Origin: Tomocerus qinae
Lineage: Eukaryota > Arthropoda > Collembola > Entomobryomorpha > Tomoceridae
Assembly: GCA_020055645.1 (NCBI GenBank)
Contig: CM034546.1
Span: 19,716,001 to 19,780,000, forward strand
Direction of reading: 5' to 3'
DNA length: 64,000 bases
The position numbers and the translations under genes are program-made. Within the stretch, counting starts at the first letter, position 1. Each line of letters begins with the position of its first letter. Of this stretch, positions 1-64,000 are shown one piece after another. Below the pieces are notes generated by a model. The model did no database searches. It saw nothing but the letters and a program-made list of their open reading frames with translations, and was not told the origin of the DNA.

Positions 1-356
1 TTTCGTTTGGTGCAGGAAATAGCCTATCCTCTTGCAGCATTACGTAAAGTTGTCGGGGCACAGTAAGAATATACAAGTTGACGAAATGAAGTATTTATTA
101 TTTTTATGTTGATACTTGAAATTTGTCATGCTAAAATGTACATCAGCATTATACATTTTAGCTAATTACACAATAAGACAAAAACAAAACTTTTAACGAC
201 TCAAAGTCGGATTTTGATATTGGATAAAACTAAACTGGCTGGAAGGAACTCAAGGAAGAATGAAAGTTCAATATTTCCGCCGCCCATATTAACCATGTAT
301 CAATACGCCCCTATAAGCTGCAAGAGGGTAGAGGCTATTTCCTGCACCAAACGAAA
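1..356. repeat. Inverted-repeat (foldback) element, left flank of the provirus
   Basis: Bases 1-37 are the reverse complement of 318-356, with a difference of about two bases. The arms enclose about 280 bp of AT-rich DNA without a convincing gene. The element may extend left of the window. The right arm runs directly into the 34-bp minisatellite and shares its motif (CCTGCACCAAAC), so the arms may themselves be minisatellite units in opposite orientation. Confidence 0.6.
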
Positions 357-455
357 GGTGGATTTAGGCTTATTCCTGTACCAAACAAAAAATGTATTTT
401 GGCTTTTTCCTGTGCCAAACAAAAAATGGACATAGGCTTATTCCTGTACCAAACT
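337..455. repeat. 34-bp minisatellite, interrupted by the provirus
   Basis: Three full units and part of a fourth, each with the core TTCCTGTACCAAAC followed by an A-rich stretch and AGGCTT. The fourth unit breaks off at base 455 and resumes at 16308 on the far side of the provirus, sharing the 5-bp duplication AAACT. This gives an independent record of the empty site. Confidence 0.7.
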
Positions 456-996
456 TAGATTGGATTGCAGATTCTTGCAATAAACTATGAATGAAAAATG
501 TCCCGAAGAATCCGACCAATATGAAGATGCTGCACAAGTGAATGGTAATAAGTAAGTTATGCTGCAGTGGACTTTAATGAGTTTTTAGTAGAGTTAACTA
601 GACAACTAGACTGATTTATTCATAAAATAATTGTTACTTATATACTAATATTTGACATACAATTATACTTAAAACTAGAGTATGTAACCTAATTGACAAT
701 AATTGATCGGGGACAGTAATCCCGATCTTACTTATTAACTGGAACTGTGTTCCACATGAAAATTAGTAAATTAGAAATTTAACCTAGAATCATTAAGTAA
801 TTGAGGTCAATAACTTACATAATAAGGGATAATCTGGAACAACCAGATATACGTTTAACTATCGATAAATATTCAAGTATTATTAGTAAAGTACGTTATT
901 ATCTATTATGTATATGTTGTATATGTAAATGCGGATGTGCGGTTGGGAGTCAGCGGAGAGAAACAGGATGAGAGGATAAGGAAAGGAATTAAAACA
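456..996 (-). repeat. 3' LTR of the provirus
   Basis: A 541-bp repeat that matches 15767-16307 at every position I compared, at a constant offset of 15311. On the minus strand it begins TGTTTTAATT and ends CCAATCTA. An AATAAA poly(A) signal lies at 615-620 and a TATATAAG box about 20 bp upstream of it at 637-644, both on the minus strand. These are candidates only. Confidence 0.93.
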
Positions 997-1009
997 TTTT
1001 CCCGGCCTT
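997..1009 (-). promoter_or_regulatory. Candidate polypurine tract
   Basis: The minus strand reads AAGGCCGGGAAAA immediately before the 3' LTR, where the plus-strand primer of reverse transcription is expected. It is short and broken by two C residues. Confidence 0.5.
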
Positions 1010-1160
1010 GGCTTGCCGTAGGGAAGACAAAGATAAAGAATTAATAAATACTATGTAGTAATGTGCTATTTTAGCCTATGTTAAATGACATGAGTAAGTA
1101 ACCTTAGTGATTAGATTAAAAGTTGTGGTGGATGTGGCACTGACGACTGTGGAAGCAGTT
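1010..1160. other. 3' non-coding end of the provirus
   Basis: Short spacer between the last accessory ORF and the polypurine tract. No ORF or repeat is seen here. Confidence 0.6.
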
Positions 1161-1733
1161 TCAGTCTGTTCGTTGACCATCCGTCTCCAGTTGTGCAATC
1201 CTTTTCTTTGCTGTGTCCAGGAGTGATAGTGTACGTTCGTGGTCTTTTTGGAGAGACTCATATTTACTACACTGTGCTGCAGCTTCATTCTGCTGCTTAA
1301 GTAAATAATAAGAGCTACTATACAATTCACTTCTATGGATCTCTTGCAGTTCTTTTAACCTGTTTTCGAGATGTTTTGTTTCTAATATTTTTAAATCGGC
1401 TAAATCATTAGCCAATTGTTTTTCAGTCCACGTTTTTTCAATTGTGTCACTTAAAGCACGACTTTTCACGCTTAAGCGTAAGTTCATGATTCGAAGAGTC
1501 ATGTATTCTTCTTTAATGCGAGTGTACATTTCTTTATAAGTGTTTGCCGGATCCATATTAATTTTTTCCTGCTGTTCAGGAGATATACATAAAAAACTTT
1601 TTTCACTATCTGTGAAGGGTGCCGATGTTTGCTCCTCTAGGTTGACACGTTTTCTCTGGAACTCCAGGTTTTCCCCCATGGGATTTACTTCTCCCTCTGG
1701 CACCGGTCGATAGGCTGCTATCCATTTTTCCAT
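1161..1733 (-). CDS. Provirus accessory ORF 3: coiled-coil protein
   Basis: A 190-aa ORF starting at an ATG in good context (AAAATGG, 1733). The frame is open further upstream to 1799 without an ATG. The N-terminal 70 residues are polar with little structure; residues from about 75 to the end are a long, charged, heptad-like alpha-helical stretch rich in E, K, L and Q. No signal peptide, membrane segment, zinc finger or enzymatic motif is seen. It lies between envelope and the 3' LTR, where complex retroviruses carry spliced accessory genes, and shares a YxxxYxxxxEE-like start of the coil with accessory ORF 1. I do not recognise a family. A structural, gag-interacting or regulatory role is possible but not shown. 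Confidence 0.7.
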   Translation of the reverse strand: MEKWIAAYRPVPEGEVNPMGENLEFQRKRVNLEEQTSAPFTDSEKSFLCISPEQQEKINMDPANTYKEMYTRIKEEYMTLRIMNLRLSVKSRALSDTIEKTWTEKQLANDLADLKILETKHLENRLKELQEIHRSELYSSSYYLLKQQNEAAAQCSKYESLQKDHERTLSLLDTAKKRIAQLETDGQRTD

Positions 1734-2034
1734 TTTGGAGTTGAAGATAGTTAACAAATGCACTTTTAACTGTTTATGAGTATTTTGACTATAAGTCAAG
1801 TAAAATTAACACTGATAGGGGGCAAGTAGTAGTAGGTAAGTAGCTAAGTGAATAAGTACCTTAGTAGACACTGACACAATCGTTTCAATAATAGGAGTGA
1901 AGAGAATAAAAAGTGTAAATTGTGTGTGCTGGGCTATTCGCTGTGCAACTGTTCGTTAACATTTATAGTGCTGATAAAACTAAACCACACGCTTATTTTT
2001 ATTGCGGATGTTAATGAGATTAGATTTAAAGGAG

Positions 2035-2760
2035 TCATACCCTTACGATGTCATACACATCCTTTAGTTGTCGTTGTAATTGTTGGATTTCACGTTTGTG
2101 GTTTTTATTTCTTGTTTTCAAGAATAAGCCGCTACTTCTGGCTTTCTGGCCCCAAGCCTTGAGTTTTGTGACATCTTTTTGTAATTGTGTGTTGATATTA
2201 TTAATTTGGAGGATCTCTTTGTTCTTGTTGTTAATTTCCGTTTGTAAAGCCTGATTTTGGACTTCAGCTTCTTCCAATTGGAACTTTATGTCATGGTGGT
2301 CATCTTGGAGTGTTTGTAAGTCTCGGTTCAACTCCTTGTTGTACTCTTGTGCGTTGTTGTATTTTTCTTCCAGATCCTCGAATTGGTCTTGAAGAGTCCG
2401 ATTATCTTGTCTTAATTCCTGATATTCACTAAACAGCTCGAGCAGACGAGCGTGTTCCTTGTCGAATGATATTTCGACAGAATTTAATTTTTCCTTTGTT
2501 TCATCATGGCTTAAAGCCGTTTTGGTAAGTTCAGTTGATGTGAGGACCAATTTATTATTTACGTCCTCCACTAAATCACATAATTGTGTGATGGTGGGTT
2601 GAAATTCTTTTTGCAGTTCTATAGCTCGATTATATTTCGCACAAATGTCTAGATAACTGGACCGACATACCTTGTTCCACTGTTTTAGATTTGTATATTG
2701 TCTATCACTATCACTATCACGACTGTCATCACAAAAGTTAAGGAAATTTGAAGAATTCAT
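2035..2760 (-). CDS. Provirus accessory ORF 2: coiled-coil protein
   Basis: A 241-aa ORF from the ATG at 2760. The open frame continues upstream to 2955, but that part is hydrophobic and AT-rich and looks like leader. Residues 1-25 are acidic and Ser/Asp-rich (DSRDSDSDR). From about residue 45 to 195 the protein is a nearly unbroken coiled coil with many L, E, Q, N and D residues. The C-terminus is basic (KARSSGLFLKTRNKNHKR) and could bind nucleic acid or act as a nuclear signal. It overlaps the end of accessory ORF 1's open frame only if the upstream extension is used. No known viral family is recognised by eye. Expression would require splicing or a downstream promoter. Confidence 0.7.
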   Translation of the reverse strand: MNSSNFLNFCDDSRDSDSDRQYTNLKQWNKVCRSSYLDICAKYNRAIELQKEFQPTITQLCDLVEDVNNKLVLTSTELTKTALSHDETKEKLNSVEISFDKEHARLLELFSEYQELRQDNRTLQDQFEDLEEKYNNAQEYNKELNRDLQTLQDDHHDIKFQLEEAEVQNQALQTEINNKNKEILQINNINTQLQKDVTKLKAWGQKARSSGLFLKTRNKNHKREIQQLQRQLKDVYDIVRV

Positions 2761-2935
2761 TTTTGATTGCAGAAGTGATTTTAACAGTATCAATGCGATA
2801 GGAATTGAAGATTTGTTGAGTATCTCGACACTGATTAAGAAATAGTAAAGATAAGGACTTAAATATATCGAAGGAAAAAATAGGACATACATTTTTCCTT
2901 GTATATTAATAGTTATTTGTGTGTGTATGTAAGTA

Positions 2936-3796
2936 TTAGTTTGTGGTAGGGACATCCTTTCGCTTCTTCAATGGTATTCCCTTTCGTTTGGATAGAATTG
3001 TTTTCTTGGAATTAAGGTTGCGGTTGATTGGAAGTACACGTAAACGCATACTATTTATTTGCTTCTTCAATTTTTCAATCGTAGATAATGCTTCGGTATG
3101 ATTTTGGTTTTCTCTGCTCCAGTCCCACTCCACCTTTTCTTTTTCGTCTTGTTTTCGTTGTAGTTCTATTTTTAGTTCTTGAGTCTTGTTGAACCAGTAT
3201 TTCATGTCATCGTACAACATCTTTTCGCGGGCCGTCAGTGTAGTACTGTGATCATGTAATGGGTGGAGGGTAGCTGGATTAGTGCTCCGGAGGGTATCTA
3301 GTTGATTTTGGAGCTCACATTTCTTCTCTTTCAACTCAGTTGAAAAACGTTCTAGAAATTGTAATCGTTGAACTCGTAGGCTCGCGAATTGATTATTTTG
3401 GCAAATAGTAGCTTCTAATTGCACGACTTTACGCTGGAGTTCTATATTCTCCTCAGTTTTGGTATTATAGAGCTGTTGGTAATCATATGGTTGATCGAAA
3501 TAATTGTCGTTGAGATTATTTAGCTCTGGTATGGGTTCTGTCGCTAGTAAGGAGGTTAGATCCGATGTTAAATCAAAAATTGGGGGAGAATTTAAGCTAC
3601 GTCGTTCAATGTTGATTTCGGGTTCAATGATGGTTTCGGTTGGTGCTGTTTCAACCGGTCGGGGTGGAAATGGTCCAAAAGGCGATGGAGCAATATCTGG
3701 TGAGAGTGGAAACAATGTATCCGATGGATGCGGAAGATTGAGAAGATAGTCAAGTTCTTCCATAGTCCCGTTGAAGAAAGGTGATGGAGTATCCAT
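2936..3796 (-). CDS. Provirus accessory ORF 1: acidic N-terminus, coiled coil, basic C-terminus
   Basis: A 286-aa ORF from the ATG at 3796. Residues 10-20 are acidic and hydrophobic (MEELDYLLNL), followed by a Pro/Ser-rich stretch to about residue 60, then a linker. Residues 105-165 and 195-250 are coiled coil, separated by a short loop. The C-terminal 25 residues hold two basic clusters (SKRKGIPLKKRKDV) that resemble a nuclear localisation signal. An acidic-hydrophobic head with a basic tail is seen in transcription activators, so a Tas/Tax-like regulator is one possibility. This is inference from composition only. It is the first ORF after the envelope, 379 bp from its stop, and probably comes from a spliced mRNA. 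Confidence 0.72.
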   Translation of the reverse strand: MDTPSPFFNGTMEELDYLLNLPHPSDTLFPLSPDIAPSPFGPFPPRPVETAPTETIIEPEINIERRSLNSPPIFDLTSDLTSLLATEPIPELNNLNDNYFDQPYDYQQLYNTKTEENIELQRKVVQLEATICQNNQFASLRVQRLQFLERFSTELKEKKCELQNQLDTLRSTNPATLHPLHDHSTTLTAREKMLYDDMKYWFNKTQELKIELQRKQDEKEKVEWDWSRENQNHTEALSTIEKLKKQINSMRLRVLPINRNLNSKKTILSKRKGIPLKKRKDVPTTN

Positions 3797-4175
3797 ACTA
3801 TAGGTTGATAGTAGTGGGAATTCACTTACTTAATACACTCAACTACTTAGTAATAAAAATAACTGCTAATTTTAATTGCTTATATATATTTTCGGTGACC
3901 CTGCTATAGTTACATGTACTTATTGTGGTTAACTATTCTGGAGCGGAAAACTGTTACATTAAATCTTTGTGCTAGTTTAACCCGTTTTTAATGGGGCGGA
4001 AAATATTTCTTAAGTTAGTTTGTCTCTTGACTTGTTTTTTATAGAGCGGAAATCTATTGATATTTATTATTATGTGTAATGGGAATGTTTATTCCAGCAT
4101 ATTTACTACTTTTATTAAATACATTAGGTACCTATGTTCTAGCCTATTTTATAGTACGTAATTTTCTATAAATTG
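3797..4175. other. Spacer between envelope and accessory ORFs, with spaced GCGGAAA motifs
   Basis: No ORF. The heptamer GCGGAAA occurs at 3943-3949, 3996-4002 and 4046-4052, 53 and 50 bp apart, in imperfect 50-bp direct repeats with T-rich intervening sequence. On the transcribed strand it reads TTTCCGC. These could be protein-binding or splicing elements. Confidence 0.4.
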
Positions 4176-7100
4176 TTAAATCATTTTCTTTACCAGCCTT
4201 TGTGAGCATAGGTATATTATCCCAGCTAAACAGGCAATAATAATAATGAATATTATTATTTTTAAAATCCATGAGGAAAATATTGAGGATAAAAAGGAAC
4301 CAATAGCAAATGGCAGTTGGAGAACTGACTTAAGGTTGGCCCAATTTAATCCTAAATTATCCCAACTAAAACCAGAGGTTGTTGACTCTGTTTTATTCGT
4401 ATCTTGGAATAATGTGAACGATGTGTCAGTAATTTCATTTCTGACATCCACATCTTCTGAATAATGTAAATGACCTGTGATGGTCAATGGAATAACATGT
4501 TTTGCGCATTTGAACGTACAATTCATATGCACATTTGGTTGAGACAATTTCATTATAATTTGATGTTTTGTAAATTGATCCGTCAATGGTACGGGGCTAA
4601 AAAATCCAGCGTCTGGACATTCTAACGTACCGATTTCAGATCCGGTGTCAACCTTACCAACCAAAATTAATTCAGCTGATTCCAAACAATCGAAGCAACC
4701 CGATAAGGATATTATCTCTACAGAGCAAGAGACATCTTGGATTTCTTTTGTAATTTGGAGATCGTTTGTAGTCATTTGAATTTCTAGAGCTGAAGTCGAG
4801 GATGAGAGAAAACTGATATTACCTGAGTCAGCTATTAACATACCATTCTCCAATTTTAATGGTAGTCGATTTTCAGCTAAAACCTTTTCGGGGTCTACAA
4901 GGTCTGCTACACAACGGACCCCGTCTTGGGTAGGTATGGTTCGTACCAGACCAAGATTAGCAAAGCAGTTGTGGCTCACAGTTTTAGCATCTTGCTCCTG
5001 TGGGCATGCAATCTCGCCTATACTACCTATTTCAGTTTGTCCGCGATTTAAACAAGCAGACAAGCTGTATTGATTATTTCTGGACAATAGGCATTGATTT
5101 AGAACTGGGGTGTATGGTTCAGTGACTGATATGAGGGTGAATTCCATTTTTCCGATTTTTACTGGAATTCCTGCATGAATGGTGGTTAAATTAGTAGTTG
5201 TTTCATTTCCTAAATAGTGTGTAATGCTTAGTTTTACCGAATTCCTCCATTCATTGCATTTCCAAACTTTATATGCTTGGTTGGTGGGATTTACTAAAGC
5301 CACACGATAGAAATTGCAATCTGATGGAATTGGGAGGAAACACCAATTGTGACGGAAACTACGGCAATAATTCCAACCCAAGTTGGTTTCAGTGGGCCGA
5401 AATTCTTTGATTGTGTCATTAATGCCGAAATTTTCGCAATGGGTTCCATGACATAATGCAGAACCAAATATATTGTAACATTTAATCGCACTAGTGCAAT
5501 GTGGTACTGCCTTGGGAATATAATAGAGTAATTCCTTCATGCATGTTAATGCAACTGATTTAGTTTCAATTACGATCGATCCTAAAACATGATTTTTGGC
5601 ATCTTGGATACGAAAGCATGTTTTTTGGTCAAGTGCCGCCAGAGATAATCTGGTATTAATGCGTACGGTGCATGTTGTTGTAGTATCTGAGGCATAGTGA
5701 CATTCCTTGGATTGAGCGGAAATAGATGCAAAATCTGAGCACCCATAACATAAGAAAATGGATGCCCATAGGGAAAAAATAGTCAGAAGTCTTGTAGGCA
5801 AATAGTCTCGTCGGCGTACCCGTGTTGAGTTTCGACGTGAGCTACGAGTTTCGTTTCGAGCTTCGACTATAGGTGTGGATATATGTGGGGCTACCTCTAT
5901 GAGGGCGGTCCCAATATCTTCATCTGATTCTCTAGTAATTGGTTTCGGGCGGGTTTTCCTCGCCCTCATGAATTGTATAACAATTCGTAAAGGCCACGAG
6001 ATGCACCGTAACAGGGTGCAAATAATTTTCGATATATATATTACCGTAAAAATGATTGAGGAAAGAGTTAATGTGGCTATTGCTATAATCACGTATTGGA
6101 TGTAAGTGTAGCAGGAGAAATTGCGCCATCTGTCTGCGCAAAAATGACAATCTATTAATTCACAAAATGGGATTCGAGGGCATGTTATTGATCGAATTGT
6201 CGGGGAATCATAATCAAGTACCCAGATTTCTAACTGTAATTTTCCTGGGGAGCTTAACACACTTTTGGTTAGTTTTAAGGATGTCTCAAAAGAGGTCGGG
6301 ACTACAGACACAAAATTAGGGTTTTTCTGAGCTTTTATGTATTTAGCTACTATTCCGGGGGTTGAAATTCTAAGACCGGTTTTAGTACACTCAATGCTAC
6401 ACGTTGCGCATGGATATACTGTTTGAGATTGACTTAAATCTTCCTTTCGGGTAAACAGTCTCATTGTACCCCAACATTGGGGGTAAAAATTGCCCAAGGG
6501 GGATATCATGCGGTGAAGAATTGTTGAGGAATTGTAGCGACATTCGCAATTAGCTCGAATCTCGTTAGTGCAACCAAACTGTTCGCAGAATAATCTGTCA
6601 CCTTTGCATTGTTTGGAGGTACATTTCTCTTTTGTACATGAGCCCTTGCAAGTGTATGACTCAAAAGATTCTTTTCGGGCGTCTTGTTGTAGATTCAATT
6701 TTAAAAGCGGGTGTAATAGCCCGTCTTGAATGATTACGGGAACGTTTTCATACTGCTCGGTGAAATGTTGACAATGCTTTAGCACATGGTCACCGACGGC
6801 ACATAATGGTGATCTGACATCGTCTTGATAGAAGAACGCCGGATCTGGAGCTGTAAAATGTGACTGGCATTCCAGGTTATCTAATGTAGTCTCCTTAAAT
6901 TCCTTGCATTGTGCGTCGTTGGATACATTCAAGCATGATGTGCCCTCAGGTGCAATCATTTTTCCGGGATCGCATGTGACATTTCGAAAGCAAAGAGTTC
7001 CGTTTATTTTTGTATGTAGCCAAGAGATGGTGCTTGTACATTCTGGAATTTCATGATGTGGTGGCCACTCATATTCACATGGAGAGGCTAGTTTCGAGAG

Positions 7101-8072
7101 GTTTGGCTGAGTTTGATGGAATGTAGCCATTCCTGATCCAATCAGTAGTAATATTATAGTTGTAGTTATAATTGTTGTTGAGGAGTGGGTTGCAGTGAGA
7201 CGGCGTCTTGGTGATAGTAATTTCTTATATGCACTGCGGTACTGCGGATTTGAAATCGCATAGATCAGTACGTTTGTCCAAGAGGAAGACCATGCAAGTA
7301 ATGCACTTCCGATATGTACCAATTTAGATACTTTTTCTCTCTTCGGGTCGTATAAATTTAGGATGATGACAGGCTGAAAGTTGAATAAAAATCCAAGAAA
7401 TACGAAACAAATCATTCGAAATAGTTGTTTTTCCTCTTTGTTTCTTTCTTCATATCCAGTAATGGATCTTTGAGTGTGAGTGCCGACTTGTCTTCTTATT
7501 TTTCTTGTGTAGAAGAAAATTCGTGCGTAACAATATATAATAATTGCAGTAGGAAAGCAAATCCCTACTATCCAAATCATTTTCTTTGGGGATTGACCGT
7601 ATTTATCTGGAATTATAGAGCATGAAGCTGGGTTGTTTGGTTTGGGGCCTAATTTCCCCCAAATTCCTATTGCTGGAGGCGTGACCATTAAAAAACTTAA
7701 AACCCAGGTAACGATGATCATGAACCACATACGATATTTGGAAAATAAATTAGGATAGTCCCAGTGATGTACTATACACACATATCTGTTGAATGATATT
7801 GTGAGGATATTAGCCAATGTGCAACACAAGTTTCCGTATAGAAACCATGCATAAACTTGGCACATGAAGGGCCCTAACATCCATGCATCGTAGTAGTATC
7901 GTACTGCTGTCATTGGAAGTGTCACACTACTAAATAACAAGTCTGAGCAGCATAGACTCATTATTAGCCAATTGAATTTGTTCTTTTTTAGTTGTGGAGT
8001 TCGGCTGATTGCTATTAAGGTTATCGTCAGTGTTGTACTGGTGACCACTTTTTTGCATTTTGACCGGGCCAC
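4176..8072 (-). CDS. env: GPCR C-terminal part fused to two-part envelope glycoprotein (Gn/Gc-like)
   Basis: An open frame of 1298 codons without an ATG at its 5' end, because a MITE cuts it at 8028. Residues 15-290 are helices 2-7 of a class A GPCR (separate entry). Residues 297-316 are a hydrophobic signal-like segment. Residues 330-655 form a Cys-rich ectodomain, followed by membrane segments at about 657-702 and a polar, basic tail with an RVRRR cluster near 751. A second signal-like segment lies at 761-776. A second Cys-rich ectodomain runs from 778 to 1270 and ends in a membrane anchor at about 1272-1290. The second half, with a paired-Cys GCFDC motif near its end, resembles phenuivirus-type class II fusion proteins (Phlebovirus_G2), a family known in some BEL/Pao envelopes. 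The first half would be the Gn partner. N-glycosylation sequons are frequent. Confidence 0.8.
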   Translation of the reverse strand: MARSKCKKVVTSTTLTITLIAISRTPQLKKNKFNWLIMSLCCSDLLFSSVTLPMTAVRYYYDAWMLGPFMCQVYAWFLYGNLCCTLANILTISFNRYVCIVHHWDYPNLFSKYRMWFMIIVTWVLSFLMVTPPAIGIWGKLGPKPNNPASCSIIPDKYGQSPKKMIWIVGICFPTAIIIYCYARIFFYTRKIRRQVGTHTQRSITGYEERNKEEKQLFRMICFVFLGFLFNFQPVIILNLYDPKREKVSKLVHIGSALLAWSSSWTNVLIYAISNPQYRSAYKKLLSPRRRLTATHSSTTIITTTIILLLIGSGMATFHQTQPNLSKLASPCEYEWPPHHEIPECTSTISWLHTKINGTLCFRNVTCDPGKMIAPEGTSCLNVSNDAQCKEFKETTLDNLECQSHFTAPDPAFFYQDDVRSPLCAVGDHVLKHCQHFTEQYENVPVIIQDGLLHPLLKLNLQQDARKESFESYTCKGSCTKEKCTSKQCKGDRLFCEQFGCTNEIRANCECRYNSSTILHRMISPLGNFYPQCWGTMRLFTRKEDLSQSQTVYPCATCSIECTKTGLRISTPGIVAKYIKAQKNPNFVSVVPTSFETSLKLTKSVLSSPGKLQLEIWVLDYDSPTIRSITCPRIPFCELIDCHFCADRWRNFSCYTYIQYVIIAIATLTLSSIIFTVIYISKIICTLLRCISWPLRIVIQFMRARKTRPKPITRESDEDIGTALIEVAPHISTPIVEARNETRSSRRNSTRVRRRDYLPTRLLTIFSLWASIFLCYGCSDFASISAQSKECHYASDTTTTCTVRINTRLSLAALDQKTCFRIQDAKNHVLGSIVIETKSVALTCMKELLYYIPKAVPHCTSAIKCYNIFGSALCHGTHCENFGINDTIKEFRPTETNLGWNYCRSFRHNWCFLPIPSDCNFYRVALVNPTNQAYKVWKCNEWRNSVKLSITHYLGNETTTNLTTIHAGIPVKIGKMEFTLISVTEPYTPVLNQCLLSRNNQYSLSACLNRGQTEIGSIGEIACPQEQDAKTVSHNCFANLGLVRTIPTQDGVRCVADLVDPEKVLAENRLPLKLENGMLIADSGNISFLSSSTSALEIQMTTNDLQITKEIQDVSCSVEIISLSGCFDCLESAELILVGKVDTGSEIGTLECPDAGFFSPVPLTDQFTKHQIIMKLSQPNVHMNCTFKCAKHVIPLTITGHLHYSEDVDVRNEITDTSFTLFQDTNKTESTTSGFSWDNLGLNWANLKSVLQLPFAIGSFLSSIFSSWILKIIIFIIIIACLAGIIYLCSQRLVKKMI

Positions 8073-8648
8073 TGGTCAAAATGGTCAAAATGGTCAAAAT
8101 GGCTAAAATGGTCAAAATATCAGTGTACAGTTACTTAGGCTAGCAAATGAAATTTAAAATATTTAGAGAATGAAATATGGCCTAAAACCAATGAAACACT
8201 ATTCTACTAACATCAGACTACAGAATGACACTCTCCAATCATTTTTAACTGCAATCTTTAGAAAGTTGTATTTGTTGTTTACTGTTGCAGTAAAAGCTAC
8301 CTTGGGGTCTCAATTAACCCCAAACAGGCATTTTGTCCATTTTGACCATTTTGACCACTTTTTAGTTTTTTTTGACCGGGCCATTTTGACCATTATGACC
8401 ATTATGACCACTAGTGGTTTTAACCACTGCACAACACTGGTTATCGTATTGCCAATAAATCCGAGAATGGCGAATATAATCACACAATAGAATACCATGG
8501 TGGTAGTCCACCATGATCTGACTTTCTTATTCTGGTGAATTTCTGTGGCCGACGTTTGTTGAACGTTTGCTAAGACCATGACCACAGCGGTATAAATCCA
8601 CGGCCATGCTGATGATTTCTGGCATTGGTTTGGATATAGTTTTGGCAT
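7203..8648 (-). pseudogene. Captured class A (rhodopsin-family) GPCR, Tre1/Moody-like, split by a MITE
   Basis: Helix 1 with its Gly-Asn pair is encoded at the end of the pol frame (about 8496-8440). Helices 2-7 continue from 8019 in the next ORF. Visible class A marks: a helix-2 acidic site (CCSDLL), a Cys before helix 3, FNRY in place of DRY at the end of helix 3, a Trp in helix 4 (TWV), an extracellular-loop Cys, a Pro in helix 6, and SNPQYRSAY after helix 7. An NRY variant and this tail are features I associate with the Tre1/Moody group, which acts in germ-cell migration and glial barriers in flies. An upstream ATG at 8648 precedes a signal-peptide-like stretch. The 412-bp MITE plus one 8-bp duplication is 420 bp, a multiple of three, and the frames on both sides agree, so the receptor was continuous with pol and env before the insertion. 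As it stands it is broken unless the insert is spliced out. Confidence 0.85.
8028..8439. mobile_element. hAT-like MITE inside the captured GPCR
   Basis: A 412-bp element with termini CAGTGTTGT and ACAACACTG, flanked by an exact 8-bp duplication GTTATCGT (8020-8027 and 8440-8447). Both are typical of hAT transposons. Inside both ends lie clusters of the decamer TGGTCAAAAT in inverted orientation, like hAT subterminal transposase-binding repeats. No coding capacity. The first 130 bp of the element extend the pol frame to a stop at 8310, giving that ORF a foreign tail. Confidence 0.85.
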
Positions 8649-11600
8649 TTCGTGGTGTTCTTTTTTATGGGCTATATGTGTAACTTTTGAACCTTTTGTT
8701 GTTGGTTTGTCTTCCAATTCATGTGGTAGTATTAGACCATCGAAGTCATCTTCGTCTGAATCCGGTAGTTTTGCCAATTTGGATATTGGTCTTAGAAATT
8801 CCTTCACCGTTTTCTGAAATTTACCCCTTTTTTCATCATACGTACTTTGAGTTTCTACAGTCGTAACTCGAATAAGACCGTCCTTTGCGGGATGTACTGT
8901 TTTTATTCTGCCAGTACGCCACTGAAGTGGTGGTTGGTTGTCTTCCATTACCAAAACCAAATCTCCCGTTTTTAAATTTACTTGTTTTGACATCCATTTC
9001 TGCCTTTTCTGTAAGGATAATATGTATTCCTTTTCCCATCTTTTCCAGATTTCTTGATGTCGACGCATAATTCGTTGATATTTATCCAAACGATTTTCCT
9101 TTAAATGAGTGACGTCATGTTCTGGGTTCATTGTGAGAGTGTGGCCGATAAGAAAATGTCCTGGTGTCAATACATCTAAATCCTTTGGATCTTCAGATAT
9201 TGCTGTTAATGGACGAGAATTGACTACTGCTTCAACAAATGTGGTTATAGTCTCAAATTCTTCCCAGGTGTATTTGTAAATGTCATTATCGATCAATTTT
9301 TTCAGATGATTTTTGACCAGTTTTACCGCAGACTCCCAGGACCCGCCTTTATGGGGTGCTGCTGGTGGATTGAATTGCCATATAATTTTCTCAAATTCAA
9401 TATCTGGTAATATCTTGTTTCTTGTTTGTATGGCTGTTTTTATTTGTTCGTGAAAGTCGTCCATACGATTATTCGCTCCAACGAAGTTGGTACCGTTATC
9501 TGAATACATATGAGAGGGCCGTCCTCTTCGAGAAATGAAACGTCGAAATGCCAACAGAAACCCGTCAATTGACATTGAAGATACGATTTCCAAATGTATG
9601 GCCCTCGAGCTCATACAGATAAAGAGAGTCAGCCACACCTTGAAGGGGCCTCCACGGCCTGTAAGGTTCCGAAGTAAGAATGGTCCGGCCAAATCCACAC
9701 CACAGTGTAAAAATGGGCGAATATCACTGAATCTGGCAGGTGGAAGCTGTCCCATTAGTTGGGTTTCTGGTCTGGCTTTGTATCGGAAACACGTTAAACA
9801 TTTGTTAATGACACTCTTGATAGTTTTTGTTGCATTCGGGATCCAGTAGCGTTGACGAATATGTCCGTTTATGTTTTGTTTTCCTGCATGAGCTAGAATG
9901 ACATGAGTGTGAAGAATCATCACTCTTACCAATGGATGGTTGCCTGGTAGTAATATCGGGTGTTTTGTCGCAAACGGGAGGGGGGCATTCTCTAATCTTC
10001 CCCCAATTCGAAAAATGCCTTCGTCATCTTTAAATAGGTCCAAATTTTTGAATGGGTGATGTTTCTGATTATGAACCTTGATACCTAGGTCTGGGTATAT
10101 GCTTGCTTGAATTAGTCCAGCTAATTTCCTTTCCGCTGAATCCAATTCCAAAGGTCCGATAATCACTGATTTTCCTATATATGTACAATGTGTAAAGCGG
10201 AGAATGTAGGCCATTACTCGAATGGCCTTCTTCCATGATGAGAATTTGGATAGACCTTGTAGTACAATATTTTCATCTCGATGCGAAATGGTACATATTA
10301 GATTTTTCTTTTCTTCAGCTTTGTCGAATTCGTTGCTACAAGTTGTTGGATTGAATGTAGGTACTGGATATTTTGGTTCTGAAAGCCATTTGGGTCCATG
10401 CCACCATAACGGGTGGTTTCGCAGCTCTTCAGGATCCAGTCCTCTGGATGCGCAGTCACTTGGATTATCTTCTGATGATATATGGTGCCATTGATCCTTA
10501 GTCGTCAGTTCATGGATTTGGGTGATGCGGTTAGCAACGTAAATTTTCCATCGTGTAGGTTCGGAATGGATCCAATTAAGTACGATCGTACTGTCACACC
10601 ATAAATGAATTGCGGTATATTGTATGTTCCATAGTTTTTTGATATGATCAGCCAAATTTGCTAGTAGAACAGCTCTTTGTAATTCTAATCGTGGAATCGT
10701 CACTGTTTTAATAGGAGCAACTCTGGTCTTGGCGGCAACAAGATTTATGTCCACCTTATCGCCCTTTCGTCCTCGTAAATAGATAACAGCTCCATATGCC
10801 AATTGGCTGGCATCGCAGAATCCGTGGAGTTCCCAGGTGAAAGATTTGTCATACTGTAAACATCTGGGAATACGAATTTTTTCTAATTGTTGTAGATTTT
10901 TGGCGTAATGTAGCCAATTTGTTAGGATTGGTTCTGGGATAGCTTGGTCCCATTCGACATTCTGAGTCCAAATGGTTTGCATCAAAACCTTCGCCTTGGT
11001 TATGACAGGAGCTAACAGGCCTAGAGGGTCGAAAACCTTAGAAATATCAGAGAGTATCGTTCTTTTGGTGTGGGCCTTGGATGGATCAAAATTAACCGTA
11101 AACATAAATCGATCGGTCGAGGGCAGCCATTTTAAACCTAATGTTTTTACGGTGGCTGTGTTATCAATTTTCATTGGGTTTTCAGAAGATTCTCTTAAGT
11201 GGAGTGGTAATGTCTTGAGAAGTTGTTTCGAATTACTGCTCCATTTGCGTAGCTCGAAGTTTGCAGTGGCCATCATTTGTATCAATTCGTCCTTGGCTTG
11301 ATTGGCGGTGGCCAAATCACAGTAAGAACTCATGTAGTCATCAACATAAAAGTGTGCTTTTACTGCTTGTGCAGCTAACGGAAACTTGGAGCCTTCATCT
11401 TCAGCGAGCTGACGTAATGTTCTGCAGGCTAAAAATGGTGCAGGTGAAAATCCAAAGGGTATTGTGTTCATTTTGAAGTGTTGTAATTGTTCGCTTGGAT
11501 GTTTTCGCCAAATTATCCTGGCAAAATCTTGTTCTTCCGGATGTACTCTTATTTGTCGGTACATTTTTGCAATGTCAGCCACGACAGCAATTGGTCTCAA

Positions 11601-13388
11601 CCGGAAGTAAAGAAGTTGATCAAATAAATCCGGTTGTATAGTAGGTCCAGGGGCTAGTATGTCGTTCAAGGAAACTCCAGATGACGTTTTTGCGGATGCA
11701 TCGAATACAATACGAACCTTGGTCGTAGTAGAATCTGGTTTGAAGACTGCATGGTGCGGAATATAGTAATGATGAGGTCTTCCAAATGGATTCTCGTCTG
11801 CCAAATGAACTGGTTCCATTTGACCTGCCTTTAGGTAGTCTTCAAGTTGGTCATTGTATTCTTGTTGTAAATTTGGAAATTTCTTCAATCTGGATTCTGT
11901 GCTCAGCCATCTTCGTATGGCTGCTGCCTCGGAATTTCCTAATTTTTCGGTACTGTCAATAAATGGCCATCTTATCTGGTATGAGCCATTAGGTAGCCGA
12001 ACCGTATTTTTGACATAATGTTCTTCGCAAAACTTTTCTGTTTCAGTCATGGGAAGTTTTGTGGGTAATTGCTCAATTTGCCAAAACGTTTCCATGTTGA
12101 ATGGAGCCATCGGTATGGGAACTATATCCTTCCTTTTTATTGCGGTGCAACAAAGTTTAGTGGTTTCATCTTTTGTTTCCCCTAGAACTACGTATCCAAG
12201 CGTAGTTCGGTAAGCACTAGGTTTCCCGCTCAATCCAGTGATTTTCTTAGCTTCCATGACTTTATCATAGATTGCTGACCCAAGCAAGACTTCTATTGGT
12301 CGAGTTTCGTTAAAAGTAGGGTCAGCTAGTGGTAAGCCTTCTAAATGAAATAATTCTTTCTTGTCGAATGATTGATTGGGCAAGGGTGAAGTGATATCTG
12401 GCAAAATATAAGCGATAACTCGGTATGAATTGGTTGGATGGACTATAGATTGAATCCAGAACATCGTTTTTCCGAGTGAGGGAATCGTTTTCCCTCCGGC
12501 GACTGTAAATCTTTTGGTTTCACCAAATCCTTCTAGTTGAAGTTGTTTTGCCATTTTTTCTGTTATAAAGGAATTCTGTGCTCCACAATCGAGGAGACAG
12601 CGGACTCGGAAAGTTTTGCCGTTATTTTGGAGATTAACAATTGCTGTGGGTAGCAATCCAATTTCTTCTTCTTGTTCACCAAGAAAGATCCTTGAGTGAT
12701 TAAGGACTGGCATCTGTTGCCCTTTTCTATGTGGGCTACTTGATCTGGGTGACTCGGGTTCTAGATGTGTCGACGTATGATGCCGTTTTCTACAAGTCAT
12801 ACATGAAAACTTGCTAGTGCAATTGCTAACCCGATGATTTCCTACACAGTTAAAGCATTTTCGATTGGTCTTGATCCAATTGATTCTTTCCTTCACAGAC
12901 ATGGCTTGATACTTAGGACAGGCTGTGACCCTGTGGTCTTTCTTATGACATAAGGAACAGCTGTTATCGTGATTGTCCTTGCGAGGAAACTGGCTTTGAT
13001 TGTCATTTTTAAATCTGGAAGGTCCAAATTTACTATGCCCTGGCGAGGGACTTCTGTTCTGACCCTTCTTTTGGAATCTTGGCGGAGGTTTTCCAGCGAA
13101 GTTGACGGATTTCTTTCTTTCACTCTTCCGCCTTGATTGTCTCTTTTTCTTAGTGCCGCTGGCGACACTACATATGCTAGTAGCGCTGGTGCCTGAGGTT
13201 TCGCTATCAGAGTAATTATCGGTAGTTTCTCCGTCAGTGTCCTGAGTCGCTACCATAATCCGTGGTCCTTTTCTGGACTTATGATGGAAACGTAATTCCT
13301 TAGGTTTGTCCCCTGATTGTTTGCAGGTATTACGTATCTGGGTGTTAAGGCCTATGGCCTTCGCTTTTTGGACAAGAATTCCAAGCAT
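8310..13388 (-). CDS. pol: BEL/Pao pol polyprotein (zinc knuckles, protease, RT, RNase H, integrase), running into GPCR helix 1
   Basis: A 1692-codon frame overlapping gag by 37 bp in the -1 frame. Domains in order: basic linker; three Cys/His knuckles (residues 144-208); aspartic protease with LLDCGA (265-270); reverse transcriptase with YVDD (681-684); RNase H with FCDA (858-860) and further acidic residues near 902, 932 and 978; integrase with a His/Cys zinc site (about 1160-1200) and the catalytic triad D1232, D1297, E1352. Residues 1581-1650 (from an ATG at 8648) are a signal-like segment plus helix 1 of the GPCR. The last 43 or so residues come from the MITE. All catalytic residues I can check are present, so the replication part looks functional. 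How pol is separated from the downstream receptor and envelope is not evident. Confidence 0.9.
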   Translation of the reverse strand: MLGILVQKAKAIGLNTQIRNTCKQSGDKPKELRFHHKSRKGPRIMVATQDTDGETTDNYSDSETSGTSATSICSVASGTKKKRQSRRKSERKKSVNFAGKPPPRFQKKGQNRSPSPGHSKFGPSRFKNDNQSQFPRKDNHDNSCSLCHKKDHRVTACPKYQAMSVKERINWIKTNRKCFNCVGNHRVSNCTSKFSCMTCRKRHHTSTHLEPESPRSSSPHRKGQQMPVLNHSRIFLGEQEEEIGLLPTAIVNLQNNGKTFRVRCLLDCGAQNSFITEKMAKQLQLEGFGETKRFTVAGGKTIPSLGKTMFWIQSIVHPTNSYRVIAYILPDITSPLPNQSFDKKELFHLEGLPLADPTFNETRPIEVLLGSAIYDKVMEAKKITGLSGKPSAYRTTLGYVVLGETKDETTKLCCTAIKRKDIVPIPMAPFNMETFWQIEQLPTKLPMTETEKFCEEHYVKNTVRLPNGSYQIRWPFIDSTEKLGNSEAAAIRRWLSTESRLKKFPNLQQEYNDQLEDYLKAGQMEPVHLADENPFGRPHHYYIPHHAVFKPDSTTTKVRIVFDASAKTSSGVSLNDILAPGPTIQPDLFDQLLYFRLRPIAVVADIAKMYRQIRVHPEEQDFARIIWRKHPSEQLQHFKMNTIPFGFSPAPFLACRTLRQLAEDEGSKFPLAAQAVKAHFYVDDYMSSYCDLATANQAKDELIQMMATANFELRKWSSNSKQLLKTLPLHLRESSENPMKIDNTATVKTLGLKWLPSTDRFMFTVNFDPSKAHTKRTILSDISKVFDPLGLLAPVITKAKVLMQTIWTQNVEWDQAIPEPILTNWLHYAKNLQQLEKIRIPRCLQYDKSFTWELHGFCDASQLAYGAVIYLRGRKGDKVDINLVAAKTRVAPIKTVTIPRLELQRAVLLANLADHIKKLWNIQYTAIHLWCDSTIVLNWIHSEPTRWKIYVANRITQIHELTTKDQWHHISSEDNPSDCASRGLDPEELRNHPLWWHGPKWLSEPKYPVPTFNPTTCSNEFDKAEEKKNLICTISHRDENIVLQGLSKFSSWKKAIRVMAYILRFTHCTYIGKSVIIGPLELDSAERKLAGLIQASIYPDLGIKVHNQKHHPFKNLDLFKDDEGIFRIGGRLENAPLPFATKHPILLPGNHPLVRVMILHTHVILAHAGKQNINGHIRQRYWIPNATKTIKSVINKCLTCFRYKARPETQLMGQLPPARFSDIRPFLHCGVDLAGPFLLRNLTGRGGPFKVWLTLFICMSSRAIHLEIVSSMSIDGFLLAFRRFISRRGRPSHMYSDNGTNFVGANNRMDDFHEQIKTAIQTRNKILPDIEFEKIIWQFNPPAAPHKGGSWESAVKLVKNHLKKLIDNDIYKYTWEEFETITTFVEAVVNSRPLTAISEDPKDLDVLTPGHFLIGHTLTMNPEHDVTHLKENRLDKYQRIMRRHQEIWKRWEKEYILSLQKRQKWMSKQVNLKTGDLVLVMEDNQPPLQWRTGRIKTVHPAKDGLIRVTTVETQSTYDEKRGKFQKTVKEFLRPISKLAKLPDSDEDDFDGLILPHELEDKPTTKGSKVTHIAHKKEHHEMPKLYPNQCQKSSAWPWIYTAVVMVLANVQQTSATEIHQNKKVRSWWTTTMVFYCVIIFAILGFIGNTITSVVQWLKPLVVIMVIMVKMARSKKTKKWSKWSKWTKCLFGVN

Positions 13389-15001
13389 TGCTCAAATGTG
13401 GGGATATCGTCATTTTTAATGGAATCATTGAATGCTTTTGCGGTTTTACTGTCCAATCTTCCCAATATAAAATGTATGTAGAATACATGATATAATGGTA
13501 CTGAAGTGTTAATCTCCTTAAGATGGGCCTCTGATGCTCGTGCAATGTCAACGAGTCTATTAATGCCATCTTCAGTTTGAATCATTAGTGTAGGTAGATC
13601 TAAAATGGGTTTCAGGGCTGCATGAGCCATTTCTCTTGGTGTGTCATAACGTGAGGTTAGCCTCATCCATGCAGTCTCCCAATTTAGGTCATTAACTTTC
13701 AAATCGCTGTTAATGTGTTTTCTACTACCGTCTTTTAATGCGTCATTAAGTAGCCTAAGTTTTTGGGCTGGGGAATATGCTGGTTCTTTGATAACTACTG
13801 TTTCAAAGTTATCCTTGAATGCTGACCAATGCTCTGGTTTGCCTGAAAACCTTGGCAAGCTAAATTTCGGAATTTTCAGTTTGTTCACTGAACTCGAGTT
13901 GGCAACAGTTTTACTAGGACAGATAACCTTTTCTAAAGCCATTAATTTTCGCAATATTCTATGATAATTTGATTCTAATGGATTGTAATATGCCACTGCT
14001 CTTTCTTGGGGAGTAGTTTCTTCTCCTTCGTGAAGTTCGTTGTCATATATTTTAAAACAATTTTTCTGTTGTTTGCCCAGATCTGTTTTCAATTGTTTTA
14101 GTTCCTCTAGATAAATTTCTATGTCTATTTCGATCAATTGTCTTCGGTTTTCTTCATGATCTTCAATAGCCTGGTCTATTTTGTCTAAAGCGGCAGCTAT
14201 GGCCGCGTGATTATCTAGATGATCTTCCATGTTAGCGAATATTATCCGTCTACGAGCTCTTTGGCCTTCATCGTCGTCTCGGGACTGGGGGGTACTTTCC
14301 CTAGATCTATCATTGTGACGTCTTCTGTTATTTCCATTGTGGTCTTCATCGTCACCTCCTCCGTCCTGATCCCCTGGGGGTAGATTTTGTTGTCCGTTTG
14401 GAGGAAGCTGGCCGTCCATTCTTGGTGGAGGAGTGTAAGGTCCTTGACGATTGCCTACGGGGTTTCGGTTTGGAGACCGGTTTGGAGTTCGGTCACCGGT
14501 TTGTCTACCTTCTGGGTTTTCTTGGGTGTTGCCAAAAAGTGGTCGGATAACACGTGAGAAGAGTGATTGGCGCGAATCCTTTGGCAGGGTCGGTGTATCT
14601 TGACCTTGCAATGCGGGCACCGCTCTGCGCGGTGATAACGAATGAGATTGGCTAGTTGATACTTCGGGGGCGGTACCACGAACGTCTTGGGATCTAGCGT
14701 GGGAGGTAGTACCTCGTCGACTTGAGATACTGGCGAGCTGGTCGCTGAGTTCCCTTTTTGGATCAGGGATGGATTGTTGGATGCGCCTAAGCTTTGCGAG
14801 AAATTCGGCGTCAGAAATAAGTTCTTCGTCGGGGTTTGTTTTAGTACTGGCTGTACTACTTGCAATTTGTTGATTTCTATTTCTTGCTTCTGTATATGGG
14901 CTTTTTGTAAGGTCAAAGTGTGCAGGGAGTTGGGCCTGCCCTTGCTGTCTAGTGTATGCTCTACTAGATGTGGGGGATTGTCCATCCTGAGGGTCACTCA
15001 T
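13352..15001 (-). CDS. gag: BEL/Pao gag
   Basis: 549 aa from the ATG at 15001. Residues 1-250 are low-complexity, rich in Q, R, S, P and G, with arginine clusters. Residues 255-330 are helical and acidic. Residues 365-549 match the DUF1759 type of BEL/Pao gag, with the signature FSGKPEHWSAF and the helical region that follows. The zinc knuckles normally near the end of gag are in the pol frame, because gag stops at 13352 just after an A5 run (13365-13369). Many BEL/Pao elements have gag and pol in one frame. Here there is either a programmed -1 shift at this run or a one-base deletion (real or from sequencing). Gag assembles the particle and packages RNA. Confidence 0.88.
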   Translation of the reverse strand: MSDPQDGQSPTSSRAYTRQQGQAQLPAHFDLTKSPYTEARNRNQQIASSTASTKTNPDEELISDAEFLAKLRRIQQSIPDPKRELSDQLASISSRRGTTSHARSQDVRGTAPEVSTSQSHSLSPRRAVPALQGQDTPTLPKDSRQSLFSRVIRPLFGNTQENPEGRQTGDRTPNRSPNRNPVGNRQGPYTPPPRMDGQLPPNGQQNLPPGDQDGGGDDEDHNGNNRRRHNDRSRESTPQSRDDDEGQRARRRIIFANMEDHLDNHAAIAAALDKIDQAIEDHEENRRQLIEIDIEIYLEELKQLKTDLGKQQKNCFKIYDNELHEGEETTPQERAVAYYNPLESNYHRILRKLMALEKVICPSKTVANSSSVNKLKIPKFSLPRFSGKPEHWSAFKDNFETVVIKEPAYSPAQKLRLLNDALKDGSRKHINSDLKVNDLNWETAWMRLTSRYDTPREMAHAALKPILDLPTLMIQTEDGINRLVDIARASEAHLKEINTSVPLYHVFYIHFILGRLDSKTAKAFNDSIKNDDIPTFEQCLEFLSKKRRP

Positions 15002-15746
15002 TTGCTAGGTACCATAGCTGGTGCTATGATTACCATGACAGCGTATATGAATGTGTGTACTATGATTGTCTGAAAGACAAGCCCTGGCCACCGAAAAATG
15101 AAGGGACAGTGGGCTGATAGAAGAAAAATCTGACCTTTTTGTTGGCACTGGATCGGAAAATAATTCAGAGTCCAAGTGCGAAGAAATCCACGATGAGAGA
15201 GATGGTGAGTAGAGGTGAGACCGTCGCTGGGTAGAGATAAAAGTCCGATGAATTAATACATGGACTGCACAAAACGTTAGAAAATCGACGGAATGGAAAT
15301 CGAGCACGGATCGAGTCAGGCTACACAATAATAATAGTAGGACACACAATCGAGTAGAAGAACGAGCGAGTGGCAGATAAACAACTGCACGGACCGCAAC
15401 GTTGAGGTTGGTAAAACCGAACAGAAGCCTGACACGAAGGAATAGAGTTGGCTATGCGAGCCACACACCACTATGAAACACAGTCCGTAATAGGTCGTGT
15501 ATCGTGTGAGCACTGCTAGGCTCAGCTGTGAAAATGCGAGACGAAATGACTATTTTAGCAGAATAGTCATTCACAAACACGAGAGAAATACTTATATGGA
15601 AGCCGGCTGAAAATAAGTATAAAACACTTGTCTCGCTCACGGTATCCGGAGAACGTAGAGAAGTTCATGCACGGATATGTCACGGAGAGTCCTGTAAGGG
15701 CCTGAGGAAATGGTGGGCCTTAAGGTTCACGAAATCGGAGTCCAAA
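15002..15746. other. Provirus 5' untranslated leader
   Basis: About 745 bp between the PBS and the gag start. Small ORFs are present on the minus strand, but none looks coding. No strong GTAAGT-type donor for the spliced env or accessory mRNAs is obvious by eye. A packaging signal would be expected here. Confidence 0.55.
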
Positions 15747-15764
15747 GGTTAGCACGGGGAGCCA
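15747..15764 (-). promoter_or_regulatory. Candidate tRNA primer-binding site
   Basis: Two bases inside the 5' LTR the minus strand reads TGGCTCCCCGTGCTAACC. The first 11 bases are complementary to a tRNA 3' end of the tRNA-Asp type (acceptor arm plus CCA); the match fades after that. Position and the leading TGG fit a retroelement PBS. The choice of tRNA is uncertain. Confidence 0.55.
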
Positions 15765-15766
15765 AG

Positions 15767-16307
15767 TAGATTGGATTGCAGATTCTTGCAATAAACTATG
15801 AATGAAAAATGTCCCGAAGAATCCGACCAATATGAAGATGCTGCACAAGTGAATGGTAATAAGTAAGTTATGCTGCAGTGGACTTTAATGAGTTTTTAGT
15901 AGAGTTAACTAGACAACTAGACTGATTTATTCATAAAATAATTGTTACTTATATACTAATATTTGACATACAATTATACTTAAAACTAGAGTATGTAACC
16001 TAATTGACAATAATTGATCGGGGACAGTAATCCCGATCTTACTTATTAACTGGAACTGTGTTCCACATGAAAATTAGTAAATTAGAAATTTAACCTAGAA
16101 TCATTAAGTAATTGAGGTCAATAACTTACATAATAAGGGATAATCTGGAACAACCAGATATACGTTTAACTATCGATAAATATTCAAGTATTATTAGTAA
16201 AGTACGTTATTATCTATTATGTATATGTTGTATATGTAAATGCGGATGTGCGGTTGGGAGTCAGCGGAGAGAAACAGGATGAGAGGATAAGGAAAGGAAT
16301 TAAAACA
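15767..16307 (-). repeat. 5' LTR of the provirus
   Basis: Copy of 456-996 with the same length and no difference seen by eye. As the upstream LTR it would drive transcription leftward. The matching AATAAA is at 15926-15931. The first base beyond it (16308) starts the AAACT target duplication and the continuing minisatellite unit. Confidence 0.93.
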
Positions 16308-17904
16308 AAACTGAAAGTGGATAGAGGCTTTTTCCATCCTTAAGGGACGATATGTTGATTCAATAATGGTTTACTACTTCCCGTCCGTAGGACGGGCTTG
16401 TTTCTAGTAGGATGATAATAACCTTTATCGATGTATTTGACCATTCCCGAGGTAAATATATACAATTTAGCTGATGCATGGTAAACTCGACCCTGACAAG
16501 TTAGTTATCAATAGATAAAAATAATTCATATATATGTTGAGCTCTGTGTTTGTAACTGGTATAGCTATAATAATAATATTAAACACAGGTGAGATGTGAG
16601 ACATAGCTTCGAACATTCTATATAACATATATATTGTAATTCAGTTTTATTTTTCGTTCTAATGATTGATTATTGATATTTATGACCTTTACAAGATAAT
16701 GGATGTCAAAAACCACGTTAAGGTAGACATTCACACCTTTGTCATCAGATTTAATTCTTATGATTACATTGAAGACAGTCCCATATACATAGAGGATTGT
16801 ACGAAGGGTGTGGAAGGTTCAAATTTATTCTATGTTGATTTAATTACAATAATTCGCAGCGTAGTAATATAAATAATTATTAAACGCCACAAATTAATGT
16901 ATAAGTACTATATTTTTTTACAAACCTGCAATAATGTATTCATTGTATTACATGGCCTCATTCTCATATTATTTGTCACTGTAACTGTCTTTAACTCACT
17001 ACGACGACATAATTTGCATGATTTAATGTAAAGGTAACCCCCGTAGGCCTTCTCTGTAACTTAGGTAAAACTAGTTTTTATTTAATTACTATCTATTAGT
17101 TGACTAGTTTTTATTTCAAGTTAAGGTTCAAGCTAAATTTGGTTACCTCAGATATTATTAGGAGCTAATAAACAAATGAGAAAATATAAATGTACTGCAT
17201 ATATTATAAATATGACATGCATGCAGTGACTACGCGGCGCGGGTGACCATTCGTAATTCGTAGACACACTTCTCAAACTCCTCAAGGACCGTAAATCCCA
17301 AAAATGCTATCTCGGGAACTATAAGTGTTAGAAGGAAAACTCCTCGGATATAGACGAATCAGGGGAATCCAAGATTTTAATTTTTTGGGAAAAAAACTTT
17401 TTTGTTTGGCCCTCTACGACAAAAAGACCTCGGATATATAGCCGAATTGGGCAATTTAGAGATTTTGATTTTTTGAGGTTCCATATGGAACCCTGGGTGG
17501 CTGAGGAGTTTACCGAATTCTACTTTTCCATTATCGGAATCACATTTGTAATTTGTAATAATATACTAGATCTACATTGTAACTCTGGAGTTCACCTTTG
17601 TCAATGCCAATTGTCGAAAAAGTTTTAAACGAGTTCAACAAGCAATTGACTTTAACATGGCATATCATATAAGAGATTTATAGATATTCTTCAAATAAGT
17701 TTACTAAATGTTTTTACTGCAGAAACTTTCTCTCCAGCAGCAGTGTTTAAAAACGAGGTGGTCATTTACATAAATAGAGGGAGCTCAACAGCGAAAACTA
17801 ACATGAACACTTAATCAAATCTTACCAAATTAAATTTATCTTTCTAACACGACTTTGTAACTCCAATATTGTTAGTACGAGAGACCTTGAATTGTGAAAA
17901 ACAA
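16308..17904. other. Intergenic, minisatellite remnant and an imperfect 85-bp repeat
   Basis: 16308-16344 completes the minisatellite unit broken by the provirus. A perfect short palindrome (CCCGTCC-GTA-GGACGGG) lies near 16380. At about 17335-17385 and 17420-17475 two similar segments (CCTCGGATATA...GATTTT.ATTTTTTG.G) form an imperfect direct repeat. No convincing gene is seen. Confidence 0.5.
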
Positions 17905-18445
17905 AATAGATAAATAGAATAATTTTGAAGAATAAATAAATACAATAATTTCGAAGAATAGATAAATAAAATAATTTCGAAGAATAGATAAATAAAAAAT
18001 ACTTTCGATGAGTAGATAAATAAGAATAATTTCGAGGAGTAGATAAATTAGAATAATTTCGAAGAATAGATAAATAAAATAATTTCGAAGAATAGATAAG
18101 TAAGAATAATTTCGATGAGTAGATAAATAAGAATAATTTCGAAGAATAGATAAATAAAATAATTTCGAAGAATAGATAAATAAAATAATTTCGAAGAATA
18201 GATAAGTAAGAATAATTTCGATGAGTAGATAAATAAGAATAATTTCGAAGAATAGATAAATAAAATAATTTCGAAGAATAGATAAGTAAGAATAATTTCG
18301 ATGAGTAGATAAATAAGAATAATTTCGAGGAGTAGATAAATTAGAATAATTTCGATGAGTAAATAAATTAGAATAATTTCGATGAGTAGATAAATTAGAA
18401 TAATTTCGAATAGTAGATGAATAAGAATAATTTTTAAGGGTAGAT
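17905..18445. repeat. 27-bp minisatellite
   Basis: About 20 tandem units of AATAATTTCGAAGAATAGAT plus AAATAAG, with variants (GATGAGTAG, GAGGAGTAG) that recur in order, so blocks of units were duplicated together. The unit is a multiple of three, so long ORFs appear on the opposite strand; they are composed of the repeat and are not genes. Confidence 0.85.
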
Positions 18446-19254
18446 AAATATAACATTTTCCCATTCTTCGAATTTCAAGATAGTGTTGATAAAGTTGGGT
18501 AGCTCTATGTAATGGAAAAAACATGAATTACAGATAATCATACATGCTGCTACATACCTTTTATTTTTACTATGCCATGCCGTCCTACCTTTATTTCTGC
18601 TAAGATTATGATTTTAATCTAAAGCTGTTATCAATCTGATATTATAAATGGGACGAGCAACATCGTTGAACCACGAACTCCTAATCCACTTCCAGGAAAT
18701 ATTTTTGTAGGCTACATTTAAAGAGTTATATGCTAGTGTGTATGGTGTTCATTAGATATACTACTACTATGGATAATCCATAGAAATAATGTGTTTAATT
18801 AAATGAATAAACGTGAGGAAGCTAAGGAAAATTCCACGGGACTTCTCTGTGTTATTTAAGCTGGGGTAATACCTCCTCCGAGCGAATAAAAATAGGATAA
18901 AATACCATATACCTCATTCGATTACATCGACTGTACACAATATTTAAACTATATAATATTACATTATATTACTTATTAGAATAAATTGAAATGTGTACAC
19001 AGATTTTGTGATAAATTGTATGTTAAGCTACCCAGTGATAGGCATTTACTTCTATTCTTGCCTGGGTTATTAAATATCATGGAAAATAGATAGCTACATA
19101 CTAAATATTATAATAAAACAATAATTCTTCGATTGATTCTATATCATTTTAATGTTTGGCTCTACCAAATCTATTAATCATAAAAAAATAGAACTATTTA
19201 TAGTATGTCAATGTCAATACGCTAAATCTGTTTTATTTCTTCAGTCTAGTTAAA
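18446..19254. other. Intergenic region upstream of a chemoreceptor gene
   Basis: AT-rich, no ORF of note and no repeat recognised. Confidence 0.5.
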
Positions 19255-20535
19255 ATGAAGAATTTCTGCCACTCAATAAAACATTTCTTTGCACATAAAT
19301 TTTATTTTTACTATTACCAACTGTTAAAATTTGGTTTTCAGCTTTCTGACACATTCTATTTCACCCCATATTCATTTGACGACAAAAAATTAGTTATTAG
19401 TTACACGCGTAATCCGCGGCATTGGATTTTCTGGTCATTTCAATATTTCACTTGTATTTTATTCTGTATCTACTTCACTTTCCGACTTTTGAAGGAGTTT
19501 TATTTCCCCAGTCCTAATTTTCAATTCCCCAAAATTGTAGTATGTGTTGTGTATTATCTTTTGATGGTTGGTGCAGTTATTTGCGATTGTATTTTTTTGA
19601 TTCACGGTCAGAAAATATTCGCCTTCTTTCAGAATGTGGTCTTACTTACAAAAAAAATTGAAGGTAAGTAAGTAGAGCATATAAAAAGGATTCGCATAAT
19701 ATTTTACAAATTCATGTAAATGAATGTATGAATTTAGAGTCTAAAATTGGAAAGAAGATTAACAGCAAAGAAACTGACAGACTTCTGAAATTCATCTTCC
19801 TGTTGGCACTTCTCACCACTGTGTCTCTATTCAATGTATCTTTCCTTGTAGCTCTTCAAGCTATCTTCGGGGATGACTACGATCCTGTTCAAAGATTCAT
19901 TCAAGAGAATATCCCAGAAGATATTAGTAAAACATTTGGCTTTAAAATATCGATTGCAATCCTTGTGATTGTGATTGTAATTCATGTAACGGGTTCTATC
20001 ACTGTAATTATGGGTCTAGCTGTGTTGTACTTGATTGGACAGAAACACTATACCAAAGGAATCTGTGTGAATGAGGATGGCTCTAATAAAGAACACATTT
20101 TAGAAGCAATGCGATTTTACGAAGCGATGCTTCTACTCAATTACAGATTCAATGAAACATTTTCAATGTTGTCAGGAATTTTTTTTCACCATTCTGCAAT
20201 TTCTAATGACTCTCTGTGCTTTCATCATCATCAAACTGAGAAATATAATTCCCATGCCAGGATATCTAATGTGGCCATTATTGTTTGTCCTGAACTGTCT
20301 CGCAACCAAATTAATACTCAAAAATGTAGGAGATGTGGCCTGGAGCTCAAAACAATTTCAACGCACATGGAAGAAAGTCCTGAGAGGTAAATACACTCGG
20401 AGAAGATTGAAAACTCACAGATACTTCGCACTGAGCTGTTCCGGTTGTTTTCCTATTCAGCGGAAGACTTATGTCAATTTCATGCAAATTGTTCTCGATA
20501 ACACTATCACTTTGCTCTTGTCTATTGATGTATAG
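19255..20535 (+). pseudogene. Gustatory-receptor-like 7TM chemoreceptor, one-base frameshift
   Basis: Two exons: 19255-19663 and 19738-20535, joined by a 74-bp GT-AG intron in phase 1 after a GAAG. The protein is about 400 aa with multiple hydrophobic helices. The phase and position of the first intron match the four tandem receptors at 44-61 kb (409 nt here, 418 nt there), so they are probably distant relatives. In exon 2 the frame breaks at a T8 run (20179-20186). Upstream residues end FNETFSMLSG; downstream the +1 frame continues as a normal C-terminal helix region to a stop at 20533-20535. One T too many explains it. This could be a recent pseudogene or a homopolymer assembly error. Insect-type receptors of this family act as ligand-gated channels in chemosensory neurons. 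Confidence 0.65.
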
Positions 20536-22320
20536 CCTGCTGGTATAATCAATGCATTAGTAAAATTAGGCCCTGCTCATTTCTCTAAATATTAGAAAAG
20601 TTTCGGAGTAGAGCAATAATAAAAATTAAACCATTGCAAAACGGAATTATAATATCACAGAAGTTTATCTGTTTTTAAAACCAATTCCCATGTCAGCAGG
20701 CTTTTGTAACCTAGGTACCAATTTCCCAGAACCTAGTTGCAGTCGAAAAAGCGATAGGAATATATCCGAAGTTATGATGGCGTTAAAATAGTTTATATAC
20801 ATTTAAACCCCAGTTTTATATTTTAGTTTAAATGTCACCCACTTTTTCTATTTAGGGAGGACTATAACCTATTTAGTGTCTGGTAACCTGTCAACTTTTG
20901 AGCTAACAATTGCACCACATTATTTGATAAAATTAGCCAAAGTTATAACGCAGTTTGATGCAGTTATAGCATCATTAACAATGGTTTTGTCCTTAAGTAT
21001 TAAATTTAAAACGAACTTACAAACCCTTTCACAGCATTAACTGCATTGAATATTGTTAATAATAGTAATAAAAACTTTACAATTGTACAACGACATAGAA
21101 TGTAGTATATTTTCAGTTTGAGTAGACTACATAATAAAGATAAATATTCACCATCGTTCTTGTTCAATTTCTTTAAATTTGTAGTAATAACGTAACCTTT
21201 CATACTCACTCAGCTTCAAATGAATTGAACTGAGTTCAAATTAAGAGAATATTTGGTGTGAAAGATTTGCCCGGCCAAGTCCCAGCCAAGTGACCGTTTA
21301 AAAAGTCCTCCCATAAGTCCCATGACTGGTGATTTAAAATCCAACCTAACGTTGTCTAACTATTTAATTCAGTGCTGATAGGAGGATAATTAAGAAAAGG
21401 AATAATAGTTATTGATGTTTAAAGTAATTAAAAATATGTTGCAACGTGATTTTTAAATCAACTTACCAAAAATATATTACACCCTGGATTACAATTGCAG
21501 ACTGACTGGTTCTTGATATTATTATAACCTTAAAAATAAAAAATAATATTGATTAAAAAAGTATGCCAAAAATGTTATAGAAATTGTAACATATTATAGT
21601 CAACTTCATGAAAAGTTGAATTGGGTCTTCACACTTGTTTCTAGTGGTTGACGACACACTCGGATCTGCAATCGGGCAAAACCGAAGGTATATCCAAGCA
21701 AATACGCACACTGAGCTCTATCATTGGTGTTTTAGTTTTTTCATCTTGAGTTCTGGCACATGGCTAACCTAAGCAGAGATAATGTTTTCGACGTGGTGGA
21801 GACGGTGCCAATTCAATAACTATTTCAAAATTATTATTATATTATTGATTATGAATTACTAATAATAAACCTTAATCCATGATTTTGATTAACTTACCTC
21901 TGCATTGATAGAGTGAATGTCCGACATAATTAGGATTGGATGGTAATTATGATTATTCTGATTGCTCAAGCAAGGTTACTTGAGTCAAGCATGTATCCAG
22001 AGGGGGGGCCGATGGGGGGCCCGGCCCCCCCTAAGTGTCCAGAAAAAGGCATTTTTTGCCAAAAAAGGTTAAAACTCAAAAATATTTTCGCTCTTCGCGC
22101 GAATATATCTTCGTTTTGTCAATATATTTTGGTGTGCCTCCCCTTGGTCAAATTCCTGACTTGAGCAATCAGAGGGCGACATTGAAATGGGGTTACGAAA
22201 TATCTCGGAGTATAACTACAAGTTGGTACTTCACGAGTTGATCGACATTCTGAGTTGGGTCCACCTAAATCACAAAATTAAATATTTTTAGTAATCTTCA
22301 AAATTCATCAATTCCATGTT
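20536..22320. other. Intergenic with a degraded dispersed repeat
   Basis: No gene seen. Around 22000-22200 is a G/C-run segment (GGGGGGCCGATGGGGGGCCC) followed by a T/A-rich part. It resembles other degraded repeats at about 31090, 36110, 41200 and 50620 that also carry a CGTATCCAG/CGTATCTAG-like start and a G-run. Confidence 0.4.
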
Positions 22321-22324
22321 AATT

Positions 22325-22442
22325 CGGTATTATCGGGAACCGATACGATCCCAGCCAGCTAAGCTGTTTTTAGATAAACTGTCCACCGATTCTCCTGAGC
22401 AAGCTTTGCTGGTTGGGATTGGATCAGTACCTGATAATATAG
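22325..22442. repeat. Inverted repeat, 40-bp arms
   Basis: 22325-22366 and 22402-22442 are imperfect reverse complements (about 40 bp each) around a loop of about 35 bp. It can fold into a long hairpin. It might be a palindromic MITE or a small-RNA precursor; the sequence does not decide. Confidence 0.55.
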
Positions 22443-22639
22443 TAATGATTATAGTAATCTAATGATCATGTTAATATTCATAAAATGATTTCACTTACAA
22501 GGGTTAGGTGCACATAGGGGTGACTGATTGTCTCGGGGTTACTAACGTAGGAATAACATGTACAACAGTTAGAGTAAATATTGAATTATACATACGAATA
22601 TGTAGCTAGACAAATTTCACAAATTGCAAACACCATGAA

Positions 22640-24985
22640 TATGAGTATGCATTTATAGAAATGATCTCCGGTTTGATCAACTCTACATGAACAGGTAGGA
22701 TTGTCTTGATGAACTTTGCATCGGGCTTCAGCTGTACAAATTATATTGCCTTTTAGTTTTCTGATGCTGAAATTGTTTTACTGACCAGCACAGTTTTCCG
22801 GACATGTGTCAATACACTTCTGGTTACAAGTTTTTTCCAACGTGACTAATCAACAAAAACAGAATTAAACTCAAATATTATTTCTTTTTGGGTTTAAATC
22901 TAGTATTTAGATGATGTCGATACTTACAATTCCTATTAACTGAACATTCATGACGGCAATATGGATGAGCGCCTATCTACGTTCGCAAACATGAGCAAGG
23001 CGCTTGTCTTTGATGTTTTTACATTGAGAGCGTAAGGGTCTCCAAGGCAAGCTCCGTTTCCGTTTTTTACAACTTGCGTTCGCAGTTAGCACCGTCTGGA
23101 AATAATACAAATACGATTAATAGTATTACAATAACCGTAATAAATGGCATTGCACTGATAGAAAAAATTTAATTAATTTATACCTGCTTACATGGATTTG
23201 TATCACATGGATTGCGTATTGGCTTCGGCCGTTTCACTTCTGCTAACAAAAATTGATATTTAATATTGTAAAAACAAAATGTTATTTAAGGTTCAGTTGC
23301 AAAATATTACCTGGAGGTTCAGGATAACAGTACCAAAAGACAGTTTCAATACATGCCAAGTGTCTGAAACCTGAAAATAATAATTATAAGGATAAAAAAA
23401 ATAATGTGGACACAATTTGCTTGGATAATTTTCAAACAGATATTTGCTTATTATCATTATGATATCACTATCTAAATTGTGAATTAAAATCAAATGAAAA
23501 TTATACATTCAGAATTAAGGTGCACTCGACCTTGATTAAATTTTGTCTAAAATGGGGCACTGCTAACAAAAGTGACTTAGATCCTATAGAAAATTGCGTT
23601 AGAAGAGCTGGTAGATTGTTACTCAATAAAGGCAGTTATGATAACGTAAAAATAAATATAACTGAGAATCTGGAATGGTTATTTCCAGAACACGTATATA
23701 CTTACAATATTAGTGTATTTATAAATAACATATTGAACAATAACTGTACTTACTTTGTTACTTCGTTCGTCATTTGCAAAGTAAAACTAATATACATGAG
23801 TATAATACTAGAAGGAAGAATGATGTTTATAACGATATAGCTCATAAAAATAAATATGGTACAGACTATTATGCAATGTAGCCCATATAATATGGAATAA
23901 ACTACCTGATTATGTAAAGGACAATAAAGACCCAAAACATTTTGAGAGTGAAATGAAAGAGTTCCTATTAAAATCACAACTATGTGAGGCAATCTTAGTT
24001 AATGAAACTCCAAAGTATGTGAATTATCTTGTATTGATGACGTAATGAACTCCTATTGACACTATTGTAACTGTAATTAAACTAGATAAAACAAAATGGA
24101 TGTAATAGAAAATACTTATACATAATATAGATATACTAAGACTGTGTTCAAACAACAACTAATAATTCATAACTGATACATACTGTATAATATTAAGACT
24201 CATTATTATAGACTATCATTAAGCTACTGTACACTACATAATAATATGAATGACTGTTATTCACAATAATAACTCTATGTATCGAGACGTTTGAATAAAT
24301 ACAATACATACATCTAGACGACAATTTGATGGAGAGCCGATGTAATTATGTCTTTGTATATACATTGAGCTTGATCCCCAACAGCGGTACAATCAGGGTT
24401 TGGATCACCTGAAATGAAAAGTAAATGCTCAACATATTGGCAGAAAAATATGACGAAGTAATCAAAATATTTTCACTTACAATTACAATTATTGGGAGTG
24501 CAGGATTATCTTTCTGTTACTCGTACTACATGTTCAGGTGAAATAGGTAGGTTAGCACTCCGAGAAAGGAATTCCGGTGTATCTAGCAGCGTATAGCAGC
24601 ACAAGCACAAATTCCACTATGCTCAATGACCTTGCATTGCCTTTGGAAGTCACGTAGATACCTAAACATAGGTCGATACACGGATACACTTCTGGTTAGA
24701 GAAGTCTGTTCCAAGCGACCTATATTAACAAAATGTAAAACAAGCGATCTTTCTTCGTAACTTTGCAGTATTCGTAAAAATAAGTAACAACTTACATTCG
24801 CTGTTGACTACACATTCTGGTCGGCAATTGGGCATTGTGAACCTAAATGGCAACACAAAATGATAAGTAGCATCTTCATTATTAGACAATCAAGTTGTAA
24901 AAAATGTTAACATTCCTACCGAAATATCCTGACGAACAAGAACAAGGCAATGAAGGCAAGCCTGGCCTTTGGCTTCAGATAACAT
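22640..24985 (-). pseudogene. Decayed Dumpy-type cysteine-rich (DPY module/EGF) gene
   Basis: Short exon-like pieces on the minus strand translate to the alternating modules of the giant apical matrix protein Dumpy. About 24985-24918: PCSCSSGYFG. About 24842-24797: PNCRPECVVNSEC. About 24725-24484: NQKCI and QCKVIEHSGICACA. About 24411-24315: DPNPDCTAVGDQAQC. 23233-23183: RPKPIRNPCDTNPCKQ. About 23101-22925: NGNGACLGDPYALN and IGAHPYCRHECSVNR. About 22845-22640: CNQKCIDTCPENCAG and CKVHQDNPTCSCRVD. Several pieces end at plausible splice sites, but frameshifts and a stop (in the 22.95-kb piece) break the modules. A LINE fragment sits between two of them. I read this as a pseudogene; a real gene with assembly errors is the alternative. 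Confidence 0.6.
23520..24045 (+). mobile_element. 3' fragment of a LINE (non-LTR) reverse transcriptase ORF
   Basis: Plus-strand translation has the C-terminal pattern of LINE ORF2 proteins: NPIE-type core (SDLDPIENCVRRAGRLL), a LEWLFPEHVYTYN stretch, then after frame breaks IWNKLPDYVKD and FESEMKEFL, and a stop near 24045. The 5' part is missing, as is usual for truncated LINE copies. It lies in the Dumpy-like pseudogene. Confidence 0.6.
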
Positions 24986-25684
24986 TAAATATGGGATATC
25001 ACGAATAATAGTGCAACTAATAGGCGAGATTTCATTTTACACACTCAAATCAAATTAGTAACTACTAGCAGTTACAAAGTCAGGTATATCAATTACTGAG
25101 AACCATATTGCACTATACTTTGTTACATAGATCATCACAAACATCTAAATCGTTTTATGCATATATAGTAAATGTAATCCCTTAGCAGACTTACTGATCT
25201 GTTGAATGCTTTTCTAGTTCCGGCATAGCTAATTATTGCCTACTTCTGATTTTTTCATGTATGTGATCGACTGTTTATAACTAACATTACATCAGTCGAT
25301 CCCATTTTCAAATGTATATCAAAATCAAGTTGACAATTTGTTTTAACGAAAACAATTTCCTACGGCATTCAATACACAAAATGCTACACAAAGAGTAGTC
25401 TAATTATTTATTTTACGTAATGAAATTTGCTAAATAATTTTTAACTTAAAAATTGTTCAAGCTTTATAGCCAACATTTTGTATCATTCTGTTCGTAGAAT
25501 TTCATTATTTTTTTGAAATTTCTGACAACTTAAAATGTACTGTTTCAATAACGTTTAAAACTAACCTGTGTTTTTAAAACCAAATTTTAATATAAGCCGT
25601 TCTACTAATGAACAGACACCTGCATCCCAAATCATTTGGTTTCAACAAAAAATATGGGTTTTATTCCGCAAGAAGAAACAATTT

Positions 25685-25800
25685 CACATGGGGGAATGAA
25701 CATCAGTAACATGCTTAAATCGATACAGCTTGAGTGAATAATACTTATCACAGATCTCACAAATGTTCGGGCGATTGTTCAAGCGCATGTGGCTTTTTGT
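25685..25800 (-). pseudogene. C2H2 zinc-finger fragment
   Basis: The minus strand encodes a linker-like HMRLNNRPNICEIC, then a finger with Cys-x2-Cys-x12-His-x4-His spacing (CEICDKYYSLKLYRFKHVTDVH region split here), and a stop at 25685. Only one finger is clear, so this is a fragment, possibly of a ZNF-type gene or a transposase. Confidence 0.4.
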
Positions 25801-27270
25801 CCTGTCCAGAAGGTAAATTGGATGCAATCATCCCTGAATCGCAAAAAATAAAACCAACGTTAGTGTCTGATATTTATTTAATCATTAAAATAGTATTTGC
25901 AATAAGAATATTAATAAAAATTAAAAAGAACTGACCTTCTTTTACTTACACCGAGGCGCTTAAAATCCAATAATTATCTCCACCAGGAATCGTTAATCAC
26001 CGAAAACGACGTAAATGTGTTACTCTCATCATCAGTGGAATGGTGACATTTGTGGTAGCATAAAGAATTAAACGCTTATGTTGAATCTGGAACATCGTCT
26101 AGAAGTTTCACCACATTCTACAATAAAATATATAAAATAAAAAAATGTATAAAATAAAAATAGTATTTTCAATAAATATTGTTAAAGACGATAAATAAGT
26201 CGAACGATAAAAATAATCTTCCATTTTTAACATTTTAAAATTACTTTCAAACTACAAAGTAGAGATTATTAAAAATTTCAACATCGCACCATTTTTCATA
26301 AAAAATAAATTGATAAAACAGAATGAGAAATTACCTTACATTGATAATTACGTTGATATTTTTTTTCGATAACAGGCCCGTTGTTAAAAGCAGATTTTCA
26401 AGCAGGATTAATTTAAAAGATTCTGTTTTAAAAAGAATTCTCAGGAATTCCAATATTGATTACTTTTTGATTATGTAATGGGATATACATTTATATAAAC
26501 TTCCGTGTATTGTCTTTCTTCATTAATAGCTTTATTATTCTTGGTTCTTATTTCTGTAATCTTCGTCTTCATGTCTTCAACTATTGTTATTTATTTCAAA
26601 AAAGTTGCAGATTTGGACAGTAGACCTTTGGAGGTCTCGTTATGATATATTTAATTCAGATTTATCTGAATAATTTAAGATTTTAAAAGTTTCAATCAGA
26701 CAATGAATTCAGAAAACTATATTCTGAAGAAATTGCTACAAGAATACGGGGCAGAAAGTAGACATATGTAAGTTGTTTAAAATCTGTAGGTCATGCTTAT
26801 AGGGCTTGGGGTTGGTGTGTATCTTCTGGTTTCTCTTTTCAGTTTTGTTTCGATTTTCTTTTGGTAGATGTTTTCTTGCGTACCCAAATAAAAACATTTT
26901 TCTGGACCATTTTTCGGCAAAGCAAACTTGACAAATATAAAATACAAAATGTTGATGAAAATTTAAGCTTTGCTCTTCTATTATTTACTAGTTATCCTTT
27001 CGGTTCGAAATGATGAGATTATTTCAGACTAGAACTTGTTACAACTTCGACTTGGGAAAATGTTGGTGGTCCTCGTTTCTCTTTCTGTAACCGTCGTCAG
27101 TATATAAATTACTAATCCTTCACCGATAAATTCTTTGAATTTTCAACAAAGTTATTCTCTACAACATTAAGGGATTTATACATTGATATATTTGGGATAG
27201 GAAGCGAAATTTGAAAATTGTTAAATTATGTATTGATGGGATATAAGAATCACAGCGGGATAATGGCTAG
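25801..27270. other. Intergenic, nothing recognised
   Basis: AT-rich sequence downstream of beta-tubulin. No ORF, RNA gene or repeat I can support. Confidence 0.5.
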
Positions 27271-30341
<3,071 letters not shown>

Positions 30342-31837
30342 TTTTAACAATAATTATGGCAGTGATTTTGACTCAAATGAGCTTCAAAATGCGAATTTTG
30401 TTGAGTAATAAAAGGAGAGGTTGTTATAGATTCCAAATCCAAACAAATGCCTTAGTGTATGAATACTAATGGAAAGTTCTAATGCAGAAAATTGTTTTCA
30501 TATTTGTTTCGCGCTGATCGTGCTCAGGTTCTGGTTCAGCATTCATTCAACACAAACCAAGCAAGCCAAGCAGCCCATATCCTGCGATTATAAAAAAGTA
30601 TATGTATTATCTTCTTACTATTACAATAAGTCAAGTGTTTGTCTGTAGGAGTGCTCAATTGCAAAGGGTAATTGATATGAACTATGAACTGCTAATAATT
30701 CACCGAACTCACCCATATGTGGAGATTGGAGATGAGTGGAATTCTTGACTCAGAGTTTTAAAGCATTTTGAAATGTTAGAAATGCATGTAAAAATTTAAT
30801 TAATAAGTGCAGTCCATTATTTTTTTGATCTAGACATAAAAAATATTTCGACAGGCTCTGACGTGACGAGTTTTATGATCGTTCTTCTCTGAATAAAAAT
30901 ATTTCATAGTTCATCATGTATATTCTCTACAATATGCAAAATCGTACCGAAGCGAAAGCGAGCAAGATAAACCCCAACTCTGTTTTCCCTTACCTTTAAG
31001 TTTTTCTCAAAATAGTGCTTCAAATTTTTGGGACATTTTTGACTCATTTTTATGAAAAGTTTCAATGCAATATAGGGGTGGCTGTCAGGCACGTATCCAA
31101 AAATTTGGTCAAGGAGGGCACAAACAAAAATGGTGAGAAAAATAGAACGTATTCGCGTCATAAAGACATTTTCTCAGATTGGGGGAGCGCACATTATGGC
31201 GCGTACATGTATTAAAACGGTCTCCAAAAAGCTGAATTCACTCTCTTTCCCTTTTAAATTTTACATTGAAAATCCTATTCCAATTTTCGAATCGATTTTT
31301 AATACAGACGCAATCGACAGAGAACATTGTTATATACATCATTCGAATCGTCACATTCGAATTAATAATACTTAATTAGTAATAAGACTAAGTTAAATTT
31401 AATTTTAAAATAGCATATTTAGCATTGGTGGTATAGAAACATTCAAAAAAAAGCCCCGCCTCCTCTTTTACCCATGACCGTTTGAGGCAGTCTTCCTCCT
31501 CTCTGTTGTGGAGCGGTGTGTCCCTCATGCCCCCTACTTGATACGTGTTAAGTGGCTGTGATTGATAAATTTCGAAATGCAGTGGGGCAAATCATTTTAT
31601 ATTTGTTATTGGAAGGAGTTTACTCACACTTTAGCAAGTTGTGTGGGTATAATAATAGGTTCGTTTGTGATATAGTGCTGTGCGATGTGGTTTTGATTTG
31701 GCTGTACCCAGCTACCCAGTGCAGTAGTGGCCAAGTAGTACTAAGCTACATCCATCAGAACCCCTAACTGCATGCTCCTGCTCCGTATATTTATGTACTG
31801 CAAAATCTTTATAGTGCAGGTATAGAAGTACTACTTA
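30342..31837. other. Upstream of beta-tubulin, with a degraded repeat
   Basis: Promoter side of the tubulin gene. At about 31080-31200 lies a relic of the dispersed family with GGCACGTATCCAAAAATTTGG and a G-run. No gene supported; small ORFs are chance. Confidence 0.45.
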
Positions 31838-31957
31838 TACAATACAGGGTTAGGATACATATACGACCGCTGAATGATATATAGGCGACCGTCGAAAGGT
31901 ACATATGCGAAAGCCGAATGGTATTTAGCCGAATCCGAAAGCTCCCGAAAGGGTATA

Positions 31958-32769
31958 CCGTATTAATCGAATTAATTTTCCGTATTGAAATAGTGCTCCC
32001 CCCGGGTAACTATTTCGATTATTTTCGTTTTCAAGAGGAAAATATTAGCCTTTGAAATATAATTCTCCGTATCGAAATAATTCACCATCCCAATCTAAGT
32101 TTCAGTAGGTAAATTTGAATCCAGATGTACTTAAAAAGTGAATGTATGAGCTTATACGGCGTATGATAGAAATGGTGTAGATCTGATAAGAGTGAGAATG
32201 GTCACCAATACAACTAGATTGCAACTCCAGGGAACGTAGTCCTTACCGAAGCGAAGGAGGAAATTCAAGACCACCTCCGTTGACAGCGGTTTGTAATTGA
32301 ATTTTTGCTAAGCATGGGACATTACTTCTGATACAAAATCAAAAATCCATTTTACTCTTGCGGCATTATGAATCGACATGATTACAGCCTTAAAACCTGG
32401 TAAAGACTGTATTGAAGGTAGGGGAACTTCTGCTACAAAGCACCTAATAACTAGAAACTGGTCAGACAATAATTGAAGAGAATGACATACTATTGCCCTC
32501 AGACGACGAAGAAATGATTATAGACATCACTGAAGCCATGGACATTTCTTCAGAAAAAGACTAAACTCAATCGATTGAATTTTTAAACTATTTCTCATTT
32601 TTTAATTTTCAAAAAGTACTAACTTAATAAAAATTGACGGTTGGAAAATAATTCTCCGTATCGAAATAATTCACCACCTGGTTAACTATTTCGATTTTCA
32701 TCGTTTTCAGAAGCTAAAAAAAGGTGAATGAAACAATAACAACCCGGAGAATTAATTCGATTAATACGG
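31958..32769. mobile_element. Nested 812-bp TIR element with TA target duplication
   Basis: Termini CCGTATTAATCGAATTAATT and the matching inverted end (CGATTAATACGG), flanked by TA (31956-31957 and 32770-32771). It sits within the left arm of the 31846-34500 element; the right arm retains the empty site (GGGTATATATCC). A short peptide-like relic (ILLPSDDEEMIIDITEA) ends near 32565. TA duplication and TIR fit a Tc1/mariner or pogo-type non-autonomous copy. Confidence 0.7.
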
Positions 32770-32774
32770 TATAT

Positions 32775-33150
32775 TATCCTTAATACTAACAATTCCAACC
32801 ATATTCTTGTCAACACTACCAAATTCAGGGTTATGCTTTTTAATAGTAACAAATTCAGGGTTATGCTTTTTAATAGTAACAAATTCAGGCGTATGCTTCG
32901 TAATACCAACAAATTCAGGGGTATGCTTCTTTATACTAACAAATTCAGGAATATGCTTCTTAATACCACCAAATACAATCATATTCATATTGAAACTTAC
33001 AAATACTATCATATCCAACCATATCTTCCTTTATAGTATCAAATCAAAGCATATGCTACTTTACAGTATCAAATCGAAACATATGCTCCTATATACTATC
33101 AAATCCAAGCTTATGTTCCTTAATACTAGTAAATCCAACCACATTCTGCT
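32775..33150. repeat. 30-bp tandem array, left copy
   Basis: About 12 units of the type AACAAATTCAGGGGTATGCT plus TCTTAATACT, increasingly divergent to the right. It is the reverse complement type of the array at 34016-34225. Confidence 0.75.
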
Positions 33151-33394
33151 TACAGTGGTCACATTACATGATAAATAGGTTAAGTGGTCCAATCACATGA
33201 TAAATATGCACAGATAGTGAACAGTTTGTATGTTATAAGGGGTGTACTGCCTCACTACAAAGTGATAGTACTTGGCACAGGCGTCATTACGGGCCTATTG
33301 CCAACTCTCTCAACACTAGTATTGTTGTTAATTAATACCCAAAAAACTCTAACAACCCCATGCATATTAATATCAAAGCGTATGCAAATCAAAA

Positions 33395-33540
33395 TTGGTT
33401 AATATTGACTATGAAAGTCAATAGAAAATCAAAATTGATTAATGACTATGAAAGTCAACAGATAATCAAAATGGATTAATGTTGATCACGAAAATCAACA
33501 GAAAATCAAAATTGAATAATGTTGACTATGAACGTGCTTG
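33395..33540. repeat. Tandem repeat of about 45-50 bp
   Basis: Three to four units with the core AATCAAAATTGATTAATG and GACTATGAAAGTCAACAG. Inside the foldback element. Confidence 0.6.
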
Positions 33541-34015
33541 CTTTGTCTTCATTTTGATAGTCAGAGTAAGCGCGAGCTAAATGACAAGTGAAGGCGGCAC
33601 ATTTTTGTCAGTACTTTAAGAGTTTTTGCGAATTTTTTGCGATTTTAGTTGCCTGAAGAAGGCAACTTATAGTATCACACTGCCGGTCCTTCCGTCTGTC
33701 CGTTCGCCAACACTGTAACTTTTGAACGCAACAACAGAAGTTGACCAAACATGGCCAAAACAATGCCTATGGACCCGTAAGGAACCCCATTCATTTTGAT
33801 TCAAATTGTTTTATAGGTTGCTGAGATACTGCACGCTAACTTTGTTTTCATTTTCATAGTCAAAGTAAAAAATTGGCATTAAATGGACATTAAAAATTTT
33901 CTGTAACGGTTTGCTGTAGGATATTTGTGTGTGGTTGAATTTGTTAGTGTTTTGGAGCATATACTTCGATTTGTTTTTTTCAGGAGCATGTGCTTCGATC
34001 TGTTCTTTTTCAGAT

Positions 34016-34225
34016 ATGATTGGATTTGTAAGAATTAATGAGCATATGCTTGAATTTGTTAGTATTAATGAACATATGCTTGAATTAGTTAGTATTAATG
34101 AGCATATGCTTGAATTAGTTAGTATTAATGAGCATATGCTTGGATTTATTAGTATTAATGAGCATATGCTTGGATTTGTTAGTATTAAGGAGCATATGCT
34201 TGGGTCTGTGGGTGTTAAGGAGCAT
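34016..34225. repeat. 30-bp tandem array, right copy
   Basis: Seven units of AGTATTAATGAGCATATGCT plus TGAATTAGTT, well conserved. Inverse of the array at 32775-33150, so the pair extends the inverted-repeat structure of the host element. Confidence 0.8.
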
Positions 34226-34513
34226 ATGCAAAACTTTTGAATGCAATAAATTGGTTTGTTGGACACGCGAACCTGGTAGGGAAATTATGCCCACTTCTAC
34301 AATTTTGGTAGGTTAAGATTCGGATAAGTACCCAGGATTTCCGAAAGCATTTTTGTTCGGATTCGGCTAGGTAACCCTTCGGATTCGGATATATACCCTT
34401 TCGGGAGCTTTCGGATTCGGCTAAATACCATTCGGCTTTCGCATATGTACCTTTCGGCGGTCGCCTATATACCATTCGGCGGTCGTATGTATCCTGACCC
34501 TACAATACATTAT

Positions 34514-35491
34514 AGGGGAGACTGGGGATAGTGTACGAACTTTTCGTTTAGACGGCTCTATAAAATCAGGTTGAGGGATATAAATTGATTTTATTATTTG
34601 AATGTAATGTGTACATATCTAGTCAGAGTTACCCTATTTTTATATATAATTTTAATTACCATCAAAACTAAGAAAATTTATTTTGTGGATGTCACTTTTT
34701 TCGTACACTATACCCAGTACTGGGTATAGTGTACGAACACCTTGGGGATAGTGTACGAATATTATTATTCGATGTTCTCTTCCATTATCTAGCGGTTCCA
34801 TTTCTTAGGATGCTTTCACGGATGCTGATGGTGTTATCTTTATTTATTCATGATCATCGTAATAGTCCTTGGTTTTCTATACTTATTTTTTCCCGATGCA
34901 TCAAATGAGGCATTTTAATAGCCATTTTCTGTTGTCCATAAACAACCACCGAATAAATGGAGAAATATTTGCAGATGTACCCTATGTAATTAATGGGGGG
35001 CATTCAGTGATGCTTTACACATCACGTATGGTTAAAAAATAAATGCTATTAGCCACAAGTGGTCATCCAAATGTTCGTATACTATACCCATGTGGTTTCT
35101 CGTACACTATCCCCATCATGATTTTTTCGATCTAAATATTTTTCTACAAAAAACTTTCGAAATGATAGTCCCAAAGAGCATTGGATATCATTAATGAGAG
35201 CCTATTCTCTGAGTCAAAAAATTTGTACCGCTTAATTGTGTTGAAAAGGGTCTCCGTGCAAAATTTTGTAGAGCCCCTGAAGTTTACTTTTCTGTATTTT
35301 TGTATTCACGGAAGCTAATTTTATTTTTAGAAAAACCAGTATGAACCCGAAATTAACAAATTTTTGTTAACATGTCCGGGAAAACATACTTCAAATTTTG
35401 AAAATTTTGCCGACCATAAAAAGTCAAGGATTCTATGAAAATTCTTCACCTCGTACACTATACCCATTCGTACACTATCCCCAGTCTCCCC
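34514..35491. mobile_element. TIR element, 978 bp, with repeated GTGTACGAA motif
   Basis: Ends AGGGGAGACTGGGGATAGTG... and its reverse complement (arms of at least 25 bp), flanked by the 8-bp duplication TACATTAT (34506-34513 and 35492-35499). The terminal motif GGGATAGTGTACGAA recurs internally in both orientations (near 34728, 34745, 35090, 35455). No coding region. A hAT-like non-autonomous element. Confidence 0.8.
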
Positions 35492-35499
35492 TACATTAT

Positions 35500-37852
35500 C
35501 CAACATACCGACGACCTAAACACGTCTTTGCATGTGAAGAAAAAGCGCTCTTCATTTCAGAGATAGAATGAAACACCCGAATCCCGACACAGTACTTACC
35601 CGACCAAACAAGTGAATTCCTATTTTAGATAATATCAACTGTAACCCATAACAGGGGTGGCGGAAATTAATGTTTTCACTTCACTGATGTATCCCAACCT
35701 TCATGAACTAAATTTACTTACGAATGCATGCGTATGCTTTGGAGTGGATAAGTGAAAACATTAATAGACCAGTTGAAAAAAGTGTGTGAAAAGTTAATTC
35801 CTGTTGCGGACCACAGAAATCCTATGTAAAGACAGCCGGCAATGATAGTGATGAATGTAGTGTTGAATTCAGTACTCAGGTAAAGTATTATAGATCGGTT
35901 TAGAAAGAATAATAATAATTTGGAGGAAATTAAAATACTTTAGTATCTTCTTTTACTGTAATTCGTTACATTATGATTTATTATGTATTATTATTAATAC
36001 CATCATATTTATCCTTATATCCTCCAAATTTTCAAAGCCGTTTTGAAGATTCCTTCAGTTTTTCATGATTTCAACTAAGCAAGCACGTATGCAGAACTGA
36101 GTTTCGGAGGGGGCTAGATTTCCAACAGATATTTTAAGTATATATATTCGCAATGAGTCAAAAATGGCCTAAAAATGGCAAATAATCGCGCGTGCTATTT
36201 TGAGACAAAAATTCCCTTTTTCTTGGATTTCGGGGCGGGGGGGGGCTTCAGCCCGTAAAGCCCATCCCTAAATACGTCCTTGAAACTAAGGTTATTTAAA
36301 TCTTTTTAATTTTAATCACGGGCTTCCAAATTTTCATCACTTTTATTCATGGGCCTCCAAATTTTCATTGCTTTTATTCATGGGCCTCCAAATTTTTATT
36401 ACTTTTATTCATGGGCCTCTAAATTTTCATTACTTTTATTCATGGGCCTCCAAATTTTCATTACTTTTATTCTTAGGTAGGCCTCTTGCAGGAGCCATGC
36501 ATGCCCATGTCTCTGCAGCTTATCACCTATTTCCTTATCTAAGGCGATCTGCATGTCGCCATCCTCATCTCCCTACCTATCTAATACTAATACCTATCCC
36601 TAATTACTATACACATCTTAATCTATATCTTACCTGTGTATCTTACCTATTTCCATCCATACAACACACAACACACAATTGATGTATTACAACATGCATC
36701 CAGGAATGACATTCATTCCGAATCTGACCAGGAGACAAAGTCCTGGTCAAATAAATATTCGCTCCTCAATTGTTCTGTGCTCTTTCACTCAATTCATTTA
36801 CACACTCAGTCATACACGCATACATACATAGAGCACAACCCGGGTATTAGTCTGGCACTGGAGTGCCCAGACTATTCTCTACACTCCGGGATTAACCCAC
36901 TTGACCGTGCCCGAAACCGGTGAGCATGCTGAAGCTGCTCAGGCAAGTTGGGGATGGAGAGGAAATTGGGACTCAACACTACGAGTACCCACTTTCCCCT
37001 TACACTCTAAATTTTAAAGAAGCTTTTTAAATTTATTTTGGATATTGTTTAATTATTTTTAATGATTAAATGATTTTAATTTTTAATGATTCCAGAAACC
37101 ATTATTTTATTCTTTCTAAGCCGATCTATAATACTTTGCCTGAGTACTGCATTCAACACTGCATTCATTAATGTCAATGCCACTGTTGGCTGTCTTTACA
37201 TAGGATTTCTTTGGTGCAACAACAGCGATTCATTTAGCGGCCGGTATTGCAACTGGTATATTGTAATGATTCAAAATTATTTTCTAAATAAGTAAGAGTT
37301 AACAAAACAGTATACTATCACGTTAATATTAACATAATTATTTCATGTTTTATTTCCCACGGCCAATCTTTTCAGAATTTAAGTATAAAAGCATGTTAAA
37401 ACAACCCCCAGTGATGTCGATAATTAAAAAAATATTTTTATTGTGTTAGCAGGTTTAGAATGGAAATACGATAAAAAATACTTTCAACGTGATTTGATAT
37501 CACATAGGTCCATTAGTAGAGCAGGAAAACATGTTAGTTATGACTTATGACAGTATATTTTTAAGAGTGAATAATGTCATTTTATTATTTAATAGGAACT
37601 CGAAGGTTAATGTCTAACATTTATTGTCTGTAGATGAAATAAATTACTAAGCGGTAAGACATGTTTTCTTTAAATTACCTTGAAGATTTATTGAAGTTAC
37701 CACATTTCCATAAACTAATATTTTGAGATGATTTTACTTTTTCACGAAGTACCTAAAGCAGAGCTTTAGTAATTATGTATTGCATAATACAGATCAATAC
37801 TATTCATTTAAACCAGACAATAATAACAAATTGAAAGTAATTGAATATTGTA
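35500..37852. other. Intergenic with dispersed repeats and possible LTR fragment
   Basis: 35560-35670 matches a repeat found between the chemoreceptor copies (near 46890, 51940 and 56980). 36080-36280 is a degraded repeat with a G-run. 36700-36960 contains AATAAA followed by a T/C-rich stretch and a short palindrome, and could be part of an LTR; this is weak. No gene supported. Confidence 0.4.
36321..36475. repeat. 31-bp minisatellite, about five units
   Basis: Units CATGGGCCTCCAAATTTTCA plus TTACTTTTATT repeated with few changes. The overlapping ORF of 104 codons is a by-product. Confidence 0.8.
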
Positions 37853-40465
37853 TCATTTACTAAATTTATCCTTGTTTAATTTTCTGCTCAAGTGTTTCCA
37901 AATGCAGGATGAAAATAAGGTGATGCATATGCGGGACATATATAGTTTGTAGGTATACAGAAGATACGCTTTTAATCTCATTCCCGATGTTAATGCAGCG
38001 AAATATAAATGGAGTCCTTTCACTTTTAAGGATACCCGGTTTTCCCACATAAATGCAGAGCCATATGTAATTGCGAGGGTCATAAATATGTAAAAGATAG
38101 TACCGATATTCGAGTTGTGAAATGTCAAAGTTCTCGCCGGAGGTCTCACCCAACAAGTTTTGCACTCGGTGAAATTCCATCTTTTGTAATATTCTATCCA
38201 AAGATTGAAAATCCCAGAGTGACTTATGGCAAACAATTTTCGTCTATAAAATGGGTTGAGCATGGGATATCCGTGATGGGAAAACCCGAAGTATGTTGGT
38301 GTGGAGAAAAGGGAGTTTTCAGGCTTTCCGCGATACAATTGATGAATTGGCTGATTTCCTCCATTCTGAGGATTCCAATGAGAGTCATTGAGAAAGTGTT
38401 GTAACGCGATGGTTGAGAGAATCAAAACCGAATTATTGCATTTTGCAATCCACTTTTGTGGACTGTTTATGAAAGGAAATCCTGGAGGAAATGTAATCTT
38501 TTCTTTAAGCTTTATCATCATTTCGGCATTATGTTGATTAGTAACATGAGATAGTGAACTGACGACCATTAAACGAAATCTAAAATACGAATCCATATCT
38601 TCATCACTAGTTTCGTTTAACATACTCTCAATTTTCGCTTGATATATGTCATCAAATTCAAATGCTGTTTGTTCCAACTTAGATTTGCAGTATGATGAGT
38701 TGTAGGATTTTGTATTATTATATTTCCAGCAATCCTGGTAGTATGTAACTATCCCATCCTTTAATTCCTGTACAATAATATAAAATGGGTCAAAGTCATT
38801 AGATTCCACACTTTCCCCAAAAGCGATTATATTCGAGAGATTTGCAATCTGTTCAAAAGATTCAATTTGTTTCACTGGACGTGGCTCTATTAAATCAGTA
38901 ATAAATATCCCTTTGTAGCCGTTGGTCAATACAATGAACATCAGCAACAACGGACAGATTACAAACTTAATCCAAAGAATTTGGTTGGCTTTTCCTGAGA
39001 GGGAATAACTGACCTCCAATGCATATGCAAAGCAGACCATAAGAAATGAAATACTTTTGTCTTTCTTACAATATGCTACTCCATGAACGAATGTAATTAC
39101 AGTGGAAAGAGTGACAATTATTCCAAGCCAAGCGTAAAATTGAAATGGTCTAATGTATCCATAAAAGGAGAGACTCTCGTTTTCTAAGACGACACAGGAG
39201 ATAAAGTTAAATGAATCCTCCATAGCACCAATTGCATTTAGATAGGGTTGATATTTTAATGTTGCGCCATTATCAGATAGAATGTTTTGGAGGAAACTCG
39301 AGTGTTGGAAGTACATAGCGGCAATTCCGTGATCAAGGCATTCATTGCCTTGAGCGTTGATTGATACGGTTGAATTTGGAGATCCTTCTAATACTATAGA
39401 AACAATTGCAAGATTTATTTTAATGTGTTTGTTTAAATCATAAGTAGTTAAATATGCATTCAGCAGCGGTTGCCCACAATATGTTTTTTTATATGCATGT
39501 GTATACTTTGAATGTTCATCTAAATAGTCGATATCAACATATTTCTGAACAAAAATTCTTTTATCTATAACATCGCTTAACACCATTTCACGCAGTGGCC
39601 GATGCATTGGACAAGTATTTTGGACACATATCGACCACATTGCAAATAATACAATTACTCTATTAGGAGTGAATACATCCTTTGGCCATATCAAATATAC
39701 ATCCAGATTGTTTTCATAAGATACCACAAACCAAGCTTTTCCAAAAAAATATTTTAAATCGTATTCAACATAAGCAATAATATTCGATTTAGACTTTGCT
39801 AACTCAAAAGTTTTTTTGTCAACCAAAATGTACACTGAAGAATATTCTGCCCAATTATACATCAGGGATATATCCCACACGCCATAATAATCATAATATG
39901 CTTTCTCTTCATAGGATGTCTCACTGATATAATCAATTAATGTAGTATCTACGTAATTCGTAGGATCCAAATTAAATGCAATATTCACCACACAAACCAA
40001 ACGGCTTAATAGCCGTGGTGATGACAATCTGAATGTGTCAACTACACTAAAGTTTCTCTTACATTTTGAGTCGTGTCTATTATCATATAAATATATTCTA
40101 GAGGATAGCTTCATTAAATTTTTTAAATTGCACTCTTTTTCCTTTTCGTAAAATTTTATTTTTGTAAACGCGTATGGAAAGTTGATTTCCTGTAACTCCT
40201 TAATTAGCGGTTCATCGGATTGTGAATTATTAAAAGATGCTGGTTGCAAAATCAAGTTAATGTAGCAGTCTTTTTCTAAGTTGATAACATCTTTCAATTT
40301 CCACGCTAAAGATAACTCAATCACAAGTTGAAGTGCAGATAAAATAATAAACATTTTATGTCGTTTCACTAAACAATGTGGACGACATGCCAAGAAAATA
40401 TGTAGTAAAAAGAAATAAACTTTAAATGTATACTTATTTCTTGAACTAATTTCTGTTAAAATCAT
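37853..40465 (-). CDS. Divergent ionotropic receptor (IR)-like protein, single exon
   Basis: 870 codons from the first ATG (40465). The ATG at codon 38 (40354) is followed by a better signal peptide (MFIILSALQLVIELSLAW) and gives 833 aa. A long N-terminal extracellular region is followed by the iGluR/IR layout: hydrophobic M1 at about 442-462, pore region at about 472-488, M3 at about 495-515 ending in TNGYKGIFITDLIEP, then the second half of the ligand-binding domain and a last membrane segment near 797-815. Divergent IRs often carry an NxYKGxxxxDL motif at this point. The glutamate-binding residues of iGluRs are not evident, as in most IRs. It would form a chemosensory cation channel, probably with a co-receptor. 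No intron or break is seen. Confidence 0.75.
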   Translation of the reverse strand: MILTEISSRNKYTFKVYFFLLHIFLACRPHCLVKRHKMFIILSALQLVIELSLAWKLKDVINLEKDCYINLILQPASFNNSQSDEPLIKELQEINFPYAFTKIKFYEKEKECNLKNLMKLSSRIYLYDNRHDSKCKRNFSVVDTFRLSSPRLLSRLVCVVNIAFNLDPTNYVDTTLIDYISETSYEEKAYYDYYGVWDISLMYNWAEYSSVYILVDKKTFELAKSKSNIIAYVEYDLKYFFGKAWFVVSYENNLDVYLIWPKDVFTPNRVIVLFAMWSICVQNTCPMHRPLREMVLSDVIDKRIFVQKYVDIDYLDEHSKYTHAYKKTYCGQPLLNAYLTTYDLNKHIKINLAIVSIVLEGSPNSTVSINAQGNECLDHGIAAMYFQHSSFLQNILSDNGATLKYQPYLNAIGAMEDSFNFISCVVLENESLSFYGYIRPFQFYAWLGIIVTLSTVITFVHGVAYCKKDKSISFLMVCFAYALEVSYSLSGKANQILWIKFVICPLLLMFIVLTNGYKGIFITDLIEPRPVKQIESFEQIANLSNIIAFGESVESNDFDPFYIIVQELKDGIVTYYQDCWKYNNTKSYNSSYCKSKLEQTAFEFDDIYQAKIESMLNETSDEDMDSYFRFRLMVVSSLSHVTNQHNAEMMIKLKEKITFPPGFPFINSPQKWIAKCNNSVLILSTIALQHFLNDSHWNPQNGGNQPIHQLYRGKPENSLFSTPTYFGFSHHGYPMLNPFYRRKLFAISHSGIFNLWIEYYKRWNFTECKTCWVRPPARTLTFHNSNIGTIFYIFMTLAITYGSAFMWENRVSLKVKGLHLYFAALTSGMRLKAYLLYTYKLYMSRICITLFSSCIWKHLSRKLNKDKFSK

Positions 40466-43008
40466 TTAAAGCGTGGTCAACGCATTTGAGTAAATAAATG
40501 GTTTAATTTTTCAAAAGTGTTTGATTTATCACTTGAGTTTTACTGATTATAATCTAACCACAAATATTTCACTTTAGCACTTACAACTTGGCATAGTGCA
40601 GCATAGGTCTTTTCTAAACTTAGGACCAATTTTTCATTTGTTAATGTTCCTGTTTTTTGCAGTGGCTTTGACAGAAAATTGAAATCATAAAATATGTATA
40701 GGTAACTCATCCATATTTTATTGTGATCATCCATACTTTTTTAATATGCCTCCAAATGGTAAAGACAAGCGGCCAAGTTAGGTAAAGCGTTAATTACTCG
40801 TAATGGAAAAAAGGGGAGGCTTGAGGCTTGATTTTCGTGCATCAATCAAACAGGGTTAGGTTTCAGGTTAGCTATTAATATTATATGAGACATATGCTGA
40901 CGATATCATGCAAACATTAAACATGCACAGATAAATTGTATATATCAAGAAAGCATAATATTTATTTTATATATGCATAATATTCATGACTTATAAAAGC
41001 TGGCATTACAACTGTATTGAGGCTATATTAAAGGGGCTTAGGTAATAAGTATGCACCCTTCAAAAACAAAGAAAAAATAAAATTTTTATCAAATCACCAA
41101 AAATTTGCTATATGAGTGATTTTCTGTGATTTTTAAGCCTTTTGGGTTTACAAAGGATGAGACAAAAATAGTTAAATTTACATACGGATTTAGTACGTCC
41201 TTGCCCCCTCCGAAATCGTTTTCTAAATACTGCACAGACTTTATCTTGATTTGCGTGTTTGCTTGTAGTTTAGGGTATGTACCGTGTTAGGATTCTTGTG
41301 CTTCGTTTCATCTCTGAATTATATATTATATCAGTGTAATCGTTGATATATTCACATCCAGTACCCCAACCAATATTGTATTCTTACACTGTAGAGTATT
41401 ATTGTGCTGCCAGCATATATTATGTCTACATTGTTATTTGTAGTGCCGCACTTCACTGTTGTGTCACTTTAATATGCACAATGAATTATGAATAGATGCG
41501 TCTATTAGTAATAATGTTTTGTGATCCAAATGTGGACTACGATAATTGATAACGTAATTCTTAATTTTTTTTCAGTTTTATATTTTATAGTTTTCCCAGC
41601 AGAGTGAAAAAATGATACGAAGTAAATTGTAACTTCTTTCTGACAGTTGCCAATACATTCAAATCACTGAATATACAACTTTATAGGAAGCAGTGAATTA
41701 AATACATAGCATCAGGAAGATCTTTATAAAGCGAATAATGTTTGTAAGTCAACTTAATAAAACTTGTTATAAATTCGAATGTAATTTCTGCTGAATAATT
41801 ACATTGCAATTAACATTTATATTTTTTCATAAATCCAAAATAAATTAAAAAGGTATTGATAGTATGATAATGATTTGTTAATTAATATCTCCTGTATAGC
41901 TAGGTCCAAAAATCTGGTGACAAATTTACTTTATTCGTGAAAATTTTTGCCCTTCAATAATTGCCATATTTCTACTTAGTGATATATTAAATTCCATTTT
42001 TGATAATTAGGTAATTTTTATTGATGCTCGCAAGTAAGAAGCACTAGGGAAAGAGGAGTACAGAGTAGAAAAATAGATTGCTTTTAATTGTTCACATCTT
42101 TTTACAATGTATGTCAACGCTGATAAATAGAAAGTACTAGTTGAGTACCGATGTACGTATTTATATTCATTCCATTAAAATTGGCTTTATATATAATTTA
42201 CATACGACTTAAACGTCGTATATTGTCACTTTCGTTCTCTGTAAACAGCTGTATATACATATATGTATATGTAAGAATTATAAGGGTATCAGGTAAGCTA
42301 GACTATCTGATACATATATAAGTTTATGTAGCAATATTTCAAATGTTAATTGGATGTTATGGATTAAGATCGTATTTAATGGGTTATTTAAATATTAATG
42401 TCTTTTTTATATACTAGACTGTAAACACTCTAGACTTGAGACAGCTTTTATGGTATTCAATCCAAGACAAAAATCTATATACCTAAACATTCATCAAGGA
42501 TATTTTAGCCATATAATATGAAATAAACAATTATCGGTATAAAAACATTCAATAGTTGGATTGTAATGGATTTATAGTATAACAGTGAACCCACTAAAGG
42601 AACGAACTTAGCACCCCGACTTAATTGAAATCGCCAATCGCCACATATATAGCGTGGTGAAAAAATGGACGTATAATTTACAATATATAGGTCAGACAGT
42701 AATACAACTTTTCATCACCTCAGACAAAATTCATTTTCATTGATGCAAACGTTTTGTTAATTTACAAATTTCTATGACAAAATTTTACATGCTTTTCAAT
42801 AGGCATTCCAATTTCCTATAAATACAACAATACAGCGATACATATAATGGATAGTTAAATAGTAAATACTATGCACTCACTTAGACCCTTTCCCCGGCCT
42901 TAAAAAGTGTGGGAGCATGACCTCCAAGTCATACCCTGTAAAGATCCGATGAAACATTGGGGGTGGTCATGTCAAAATTTTCCGAGATATAGAGCAGTCG
43001 AATACAAA
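40466..43008. other. Intergenic, left edge of the segmental duplication from about 42100
   Basis: No gene. From about 42150 the sequence resembles 53080 onward and 58070 onward (GGCTTTAT.TATAATTTACA, then AAACAGTTATAT), so the duplicated unit extends this far upstream of copy 1. A degraded G-run repeat is near 41190. Confidence 0.45.
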
Positions 43009-43058
43009 GGAAATTTAAACAGTGCGCGATGAGTTGGTCGCACAGTGTTTAAATTTCC
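43009..43058. repeat. Short perfect hairpin
   Basis: GGAAATTTAAACA is followed after about 24 bases by its exact reverse complement TGTTTAAATTTCC, with further pairing GTGCG/CGCAC towards the loop. I did not find it at the matching place in the other duplicated units, so it may be part of a private insertion. Confidence 0.6.
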
Positions 43059-44287
43059 GTTAGCCCACTAGGTTTGCACTATTGGTTGTGGTTGTGGCAA
43101 AATACCCAATTTGGTAAATATGGTAATATGGTGAACTAGTTTAAATATCAACTGAGATGAAAATATAATTAAAGCTGTAGCTACCAAGAAAAGGTGGGCA
43201 GGAATAGAAATGGTTAATACCATATCTAGTGCGCACTTTTAAATAGTTTTTTTTATCTTCTCTCCGACAAATTAAATTTGGTATTAGGTATGTCTACTTA
43301 CCCATGAAGCACGACTCCAACCAATCATCACAAATTTGTTTCGATTGAATACCTCTAAGTATGTAATATATTGCGCTATCACGTGCACCTGTTCACTAAC
43401 AAAATAATTTGCTTCTTTATTTTTGCATTTCCCAACTTTATACCATAGCAGTTCAATGAGCCTTATTTATTAAATAGCAATTTGAAAACGCTATATGGTT
43501 TTACCACTACATTCTGTCCGACCGTGGGTGAGTGTATTGTTACAATAACTTATGATGGGATTGAGATCACTCATGACTATGACAGTTTCAGAACATGACA
43601 AATCTATGTTAAAAATGGCGTCTATAATCCATGGCCATTGACCTGGGAGCAATTTATTTTTTCGTCGTAATAATGTTATGTACACGGTCAGGGCGTAAAA
43701 ACCCAATTGGATTTTGTCTTTTGATACCCATAAAGCCGGATTTTTCAAGACCTGAAATTGATTAAAATTGTGTGGTTTCAAACTGACCGTAATGATTTTC
43801 TGGACTCATGCCCACATTGCATCATAAATCCTTTTTTCCACGTTTCTTGCCTCTTTTTCATAGAAAGGTATCTTAATCCTTCCCATCTTTCTGTACTGTA
43901 TAGTAGAAAGACTTATATAAATTGAAATGATGCTTCATAATACATAACATCATTTCCAAAACCAAAGTTTTAGCTAACTCATAGGGATTTGTCTTTTACA
44001 TTTAATGTACGAGGCAGAGACTTAGTAGCATTTTTTTTCAAAATGGTCAGTACATTAAAATGACAATCGTAGCTTCGTAGCCGACGTGGTGCCAGCTGGG
44101 ATAGGATAAACCAATAAACTCAGTTTAGATTAAACATTATTTTGGTGGAACTTGATTTGCCGCAATGCGGAACTTTCTTTTTTTCTTAGTCAATATTATA
44201 TATGTTGATAAAGTTTGTATCTAATCTAAAATCAAGTAATTTTATTTAACATATAGCTAATCTGGCTTAATGAAACCTTAGGTAGAG

Positions 44288-44295
44288 TATAAATA
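44288..44295 (+). promoter_or_regulatory. TATA-like box of chemoreceptor copy 1
   Basis: TATAAATA, 77 bp before the ATG, within a block conserved in all four copies. Confidence 0.5.
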
Positions 44296-44364
44296 TAAAA
44301 CAAACAAGAAATTGCGTCGCATATTGTAACATCTAACAGGAAAATAATCATAGTGAAAAAAGAA

Positions 44365-45895
44365 ATGGCTTTAAGCGAGGGTGTTAACCTTTCCTCTAAT
44401 GATGAAGGGGACAAAGTCATCTACTCAATTTCAGCTGAGATATTCGACCAATTTGACCGTTTATTAAAATTGGGAAATTATCTGAAAATATTCCCATTTT
44501 ATTGGTGCAGAAAAGACTACGCCGTAAAGAAAAGGAACAGCAAAATTACGACTTGCATTTCTTATCTTAATCCAGCAATAAATTTTCTAGCGTCACTGTA
44601 CTTCACAATTCAGTTTGTTAGATTTTCAAAACAAGGTGACTTTTCGTTTTCGTACATTATCTCATTACTTGCAAGTGGAGCATGTTGGGGACTATTTCTG
44701 GTAGACTGCCACCGTATAACATTGTCCCAGCACATTGCTACTGGCATTACAGACGTCTTGAACATTCTTTGGGATTTTGAAGGTACAAGGCAAATCATTT
44801 TTATTTGATTTCATGAAATCCATTCACTGCAAATACAATATAATAATAATATTTTTTAGAAAAATTCATACCTGGCAATAAAGAAATTCAGGATGAAAAT
44901 GTTACCAAGGCAATGAAATTTATGAACACGGTCCCCTACATTTACCCATTGTTTGTGGTAACATTTTATTTATTCTTCTGTCGGGAACCAGTATTTCTAT
45001 TCGTGGATCTTCCAACAAAATATCAACATTTTCCGTTTATCATTATCTTTGCAATGGTACTGATGTGGATTTCCATTACCAATGCGTGGACAATTATAAT
45101 TGTCCTGGAGACAATAATGGTTGGATATCGCATTGCTTATATTTTCGAACAATAGTTGAAGTGAGTAAATCTACTTTCTCGTTATGAATATCAATTATTC
45201 AGTAATTATTTACTCAGTTATTATTTATTCATAATCTTATAAGAATGTATATAAAAAATTACTGGGGTTTGTAAAACACACAATTCTAAATGTGTATTAT
45301 AATTTATAATTATAACTGTAAAAATAATATAAAATTGTTTCTTAATGGCAATTTAATGTGGATTACTAGGTTGGGACTAAAACATTACAGATTGAAGGAT
45401 GTTGTTCGTCGAGATCCTAAAATTACTATGAAATATGGCTACATTTTAAAATACTACTTACAATTTGCGCAGTATGAAATTGGTCTTGTGCTAGGGCCCA
45501 TTCAATCATTGGTCACCAGATCACTAATAATTGTTTTCGTCTTTATAATTAAATATTATAAGGCGTGTCCATTATTTGTCTTGATTTTAGTTTGTTTTGC
45601 TGCTTTTTATATTTTTACTATATGGTGTTTGTTTTTAGTTCTTGTACACAAAGTAACAGAGATGTTCAACACTACCGTCAAAAGCTATTCTAAACTGTAC
45701 ACTTCTAAAAATATAATTGATGTAAAGTATATGAAAAAATCATTACGTTTTTTAAAAGACGTGCATTTTAGAATAGGATTGGATGACCCTGTCACAGTTA
45801 AAAGTGTACCACAGTTTATACTGAGTCTTAGCAGAGGGGTGACTAAATTATTAATGTCAACTGGTGATATGGGTGAAGTCTTTGATTTTATCTGA
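44365..45895 (+). pseudogene. Chemoreceptor (gustatory-receptor-like) copy 1, in-frame stop
   Basis: Exons 44365-44782, 44860-45160 and 45370-45895 (418, 301 and 526 nt; phases 1 and 2). The reading frame gives a 414-aa 7TM protein like its paralogues: two helices in exon 1, two in exon 2, three in exon 3, and the shared C-terminal region with SVPQFILSLSRGVTKLL. Near the end of exon 2 a TAG replaces the GAG seen in copies 2-4 (at 45153), truncating the protein before the last three helices. The rest of the gene is intact, so the loss is recent. Starting codon chosen by alignment to copies 2-4; an upstream GTG-extended frame is not used. Confidence 0.75.
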
Positions 45896-48850
45896 AGAAA
45901 GATATTAGTATATTGAACTTCCGGTAAATATCTAGAGGAAGGACCTCGAAATTCTTAAAACAGAGAGGTCAAAAAATATAAAGAATGTGTTAGTAACATC
46001 ACATGCTAATTATATCTGCGTTTGATAAAAACGTTTTATGAATTTTGATTTTTTAAAGCATTTCAAGCAATGATATCAAAATTCCAGTCGCCGTGTTTTA
46101 TTTCTTAGTAGTCAACGATTCCAAAAATGTCAGTCCCATAAAAATCGAAGTAGTCCTTATTCGGGAGGAATTGAGACAGATATGACAACATTTATAACAT
46201 GCATTTTGATATTCCATGTGGTTAATATGCAAACTCGATGACCGTCCTTAATTTTACATCCAAAGAAAACTACTTTAATGCTAACCTGATTTATGGTATA
46301 ACTGCTACATTCTTTGTCCAAACTGCCAACTTCTTTTGTTTTATGCCCACTTTCAAAACAACTTTATTATTACAAAGTTACATATGATTCGCTTTAAGAA
46401 ACCTAAGGTAACCCATTTTTGACTAGGCATACCTTTTCCTTGTTTTGCTTTAATGGCATGATAAACGAGTCGATAATAAGTTGCTTGAGAAATTAACATA
46501 TCCTTATTTCACGGGAAAAATTTTCCCAATACAATGTAAGTTAATCTTAGTTATACTTGCCACCAACTAATAGTCCTGTCCTGTACTCATATTCCTTTAT
46601 AACGACATTGTATTAATTCGTGGTATACTTAGGAGAAGAAGACATAAGGATAAGCAAATATTATATTCATTATTGTTGATAAATAAATAGATACTTGATT
46701 TAGATTATGGAAACTTAATTTTCGACGTTTCTTGTGTATTTGTCACTGTGCCTATGACAATGGATGAATTTACTTAAATATGTATTCAAAAAAATTTATA
46801 ATCAGAATATAGGTACAAATGTGATAGTCTTGAAGAGCCGGGTGCCGGTAAATCTAATGGCTGGTCCATGGCACTGCTCTGTGTACCATTTTAGAGATGT
46901 AATGAATCAATTGAATCCCGCCAAGGTACTTACTCAACTGAAAACGTGAATTCAGAGATATCCTACTGTAACCTAAAGGGGTGCCGGAAATTGTAATGAT
47001 AGCGAATTCATTTACAAGGGTGTTATGTATTTATGCATTTGCGAATTTACACCAATAAACTTAGTTTAGATTAAACAAAATTAGTTTGGTGGAACTTAAT
47101 TTGGTACAATGCGAAACTTTCTTTTCTTAGTCAGTAAATCAGTATGAACTTCTCACGCCTGATAAACCTAATAGTATCCATTAATAAAAATAGTCTCGCA
47201 TCCGCTATCAGATTGGTATATACAATTATTAGTAAATAGCAATCAGATGATAGGAAAAATGCAATGCGTCCCTTATCAAATACTCATGATCATGCATCTT
47301 CAGGCTGCATTAGCTTTCTCTGGAACTTGTAAGGTTTGGATAGAAAGCTAGGATAAAGTTCTAAAATTATTGTAAGCTATAAAGAAAATTAATTTATCGT
47401 AGTCGTATGTAAATGTCATGTATGACTCATATTTGGTAAAGGAGAATCATGAATATTTTAGACGTCTGCTTGAATCACACTCACACCAGACATTTTTGCA
47501 ACTATTTACTCTTTGCCCTTTTGTGATATTCAATAAACGTTCTTATGGAAAGCAAACGCAGTTAAAAAAGCTGTTTGCGCTACGTTTAACTTTATGACGA
47601 AGAGAAATTCTTAACATTCTTCTGTACCTGCAATGTCTAAACAATGTCTCAGCAATTTATTTCGTTAAGGCTTACTTCAGTCTTAAATAATCATATTAAA
47701 AATTCAAAGATTGAAATACTGTGCAAATCAGTCTAATGTATACGATATTTATTTCCTGGAAAGTTGTATTATAAACAGTTGGAAGAAATGGTATTGAAAG
47801 TTTTTACAATGTACAGCCCAATCCATGTTATTATTATGAAGATTCTATTATAATACGCGATTGTCTACATTACGTGTAAGCATGCTTTGTTTTATGTGCA
47901 AGGAATACATATAAACATTAGAACTGTAAGCGGTAAGAAGTAGCTAAAATATCAAAAAGCAAGCTGGCTATTTATCTACACTCAATACATTACTAAACTA
48001 AACCACATTGTACGTTACAACGTGACAGAGTTAACCATTAAGGCTACCTTTGTGTATGAAACGTGTATTCGATAAAAATTTCTTATTCTTGCTACCGGGA
48101 GGAAGTTGGGACATTTACAAAAAGCTGCCGTTACTAAATAGTAACCAGTTTGGTAGGAGCTAATTAAGGCTTGTGTTTTATTTGAAAAAATAAATTATTA
48201 CATACGTCCCTTAAATAAGAGTTTTGATTAATTATCTAAATATGTCTCGTTTGATTCGAACTTGCGCGTAGTTTAGCAACTTTTTACGACATTTATGTTG
48301 ATAGATTGTATGCATCACCAAGTAGTTTGTCACCCAAAGAGAAATACTTTTACATAGTTTCAGAAAAAACAAAATTACGGGTTTGGTTGGAATTTATTTG
48401 CTTTAGAATTCTGAGAATTTATTTTATCTACACCGTCAATAAATGGCTTACTATTGCCGGATCTCCCAAAACCTATTCACTGTCTTCGAACGTTTGAGGC
48501 CTGTTTTAAAGTCTCTGGAAAGGAAATGGTAAGATTATGACCATAAACTATTGTGGTTTGGATTTTGTCTATAGCATCCTCAATAAAATTAAAGCATCGT
48601 TCTTTACATAATTAAATAACGCGGAAATAATTTTGTTGTTGAGAATTTATGTTTAATTATTCATGCTTGTTCCAATAATTCCAAGAATTGGTTTAACATA
48701 CCCCTGATTCGTGCCTGTACTGCATGCTGCATGTAATAAATATTTTCTGTGTTTTTCAGCGGAAAATGACAAACCTTAGAATTTAAGTTTTTGATAATGT
48801 ACACCAAAGCAGTTTACCCGAAGTGCACAGTCAATCTAAGCCATTGTGCT
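45896..48850. other. Between copies 1 and 2: duplicated flank, no gene
   Basis: Contains a gene-less copy of the promoter-like block (47046-47150) and a dispersed repeat (about 46840-47000). No ORF with family likeness. Confidence 0.5.
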
Positions 48851-49049
48851 AGCTAGGAAAGGATAAACCAATAAACCCAGTTTATATTAAACAACATTAT
48901 TTTGGTGGAGCTTCATTTGCCGCAATGCGGAACTTTTTCATTACTTGGTCAGTATAAATATTATATATGTTTATAAAGTTTGTAACTAATCTAAAATCAA
49001 GTAATTTTATTTACATAGCTAACCTAGCTTAATAAAACTTTAGGTAGAG

Positions 49050-49057
49050 TATAAATA
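49050..49057 (+). promoter_or_regulatory. TATA-like box of chemoreceptor copy 2
   Basis: TATAAATA, 76 bp before the ATG, same block as in copy 1. Confidence 0.5.
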
Positions 49058-49125
49058 TAAAACAAACAAGAAATTGTGTCGCATATTATAACATCTAACA
49101 GAGAAAGAACCATAGTAAAAAAGAA

Positions 49126-50594
49126 ATGGCTTTAAGTGAGGGTATAAACCTTTCCTCTAAACATGAAGGGGACAAAGTCATTTACTCAATTTCAGCTGAG
49201 TTCTTCGACCAATTTGACCGTTTATTAAAATTGGGAAATTATCTGAAAATATTTCCATTTTATTTTTGCAAAAAAGACTACGTGGTGAAGAAAAGGAACA
49301 GCAAAATCACGACTTGTGTTTCTTATCTAAATCCGGCGATAATTTTTCTAACGTCTCTGTATTTTACAATTCAGTTTGTAAGATTTTCAAAACAGGGGGA
49401 CTTTTCCTTTTCGTACATAATCTCATTACTTGGAAGTGGAGCATGCTGGGCATTATTTCTGGTAGACATCCACCGTATAACATTGTCCCAGCACATTGCT
49501 ACCGGCATTACAGACGTCTTGAGAATTCTACGGGATTTTGAAGGTAGAAAGCAAATCATTGTTATTTGATTTCACTTAATTCATTCACTGCAAATAAAAT
49601 ATATTAATTATATTGTTTAGAAAAATTCCTACTTGACAAAAAGGAAATTCGGGATAAAAATTTTACGAAGGCAATGAAGTTTATGAACACAGTCCCATAC
49701 ATTTACCCCTTTTTTATTGCAACTTTTTATTTATTCTTCTATCGGGAACCAGTTTTTCTATTCGTGGATCTTCCGACAAAGTATCAATATTTTCCATTTG
49801 TCATTATCTTGGCAATGGTAGTGATGTGGGTGTCCATTACGAATATGTGGACAATAATAATTTTTCTGGAAACAATAATAGTTGGATATCGTATTGCTTT
49901 TATTTTGGAACAGGAGTTGAAGTGAGTTATTTTACTTTTTGTTTATGAATAACCAATATTGAGTATATTTATCTATTCAGTTAGTATTTATTCATGATGT
50001 TACAATATAACTGTTAAAAATAATTTACTAAAATTGTTTCTTAATCGCAATTTAATGTGGATTACTAGGTTGGGACTAAATCATTACAGATCTGAGGATG
50101 TTGTTCGCCGAGATCCTAAAATCATTGTGAAATTCGCCTACATTTTAAAATACTACCTACAATTTGCCCTGTATGAAATTGGTTTTGTACTAGGGCCCAT
50201 TCAATCATTGGTCACCAGATCACTAATAATTGTTTTCTTCTTTATAATTAAATATTATAATGCATATCCGCTATTAGCCCTCATCATACTTTGTTTTGCT
50301 GCCTTTTATCTTTTTACTATTTGGTGTTTATTTTTAGTTCTTGTACACAAAGCAACAGAGAATTTCAACACTACCGTAAAAAGCTATACTAAACTGTACA
50401 CTTCTAAAAATATAAGTGATGTAAAGTACATGAAGAAATTATTGCGTTTCTTCAAAGACGTGCATTTTAGAATAGGATTGGATGACCCTGTCACAGTTAA
50501 AAGTGTACCACAGTTTATACTGAGTCTTAGCAGAGGGGTACCGAAATTAATAATGTCAACTGGTGGTATGGGTGAAGTGTTTGATTTTATCTGA
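49126..50594 (+). CDS. Chemoreceptor (gustatory-receptor-like) copy 2
   Basis: Exons 49126-49543, 49621-49921 and 50069-50594, joined by 77- and 147-bp GT-AG introns. 414 aa, all frames open. Helices: about residues 63-90 and 95-120 (exon 1), 162-185 and 200-235 (exon 2), then two long hydrophobic segments and a short C-terminal one (exon 3). The N-terminus is cytoplasmic-like and hydrophilic, which fits the inverted topology of insect GR/OR receptors. Insect GRs usually end in a TYhhhhhQF motif; here the related position reads VPQFILSLSRG, so membership is by overall form rather than by motif. Likely a ligand-gated channel of sensory neurons. Differs from copies 1, 3 and 4 by scattered substitutions (INLSSKHEG, FYFCKKDYVV). 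Confidence 0.75.
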
Positions 50595-53500
50595 AGACAG
50601 ATATCATGATGAAGTAATATCGGACACGTATCTAGAGGAGGGCAATGGGCACGAGCCCCCATAAATTCTTAGATAAAGGGATTTTTTTTCCAAAAAAGAT
50701 TAAAAGTGTCCCCTTGATAAAATTTGTTGAAACATGCCTGAGTAAAATCTCGACAGGCTAATGAGCGGTTGTTGCTTGAAAAAAGAAACATTTGGGTGCT
50801 GGATTCCAATTTGGATAGAAAACCTTCTTGTCGGAAAAGCATTTTTGGGGAAATCTTTTTGATATTTGCTTAGTTTCCCCATTTTCAACAGTTAACTTTG
50901 ATATACCATATTTCTGATCATGAGTGGATTATGAGTCTTTCCATCTTTCCATTAAAACACTCAACTATGTATTTACTACAATACGAATCAATTTGGGAGT
51001 AGAACAAAAGAAAACGGCAGTTTGTCTATTTGTGACATTTAAATAAAAGAAATGGCAGTTGGTCGACAATTCAGCTGTACACAAAAAGAATTGTAGCAGT
51101 AGCCTACAGAAAGGGAATTTTCAAATACTTGTTTGATTAAATTGAGAAAACTTCATCAAAATAGGTAATCGTATGTAGATTTACTTATAATGTACTTAAT
51201 TAAGTAGTAGAAAAGTATAATATTATATTTTCATGCCTTAAATGGAGCAAGAACAAACAAAGCTAAATATGCAAACTCGATGAGCGTCCTTAATTTTACA
51301 TCAAAAGAAAACTACTTTAATGCTAACCTGATTTATGGCTTAACTGCTAAATTCTTTGTTCAAACTTCCAGCTTCTTTTGTTTTATGCCCACTTTCAATA
51401 CAACTTTATTATTATTAAGTTACCAGTTATTAGGTATATAGGATTCGTTTTAAGAAAATTAAAGTAACTAACCCATTTTTGACTAGGTATGCCTTTTGCT
51501 TGTTTTGCTTTAATCGCATGATAAAGGAGTCGATAAAAAGTTGCCTGTGAAATTAAATATCCTTATTTCACGGGAAAATTTTCCCAATACAGTATAAGTT
51601 AATCTTAGTTATACTTCCCAATGCCAGTAACTAGTCCGGTACTTATATTCCTTTATAACATTGTATTAATTCGTGGTATACTTAGGAGAAGACATAAGCA
51701 ATTTAAAAGTATTCATTATTCTTGATAAATAAATAGATATTTGGTTTAGATTATGAATACTTAATTTTCGATTTTCTTATGTATTTGTCCCTGTGCCTAT
51801 AACATTAATTTAATTTACTCTTATATGTATTCAAACAAATTTATAATCAGAATATAGGTACAAATGTGGTAGTCTTGAAAAGCAATCGTGCCCGTAAATC
51901 TAATGGCTAGTCCATGGCACTGTTCTGTGGATCATATTAGAGATGGAATGAATCAATTGAATCCCGATAAGGTTCTTACCCAACTAAAACGTGAATTCAG
52001 AGATAATATTCTACTGTAACCTCAAGGGGTGCCGGAAATTCAATTTCAAGGATGTTGTGAATTTATGCCTTTGTGAATTTACACCAATAAACCCAGTTTG
52101 GATTAAACAACATTAATTTGGTGAAACTTAATTTGCCGTAATGCGAAACTTTCTTTTCTTAGTCAGTAAATCAGTATGAACTTCTTACGCCTTCTCACAA
52201 TTTCATACCATCCATTAATATAAACAATCTTGCATCCACTATCATATTGATATATATGCAATTATTAGTAAATAGCAATCAGATGATAGGAAAAATACAA
52301 TGCGTCCCTTAAGGTACCAAATACTCATGATCATGCATCTTCAGCCTGCACTAGCTTTCTCTGCAACTTGTAAAGTTAAATTAAATAAATAAAATTAGTT
52401 AAATTAAGTTGGTTAAATTTCTATAATCATTGCAAGCTATTAAGAAAATTACTTTTGTCGTAGTCGTGGGTAAGTCTCATGTATGACTCATTGACTCATA
52501 TTTGGTGAAGAAGAATCATGAATATTTTAGAACTGCTTGAACTACAGCAGACATTTTTTCAACTATTTATTCTTTGCCGTTTTGTGACATTTGATAAAAG
52601 TTCTTATGGAAAGTAAACGCAGTTAAAAAAAACTGTTTGCTCCGTTTGCGGTTTGCGCTGTGCTTAACTTTATTACGAAGTAGAAAATCAAAACATTCTT
52701 TTGCACCTGCAATGTGTAAACAATGTCGCAGCAATTCATTTCGTTAAGTTTTACTTAAGTCTAATCAGTTTTTACCTAAATAATCATAATCAAAATTTCA
52801 AAGAGTTGCATACGGTGCAAACCAGTCTAATATACGATATTTATTTCCTGGAAAGTTGTATTATAAACAGTAGGAAGAAATGGTATTGAAACTTTTTATT
52901 ATGGACAGCCCAATCCATGTTATTATTATGATGATTCAATGATTCTATGGTGTAGGCTAAATTTATATGGCCATACTAATGTACGCAAGAAATAAAAAGC
53001 AAAGGTTGAGTTTAACTTCAAGTATCATAATATACTTACTAGTCATATAGCAAAAGACGAGCAGAATTAAATTATTTATGATTCCTTCACATTAGAATCG
53101 GCTTTATTTATAATTTACACAACTTAAAGGTCGTTTACTGCCATTTTCCAGCCCAGCAAACAGTTATATGACAATAAGGATATAAGCTATAATTCTTATA
53201 GATAGTTAGTTAGCTACATGGTCTCTTGTTTTACTATAAACAAGCCAATATTATATTGCCTTTATTATTGCATTGGTAAGGCGTAACTACTGTTCTGCTT
53301 TCTTACTGGATCACAGTATTGTATTGAAATGGTCGGCTCTCAAATCATATCTGGTGATCAGTTTTAAATGTTTTTTCTACCTTTACTCTGATCAATCCTT
53401 TTGGGTATATCTACTTACCCATGTAGCACGACTCCAACAAACCATCATAAATCACAAACGTTGCTATTTCAAACGAATACCTCTAAGTATATAATATATT

Positions 53501-53760
53501 GCGATATCGCATGCACTTGTTCGCTAAAAAAATGATTTGATCCTTCCATTTGCATTTCTCAAAATTTTACCATAGCAGTTCAAAGGGCCTTATTTATGAA
53601 ATAGCGGTTTTAGTTTAGTAGCTATCTAGCTTCACCACTACTTTTGTCTTACATACTTTAGGAGGCGGGAATTTAGTAGCATTTTTTCAAAATGGTTAGC
53701 TATCTAACCTCAGTAAATTAAAAATGAAAAATATCGCAACCACACAGCCGACGTGATGCT
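50595..53760. other. Between copies 2 and 3: duplicated flank, no gene
   Basis: Begins right after the stop with a repeat starting CACGTATCTAGAGGAGGGCA (50618), followed by sequence shared with copy 3's flank. A gene-less promoter-like block is at 52080-52190. No gene seen. Confidence 0.5.
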
Positions 53761-53954
53761 AACTGGGAAAGTATAAACTAATAAACCCATTTTAGTTTAG
53801 ATATTATTTTGGTGGAGCTTAACTTGGCGCAATGCGGAACTTTTTCATTACTTAGTCAATAAATATTATATATGTTTATAAAGTTTGTACCTAATCTAAA
53901 ATCGAGTGATTTCATTTACATAGCTAACCTGGCTTAATAAAACCTTAGGTAGAG

Positions 53955-53962
53955 TATAAGTA
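53955..53962 (+). promoter_or_regulatory. TATA-like box of chemoreceptor copy 3
   Basis: TATAAGTA, 77 bp before the ATG; one base differs from the other copies. Confidence 0.45.
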
Positions 53963-54031
53963 TAAACCCGACAAGAAATTGTTTCGCATATTCTAACATC
54001 CAACGGACAAAGAATAATAGTGGAAAGAGAA

Positions 54032-55538
54032 ATGGCTTTAAGTGAGGGTGTTAACCTTTCCTCTAATGATGAAGGGGACAAAGTCATTTGCTCAATTCCA
54101 GCTGAGATATTCGACCAATTTGACCGTTTATTAAAATTAGGATATTATCTGAAAATATTCCCATATTATTGGTGCAGAAAAGACCTCGCGGTGAAGAGGA
54201 GGAACAGCAAAATCGCGACTTGTATATCTCATTTAAACCTGGCGATAATTTTTCTAACGTCTCTGTACTTTACAATTCAGTTTGTAAGATTTTCAAAGCA
54301 GGGCGACTTTTCCTTTTCGTACATTATCTCATTACTTGGAAGTGGAGCATGCTGGGGCTTCTTTCTATTAGACAGCCACCGTATAAAATTGACCCAGCAC
54401 ATTATTAATGGCATTAATGACGTCTTGAACATCCTACGGGATTTTGAAGGTACAAGACAAATCATTGTTATTTGATTTCACCAAATTCAAATTCATTTAC
54501 GGTAAATGAAATTTAATATAATAATTTTTAGAAAAATTCATACCTGACAAAAAGGAAATTCGGGATGAAAATTTTACGAAGGCAATAAAGTTTATGAACA
54601 CAGTCCCATACATTTACCCCTTGTTTGGAGCAACTTTTTATTTATTATTCTATCGGGAACCAGTATTTCTATTCGTGGATCTACCGAAAAAATATCAACA
54701 TCTTACGTTTGTCATCATCTTTGCAATGATACTGATGTGGATTTTAATTACGAATATGTGGACAATGATACTTGTTCTGGAAGTATTGCTGACTGGATAT
54801 CGCATTGCTTATATTTTCGAACAGGAGTTGAAGTGAGTTACTTTACTTTTTCTTTATAAATAACAAATAGTCAGTATTTATCTATTCAGTTATTATTTAT
54901 TCATTATTTATTACTAAATGAGGCTTGTAAAAAACATAATTATAAATATGTATTATAATTTTTATCTGTTAAAAATGGCATAGTAGAATTGATTCTTAAT
55001 GGCAATTACTAGGTTGGGACTAAGACATTACAGATCGAAGGATGTTGTTCGTCGAGATCCTAAAATCATTGTGAAATTCGCCTACATTTTAAAATACTAC
55101 TTACAATTTGCCCAGGACGAAATTGGTCTTGTACTAGGGCCCATTCAATCATTGGCCACCAGATCACTAATAATTATTTTCGTCTTTATAATTAAATATT
55201 ATAAGGCATATCCGCTTTTAGCCTTGATCCTAATTTGTTTTGCTGCTTGTTATATTTTTACTATGTGGTGTTTATTTTTAGTCCTTTTACACCAATTAAC
55301 AGAGATGTACAACACTACTGTAAAAAGCTATTGTAAACTGTACACTTCTAAAAATATAAGTGATGAAATGTACATGAAAAAATCATTTCTATTCTTAAAA
55401 GAGGTGCATTTTAGAATAGGATTGGATGAACCTGTCACAGTTAAAAGTGTACCACAGTTTATACTGAGTCTTAGCAGAGGGGTGACGAAATTATTAATGT
55501 CAACTGGTGGTATGGGCGAAGTCTTTGATTTTATCTGA
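54032..55538 (+). CDS. Chemoreceptor (gustatory-receptor-like) copy 3
   Basis: Exons 54032-54449, 54532-54832 and 55013-55538 with GT-AG introns of 82 and 180 bp. 414 aa, no breaks. The same exon lengths and phases as copies 1, 2 and 4. Copy-specific changes lie in the N-terminal tail (VICSIPAE), the first loop (DLAVKRRNSKIAT) and exon 2 (LLFYREP; AMILMWILIT). Its 3' flank is nearly identical to that of copy 2 for about 600 bp, so these two units are linked by a later duplication or conversion. Confidence 0.75.
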
Positions 55539-58500
55539 AGGGAGATATAATGTTGAATTAAATCGGGCACGTATCTAGAGGAGGGCAATGGGCACGAGCC
55601 CCCATAAATTCTTAGAAAACGGGAATGTTTTTCCAAAAAAGATTAAAAGTGTCCCCTTGATAAAATTTTTAGAGACTTGCCTGAGTAAAATCTCGACAGG
55701 CTAATGAGCGGTTGTTGTTTGAAAAAAGAAAACATTTGGATGCTGGATTCCAATTTGGATAGAAAACCTTCTTGTCAGAAAAGCATTTTTGGGGAAATCT
55801 TTTTGATATTTGCTTAGTTTCCCCATTTTCAACAGTTAACGTTGATATACCATATTTCTGATCATGAGTCCATCTTTCCATTAAAACAATCAACTATGTA
55901 TTTACTACAATAATCAATTTGGGAGTAGAACAAAAGAAAACGGCAGTTTGTCTATTTTTGACATTTAAATAAAAGAAATGGCAGTTGGTCGACAATTCAG
56001 CTGTACACAAAAAGAATTGTAGCAGTAGGCAGCAGAAAAGGAATTTTCAAATACCTGTTCGATTAAATTGAGAAAACTTCATCAAAATAGGTAATCGTAT
56101 GTAGATTTACTTATAATGTACTTAATTAAGTAGTAGAAAAGTATAAGGGTTTCTTTGATTTCAGTCATTTCTGCCCTTTTATGTACTGTAAGCTATTAAT
56201 GGCTGCCTTTTACAAATAGAGCGAGCTAAATTCGATAAGAAAGTAAACATCAACGGGATATGGGAATATTATATTTTCATGCCTTAAATGGAGCAAAAAC
56301 AAAAAAAGCTTAATATGCAAACTTGATGAGCGTCCTTAATTTTACATCAAAAGAAAACCATTTTAATGCTAACCTGATTTATGGCTTAACTGCTAAATTC
56401 TTTGTTTAAACTGCCAACTTCTTTTGTTTTATGCCCACTTTCAATACAACTTTATTATTATAAAGTTATATAGGATTCGTTTTAAGAAAATTAAAGTAAC
56501 TAACCTATTTTTGACTAGGCATGCCTTTTGCTTGTTTTGCTTTAATCGCATGATAAAGGAGTCGATAAGAAGTTGTCTGTGAAATTAAATATCCTTATTT
56601 CACGGGAAAATTTTCCCAATACAGTATAAGTTAATCTTAGTTATACTTGCCAATAACTAGTCCGGTACTTATATTCCTTTATAATGACATTTTATAAATT
56701 CGTGGTATACTTAGGAGAAGTCATAAGCAAAAGTATTCATTATTCTTGATAAATAAATAGATATTTGGTTTAGATTATGGACACTTAATTTTCGATTTTC
56801 TTATGTATTTGTCCCTGTGCCTATAACATTAATTGAATTTACTCTTATATGTATTCAAACAAATTTATAATCAGAATATAGGCACAAATGTGGTAGTCTT
56901 GAAAAGCAATCGTGCCCGTAAATCTAATGGCTAGTCCATGGCACTGCTCTGTGGATCATTTTATAGATGGAATGAATCAATTGAATCCCGATAAGGTTCT
57001 TACCCAACTAAAACGTGAATTCAGAGATATTATTCTACTGTAACCTCAAGGGGTCCCGGAAATTCAATTTCAAGGATGTTGTGAATTTATACATTTGTGA
57101 ATTTACACCAATAAACCCCGTTTGGATTAAACAACAATAATTTTGCGAAACTCAATTTGCCGTAATGCGAAACTTTCTTTTCGAAGTCAGTAAATCAGTA
57201 TGAACTTCTTACGCCTTCTCACAATTTCATACCATCCATTAATATAAACAATCTTGCATCCACTATCATATTGATATATATGCAATTATTGGTAAATAGC
57301 AATCAGATGATAGGAAAAATACAATGCGTCCCTTAAGGTATCAAATACTCATGATCATGCATCTTCAGCCTGCACTAGCTTTCTCTGCAACTTGTAAAGT
57401 TGGAAAGGAAGTTAGGTTAAATTTCTATAATCATTGCAAGCTATTAAGAAAATTACTTTTGTCGTAGTCGTATGTAAGTCTCATGTATGACTCATATTTG
57501 GTGAAGAGGAATCATCAATATTTTAGAACTGCTTGAACTACAGCAGACATTTTTTCAACTATTTATTCTTGGCCGTTTTGTGACATTCGATAAAAGTTCT
57601 CATGGAAAGTAAACGCAGTTAAAAAAACTGTTTGCTCCGTTTGCGCTGTGATTAACTTTATTACGAAGTAGAAAATCAAAACATTCTATTTGCATCTGCA
57701 ATGTCTAAACAATGTCGCAGCAATTATTTCTTTAAGTTTTACTTAAGTCCAATCAGTTTTTACCTAGATAATCACAATCAAAATTTCAAAGAGTTGCATA
57801 CGGTGCAAACCAGTCTAATATACGATATTTATTTCCTGGAAAGTTGTATTATAAACAGTAGGAAGGAATGGTATTGAAACTTTTTATTATGGACAGCCCA
57901 ATCCATGTTATTATTATGATGATTCAATGATTCTGTGGTGTAGGCTAAATTGATATGGCCATACTAATGTACGCAAGAAATAAAAAGCAGAGGTCGAGTT
58001 AAACTTCAAGTATGACATACTTACTAGTCATAGCAAAAGACGTGGAGAATTAAATTATTTATGATTCCTTCACATCAGAATCGGCGTTATTTATAATTTA
58101 CACAACTTAAAGGTCGTTTACTGTCATTTTCCATCCCAGCAAACAGTTATATGACAATAAGGATATAAGCTATAATTCTTATAGATAGTTAGTTAGCTAC
58201 ATGGTCTCTTGTTTTACTATAAACAAGCCAATATTGTATTGCCTTTATTATTGCATTGGTAAGGCGTAACTACTGTTCTGCTTTCTTACTGGATCAAAGT
58301 TTTGTATTGAAATGGTCGGCTTTCAAATCATATCTGGTGATCAGTTTTAAATATTTTTTCCACCTTTACTCTGATAAATCCTTTTAGGTATATCTACTTA
58401 CCCACGTAGCACGACTCCAACAAACCATCATAAATCACAAACGTTGCTATTTCAAACGAATACCTCTAAGTATATAATATATTGCGATATCGTATGCACT

Positions 58501-59170
58501 TGTTCGCTAAAAAAATGATTTGATCCTTCCATTTGTATTACTCAAAATTTTACCATAGCAGTTCAAAGAGCCTTATTTATGAAATAGCGGTTTGAAAATG
58601 CTTTTAGTAGCTATCTAGCTTCACCACTACAGTCTGTCCATCCGTGGGTGAGGGTATTGTTACAATAACTTACGAAGGGATTGAGATAACTCATGACAGT
58701 TTCAGAACATGAAAAACTTATGTTCAAAAAGGGCATCCATAATCCTACGACTACGAAGTAATTAATTTAATTCTTCGTCGTCATAATGTTATGTAAACTG
58801 ACAGGGCATGAAAAACCCAAATGTAGATTTTTACTATTTGATACCAAAAATTCGAAACCAAAAAAAGCAGGGTTTTCATGACCTGAAATGAATTAAAATT
58901 GTGTGGTTTCTATAAATTTAAATCATTTATATACAACATCAATCCTTCCCATCCTTCTGCAGAGTAAAAATATTTTTTCTTTAAATTTAAATGATTGATA
59001 TGCAACATTATTTCCAAAAAAGTTGTCACTTGTAACTAACTCATAGACATTTGTCTTACATACTTTAGGAGGCGGCAATTTAGTAGCATTTTTTTCAAAA
59101 TGGTTAGCTATCTAACCTCAGTGCATTAAAAATGAAAAAAATCGCAACCACACAGCCGACGTGATGCTAA
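55539..59170. other. Between copies 3 and 4: duplicated flank, no gene
   Basis: Same order as after copy 2, with an extra segment of roughly 120 bp near 56146-56265. A gene-less promoter-like block is at 57105-57210. No gene seen. Confidence 0.5.
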
Positions 59171-59362
59171 CTGGGAAAGGATAAACTAATAAACCCAGTT
59201 TAGTTTAGACATTATTTTGGTAGAGCTTAATTTGCCGCAATGCGGAACTTTTTCATTACTTGGTCAATAAATATTATATATGTTTATAAAGTTTGTCCCT
59301 AATCTAAAATCGAGTGATTTCATTTACATAGCTAACCTGGCTTAATAAAACCTTAGGTAGAG

Positions 59363-59370
59363 TATAAATA
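59363..59370 (+). promoter_or_regulatory. TATA-like box of chemoreceptor copy 4
   Basis: TATAAATA, 80 bp before the ATG. Confidence 0.5.
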
Positions 59371-59442
59371 TAAAATAAACAAGAAATTGCGTCGCATATT
59401 CTAACATCTATAACAGACAATAGAATAGTAGTTGAAAAAGAA

Positions 59443-60982
59443 ATGGCTTTTAGTGAGGGTGTTAACCTTTCTTCTAATGATGAAGGGAAGAAAGTCATTT
59501 ACTCAATTTCAGCTGAGATGTTCTACCAATTTGACCGTTTATTAAAATTGGGATATTATCTGAAAATATCCCCATTTTATTGGTGCAGAAAAGACTACGC
59601 GGTGAAGAAGAGGAACAGTAAAATCACGACTTTTATTTCTCATTTAAATCTGGCAATAAATTTTCTAGTGTCTATGTACTTCACAATTCAGTTTGTTAGA
59701 TTTTCAAAACAGGGCAACTTTTCTCTTTCGTACATTATCTCATTACTTGGAAGTGGAGCATGCTGGTCAGTATTTCTGGTAGACAGCCTCCGTATAACAT
59801 TGTCCCAGCACATTGCTACTGGCATTACAGACGTCTTGAACATTCTACAGGATTTTGAAGGCACAAGGCAAATTATTGTTATTTGATTTCACAAAACCCA
59901 TTTGCGGCAAATAAAATTAAATATAATAATTTTTAGAAAAATTCATACCTGACAAAAAGGAAATTCGGGATGAAAATGTTACGAAGGCAATGAAGTTTAT
60001 GAACACAGTCCCATTTATTTACCCGTTTTTTATTGCAACTTTATATTTATTCTTCTATCGGGAACCAGTTTTTCTATTCGTGCACCTTCCGACACAATAT
60101 CAACATTTACCATTTGTCATTATCTTTGCCATGGTACTGATGTGGATGTCCATTACGTATATGTGGACAATTATAATTGTTCTGGAAGCAATGCTGTCTG
60201 CATATCGTATTGTTTTTATTTTCCAACAAGAGTTGAAGTGAGTTACTTTACTTTTTCTTTATGAATATTTATTAGCTTAAGATTATTCAGTATTTATCCA
60301 TTCATTTATTGTTTATTCATGATGTTACAAGAATGTTTCTTTTTAAATTACTCGGGTTTGTGAAACACATCTAAATGTGTATTATAATTTATATATAACT
60401 GTTAAAAATAATATACTAGAATTGTTTCTTAATCGCAATTTAATGTGAAATACTAGGTTGGGACTAAATCATTACAGATCGGAGGATGTTGTTCGACGAG
60501 ATCCTAAAATCTTTGTGAAATATGCCTACATTTTAAAATACTACTTACAATTTCTCCAGTATGAAATTGGTTTTGTACTAGGGCCCATTCAATCATTGGT
60601 CACCAGATCACTAATAATTGTTTTCTTCTTTATAATTAAATATTATAAGGCATATCCATTATTTGCCTTGATCTTAGTTTGTTTTGCTGCTTTTTATAGT
60701 TCTACTCTGTGGTGTTTATTTTTAGTCCTTTTACATCAATTAACAGAGATGTTGAACACTACTGTAAAAAGCTATTCTAAACTTTACGCTTCTAAAAATA
60801 TAAGTGATGTAAGGTACATGGAGAAATCATTACGTTTCTTAAAAGACGTGCATTTTAGAATAGGATTAGATGACCCTGTCACAGGTAAAAGTGTACCTCA
60901 GTTTATACTGAGTCTTAGCAGAGGGGTGACGAAATTATTAACGTCAACTGGTAACATGGGTGAAGTGTTTGATTTTATCTGA
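59443..60982 (+). CDS. Chemoreceptor (gustatory-receptor-like) copy 4, GC splice donor
   Basis: Exons 59443-59860, 59937-60237 and 60457-60982 (418, 301, 526 nt), 414 aa if spliced like its paralogues. The first intron begins GC (GAAG|GCACAAGG) where the others have GT. GC-AG introns exist, but usually with a strong AG|GCAAGT context that is absent here, so splicing may be weak. If the intron is retained, the frame runs to a stop at 59884-59886 and yields a 147-aa fragment. Other changes: QYQH and VHLPT in exon 2, VTGKSVPQF in exon 3. Confidence 0.65.
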
Positions 60983-61369
60983 GGGGAGACATAATGTTGA
61001 AGTAACATCGGGCACGTATCTAGAGGGGAATCATGGGCACAAGCCACAAACTCTTAGAAAAGAGAAAGATTTTTAAACGAAAGTCATTTAAAAATCGAAC
61101 TAGTACTTATTCGGTAGGAATTGAGCCAGATATGAAAACATTTATAACATGTATTTTCAACAGCCTATGTGCCTACTATTCAAACGCTATGAACGACCTT
61201 AATTTTACATCAAAAGAAAACCATTTTAATGCTGACCTGATTTATGGCTTAACTGCTAACTTCTTTGTTCAAATTGTTAACTTATTTAGTTTTATGTCCA
61301 CTTTCAATATAACCTTTATATTTATACTTACAAAGTTATAGGATTCACTTTAAGAAAACAAAGGTACCG

Positions 61370-61900
61370 AATCCATTTCTGACTAAGTATATGCCTTTTG
61401 CTTGTTTTGCTTAAGTGGCATGATAAACGAATTGATAAAAAGTTGCCTGCCAAATTAACATTGCCTTCTTTTACTGGAAATAGCTTTAATATAATGTCAG
61501 TTTTGGTCATACTTGCCAATAATAACTAGCCTTATTCTCACAATATCCTTTTATACTGACATTTTATTTTTCATTTAATTTAGATTAGGGAAACTTACTC
61601 TACGTCGTTCGCTGTGTATTTATAACTGTGCCTACAATAATGTTTGAACTCACTCTCAATGTATTAAAACAAATAATCAGAATATGGGTACATACGTCAG
61701 TTTGATTTATTGCATTAAAAAAAACTTTTAGGTTTCTGAATAATACTTTAGAAGCTGTAAAATTTAGTAAGCACTCATAATAAATAATAATAATTCATTT
61801 CTCTATTCATTGTGAGATCAGATTTACAAGAACTAGAAGGCGCAAACAAGTAGAATAGAATTGGTTCCTGTGAAAACTCAATGTACTTATTTTAGCCCGC
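61370..61900. other. Intergenic, end of the duplicated region
   Basis: Remains of the flank homology fade by about 61700. No gene. Confidence 0.45.
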
Positions 61901-61905
61901 AATAA

Positions 61906-63360
61906 GGGGATTTTACAAAATGCAGACAGTTTCAACAGTTCAACAGTGCAACAGTAGCACTTACAGGGCCATTCATAAGCCATACACAACCATACAACTG
62001 TAGCACTGTTGCATACAATTGGCAACTGTAGCACTGTTGCATACAGATTGCTACTGTAGCACTGTTGCATATAGTAGCAATCTGTATGCAACAGTGCTAC
62101 AGTAGCAATCTGTATGCAACAGTGCTACAGTAGCAATCTGTATGCAACAGTGCTACAGTAGCAATCTGTATGCAACAGTGCTACAGTAGCAATCTGTATG
62201 CAACAGTGCTACAGTAGCAATCTGTATGCAACAGTGCTACAGTAGCAATCTGTATGCAACAGTGCTACAGTAGCAATCTGTATGCAACAGTGCTACAGTA
62301 GCAATCTGTATGCAACAGTGCTACAGTAGCAATCTGTATGCAACAGTGCTACAGTAGCAATCTGTATGCAACAGTGCTACAGTAGCAATCTGTATGCAAC
62401 AGTGCTACAGTTGCAATCTGTAAGCAACAGTGCTACAGTAGCAATCTGTATGCAACAGTGCTACAGTAGCAATCTGTATGCAACAGTGCTACAGTTGCAA
62501 TCTGTATGCAACAGTGCTACAGTTGCAATCTGTAAGCAACAGTGCTACAGTTGCAATCTGTATGCAACAGTGCTACAGTTGCAATCTGTATGCAACAGTG
62601 CTACAGTTGCAATCTGTAAGCAACAGTGCTACAGTTGCAATCTGTATGCAACAGTGCTACAGTTGCAATCTGTAAGCAACAGTGCTACAGTAGCAATCTG
62701 TATGCAACAGTGCTACAGTAGCAATCTGTATGCAACAGTGCTACAGTAGCAATCTGTATGCAACAGTGCTACAGTTGCAATCTGTATGCAACAGTGCTAC
62801 AGTTGCAATCTGTATGCAACAGTGCTACAATTGCAATCTGTATGCAACAGTGCTACAGTAGCAATCTGTATGCAACAGTGCTACAGTAGCAATCTGTATG
62901 CAACAGTGCTACAGTTGCAATCTGTAAGCAACAGTGCTACAGTTGCAATCTGTATGCAACAGTGCTACAGTTGCAATCTGTATGCAACAGTGCTACAGTT
63001 GCAATCTGTATGCAACAGTGGTACAGTTGCAATCTGTATGCAACAGTGCTACAGTAGCAATCTGTATGCAACAGTGCTACAGTAGCAATCTGTATGCAAC
63101 AGTGCTACAGTAGCAATCTGTATGCAACAGTGCTACAGTTGTATGGTTGTGTATGGCTTATGAATGGCCCTGTAAGTGCTACTGTTGAACTGTTGAAACT
63201 GTCTGCATTTTGTAAAATCCCGTATGCAACAGTGCTACAGTTGCAATTTATATGCAACAGTGCTACGGTTGTATGGTAGTGTATGGCTTATGAATGGCCC
63301 TGTAAGTGCTACTGTTGCACTGTTGAACTGTTGCAACTGTCTGCATTTTGTAAAATCCCT
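61906..63360. mobile_element. Inverted-repeat element with expanded minisatellite core
   Basis: Left arm 61906-62072 (GGGATTTTACAAAATGCAGACAG...) is the reverse complement of right-arm copies at 63140-63225 and 63255-63360 (ending CTGTCTGCATTTTGTAAAATCCC). The right arm is present twice. The core is the 28-bp array. I could not identify a clean target duplication. Non-coding. Confidence 0.7.
62073..63138. repeat. 28-bp minisatellite, about 38 units
   Basis: Unit TAGCAATCTGTATGCAACAG plus TGCTACAG. Two sites vary in a patterned way (TAGCAA/TTGCAA and GTATGC/GTAAGC). About two and a half units in reverse orientation precede it (61996-62072), meeting the array head to head at about 62072. The 60-127-codon ORFs across it are repeat translations. 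Confidence 0.9.
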
Positions 63361-64000
63361 TGCAAGTTATAGAAGTTAGCCGCAAACATACTATGATGAT
63401 GGATGCAAGGAATAGAAAACCAAGTAGTAGGCTAAACAAATACATGTAATCCGGTCCTTGTCATGTGAAATTCTGTCGTGATTTTATATACTGTTCTGCA
63501 TGTAATGTTGTCTGCCTGATAATTTGTGGCTATTATAAATAAAGAATCTCTGTAAAATTATTTATAAGTCAATAGATATACAATACCTACCGATTGAACT
63601 AAATTACATCCTATTATTGCAATCCCTACCAAATATAAAAATTTAAATGTCATAATTGTTGCTGATAACCATACCTTTATGTACTGAAATTATAATCGCA
63701 TTCTATATGCTTGGTCTGCGGAAAATAAAAACAAAACAACTATTCTATTCTTGTAACGAAATGCCTAAAACAAATAACGAGTATGTATATAGATTAATTC
63801 ATATATATTAAATAGGTGTCATATAGTATAATAAATAATATTCGCTCACTTGGCTTTACCATTGAATAAGTGGGTTGTTAATTTTATTTAAACATTTTAT
63901 TGTTTGCCAAATTATTCACAGAAGCAAGGCAAATTTAAAATATCAAAACAGATAAAACAATTAATAAGACATTTTAAAACATCTTGGATCTCTTTTTATG
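63361..64000. other. Intergenic, nothing recognised
   Basis: AT-rich, no gene or repeat supported up to the window end. Confidence 0.5.

What the first reader, a model, noticed from the sequence alone, without database searches (positions are those of the whole stretch)
7203..8648. A 7TM GPCR captured between pol and env of a BEL/Pao endogenous retrovirus
Seen: after the integrase the same reading frame continues into a signal-like stretch, then helix 1, and in the next ORF helices 2-7 with FNRY and SNPQYRSAY motifs, then directly into the envelope signal segment. Known: large DNA viruses capture GPCRs; I know of no retrovirus-like element that carries one. Tre1/Moody-type receptors act in germ-cell migration and barrier glia in flies. 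Inference: the element acquired a host receptor and could use it to steer infected cells, reach the germ line, or alter host signalling. The receptor lies in frame with both neighbours, so it would be part of a polyprotein or a spliced env product.
Basis: partly seen in the sequence, partly recalled or inferred. Interest (0 to 1): 0.93.

Follow-up and report, generated by a model that had tools for sequence, protein, structure and literature searches.

The report
GPCR gene kept by retrovirus-like elements
A family of retrovirus-like elements in one animal genome carries, next to its envelope gene, a captured cell-surface receptor related to one that guides migrating germ cells in flies, and selection has preserved its protein while silent sites changed.

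Summary
The window holds a 15,852-bp BEL/Pao provirus on the minus strand (identical 541-bp LTRs, 5-bp TSD). Between integrase and a phlebovirus-like Gn-Gc envelope lies a class A GPCR (7tm_1, E 3.5e-36).

I fetched 26 further receptor loci from the same 334-Mb genome. Gn lies downstream in 26 of 26, pol-tail sequence upstream in 25. They form three lineages (A; B, 73-81% receptor identity; C, about 44%). Receptor frames are whole in 14 of 27 loci. Codon models on the whole frames used give omega 0.027-0.10; A and B2 receptors share 79% of residues while 54 of 77 fourfold sites differ. Element receptors form one clade (98/98.9), 35-39% identical to the host's intron-bearing Tre1-like gene, and share a lost NPxxY proline. 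Lineages D and E have the same kind of envelope and no receptor.

So a Tre1/Moody/GPR84-type receptor was captured as intronless sequence, placed at the head of the envelope precursor, and kept by purifying selection. What it does (migration, tropism, signalling) is inferred, untested.

The parts
16308..16312 (-). target-site duplication AGTTT, 5' side
   Evidence: AGTTT upstream of the 5' LTR and downstream of the 3' LTR
15767..16307 (-). 5' LTR, 541 bp, identical to 3' LTR
13352..15004 (-). gag ORF (DUF1759, 6.3e-20), stop to stop
8310..13391 (-). pol ORF: aspartyl protease, RT, Peptidase_A17, H2C2 integrase, DUF5641; runs on into signal-like stretch and helix 1
8547..8648 (-). signal-peptide-like stretch from Met 8648 (34 aa to ...QQTSA); read by eye, no signal-peptide predictor was run and the hydropathy scan did not pick it
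   Evidence: similar stretch in A, B, C copies
8440..8546 (-). receptor N-terminus and first part of helix 1 (GFIGNTIT)
8028..8439 (.). hAT-like MITE insert, 412 bp, ends CAGTGTTGT/ACAACACTG, TSD ACGATAAC (8447-8440 and 8027-8020); family assignment recalled
   Evidence: absent from other copies checked
7203..8019 (-). receptor, rest of helix 1 through helix 7 and helix-8 region (FNRY, NVLIY, SNPQYRSAY)
7119..7202 (-). hydrophobic segment ...TIITTTIILLLIGSGMA..., read as signal sequence of Gn
   Evidence: hydropathy peak in the A, B, C and D copies scanned
5991..7040 (-). Gn-like glycoprotein (Phlebovirus_G1)
4773..5741 (-). Gc-like fusion protein (Phlebovirus_G2, 3.2e-63; PDB 7a4a 2e-32)
4224..4733 (-). 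Gc C-terminal domain (Phlebo_G2_C)
2936..3829 (-). accessory ORF, coiled-coil-like
   Evidence: weak match below cut-off
2035..2967 (-). accessory ORF, coiled-coil-like
   Evidence: weak SMC matches below cut-off
1161..1805 (-). accessory ORF, 214 aa, no Pfam match
456..996 (-). 3' LTR, 541 bp
451..455 (-). target-site duplication AGTTT, 3' side

Best explanation
An envelope-bearing BEL/Pao lineage took up an intron-free copy of a Tre1/Moody/GPR84-family receptor and placed it between a signal-like stretch that follows pol and the signal sequence of Gn. It is made as the first module of the envelope precursor (one copy holds gag, pol, receptor and envelope in a single frame), is freed at internal signal-peptidase sites, sits in the membrane of the infected cell (and perhaps the virion) as a seven-helix receptor, and signals through the retained N-R-Y switch with an altered helix-7 switch (P7.50 to V). 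SHOWN: position, frames, intron-less form, one receptor clade, long maintenance, purifying selection, recent insertion of the window copy (identical LTRs). INFERRED: expression, cleavage, surface display, G-protein signalling, and that the benefit lies in moving or re-programming the infected cell.
For: 26 further loci fetched, Gn downstream in 26 and IN/DUF5641 sequence upstream in 25. Pol tail, receptor and at least the start of Gn match within one open frame in 12 of 27 loci (L009-L016, L022-L025), and receptor, Gn and start of Gc in L029. A 3472-aa frame begins in gag. Omega (GY+F3X4): receptor 0.027 (A+B, 6 rows), 0.039 (A+B+C, 7), 0.103 (A, 5); Gn 0.029 (4), 0.030 (5), 0.110 (4); IN 0.051 (5), 0.037 (6). 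A_L010 vs B2_L022: 79% aa identity, 54/77 fourfold sites changed; Gn 67% aa. Neutral simulation at that divergence: 7% identity, 0 of 200 runs free of stops. At 14 of 15 class A marker positions every element row that covers the position has the residue of the host Tre1-like gene; the 15th, P7.50, is V in 8 of 8. Receptor clade 98/98.9; host Tre1-like with C or with A/B rejected, p-AU 0.0061 and 0.0063. Host gene has introns, element receptors none. Third-codon bases of the receptor are close to those of gag, pol and env and less like the one host gene compared, a tubulin.
Against: The window copy is broken by the MITE and 13 of 27 receptor loci are not whole, as expected for old proviruses but also for drift. 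The NPxxY proline is lost in all element receptors covering it, so activation or internalisation may be changed. Deep omega values rest on near-saturated synonymous sites; within A only 5 copies were used and some substitutions post-date insertion. ICL3, which often sets G-protein choice (recalled), is poorly kept between A/B and C (0.16-0.20), as are ECL1 and ECL3. Lineages D and E live without the receptor. By codon-usage distance the receptor is nearer tubulin (0.179) than accessory ORF 2967-2035 (0.206). Hydropathy picked all seven helices in B4 and C1 but six in A2 and B2. The AlphaFold model (shallow alignment, helices 2-7) was unusable, pLDDT 46. No RNA, protein or signalling data; one host genome.
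Confidence: 0.75

Rival explanations
1. The seven-helix protein is kept for a structural job, not signalling: a chaperone, scaffold or topogenic leader for Gn-Gc, or a particle component in attachment.
For: It lies at the head of the envelope precursor; lineage D has a signal-like stretch plus one hydrophobic helix at the same place, so a membrane leader there may be useful in itself; the NPxxY proline is lost and ICL3 diverges.
Against: A leader needs no NRY, D2.50, disulfide cysteines, P5.50/P6.50 and well-kept ECL2; these are kept. L055 (lineage E) does with a short leader.
Confidence: 0.2
2. The receptor is a decoy or blocker: it soaks up the host ligand or interferes with the host receptor or with superinfection.
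For: ECL2 is the best-kept loop between A/B and C (0.61-0.65) while ICL3 is poorly kept (0.16-0.20).
Against: NRY and the helix-6 and helix-7 cores are kept as well, and ECL1 (0.17-0.25) and ECL3 (0.11 over 9 residues) are as poorly kept as ICL3.
Confidence: 0.12
3. Two independent captures (A/B and C) of similar host receptors.
For: D, without a receptor, falls inside the carriers in the IN tree (carriers as one clade: p-AU 0.027).
Against: Element receptors are one clade 98/98.9, share P7.50 to V, and splitting them by the host Tre1-like gene is rejected (p-AU 0.006). The Gn tree does not reject carriers as one clade (p-AU 0.349). Loss in D, or recombination, explains the IN tree as well.
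Confidence: 0.06
4. Passenger: a receptor fragment in one or a few copies without function, or a host gene into which the element inserted.
For: The window copy is broken.
Against: Receptor in 27 loci and three lineages, strong constraint; it lies within LTRs and TSD.
Confidence: 0.01

Closest known systems
Atlas virus and other nematode belpaoviruses (PMC9094657, passages read)
   Same: BEL/Pao element, phlebovirus-like Gn-Gc, single Gag-Pol-Env frame in a complete copy with identical LTRs; PDB 7a4a, which I recall as Atlas Gc, is the second best PDB match of our envelope
   Different: 9.2 kb; the word GPCR does not occur in the paper's main text; ours is 15.85 kb with receptor and three accessory ORFs
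Herpesvirus vGPCRs US28, ORF74, BILF1 and others (PMC9584139, abstract and outline read)
   Same: host GPCR captured and kept by a virus
   Different: large DNA viruses, largely chemokine-receptor relatives (recalled), stand-alone genes; here a reverse-transcribing element, Tre1/GPR84 type, in frame with env
Tre1, Moody (Drosophila) and GPR84 (PMC8540695 part 1 of 5 and passages; PMC3848830 passages)
   Same: NRY at helix 3 (Tre1), best sequence and tree match
   Different: NPxxY proline replaced by V; 35-39% identity to the host Tre1-like gene; no introns
Anakin, a BEL-Pao element with chuvirus glycoprotein in mosquitoes (PMC7642597, abstract and outline read); rotifer LTR elements with captured ORF3 (PMC5408684, abstract and outline read)
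   Same: capture of foreign genes after pol and spread by retrotransposition
   Different: viral glycoproteins, esterase, exonuclease; not a GPCR
Acute transforming retroviruses with receptor oncogenes such as v-erbB, v-fms, v-mpl (recalled)
   Same: host receptor sequence captured by a retrovirus, sometimes fused to env
   Different: recent, usually replication-defective captures, non-GPCR; here a lineage-wide gene under purifying selection

Membership tests
BEL/Pao (Belpaoviridae) | Pao-type pol: Peptidase_A17, RT, H2C2 integrase, DUF5641; gag DUF1759 | tested here: met
   (RVT_1 just below its cut-off, 28.3 of 29.6 bits); pol matched 5274 proteins, 120 listed at 37-50% identity, those with a species name all from arthropods
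BEL/Pao (Belpaoviridae) | LTRs and short target-site duplication | tested here: met
   541-bp identical LTRs, AGTTT
BEL/Pao (Belpaoviridae) | usual length 4.2-10 kb (PMC3118150) | tested here: not met
   15,852 bp; passage read; a usual range, not a strict criterion
Class A (rhodopsin) GPCR | 7tm_1 profile over the whole receptor | tested here: met
   window 3.5e-36, profile 6-260; uninterrupted receptors L022 1.5e-37, L023 1.4e-40, L029 1.4e-40, profile 1-260
Class A (rhodopsin) GPCR | N1.50, D2.50, C3.25, R3.50, Y3.51, W4.50, C45.50, P5.50, Y5.58, P6.50, N7.49, Y7.53 | tested here: met
   in the 9 element rows wherever the position is covered; broken copy L033 has a small gap at 6.50
Class A (rhodopsin) GPCR | P7.50 of NPxxY | tested here: not met
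   V in 8 of 8 element rows covering it, P in host Tre1-like
Tre1/Moody/GPR84 family | groups with Tre1/Moody/GPR84 in a tree | tested here: met
   bootstrap/SH-aLRT 83/94, 95/96.2; placement next to the host Tre1-like gene itself unresolved (42/57.5). No fly sequence was compared; the names Tre1-like and Moody-like rest on GPR84 similarity and recalled motifs
Tre1/Moody/GPR84 family | NPxxY at helix 7, named for the Tre1 family in PMC8540695 | tested here: not met
   NV[L/M/P]IY in element receptors
Tre1/Moody/GPR84 family | role in cell migration or barrier | not testable with these tools
   no expression or assay
Phenuivirus-like Gn-Gc envelope | Phlebovirus_G1, G2, G2_C profiles in order | tested here: met
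Viral GPCR (vGPCR) | captured by a replicating element and maintained by selection | tested here: met
Viral GPCR (vGPCR) | signals in the infected cell | not testable with these tools
   needs a bench assay

The most novel reading that the evidence does not exclude
Reverse-transcribing, envelope-bearing elements carry their own chemotaxis receptor and use it to steer the infected cell (germ-cell precursor, blood cell or barrier cell) along the host's own guidance cue, so that proviruses enter the germ line more often: a retrovirus-like lineage that navigates by a stolen germ-cell homing receptor.
Probability: 0.25. Interest if true: 0.98.

Novelty: new variant of a known kind. Interest (0 to 1): 0.93.

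Why it matters
GPCR piracy was known to me (recalled) only in large DNA viruses; here it is in retrovirus-like elements, at the head of the envelope precursor, kept through deep divergence. It makes two open questions testable: what brings an endogenous retrovirus into the germ line, and what Tre1-type receptors recognise, since the elements have kept extracellular loop 2. Eight searches of open papers bear on precedent: two found no paper, and the titles and abstract starts listed by the other six (1 to 20 papers each, of 1 to 587 found) named no GPCR in a BEL/Pao or other retroelement. I did not read the rest of those lists, and most subscription papers are not held.

Tried and rejected
Passenger or single-copy artefact: rejected by 26 further loci and by constraint. 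Intron or frameshift site between the two ORFs: rejected, it is an insert with inverted ends and an 8-bp duplication, absent from other copies checked. Public collections: the GPCR search of 5.8 billion proteins gave 4 weak hits at 22-25% (they look cnidarian to me, untested); the whole 1299-aa ORF gave none; IMG/VR scans with receptor, pol, Gc and a receptor alignment gave none; phage and plasmid records none. These tools reach only relatives sharing short exact words or held records, so absence elsewhere is not shown. NCBIfam: only weak SMC-type matches to one accessory ORF. AlphaFold of helices 2-7: pLDDT 46, discarded, no fold search run. Biopython dS between A and B was saturated, so fourfold counts and a codon model were used. 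LTR search of the genome did not complete. LTR stretches of three other A copies were fetched by expected distance: of the six pieces four match the window's LTR over 56-66 bp at 82-84% and two not at all; L091/L092 share 583 bp and L087/L088 280 bp at 100%, L089/L090 nothing within the short pieces. Host organism not identified; a springtail is a guess from gene content, untested. A search for further host Tre1 paralogues did not complete (13 tries, among the calls below), so an unseen closer host receptor is not excluded beyond.
Full report
What is in the window. All parts lie on the minus strand of a 64-kb stretch of a 334-Mb assembly (G000:C1:19716001-19780000). Two 541-bp LTRs, 456-996 and 15767-16307, are identical and flanked by AGTTT, so this is a full-length, recent insertion of 15,852 bp. 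In order: gag ORF (DUF1759), pol ORF (protease, RT, Peptidase_A17, H2C2, DUF5641), receptor, Gn-like and Gc-like envelope (Phlebovirus_G1, G2, G2_C), three accessory ORFs, LTR. The envelope's second best PDB match is 7a4a (2e-32), which I recall as Gc of Atlas virus, a nematode belpaovirus.

The receptor. The frame that ends the pol ORF carries a signal-like stretch from Met 8648 and the first part of helix 1; ORF 8075-4176 carries the rest and runs on into Gn and Gc. 7tm_1 scores 3.5e-36; GPR84 is the best solved relative. Between the two pieces sits a 412-bp insert with inverted ends CAGTGTTGT/ACAACACTG and an 8-bp duplication ACGATAAC, marks of a hAT-type MITE (assignment recalled). Five other A copies checked carry the target word and no insert ends; in 22 of 26 other loci the helix-1 stretch and helices 2-7 abut. 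The window's receptor is therefore broken by an insertion of its own.

Other copies. The receptor search of the whole genome gave 57 matches. I fetched 26 further loci at about 40% identity or more (L009-L034) and 14 weaker or shorter ones (L035-L048). Of the 26, Gn lies downstream on the same strand in 26 and IN/DUF5641 sequence, sometimes only its tail, upstream in 25 (not L034). With the window that makes 27 loci: A and A-like 14 (window, L009-L020, L027), B 7 (L021-L026, L031), C 6 (L028-L030, L032-L034). I first filed L031 under C and L027 under B by overall identity; their residues moved them. L037 is a further deletion remnant. Receptor frames are whole in 14 of 27 (L009-L016, L022-L024, L028-L030); L025 is open but reads out of frame around helix 6; the rest, window included, are broken. 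Pol tail, receptor and at least the start of Gn match in one open frame in 12 of 27 (L009-L016, L022-L025). Open frames around the receptor reach 3472, 3424, 2933 and 2808 aa among whole receptors. The 3472-aa one starts in gag (same frame by coordinates), as in Atlas virus's single Gag-Pol-Env frame (PMC9094657, passages). L018 and L019 share the same break, so a broken copy was copied or duplicated.

Elements without it. The Gn search (68 matches) and Gc search (60 matches) show relatives with the same kind of envelope and no receptor. I fetched 18 Gn loci that were not receptor hits (L049-L066): D (L049-L051, L056-L059), D' (L052, L060), E (L053-L055, L061, L062) and four fragments (L063-L066, of which L063 and L064 look like A copies with an internal deletion). 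None of the 18 has a receptor match better than E 2.7. In D (L050, open frame 3108 aa) the place holds a signal-like stretch, one hydrophobic helix and the Gn signal; in E (L055) a short leader only. Pfam agrees: 7tm_1 in L022, L023, L029, not in L050 or L055; in those two the envelope was not called by Pfam either at 0.001, it is seen by tblastn.

Selection. Codon models used only uninterrupted frames: for the receptor 5 A copies, 6 rows (A+B) and 7 rows (A+B+C) out of 27 loci. Omega is 0.103, 0.027 and 0.039; for Gn 0.110 (4 rows), 0.029 (4) and 0.030 (5); for IN 0.051 (A+B, 5) and 0.037 (all, 6). Synonymous sites are near saturation between families, so the deep values are rough; counts are plainer: A_L010 against B2_L022 has 79% identical residues and 54 of 77 fourfold sites changed, while Gn has 67% identical residues. 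Pairwise NG86 within A runs from 0.018 to 0.269. A simple neutral simulation at that divergence leaves 7% identity and no stop-free run in 200. Third-codon bases of the receptor are close to those of gag, pol and env, as for a gene long resident in the element; the only host gene compared was tubulin, and by codon-usage distance one accessory ORF lies further from the receptor than tubulin does.

What it descends from. The nearest host gene is Tre1-like (C4:13264865 onward, L035): several exons, one junction with clear GT and AG, NRY, NPFIY, 35-39% identical; a Moody-like gene (L038) is 28-33%, GPR84 22-28%. Element receptors are one clade (98/98.9); putting the host Tre1-like gene with C or with A/B is rejected (p-AU 0.0061, 0.0063). 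Elements plus Tre1-like, Moody-like and GPR84 group at 83/94 or 95/96.2; which is nearest is unresolved. No fly sequence was at hand. All 8 element rows covering it have V for P7.50; NRY and F6.48 are as in the host Tre1-like gene. The NRY arginine of Tre1 is essential in fly germ-cell migration (PMC3848830, passages). Among loops ECL2 is best kept between A/B and C (0.61-0.65); ICL3 (0.16-0.20), ECL1 (0.17-0.25) and ECL3 (0.11) are worst.

One gain or more. With one uninterrupted stretch per locus, the IN tree puts D with C (92/89) and disfavours all carriers as one clade (p-AU 0.027); the Gn tree puts D with A/B (80/65) and does not reject carriers as one clade (p-AU 0.349). The tool warned of long branches meeting in both, and I chose the groups after seeing earlier trees. 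With a single receptor clade the simplest account is one gain after E split off and a loss in D; recombination between pol and env would also do.

Mechanism. A signal-like stretch before and a hydrophobic segment after bracket the receptor, so the envelope precursor would thread as signal, seven helices, second signal, Gn, Gc, and signal peptidase would free the receptor. The hydropathy scan found all seven helices and the Gn segment in B4 and C1 and one helix fewer in A2 and B2; it did not pick the first signal in these. Polyprotein or spliced mRNA is open. Function is inferred. In flies Tre1 guides primordial germ cells, and a 2025 review places it downstream of Hedgehog and Smoothened at the migration front (PMC12752509, passages); an element gains by entering germ cells. 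Passage of blood cells out of vessels (PMC6122984, listing with start of abstract) is another possible target.

Limits. One genome; no RNA; searches elsewhere insensitive; structure model unusable. Host not identified.

Noticed in passing
window 3829-2936, 2967-2035, 1805-1161, minus strand: Three accessory ORFs between env and 3' LTR, two coiled-coil-like; a coiled-coil-like ORF also follows a Gc remnant in L037. Function unknown.
   Followed up: partly
L049-L051, L056-L058 (lineage D): A signal-like stretch plus a single hydrophobic helix sits where other lineages carry the receptor: relic of a deleted receptor or the state before capture.
   Followed up: partly
L018 and L019 (C1:10308559, C3:9172110): Two loci share the same disabling change in the receptor: a broken copy was mobilised or segmentally duplicated. 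C3:9172110 lies about 15 kb from the whole copy C3:9187338.
   Followed up: no
window 8439-8028: 412-bp hAT-like MITE; no other copy in the window, genome not searched for it.
   Followed up: partly
L087-L092 against window LTR: Three A copies with receptors 98-99% identical to the window's have LTR stretches that match its LTR over at most 56-66 bases at 82-84%: LTR exchange or recombination within family A.
   Followed up: partly
window 44299-60982, plus strand: Four pairs of similar ORFs in tandem, multi-helix and chemoreceptor-like by eye; no Pfam match for the three pieces scanned.
   Followed up: partly
window 37853-40465, minus strand: 870-aa ORF, resembles an ionotropic-receptor layout by eye; no Pfam match.
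   Followed up: partly
window 27271-28671, minus strand: Tubulin gene by Pfam, beta type by eye.
   Followed up: no
window 17862-18529: Tandem array of about 27-bp units.
   Followed up: no
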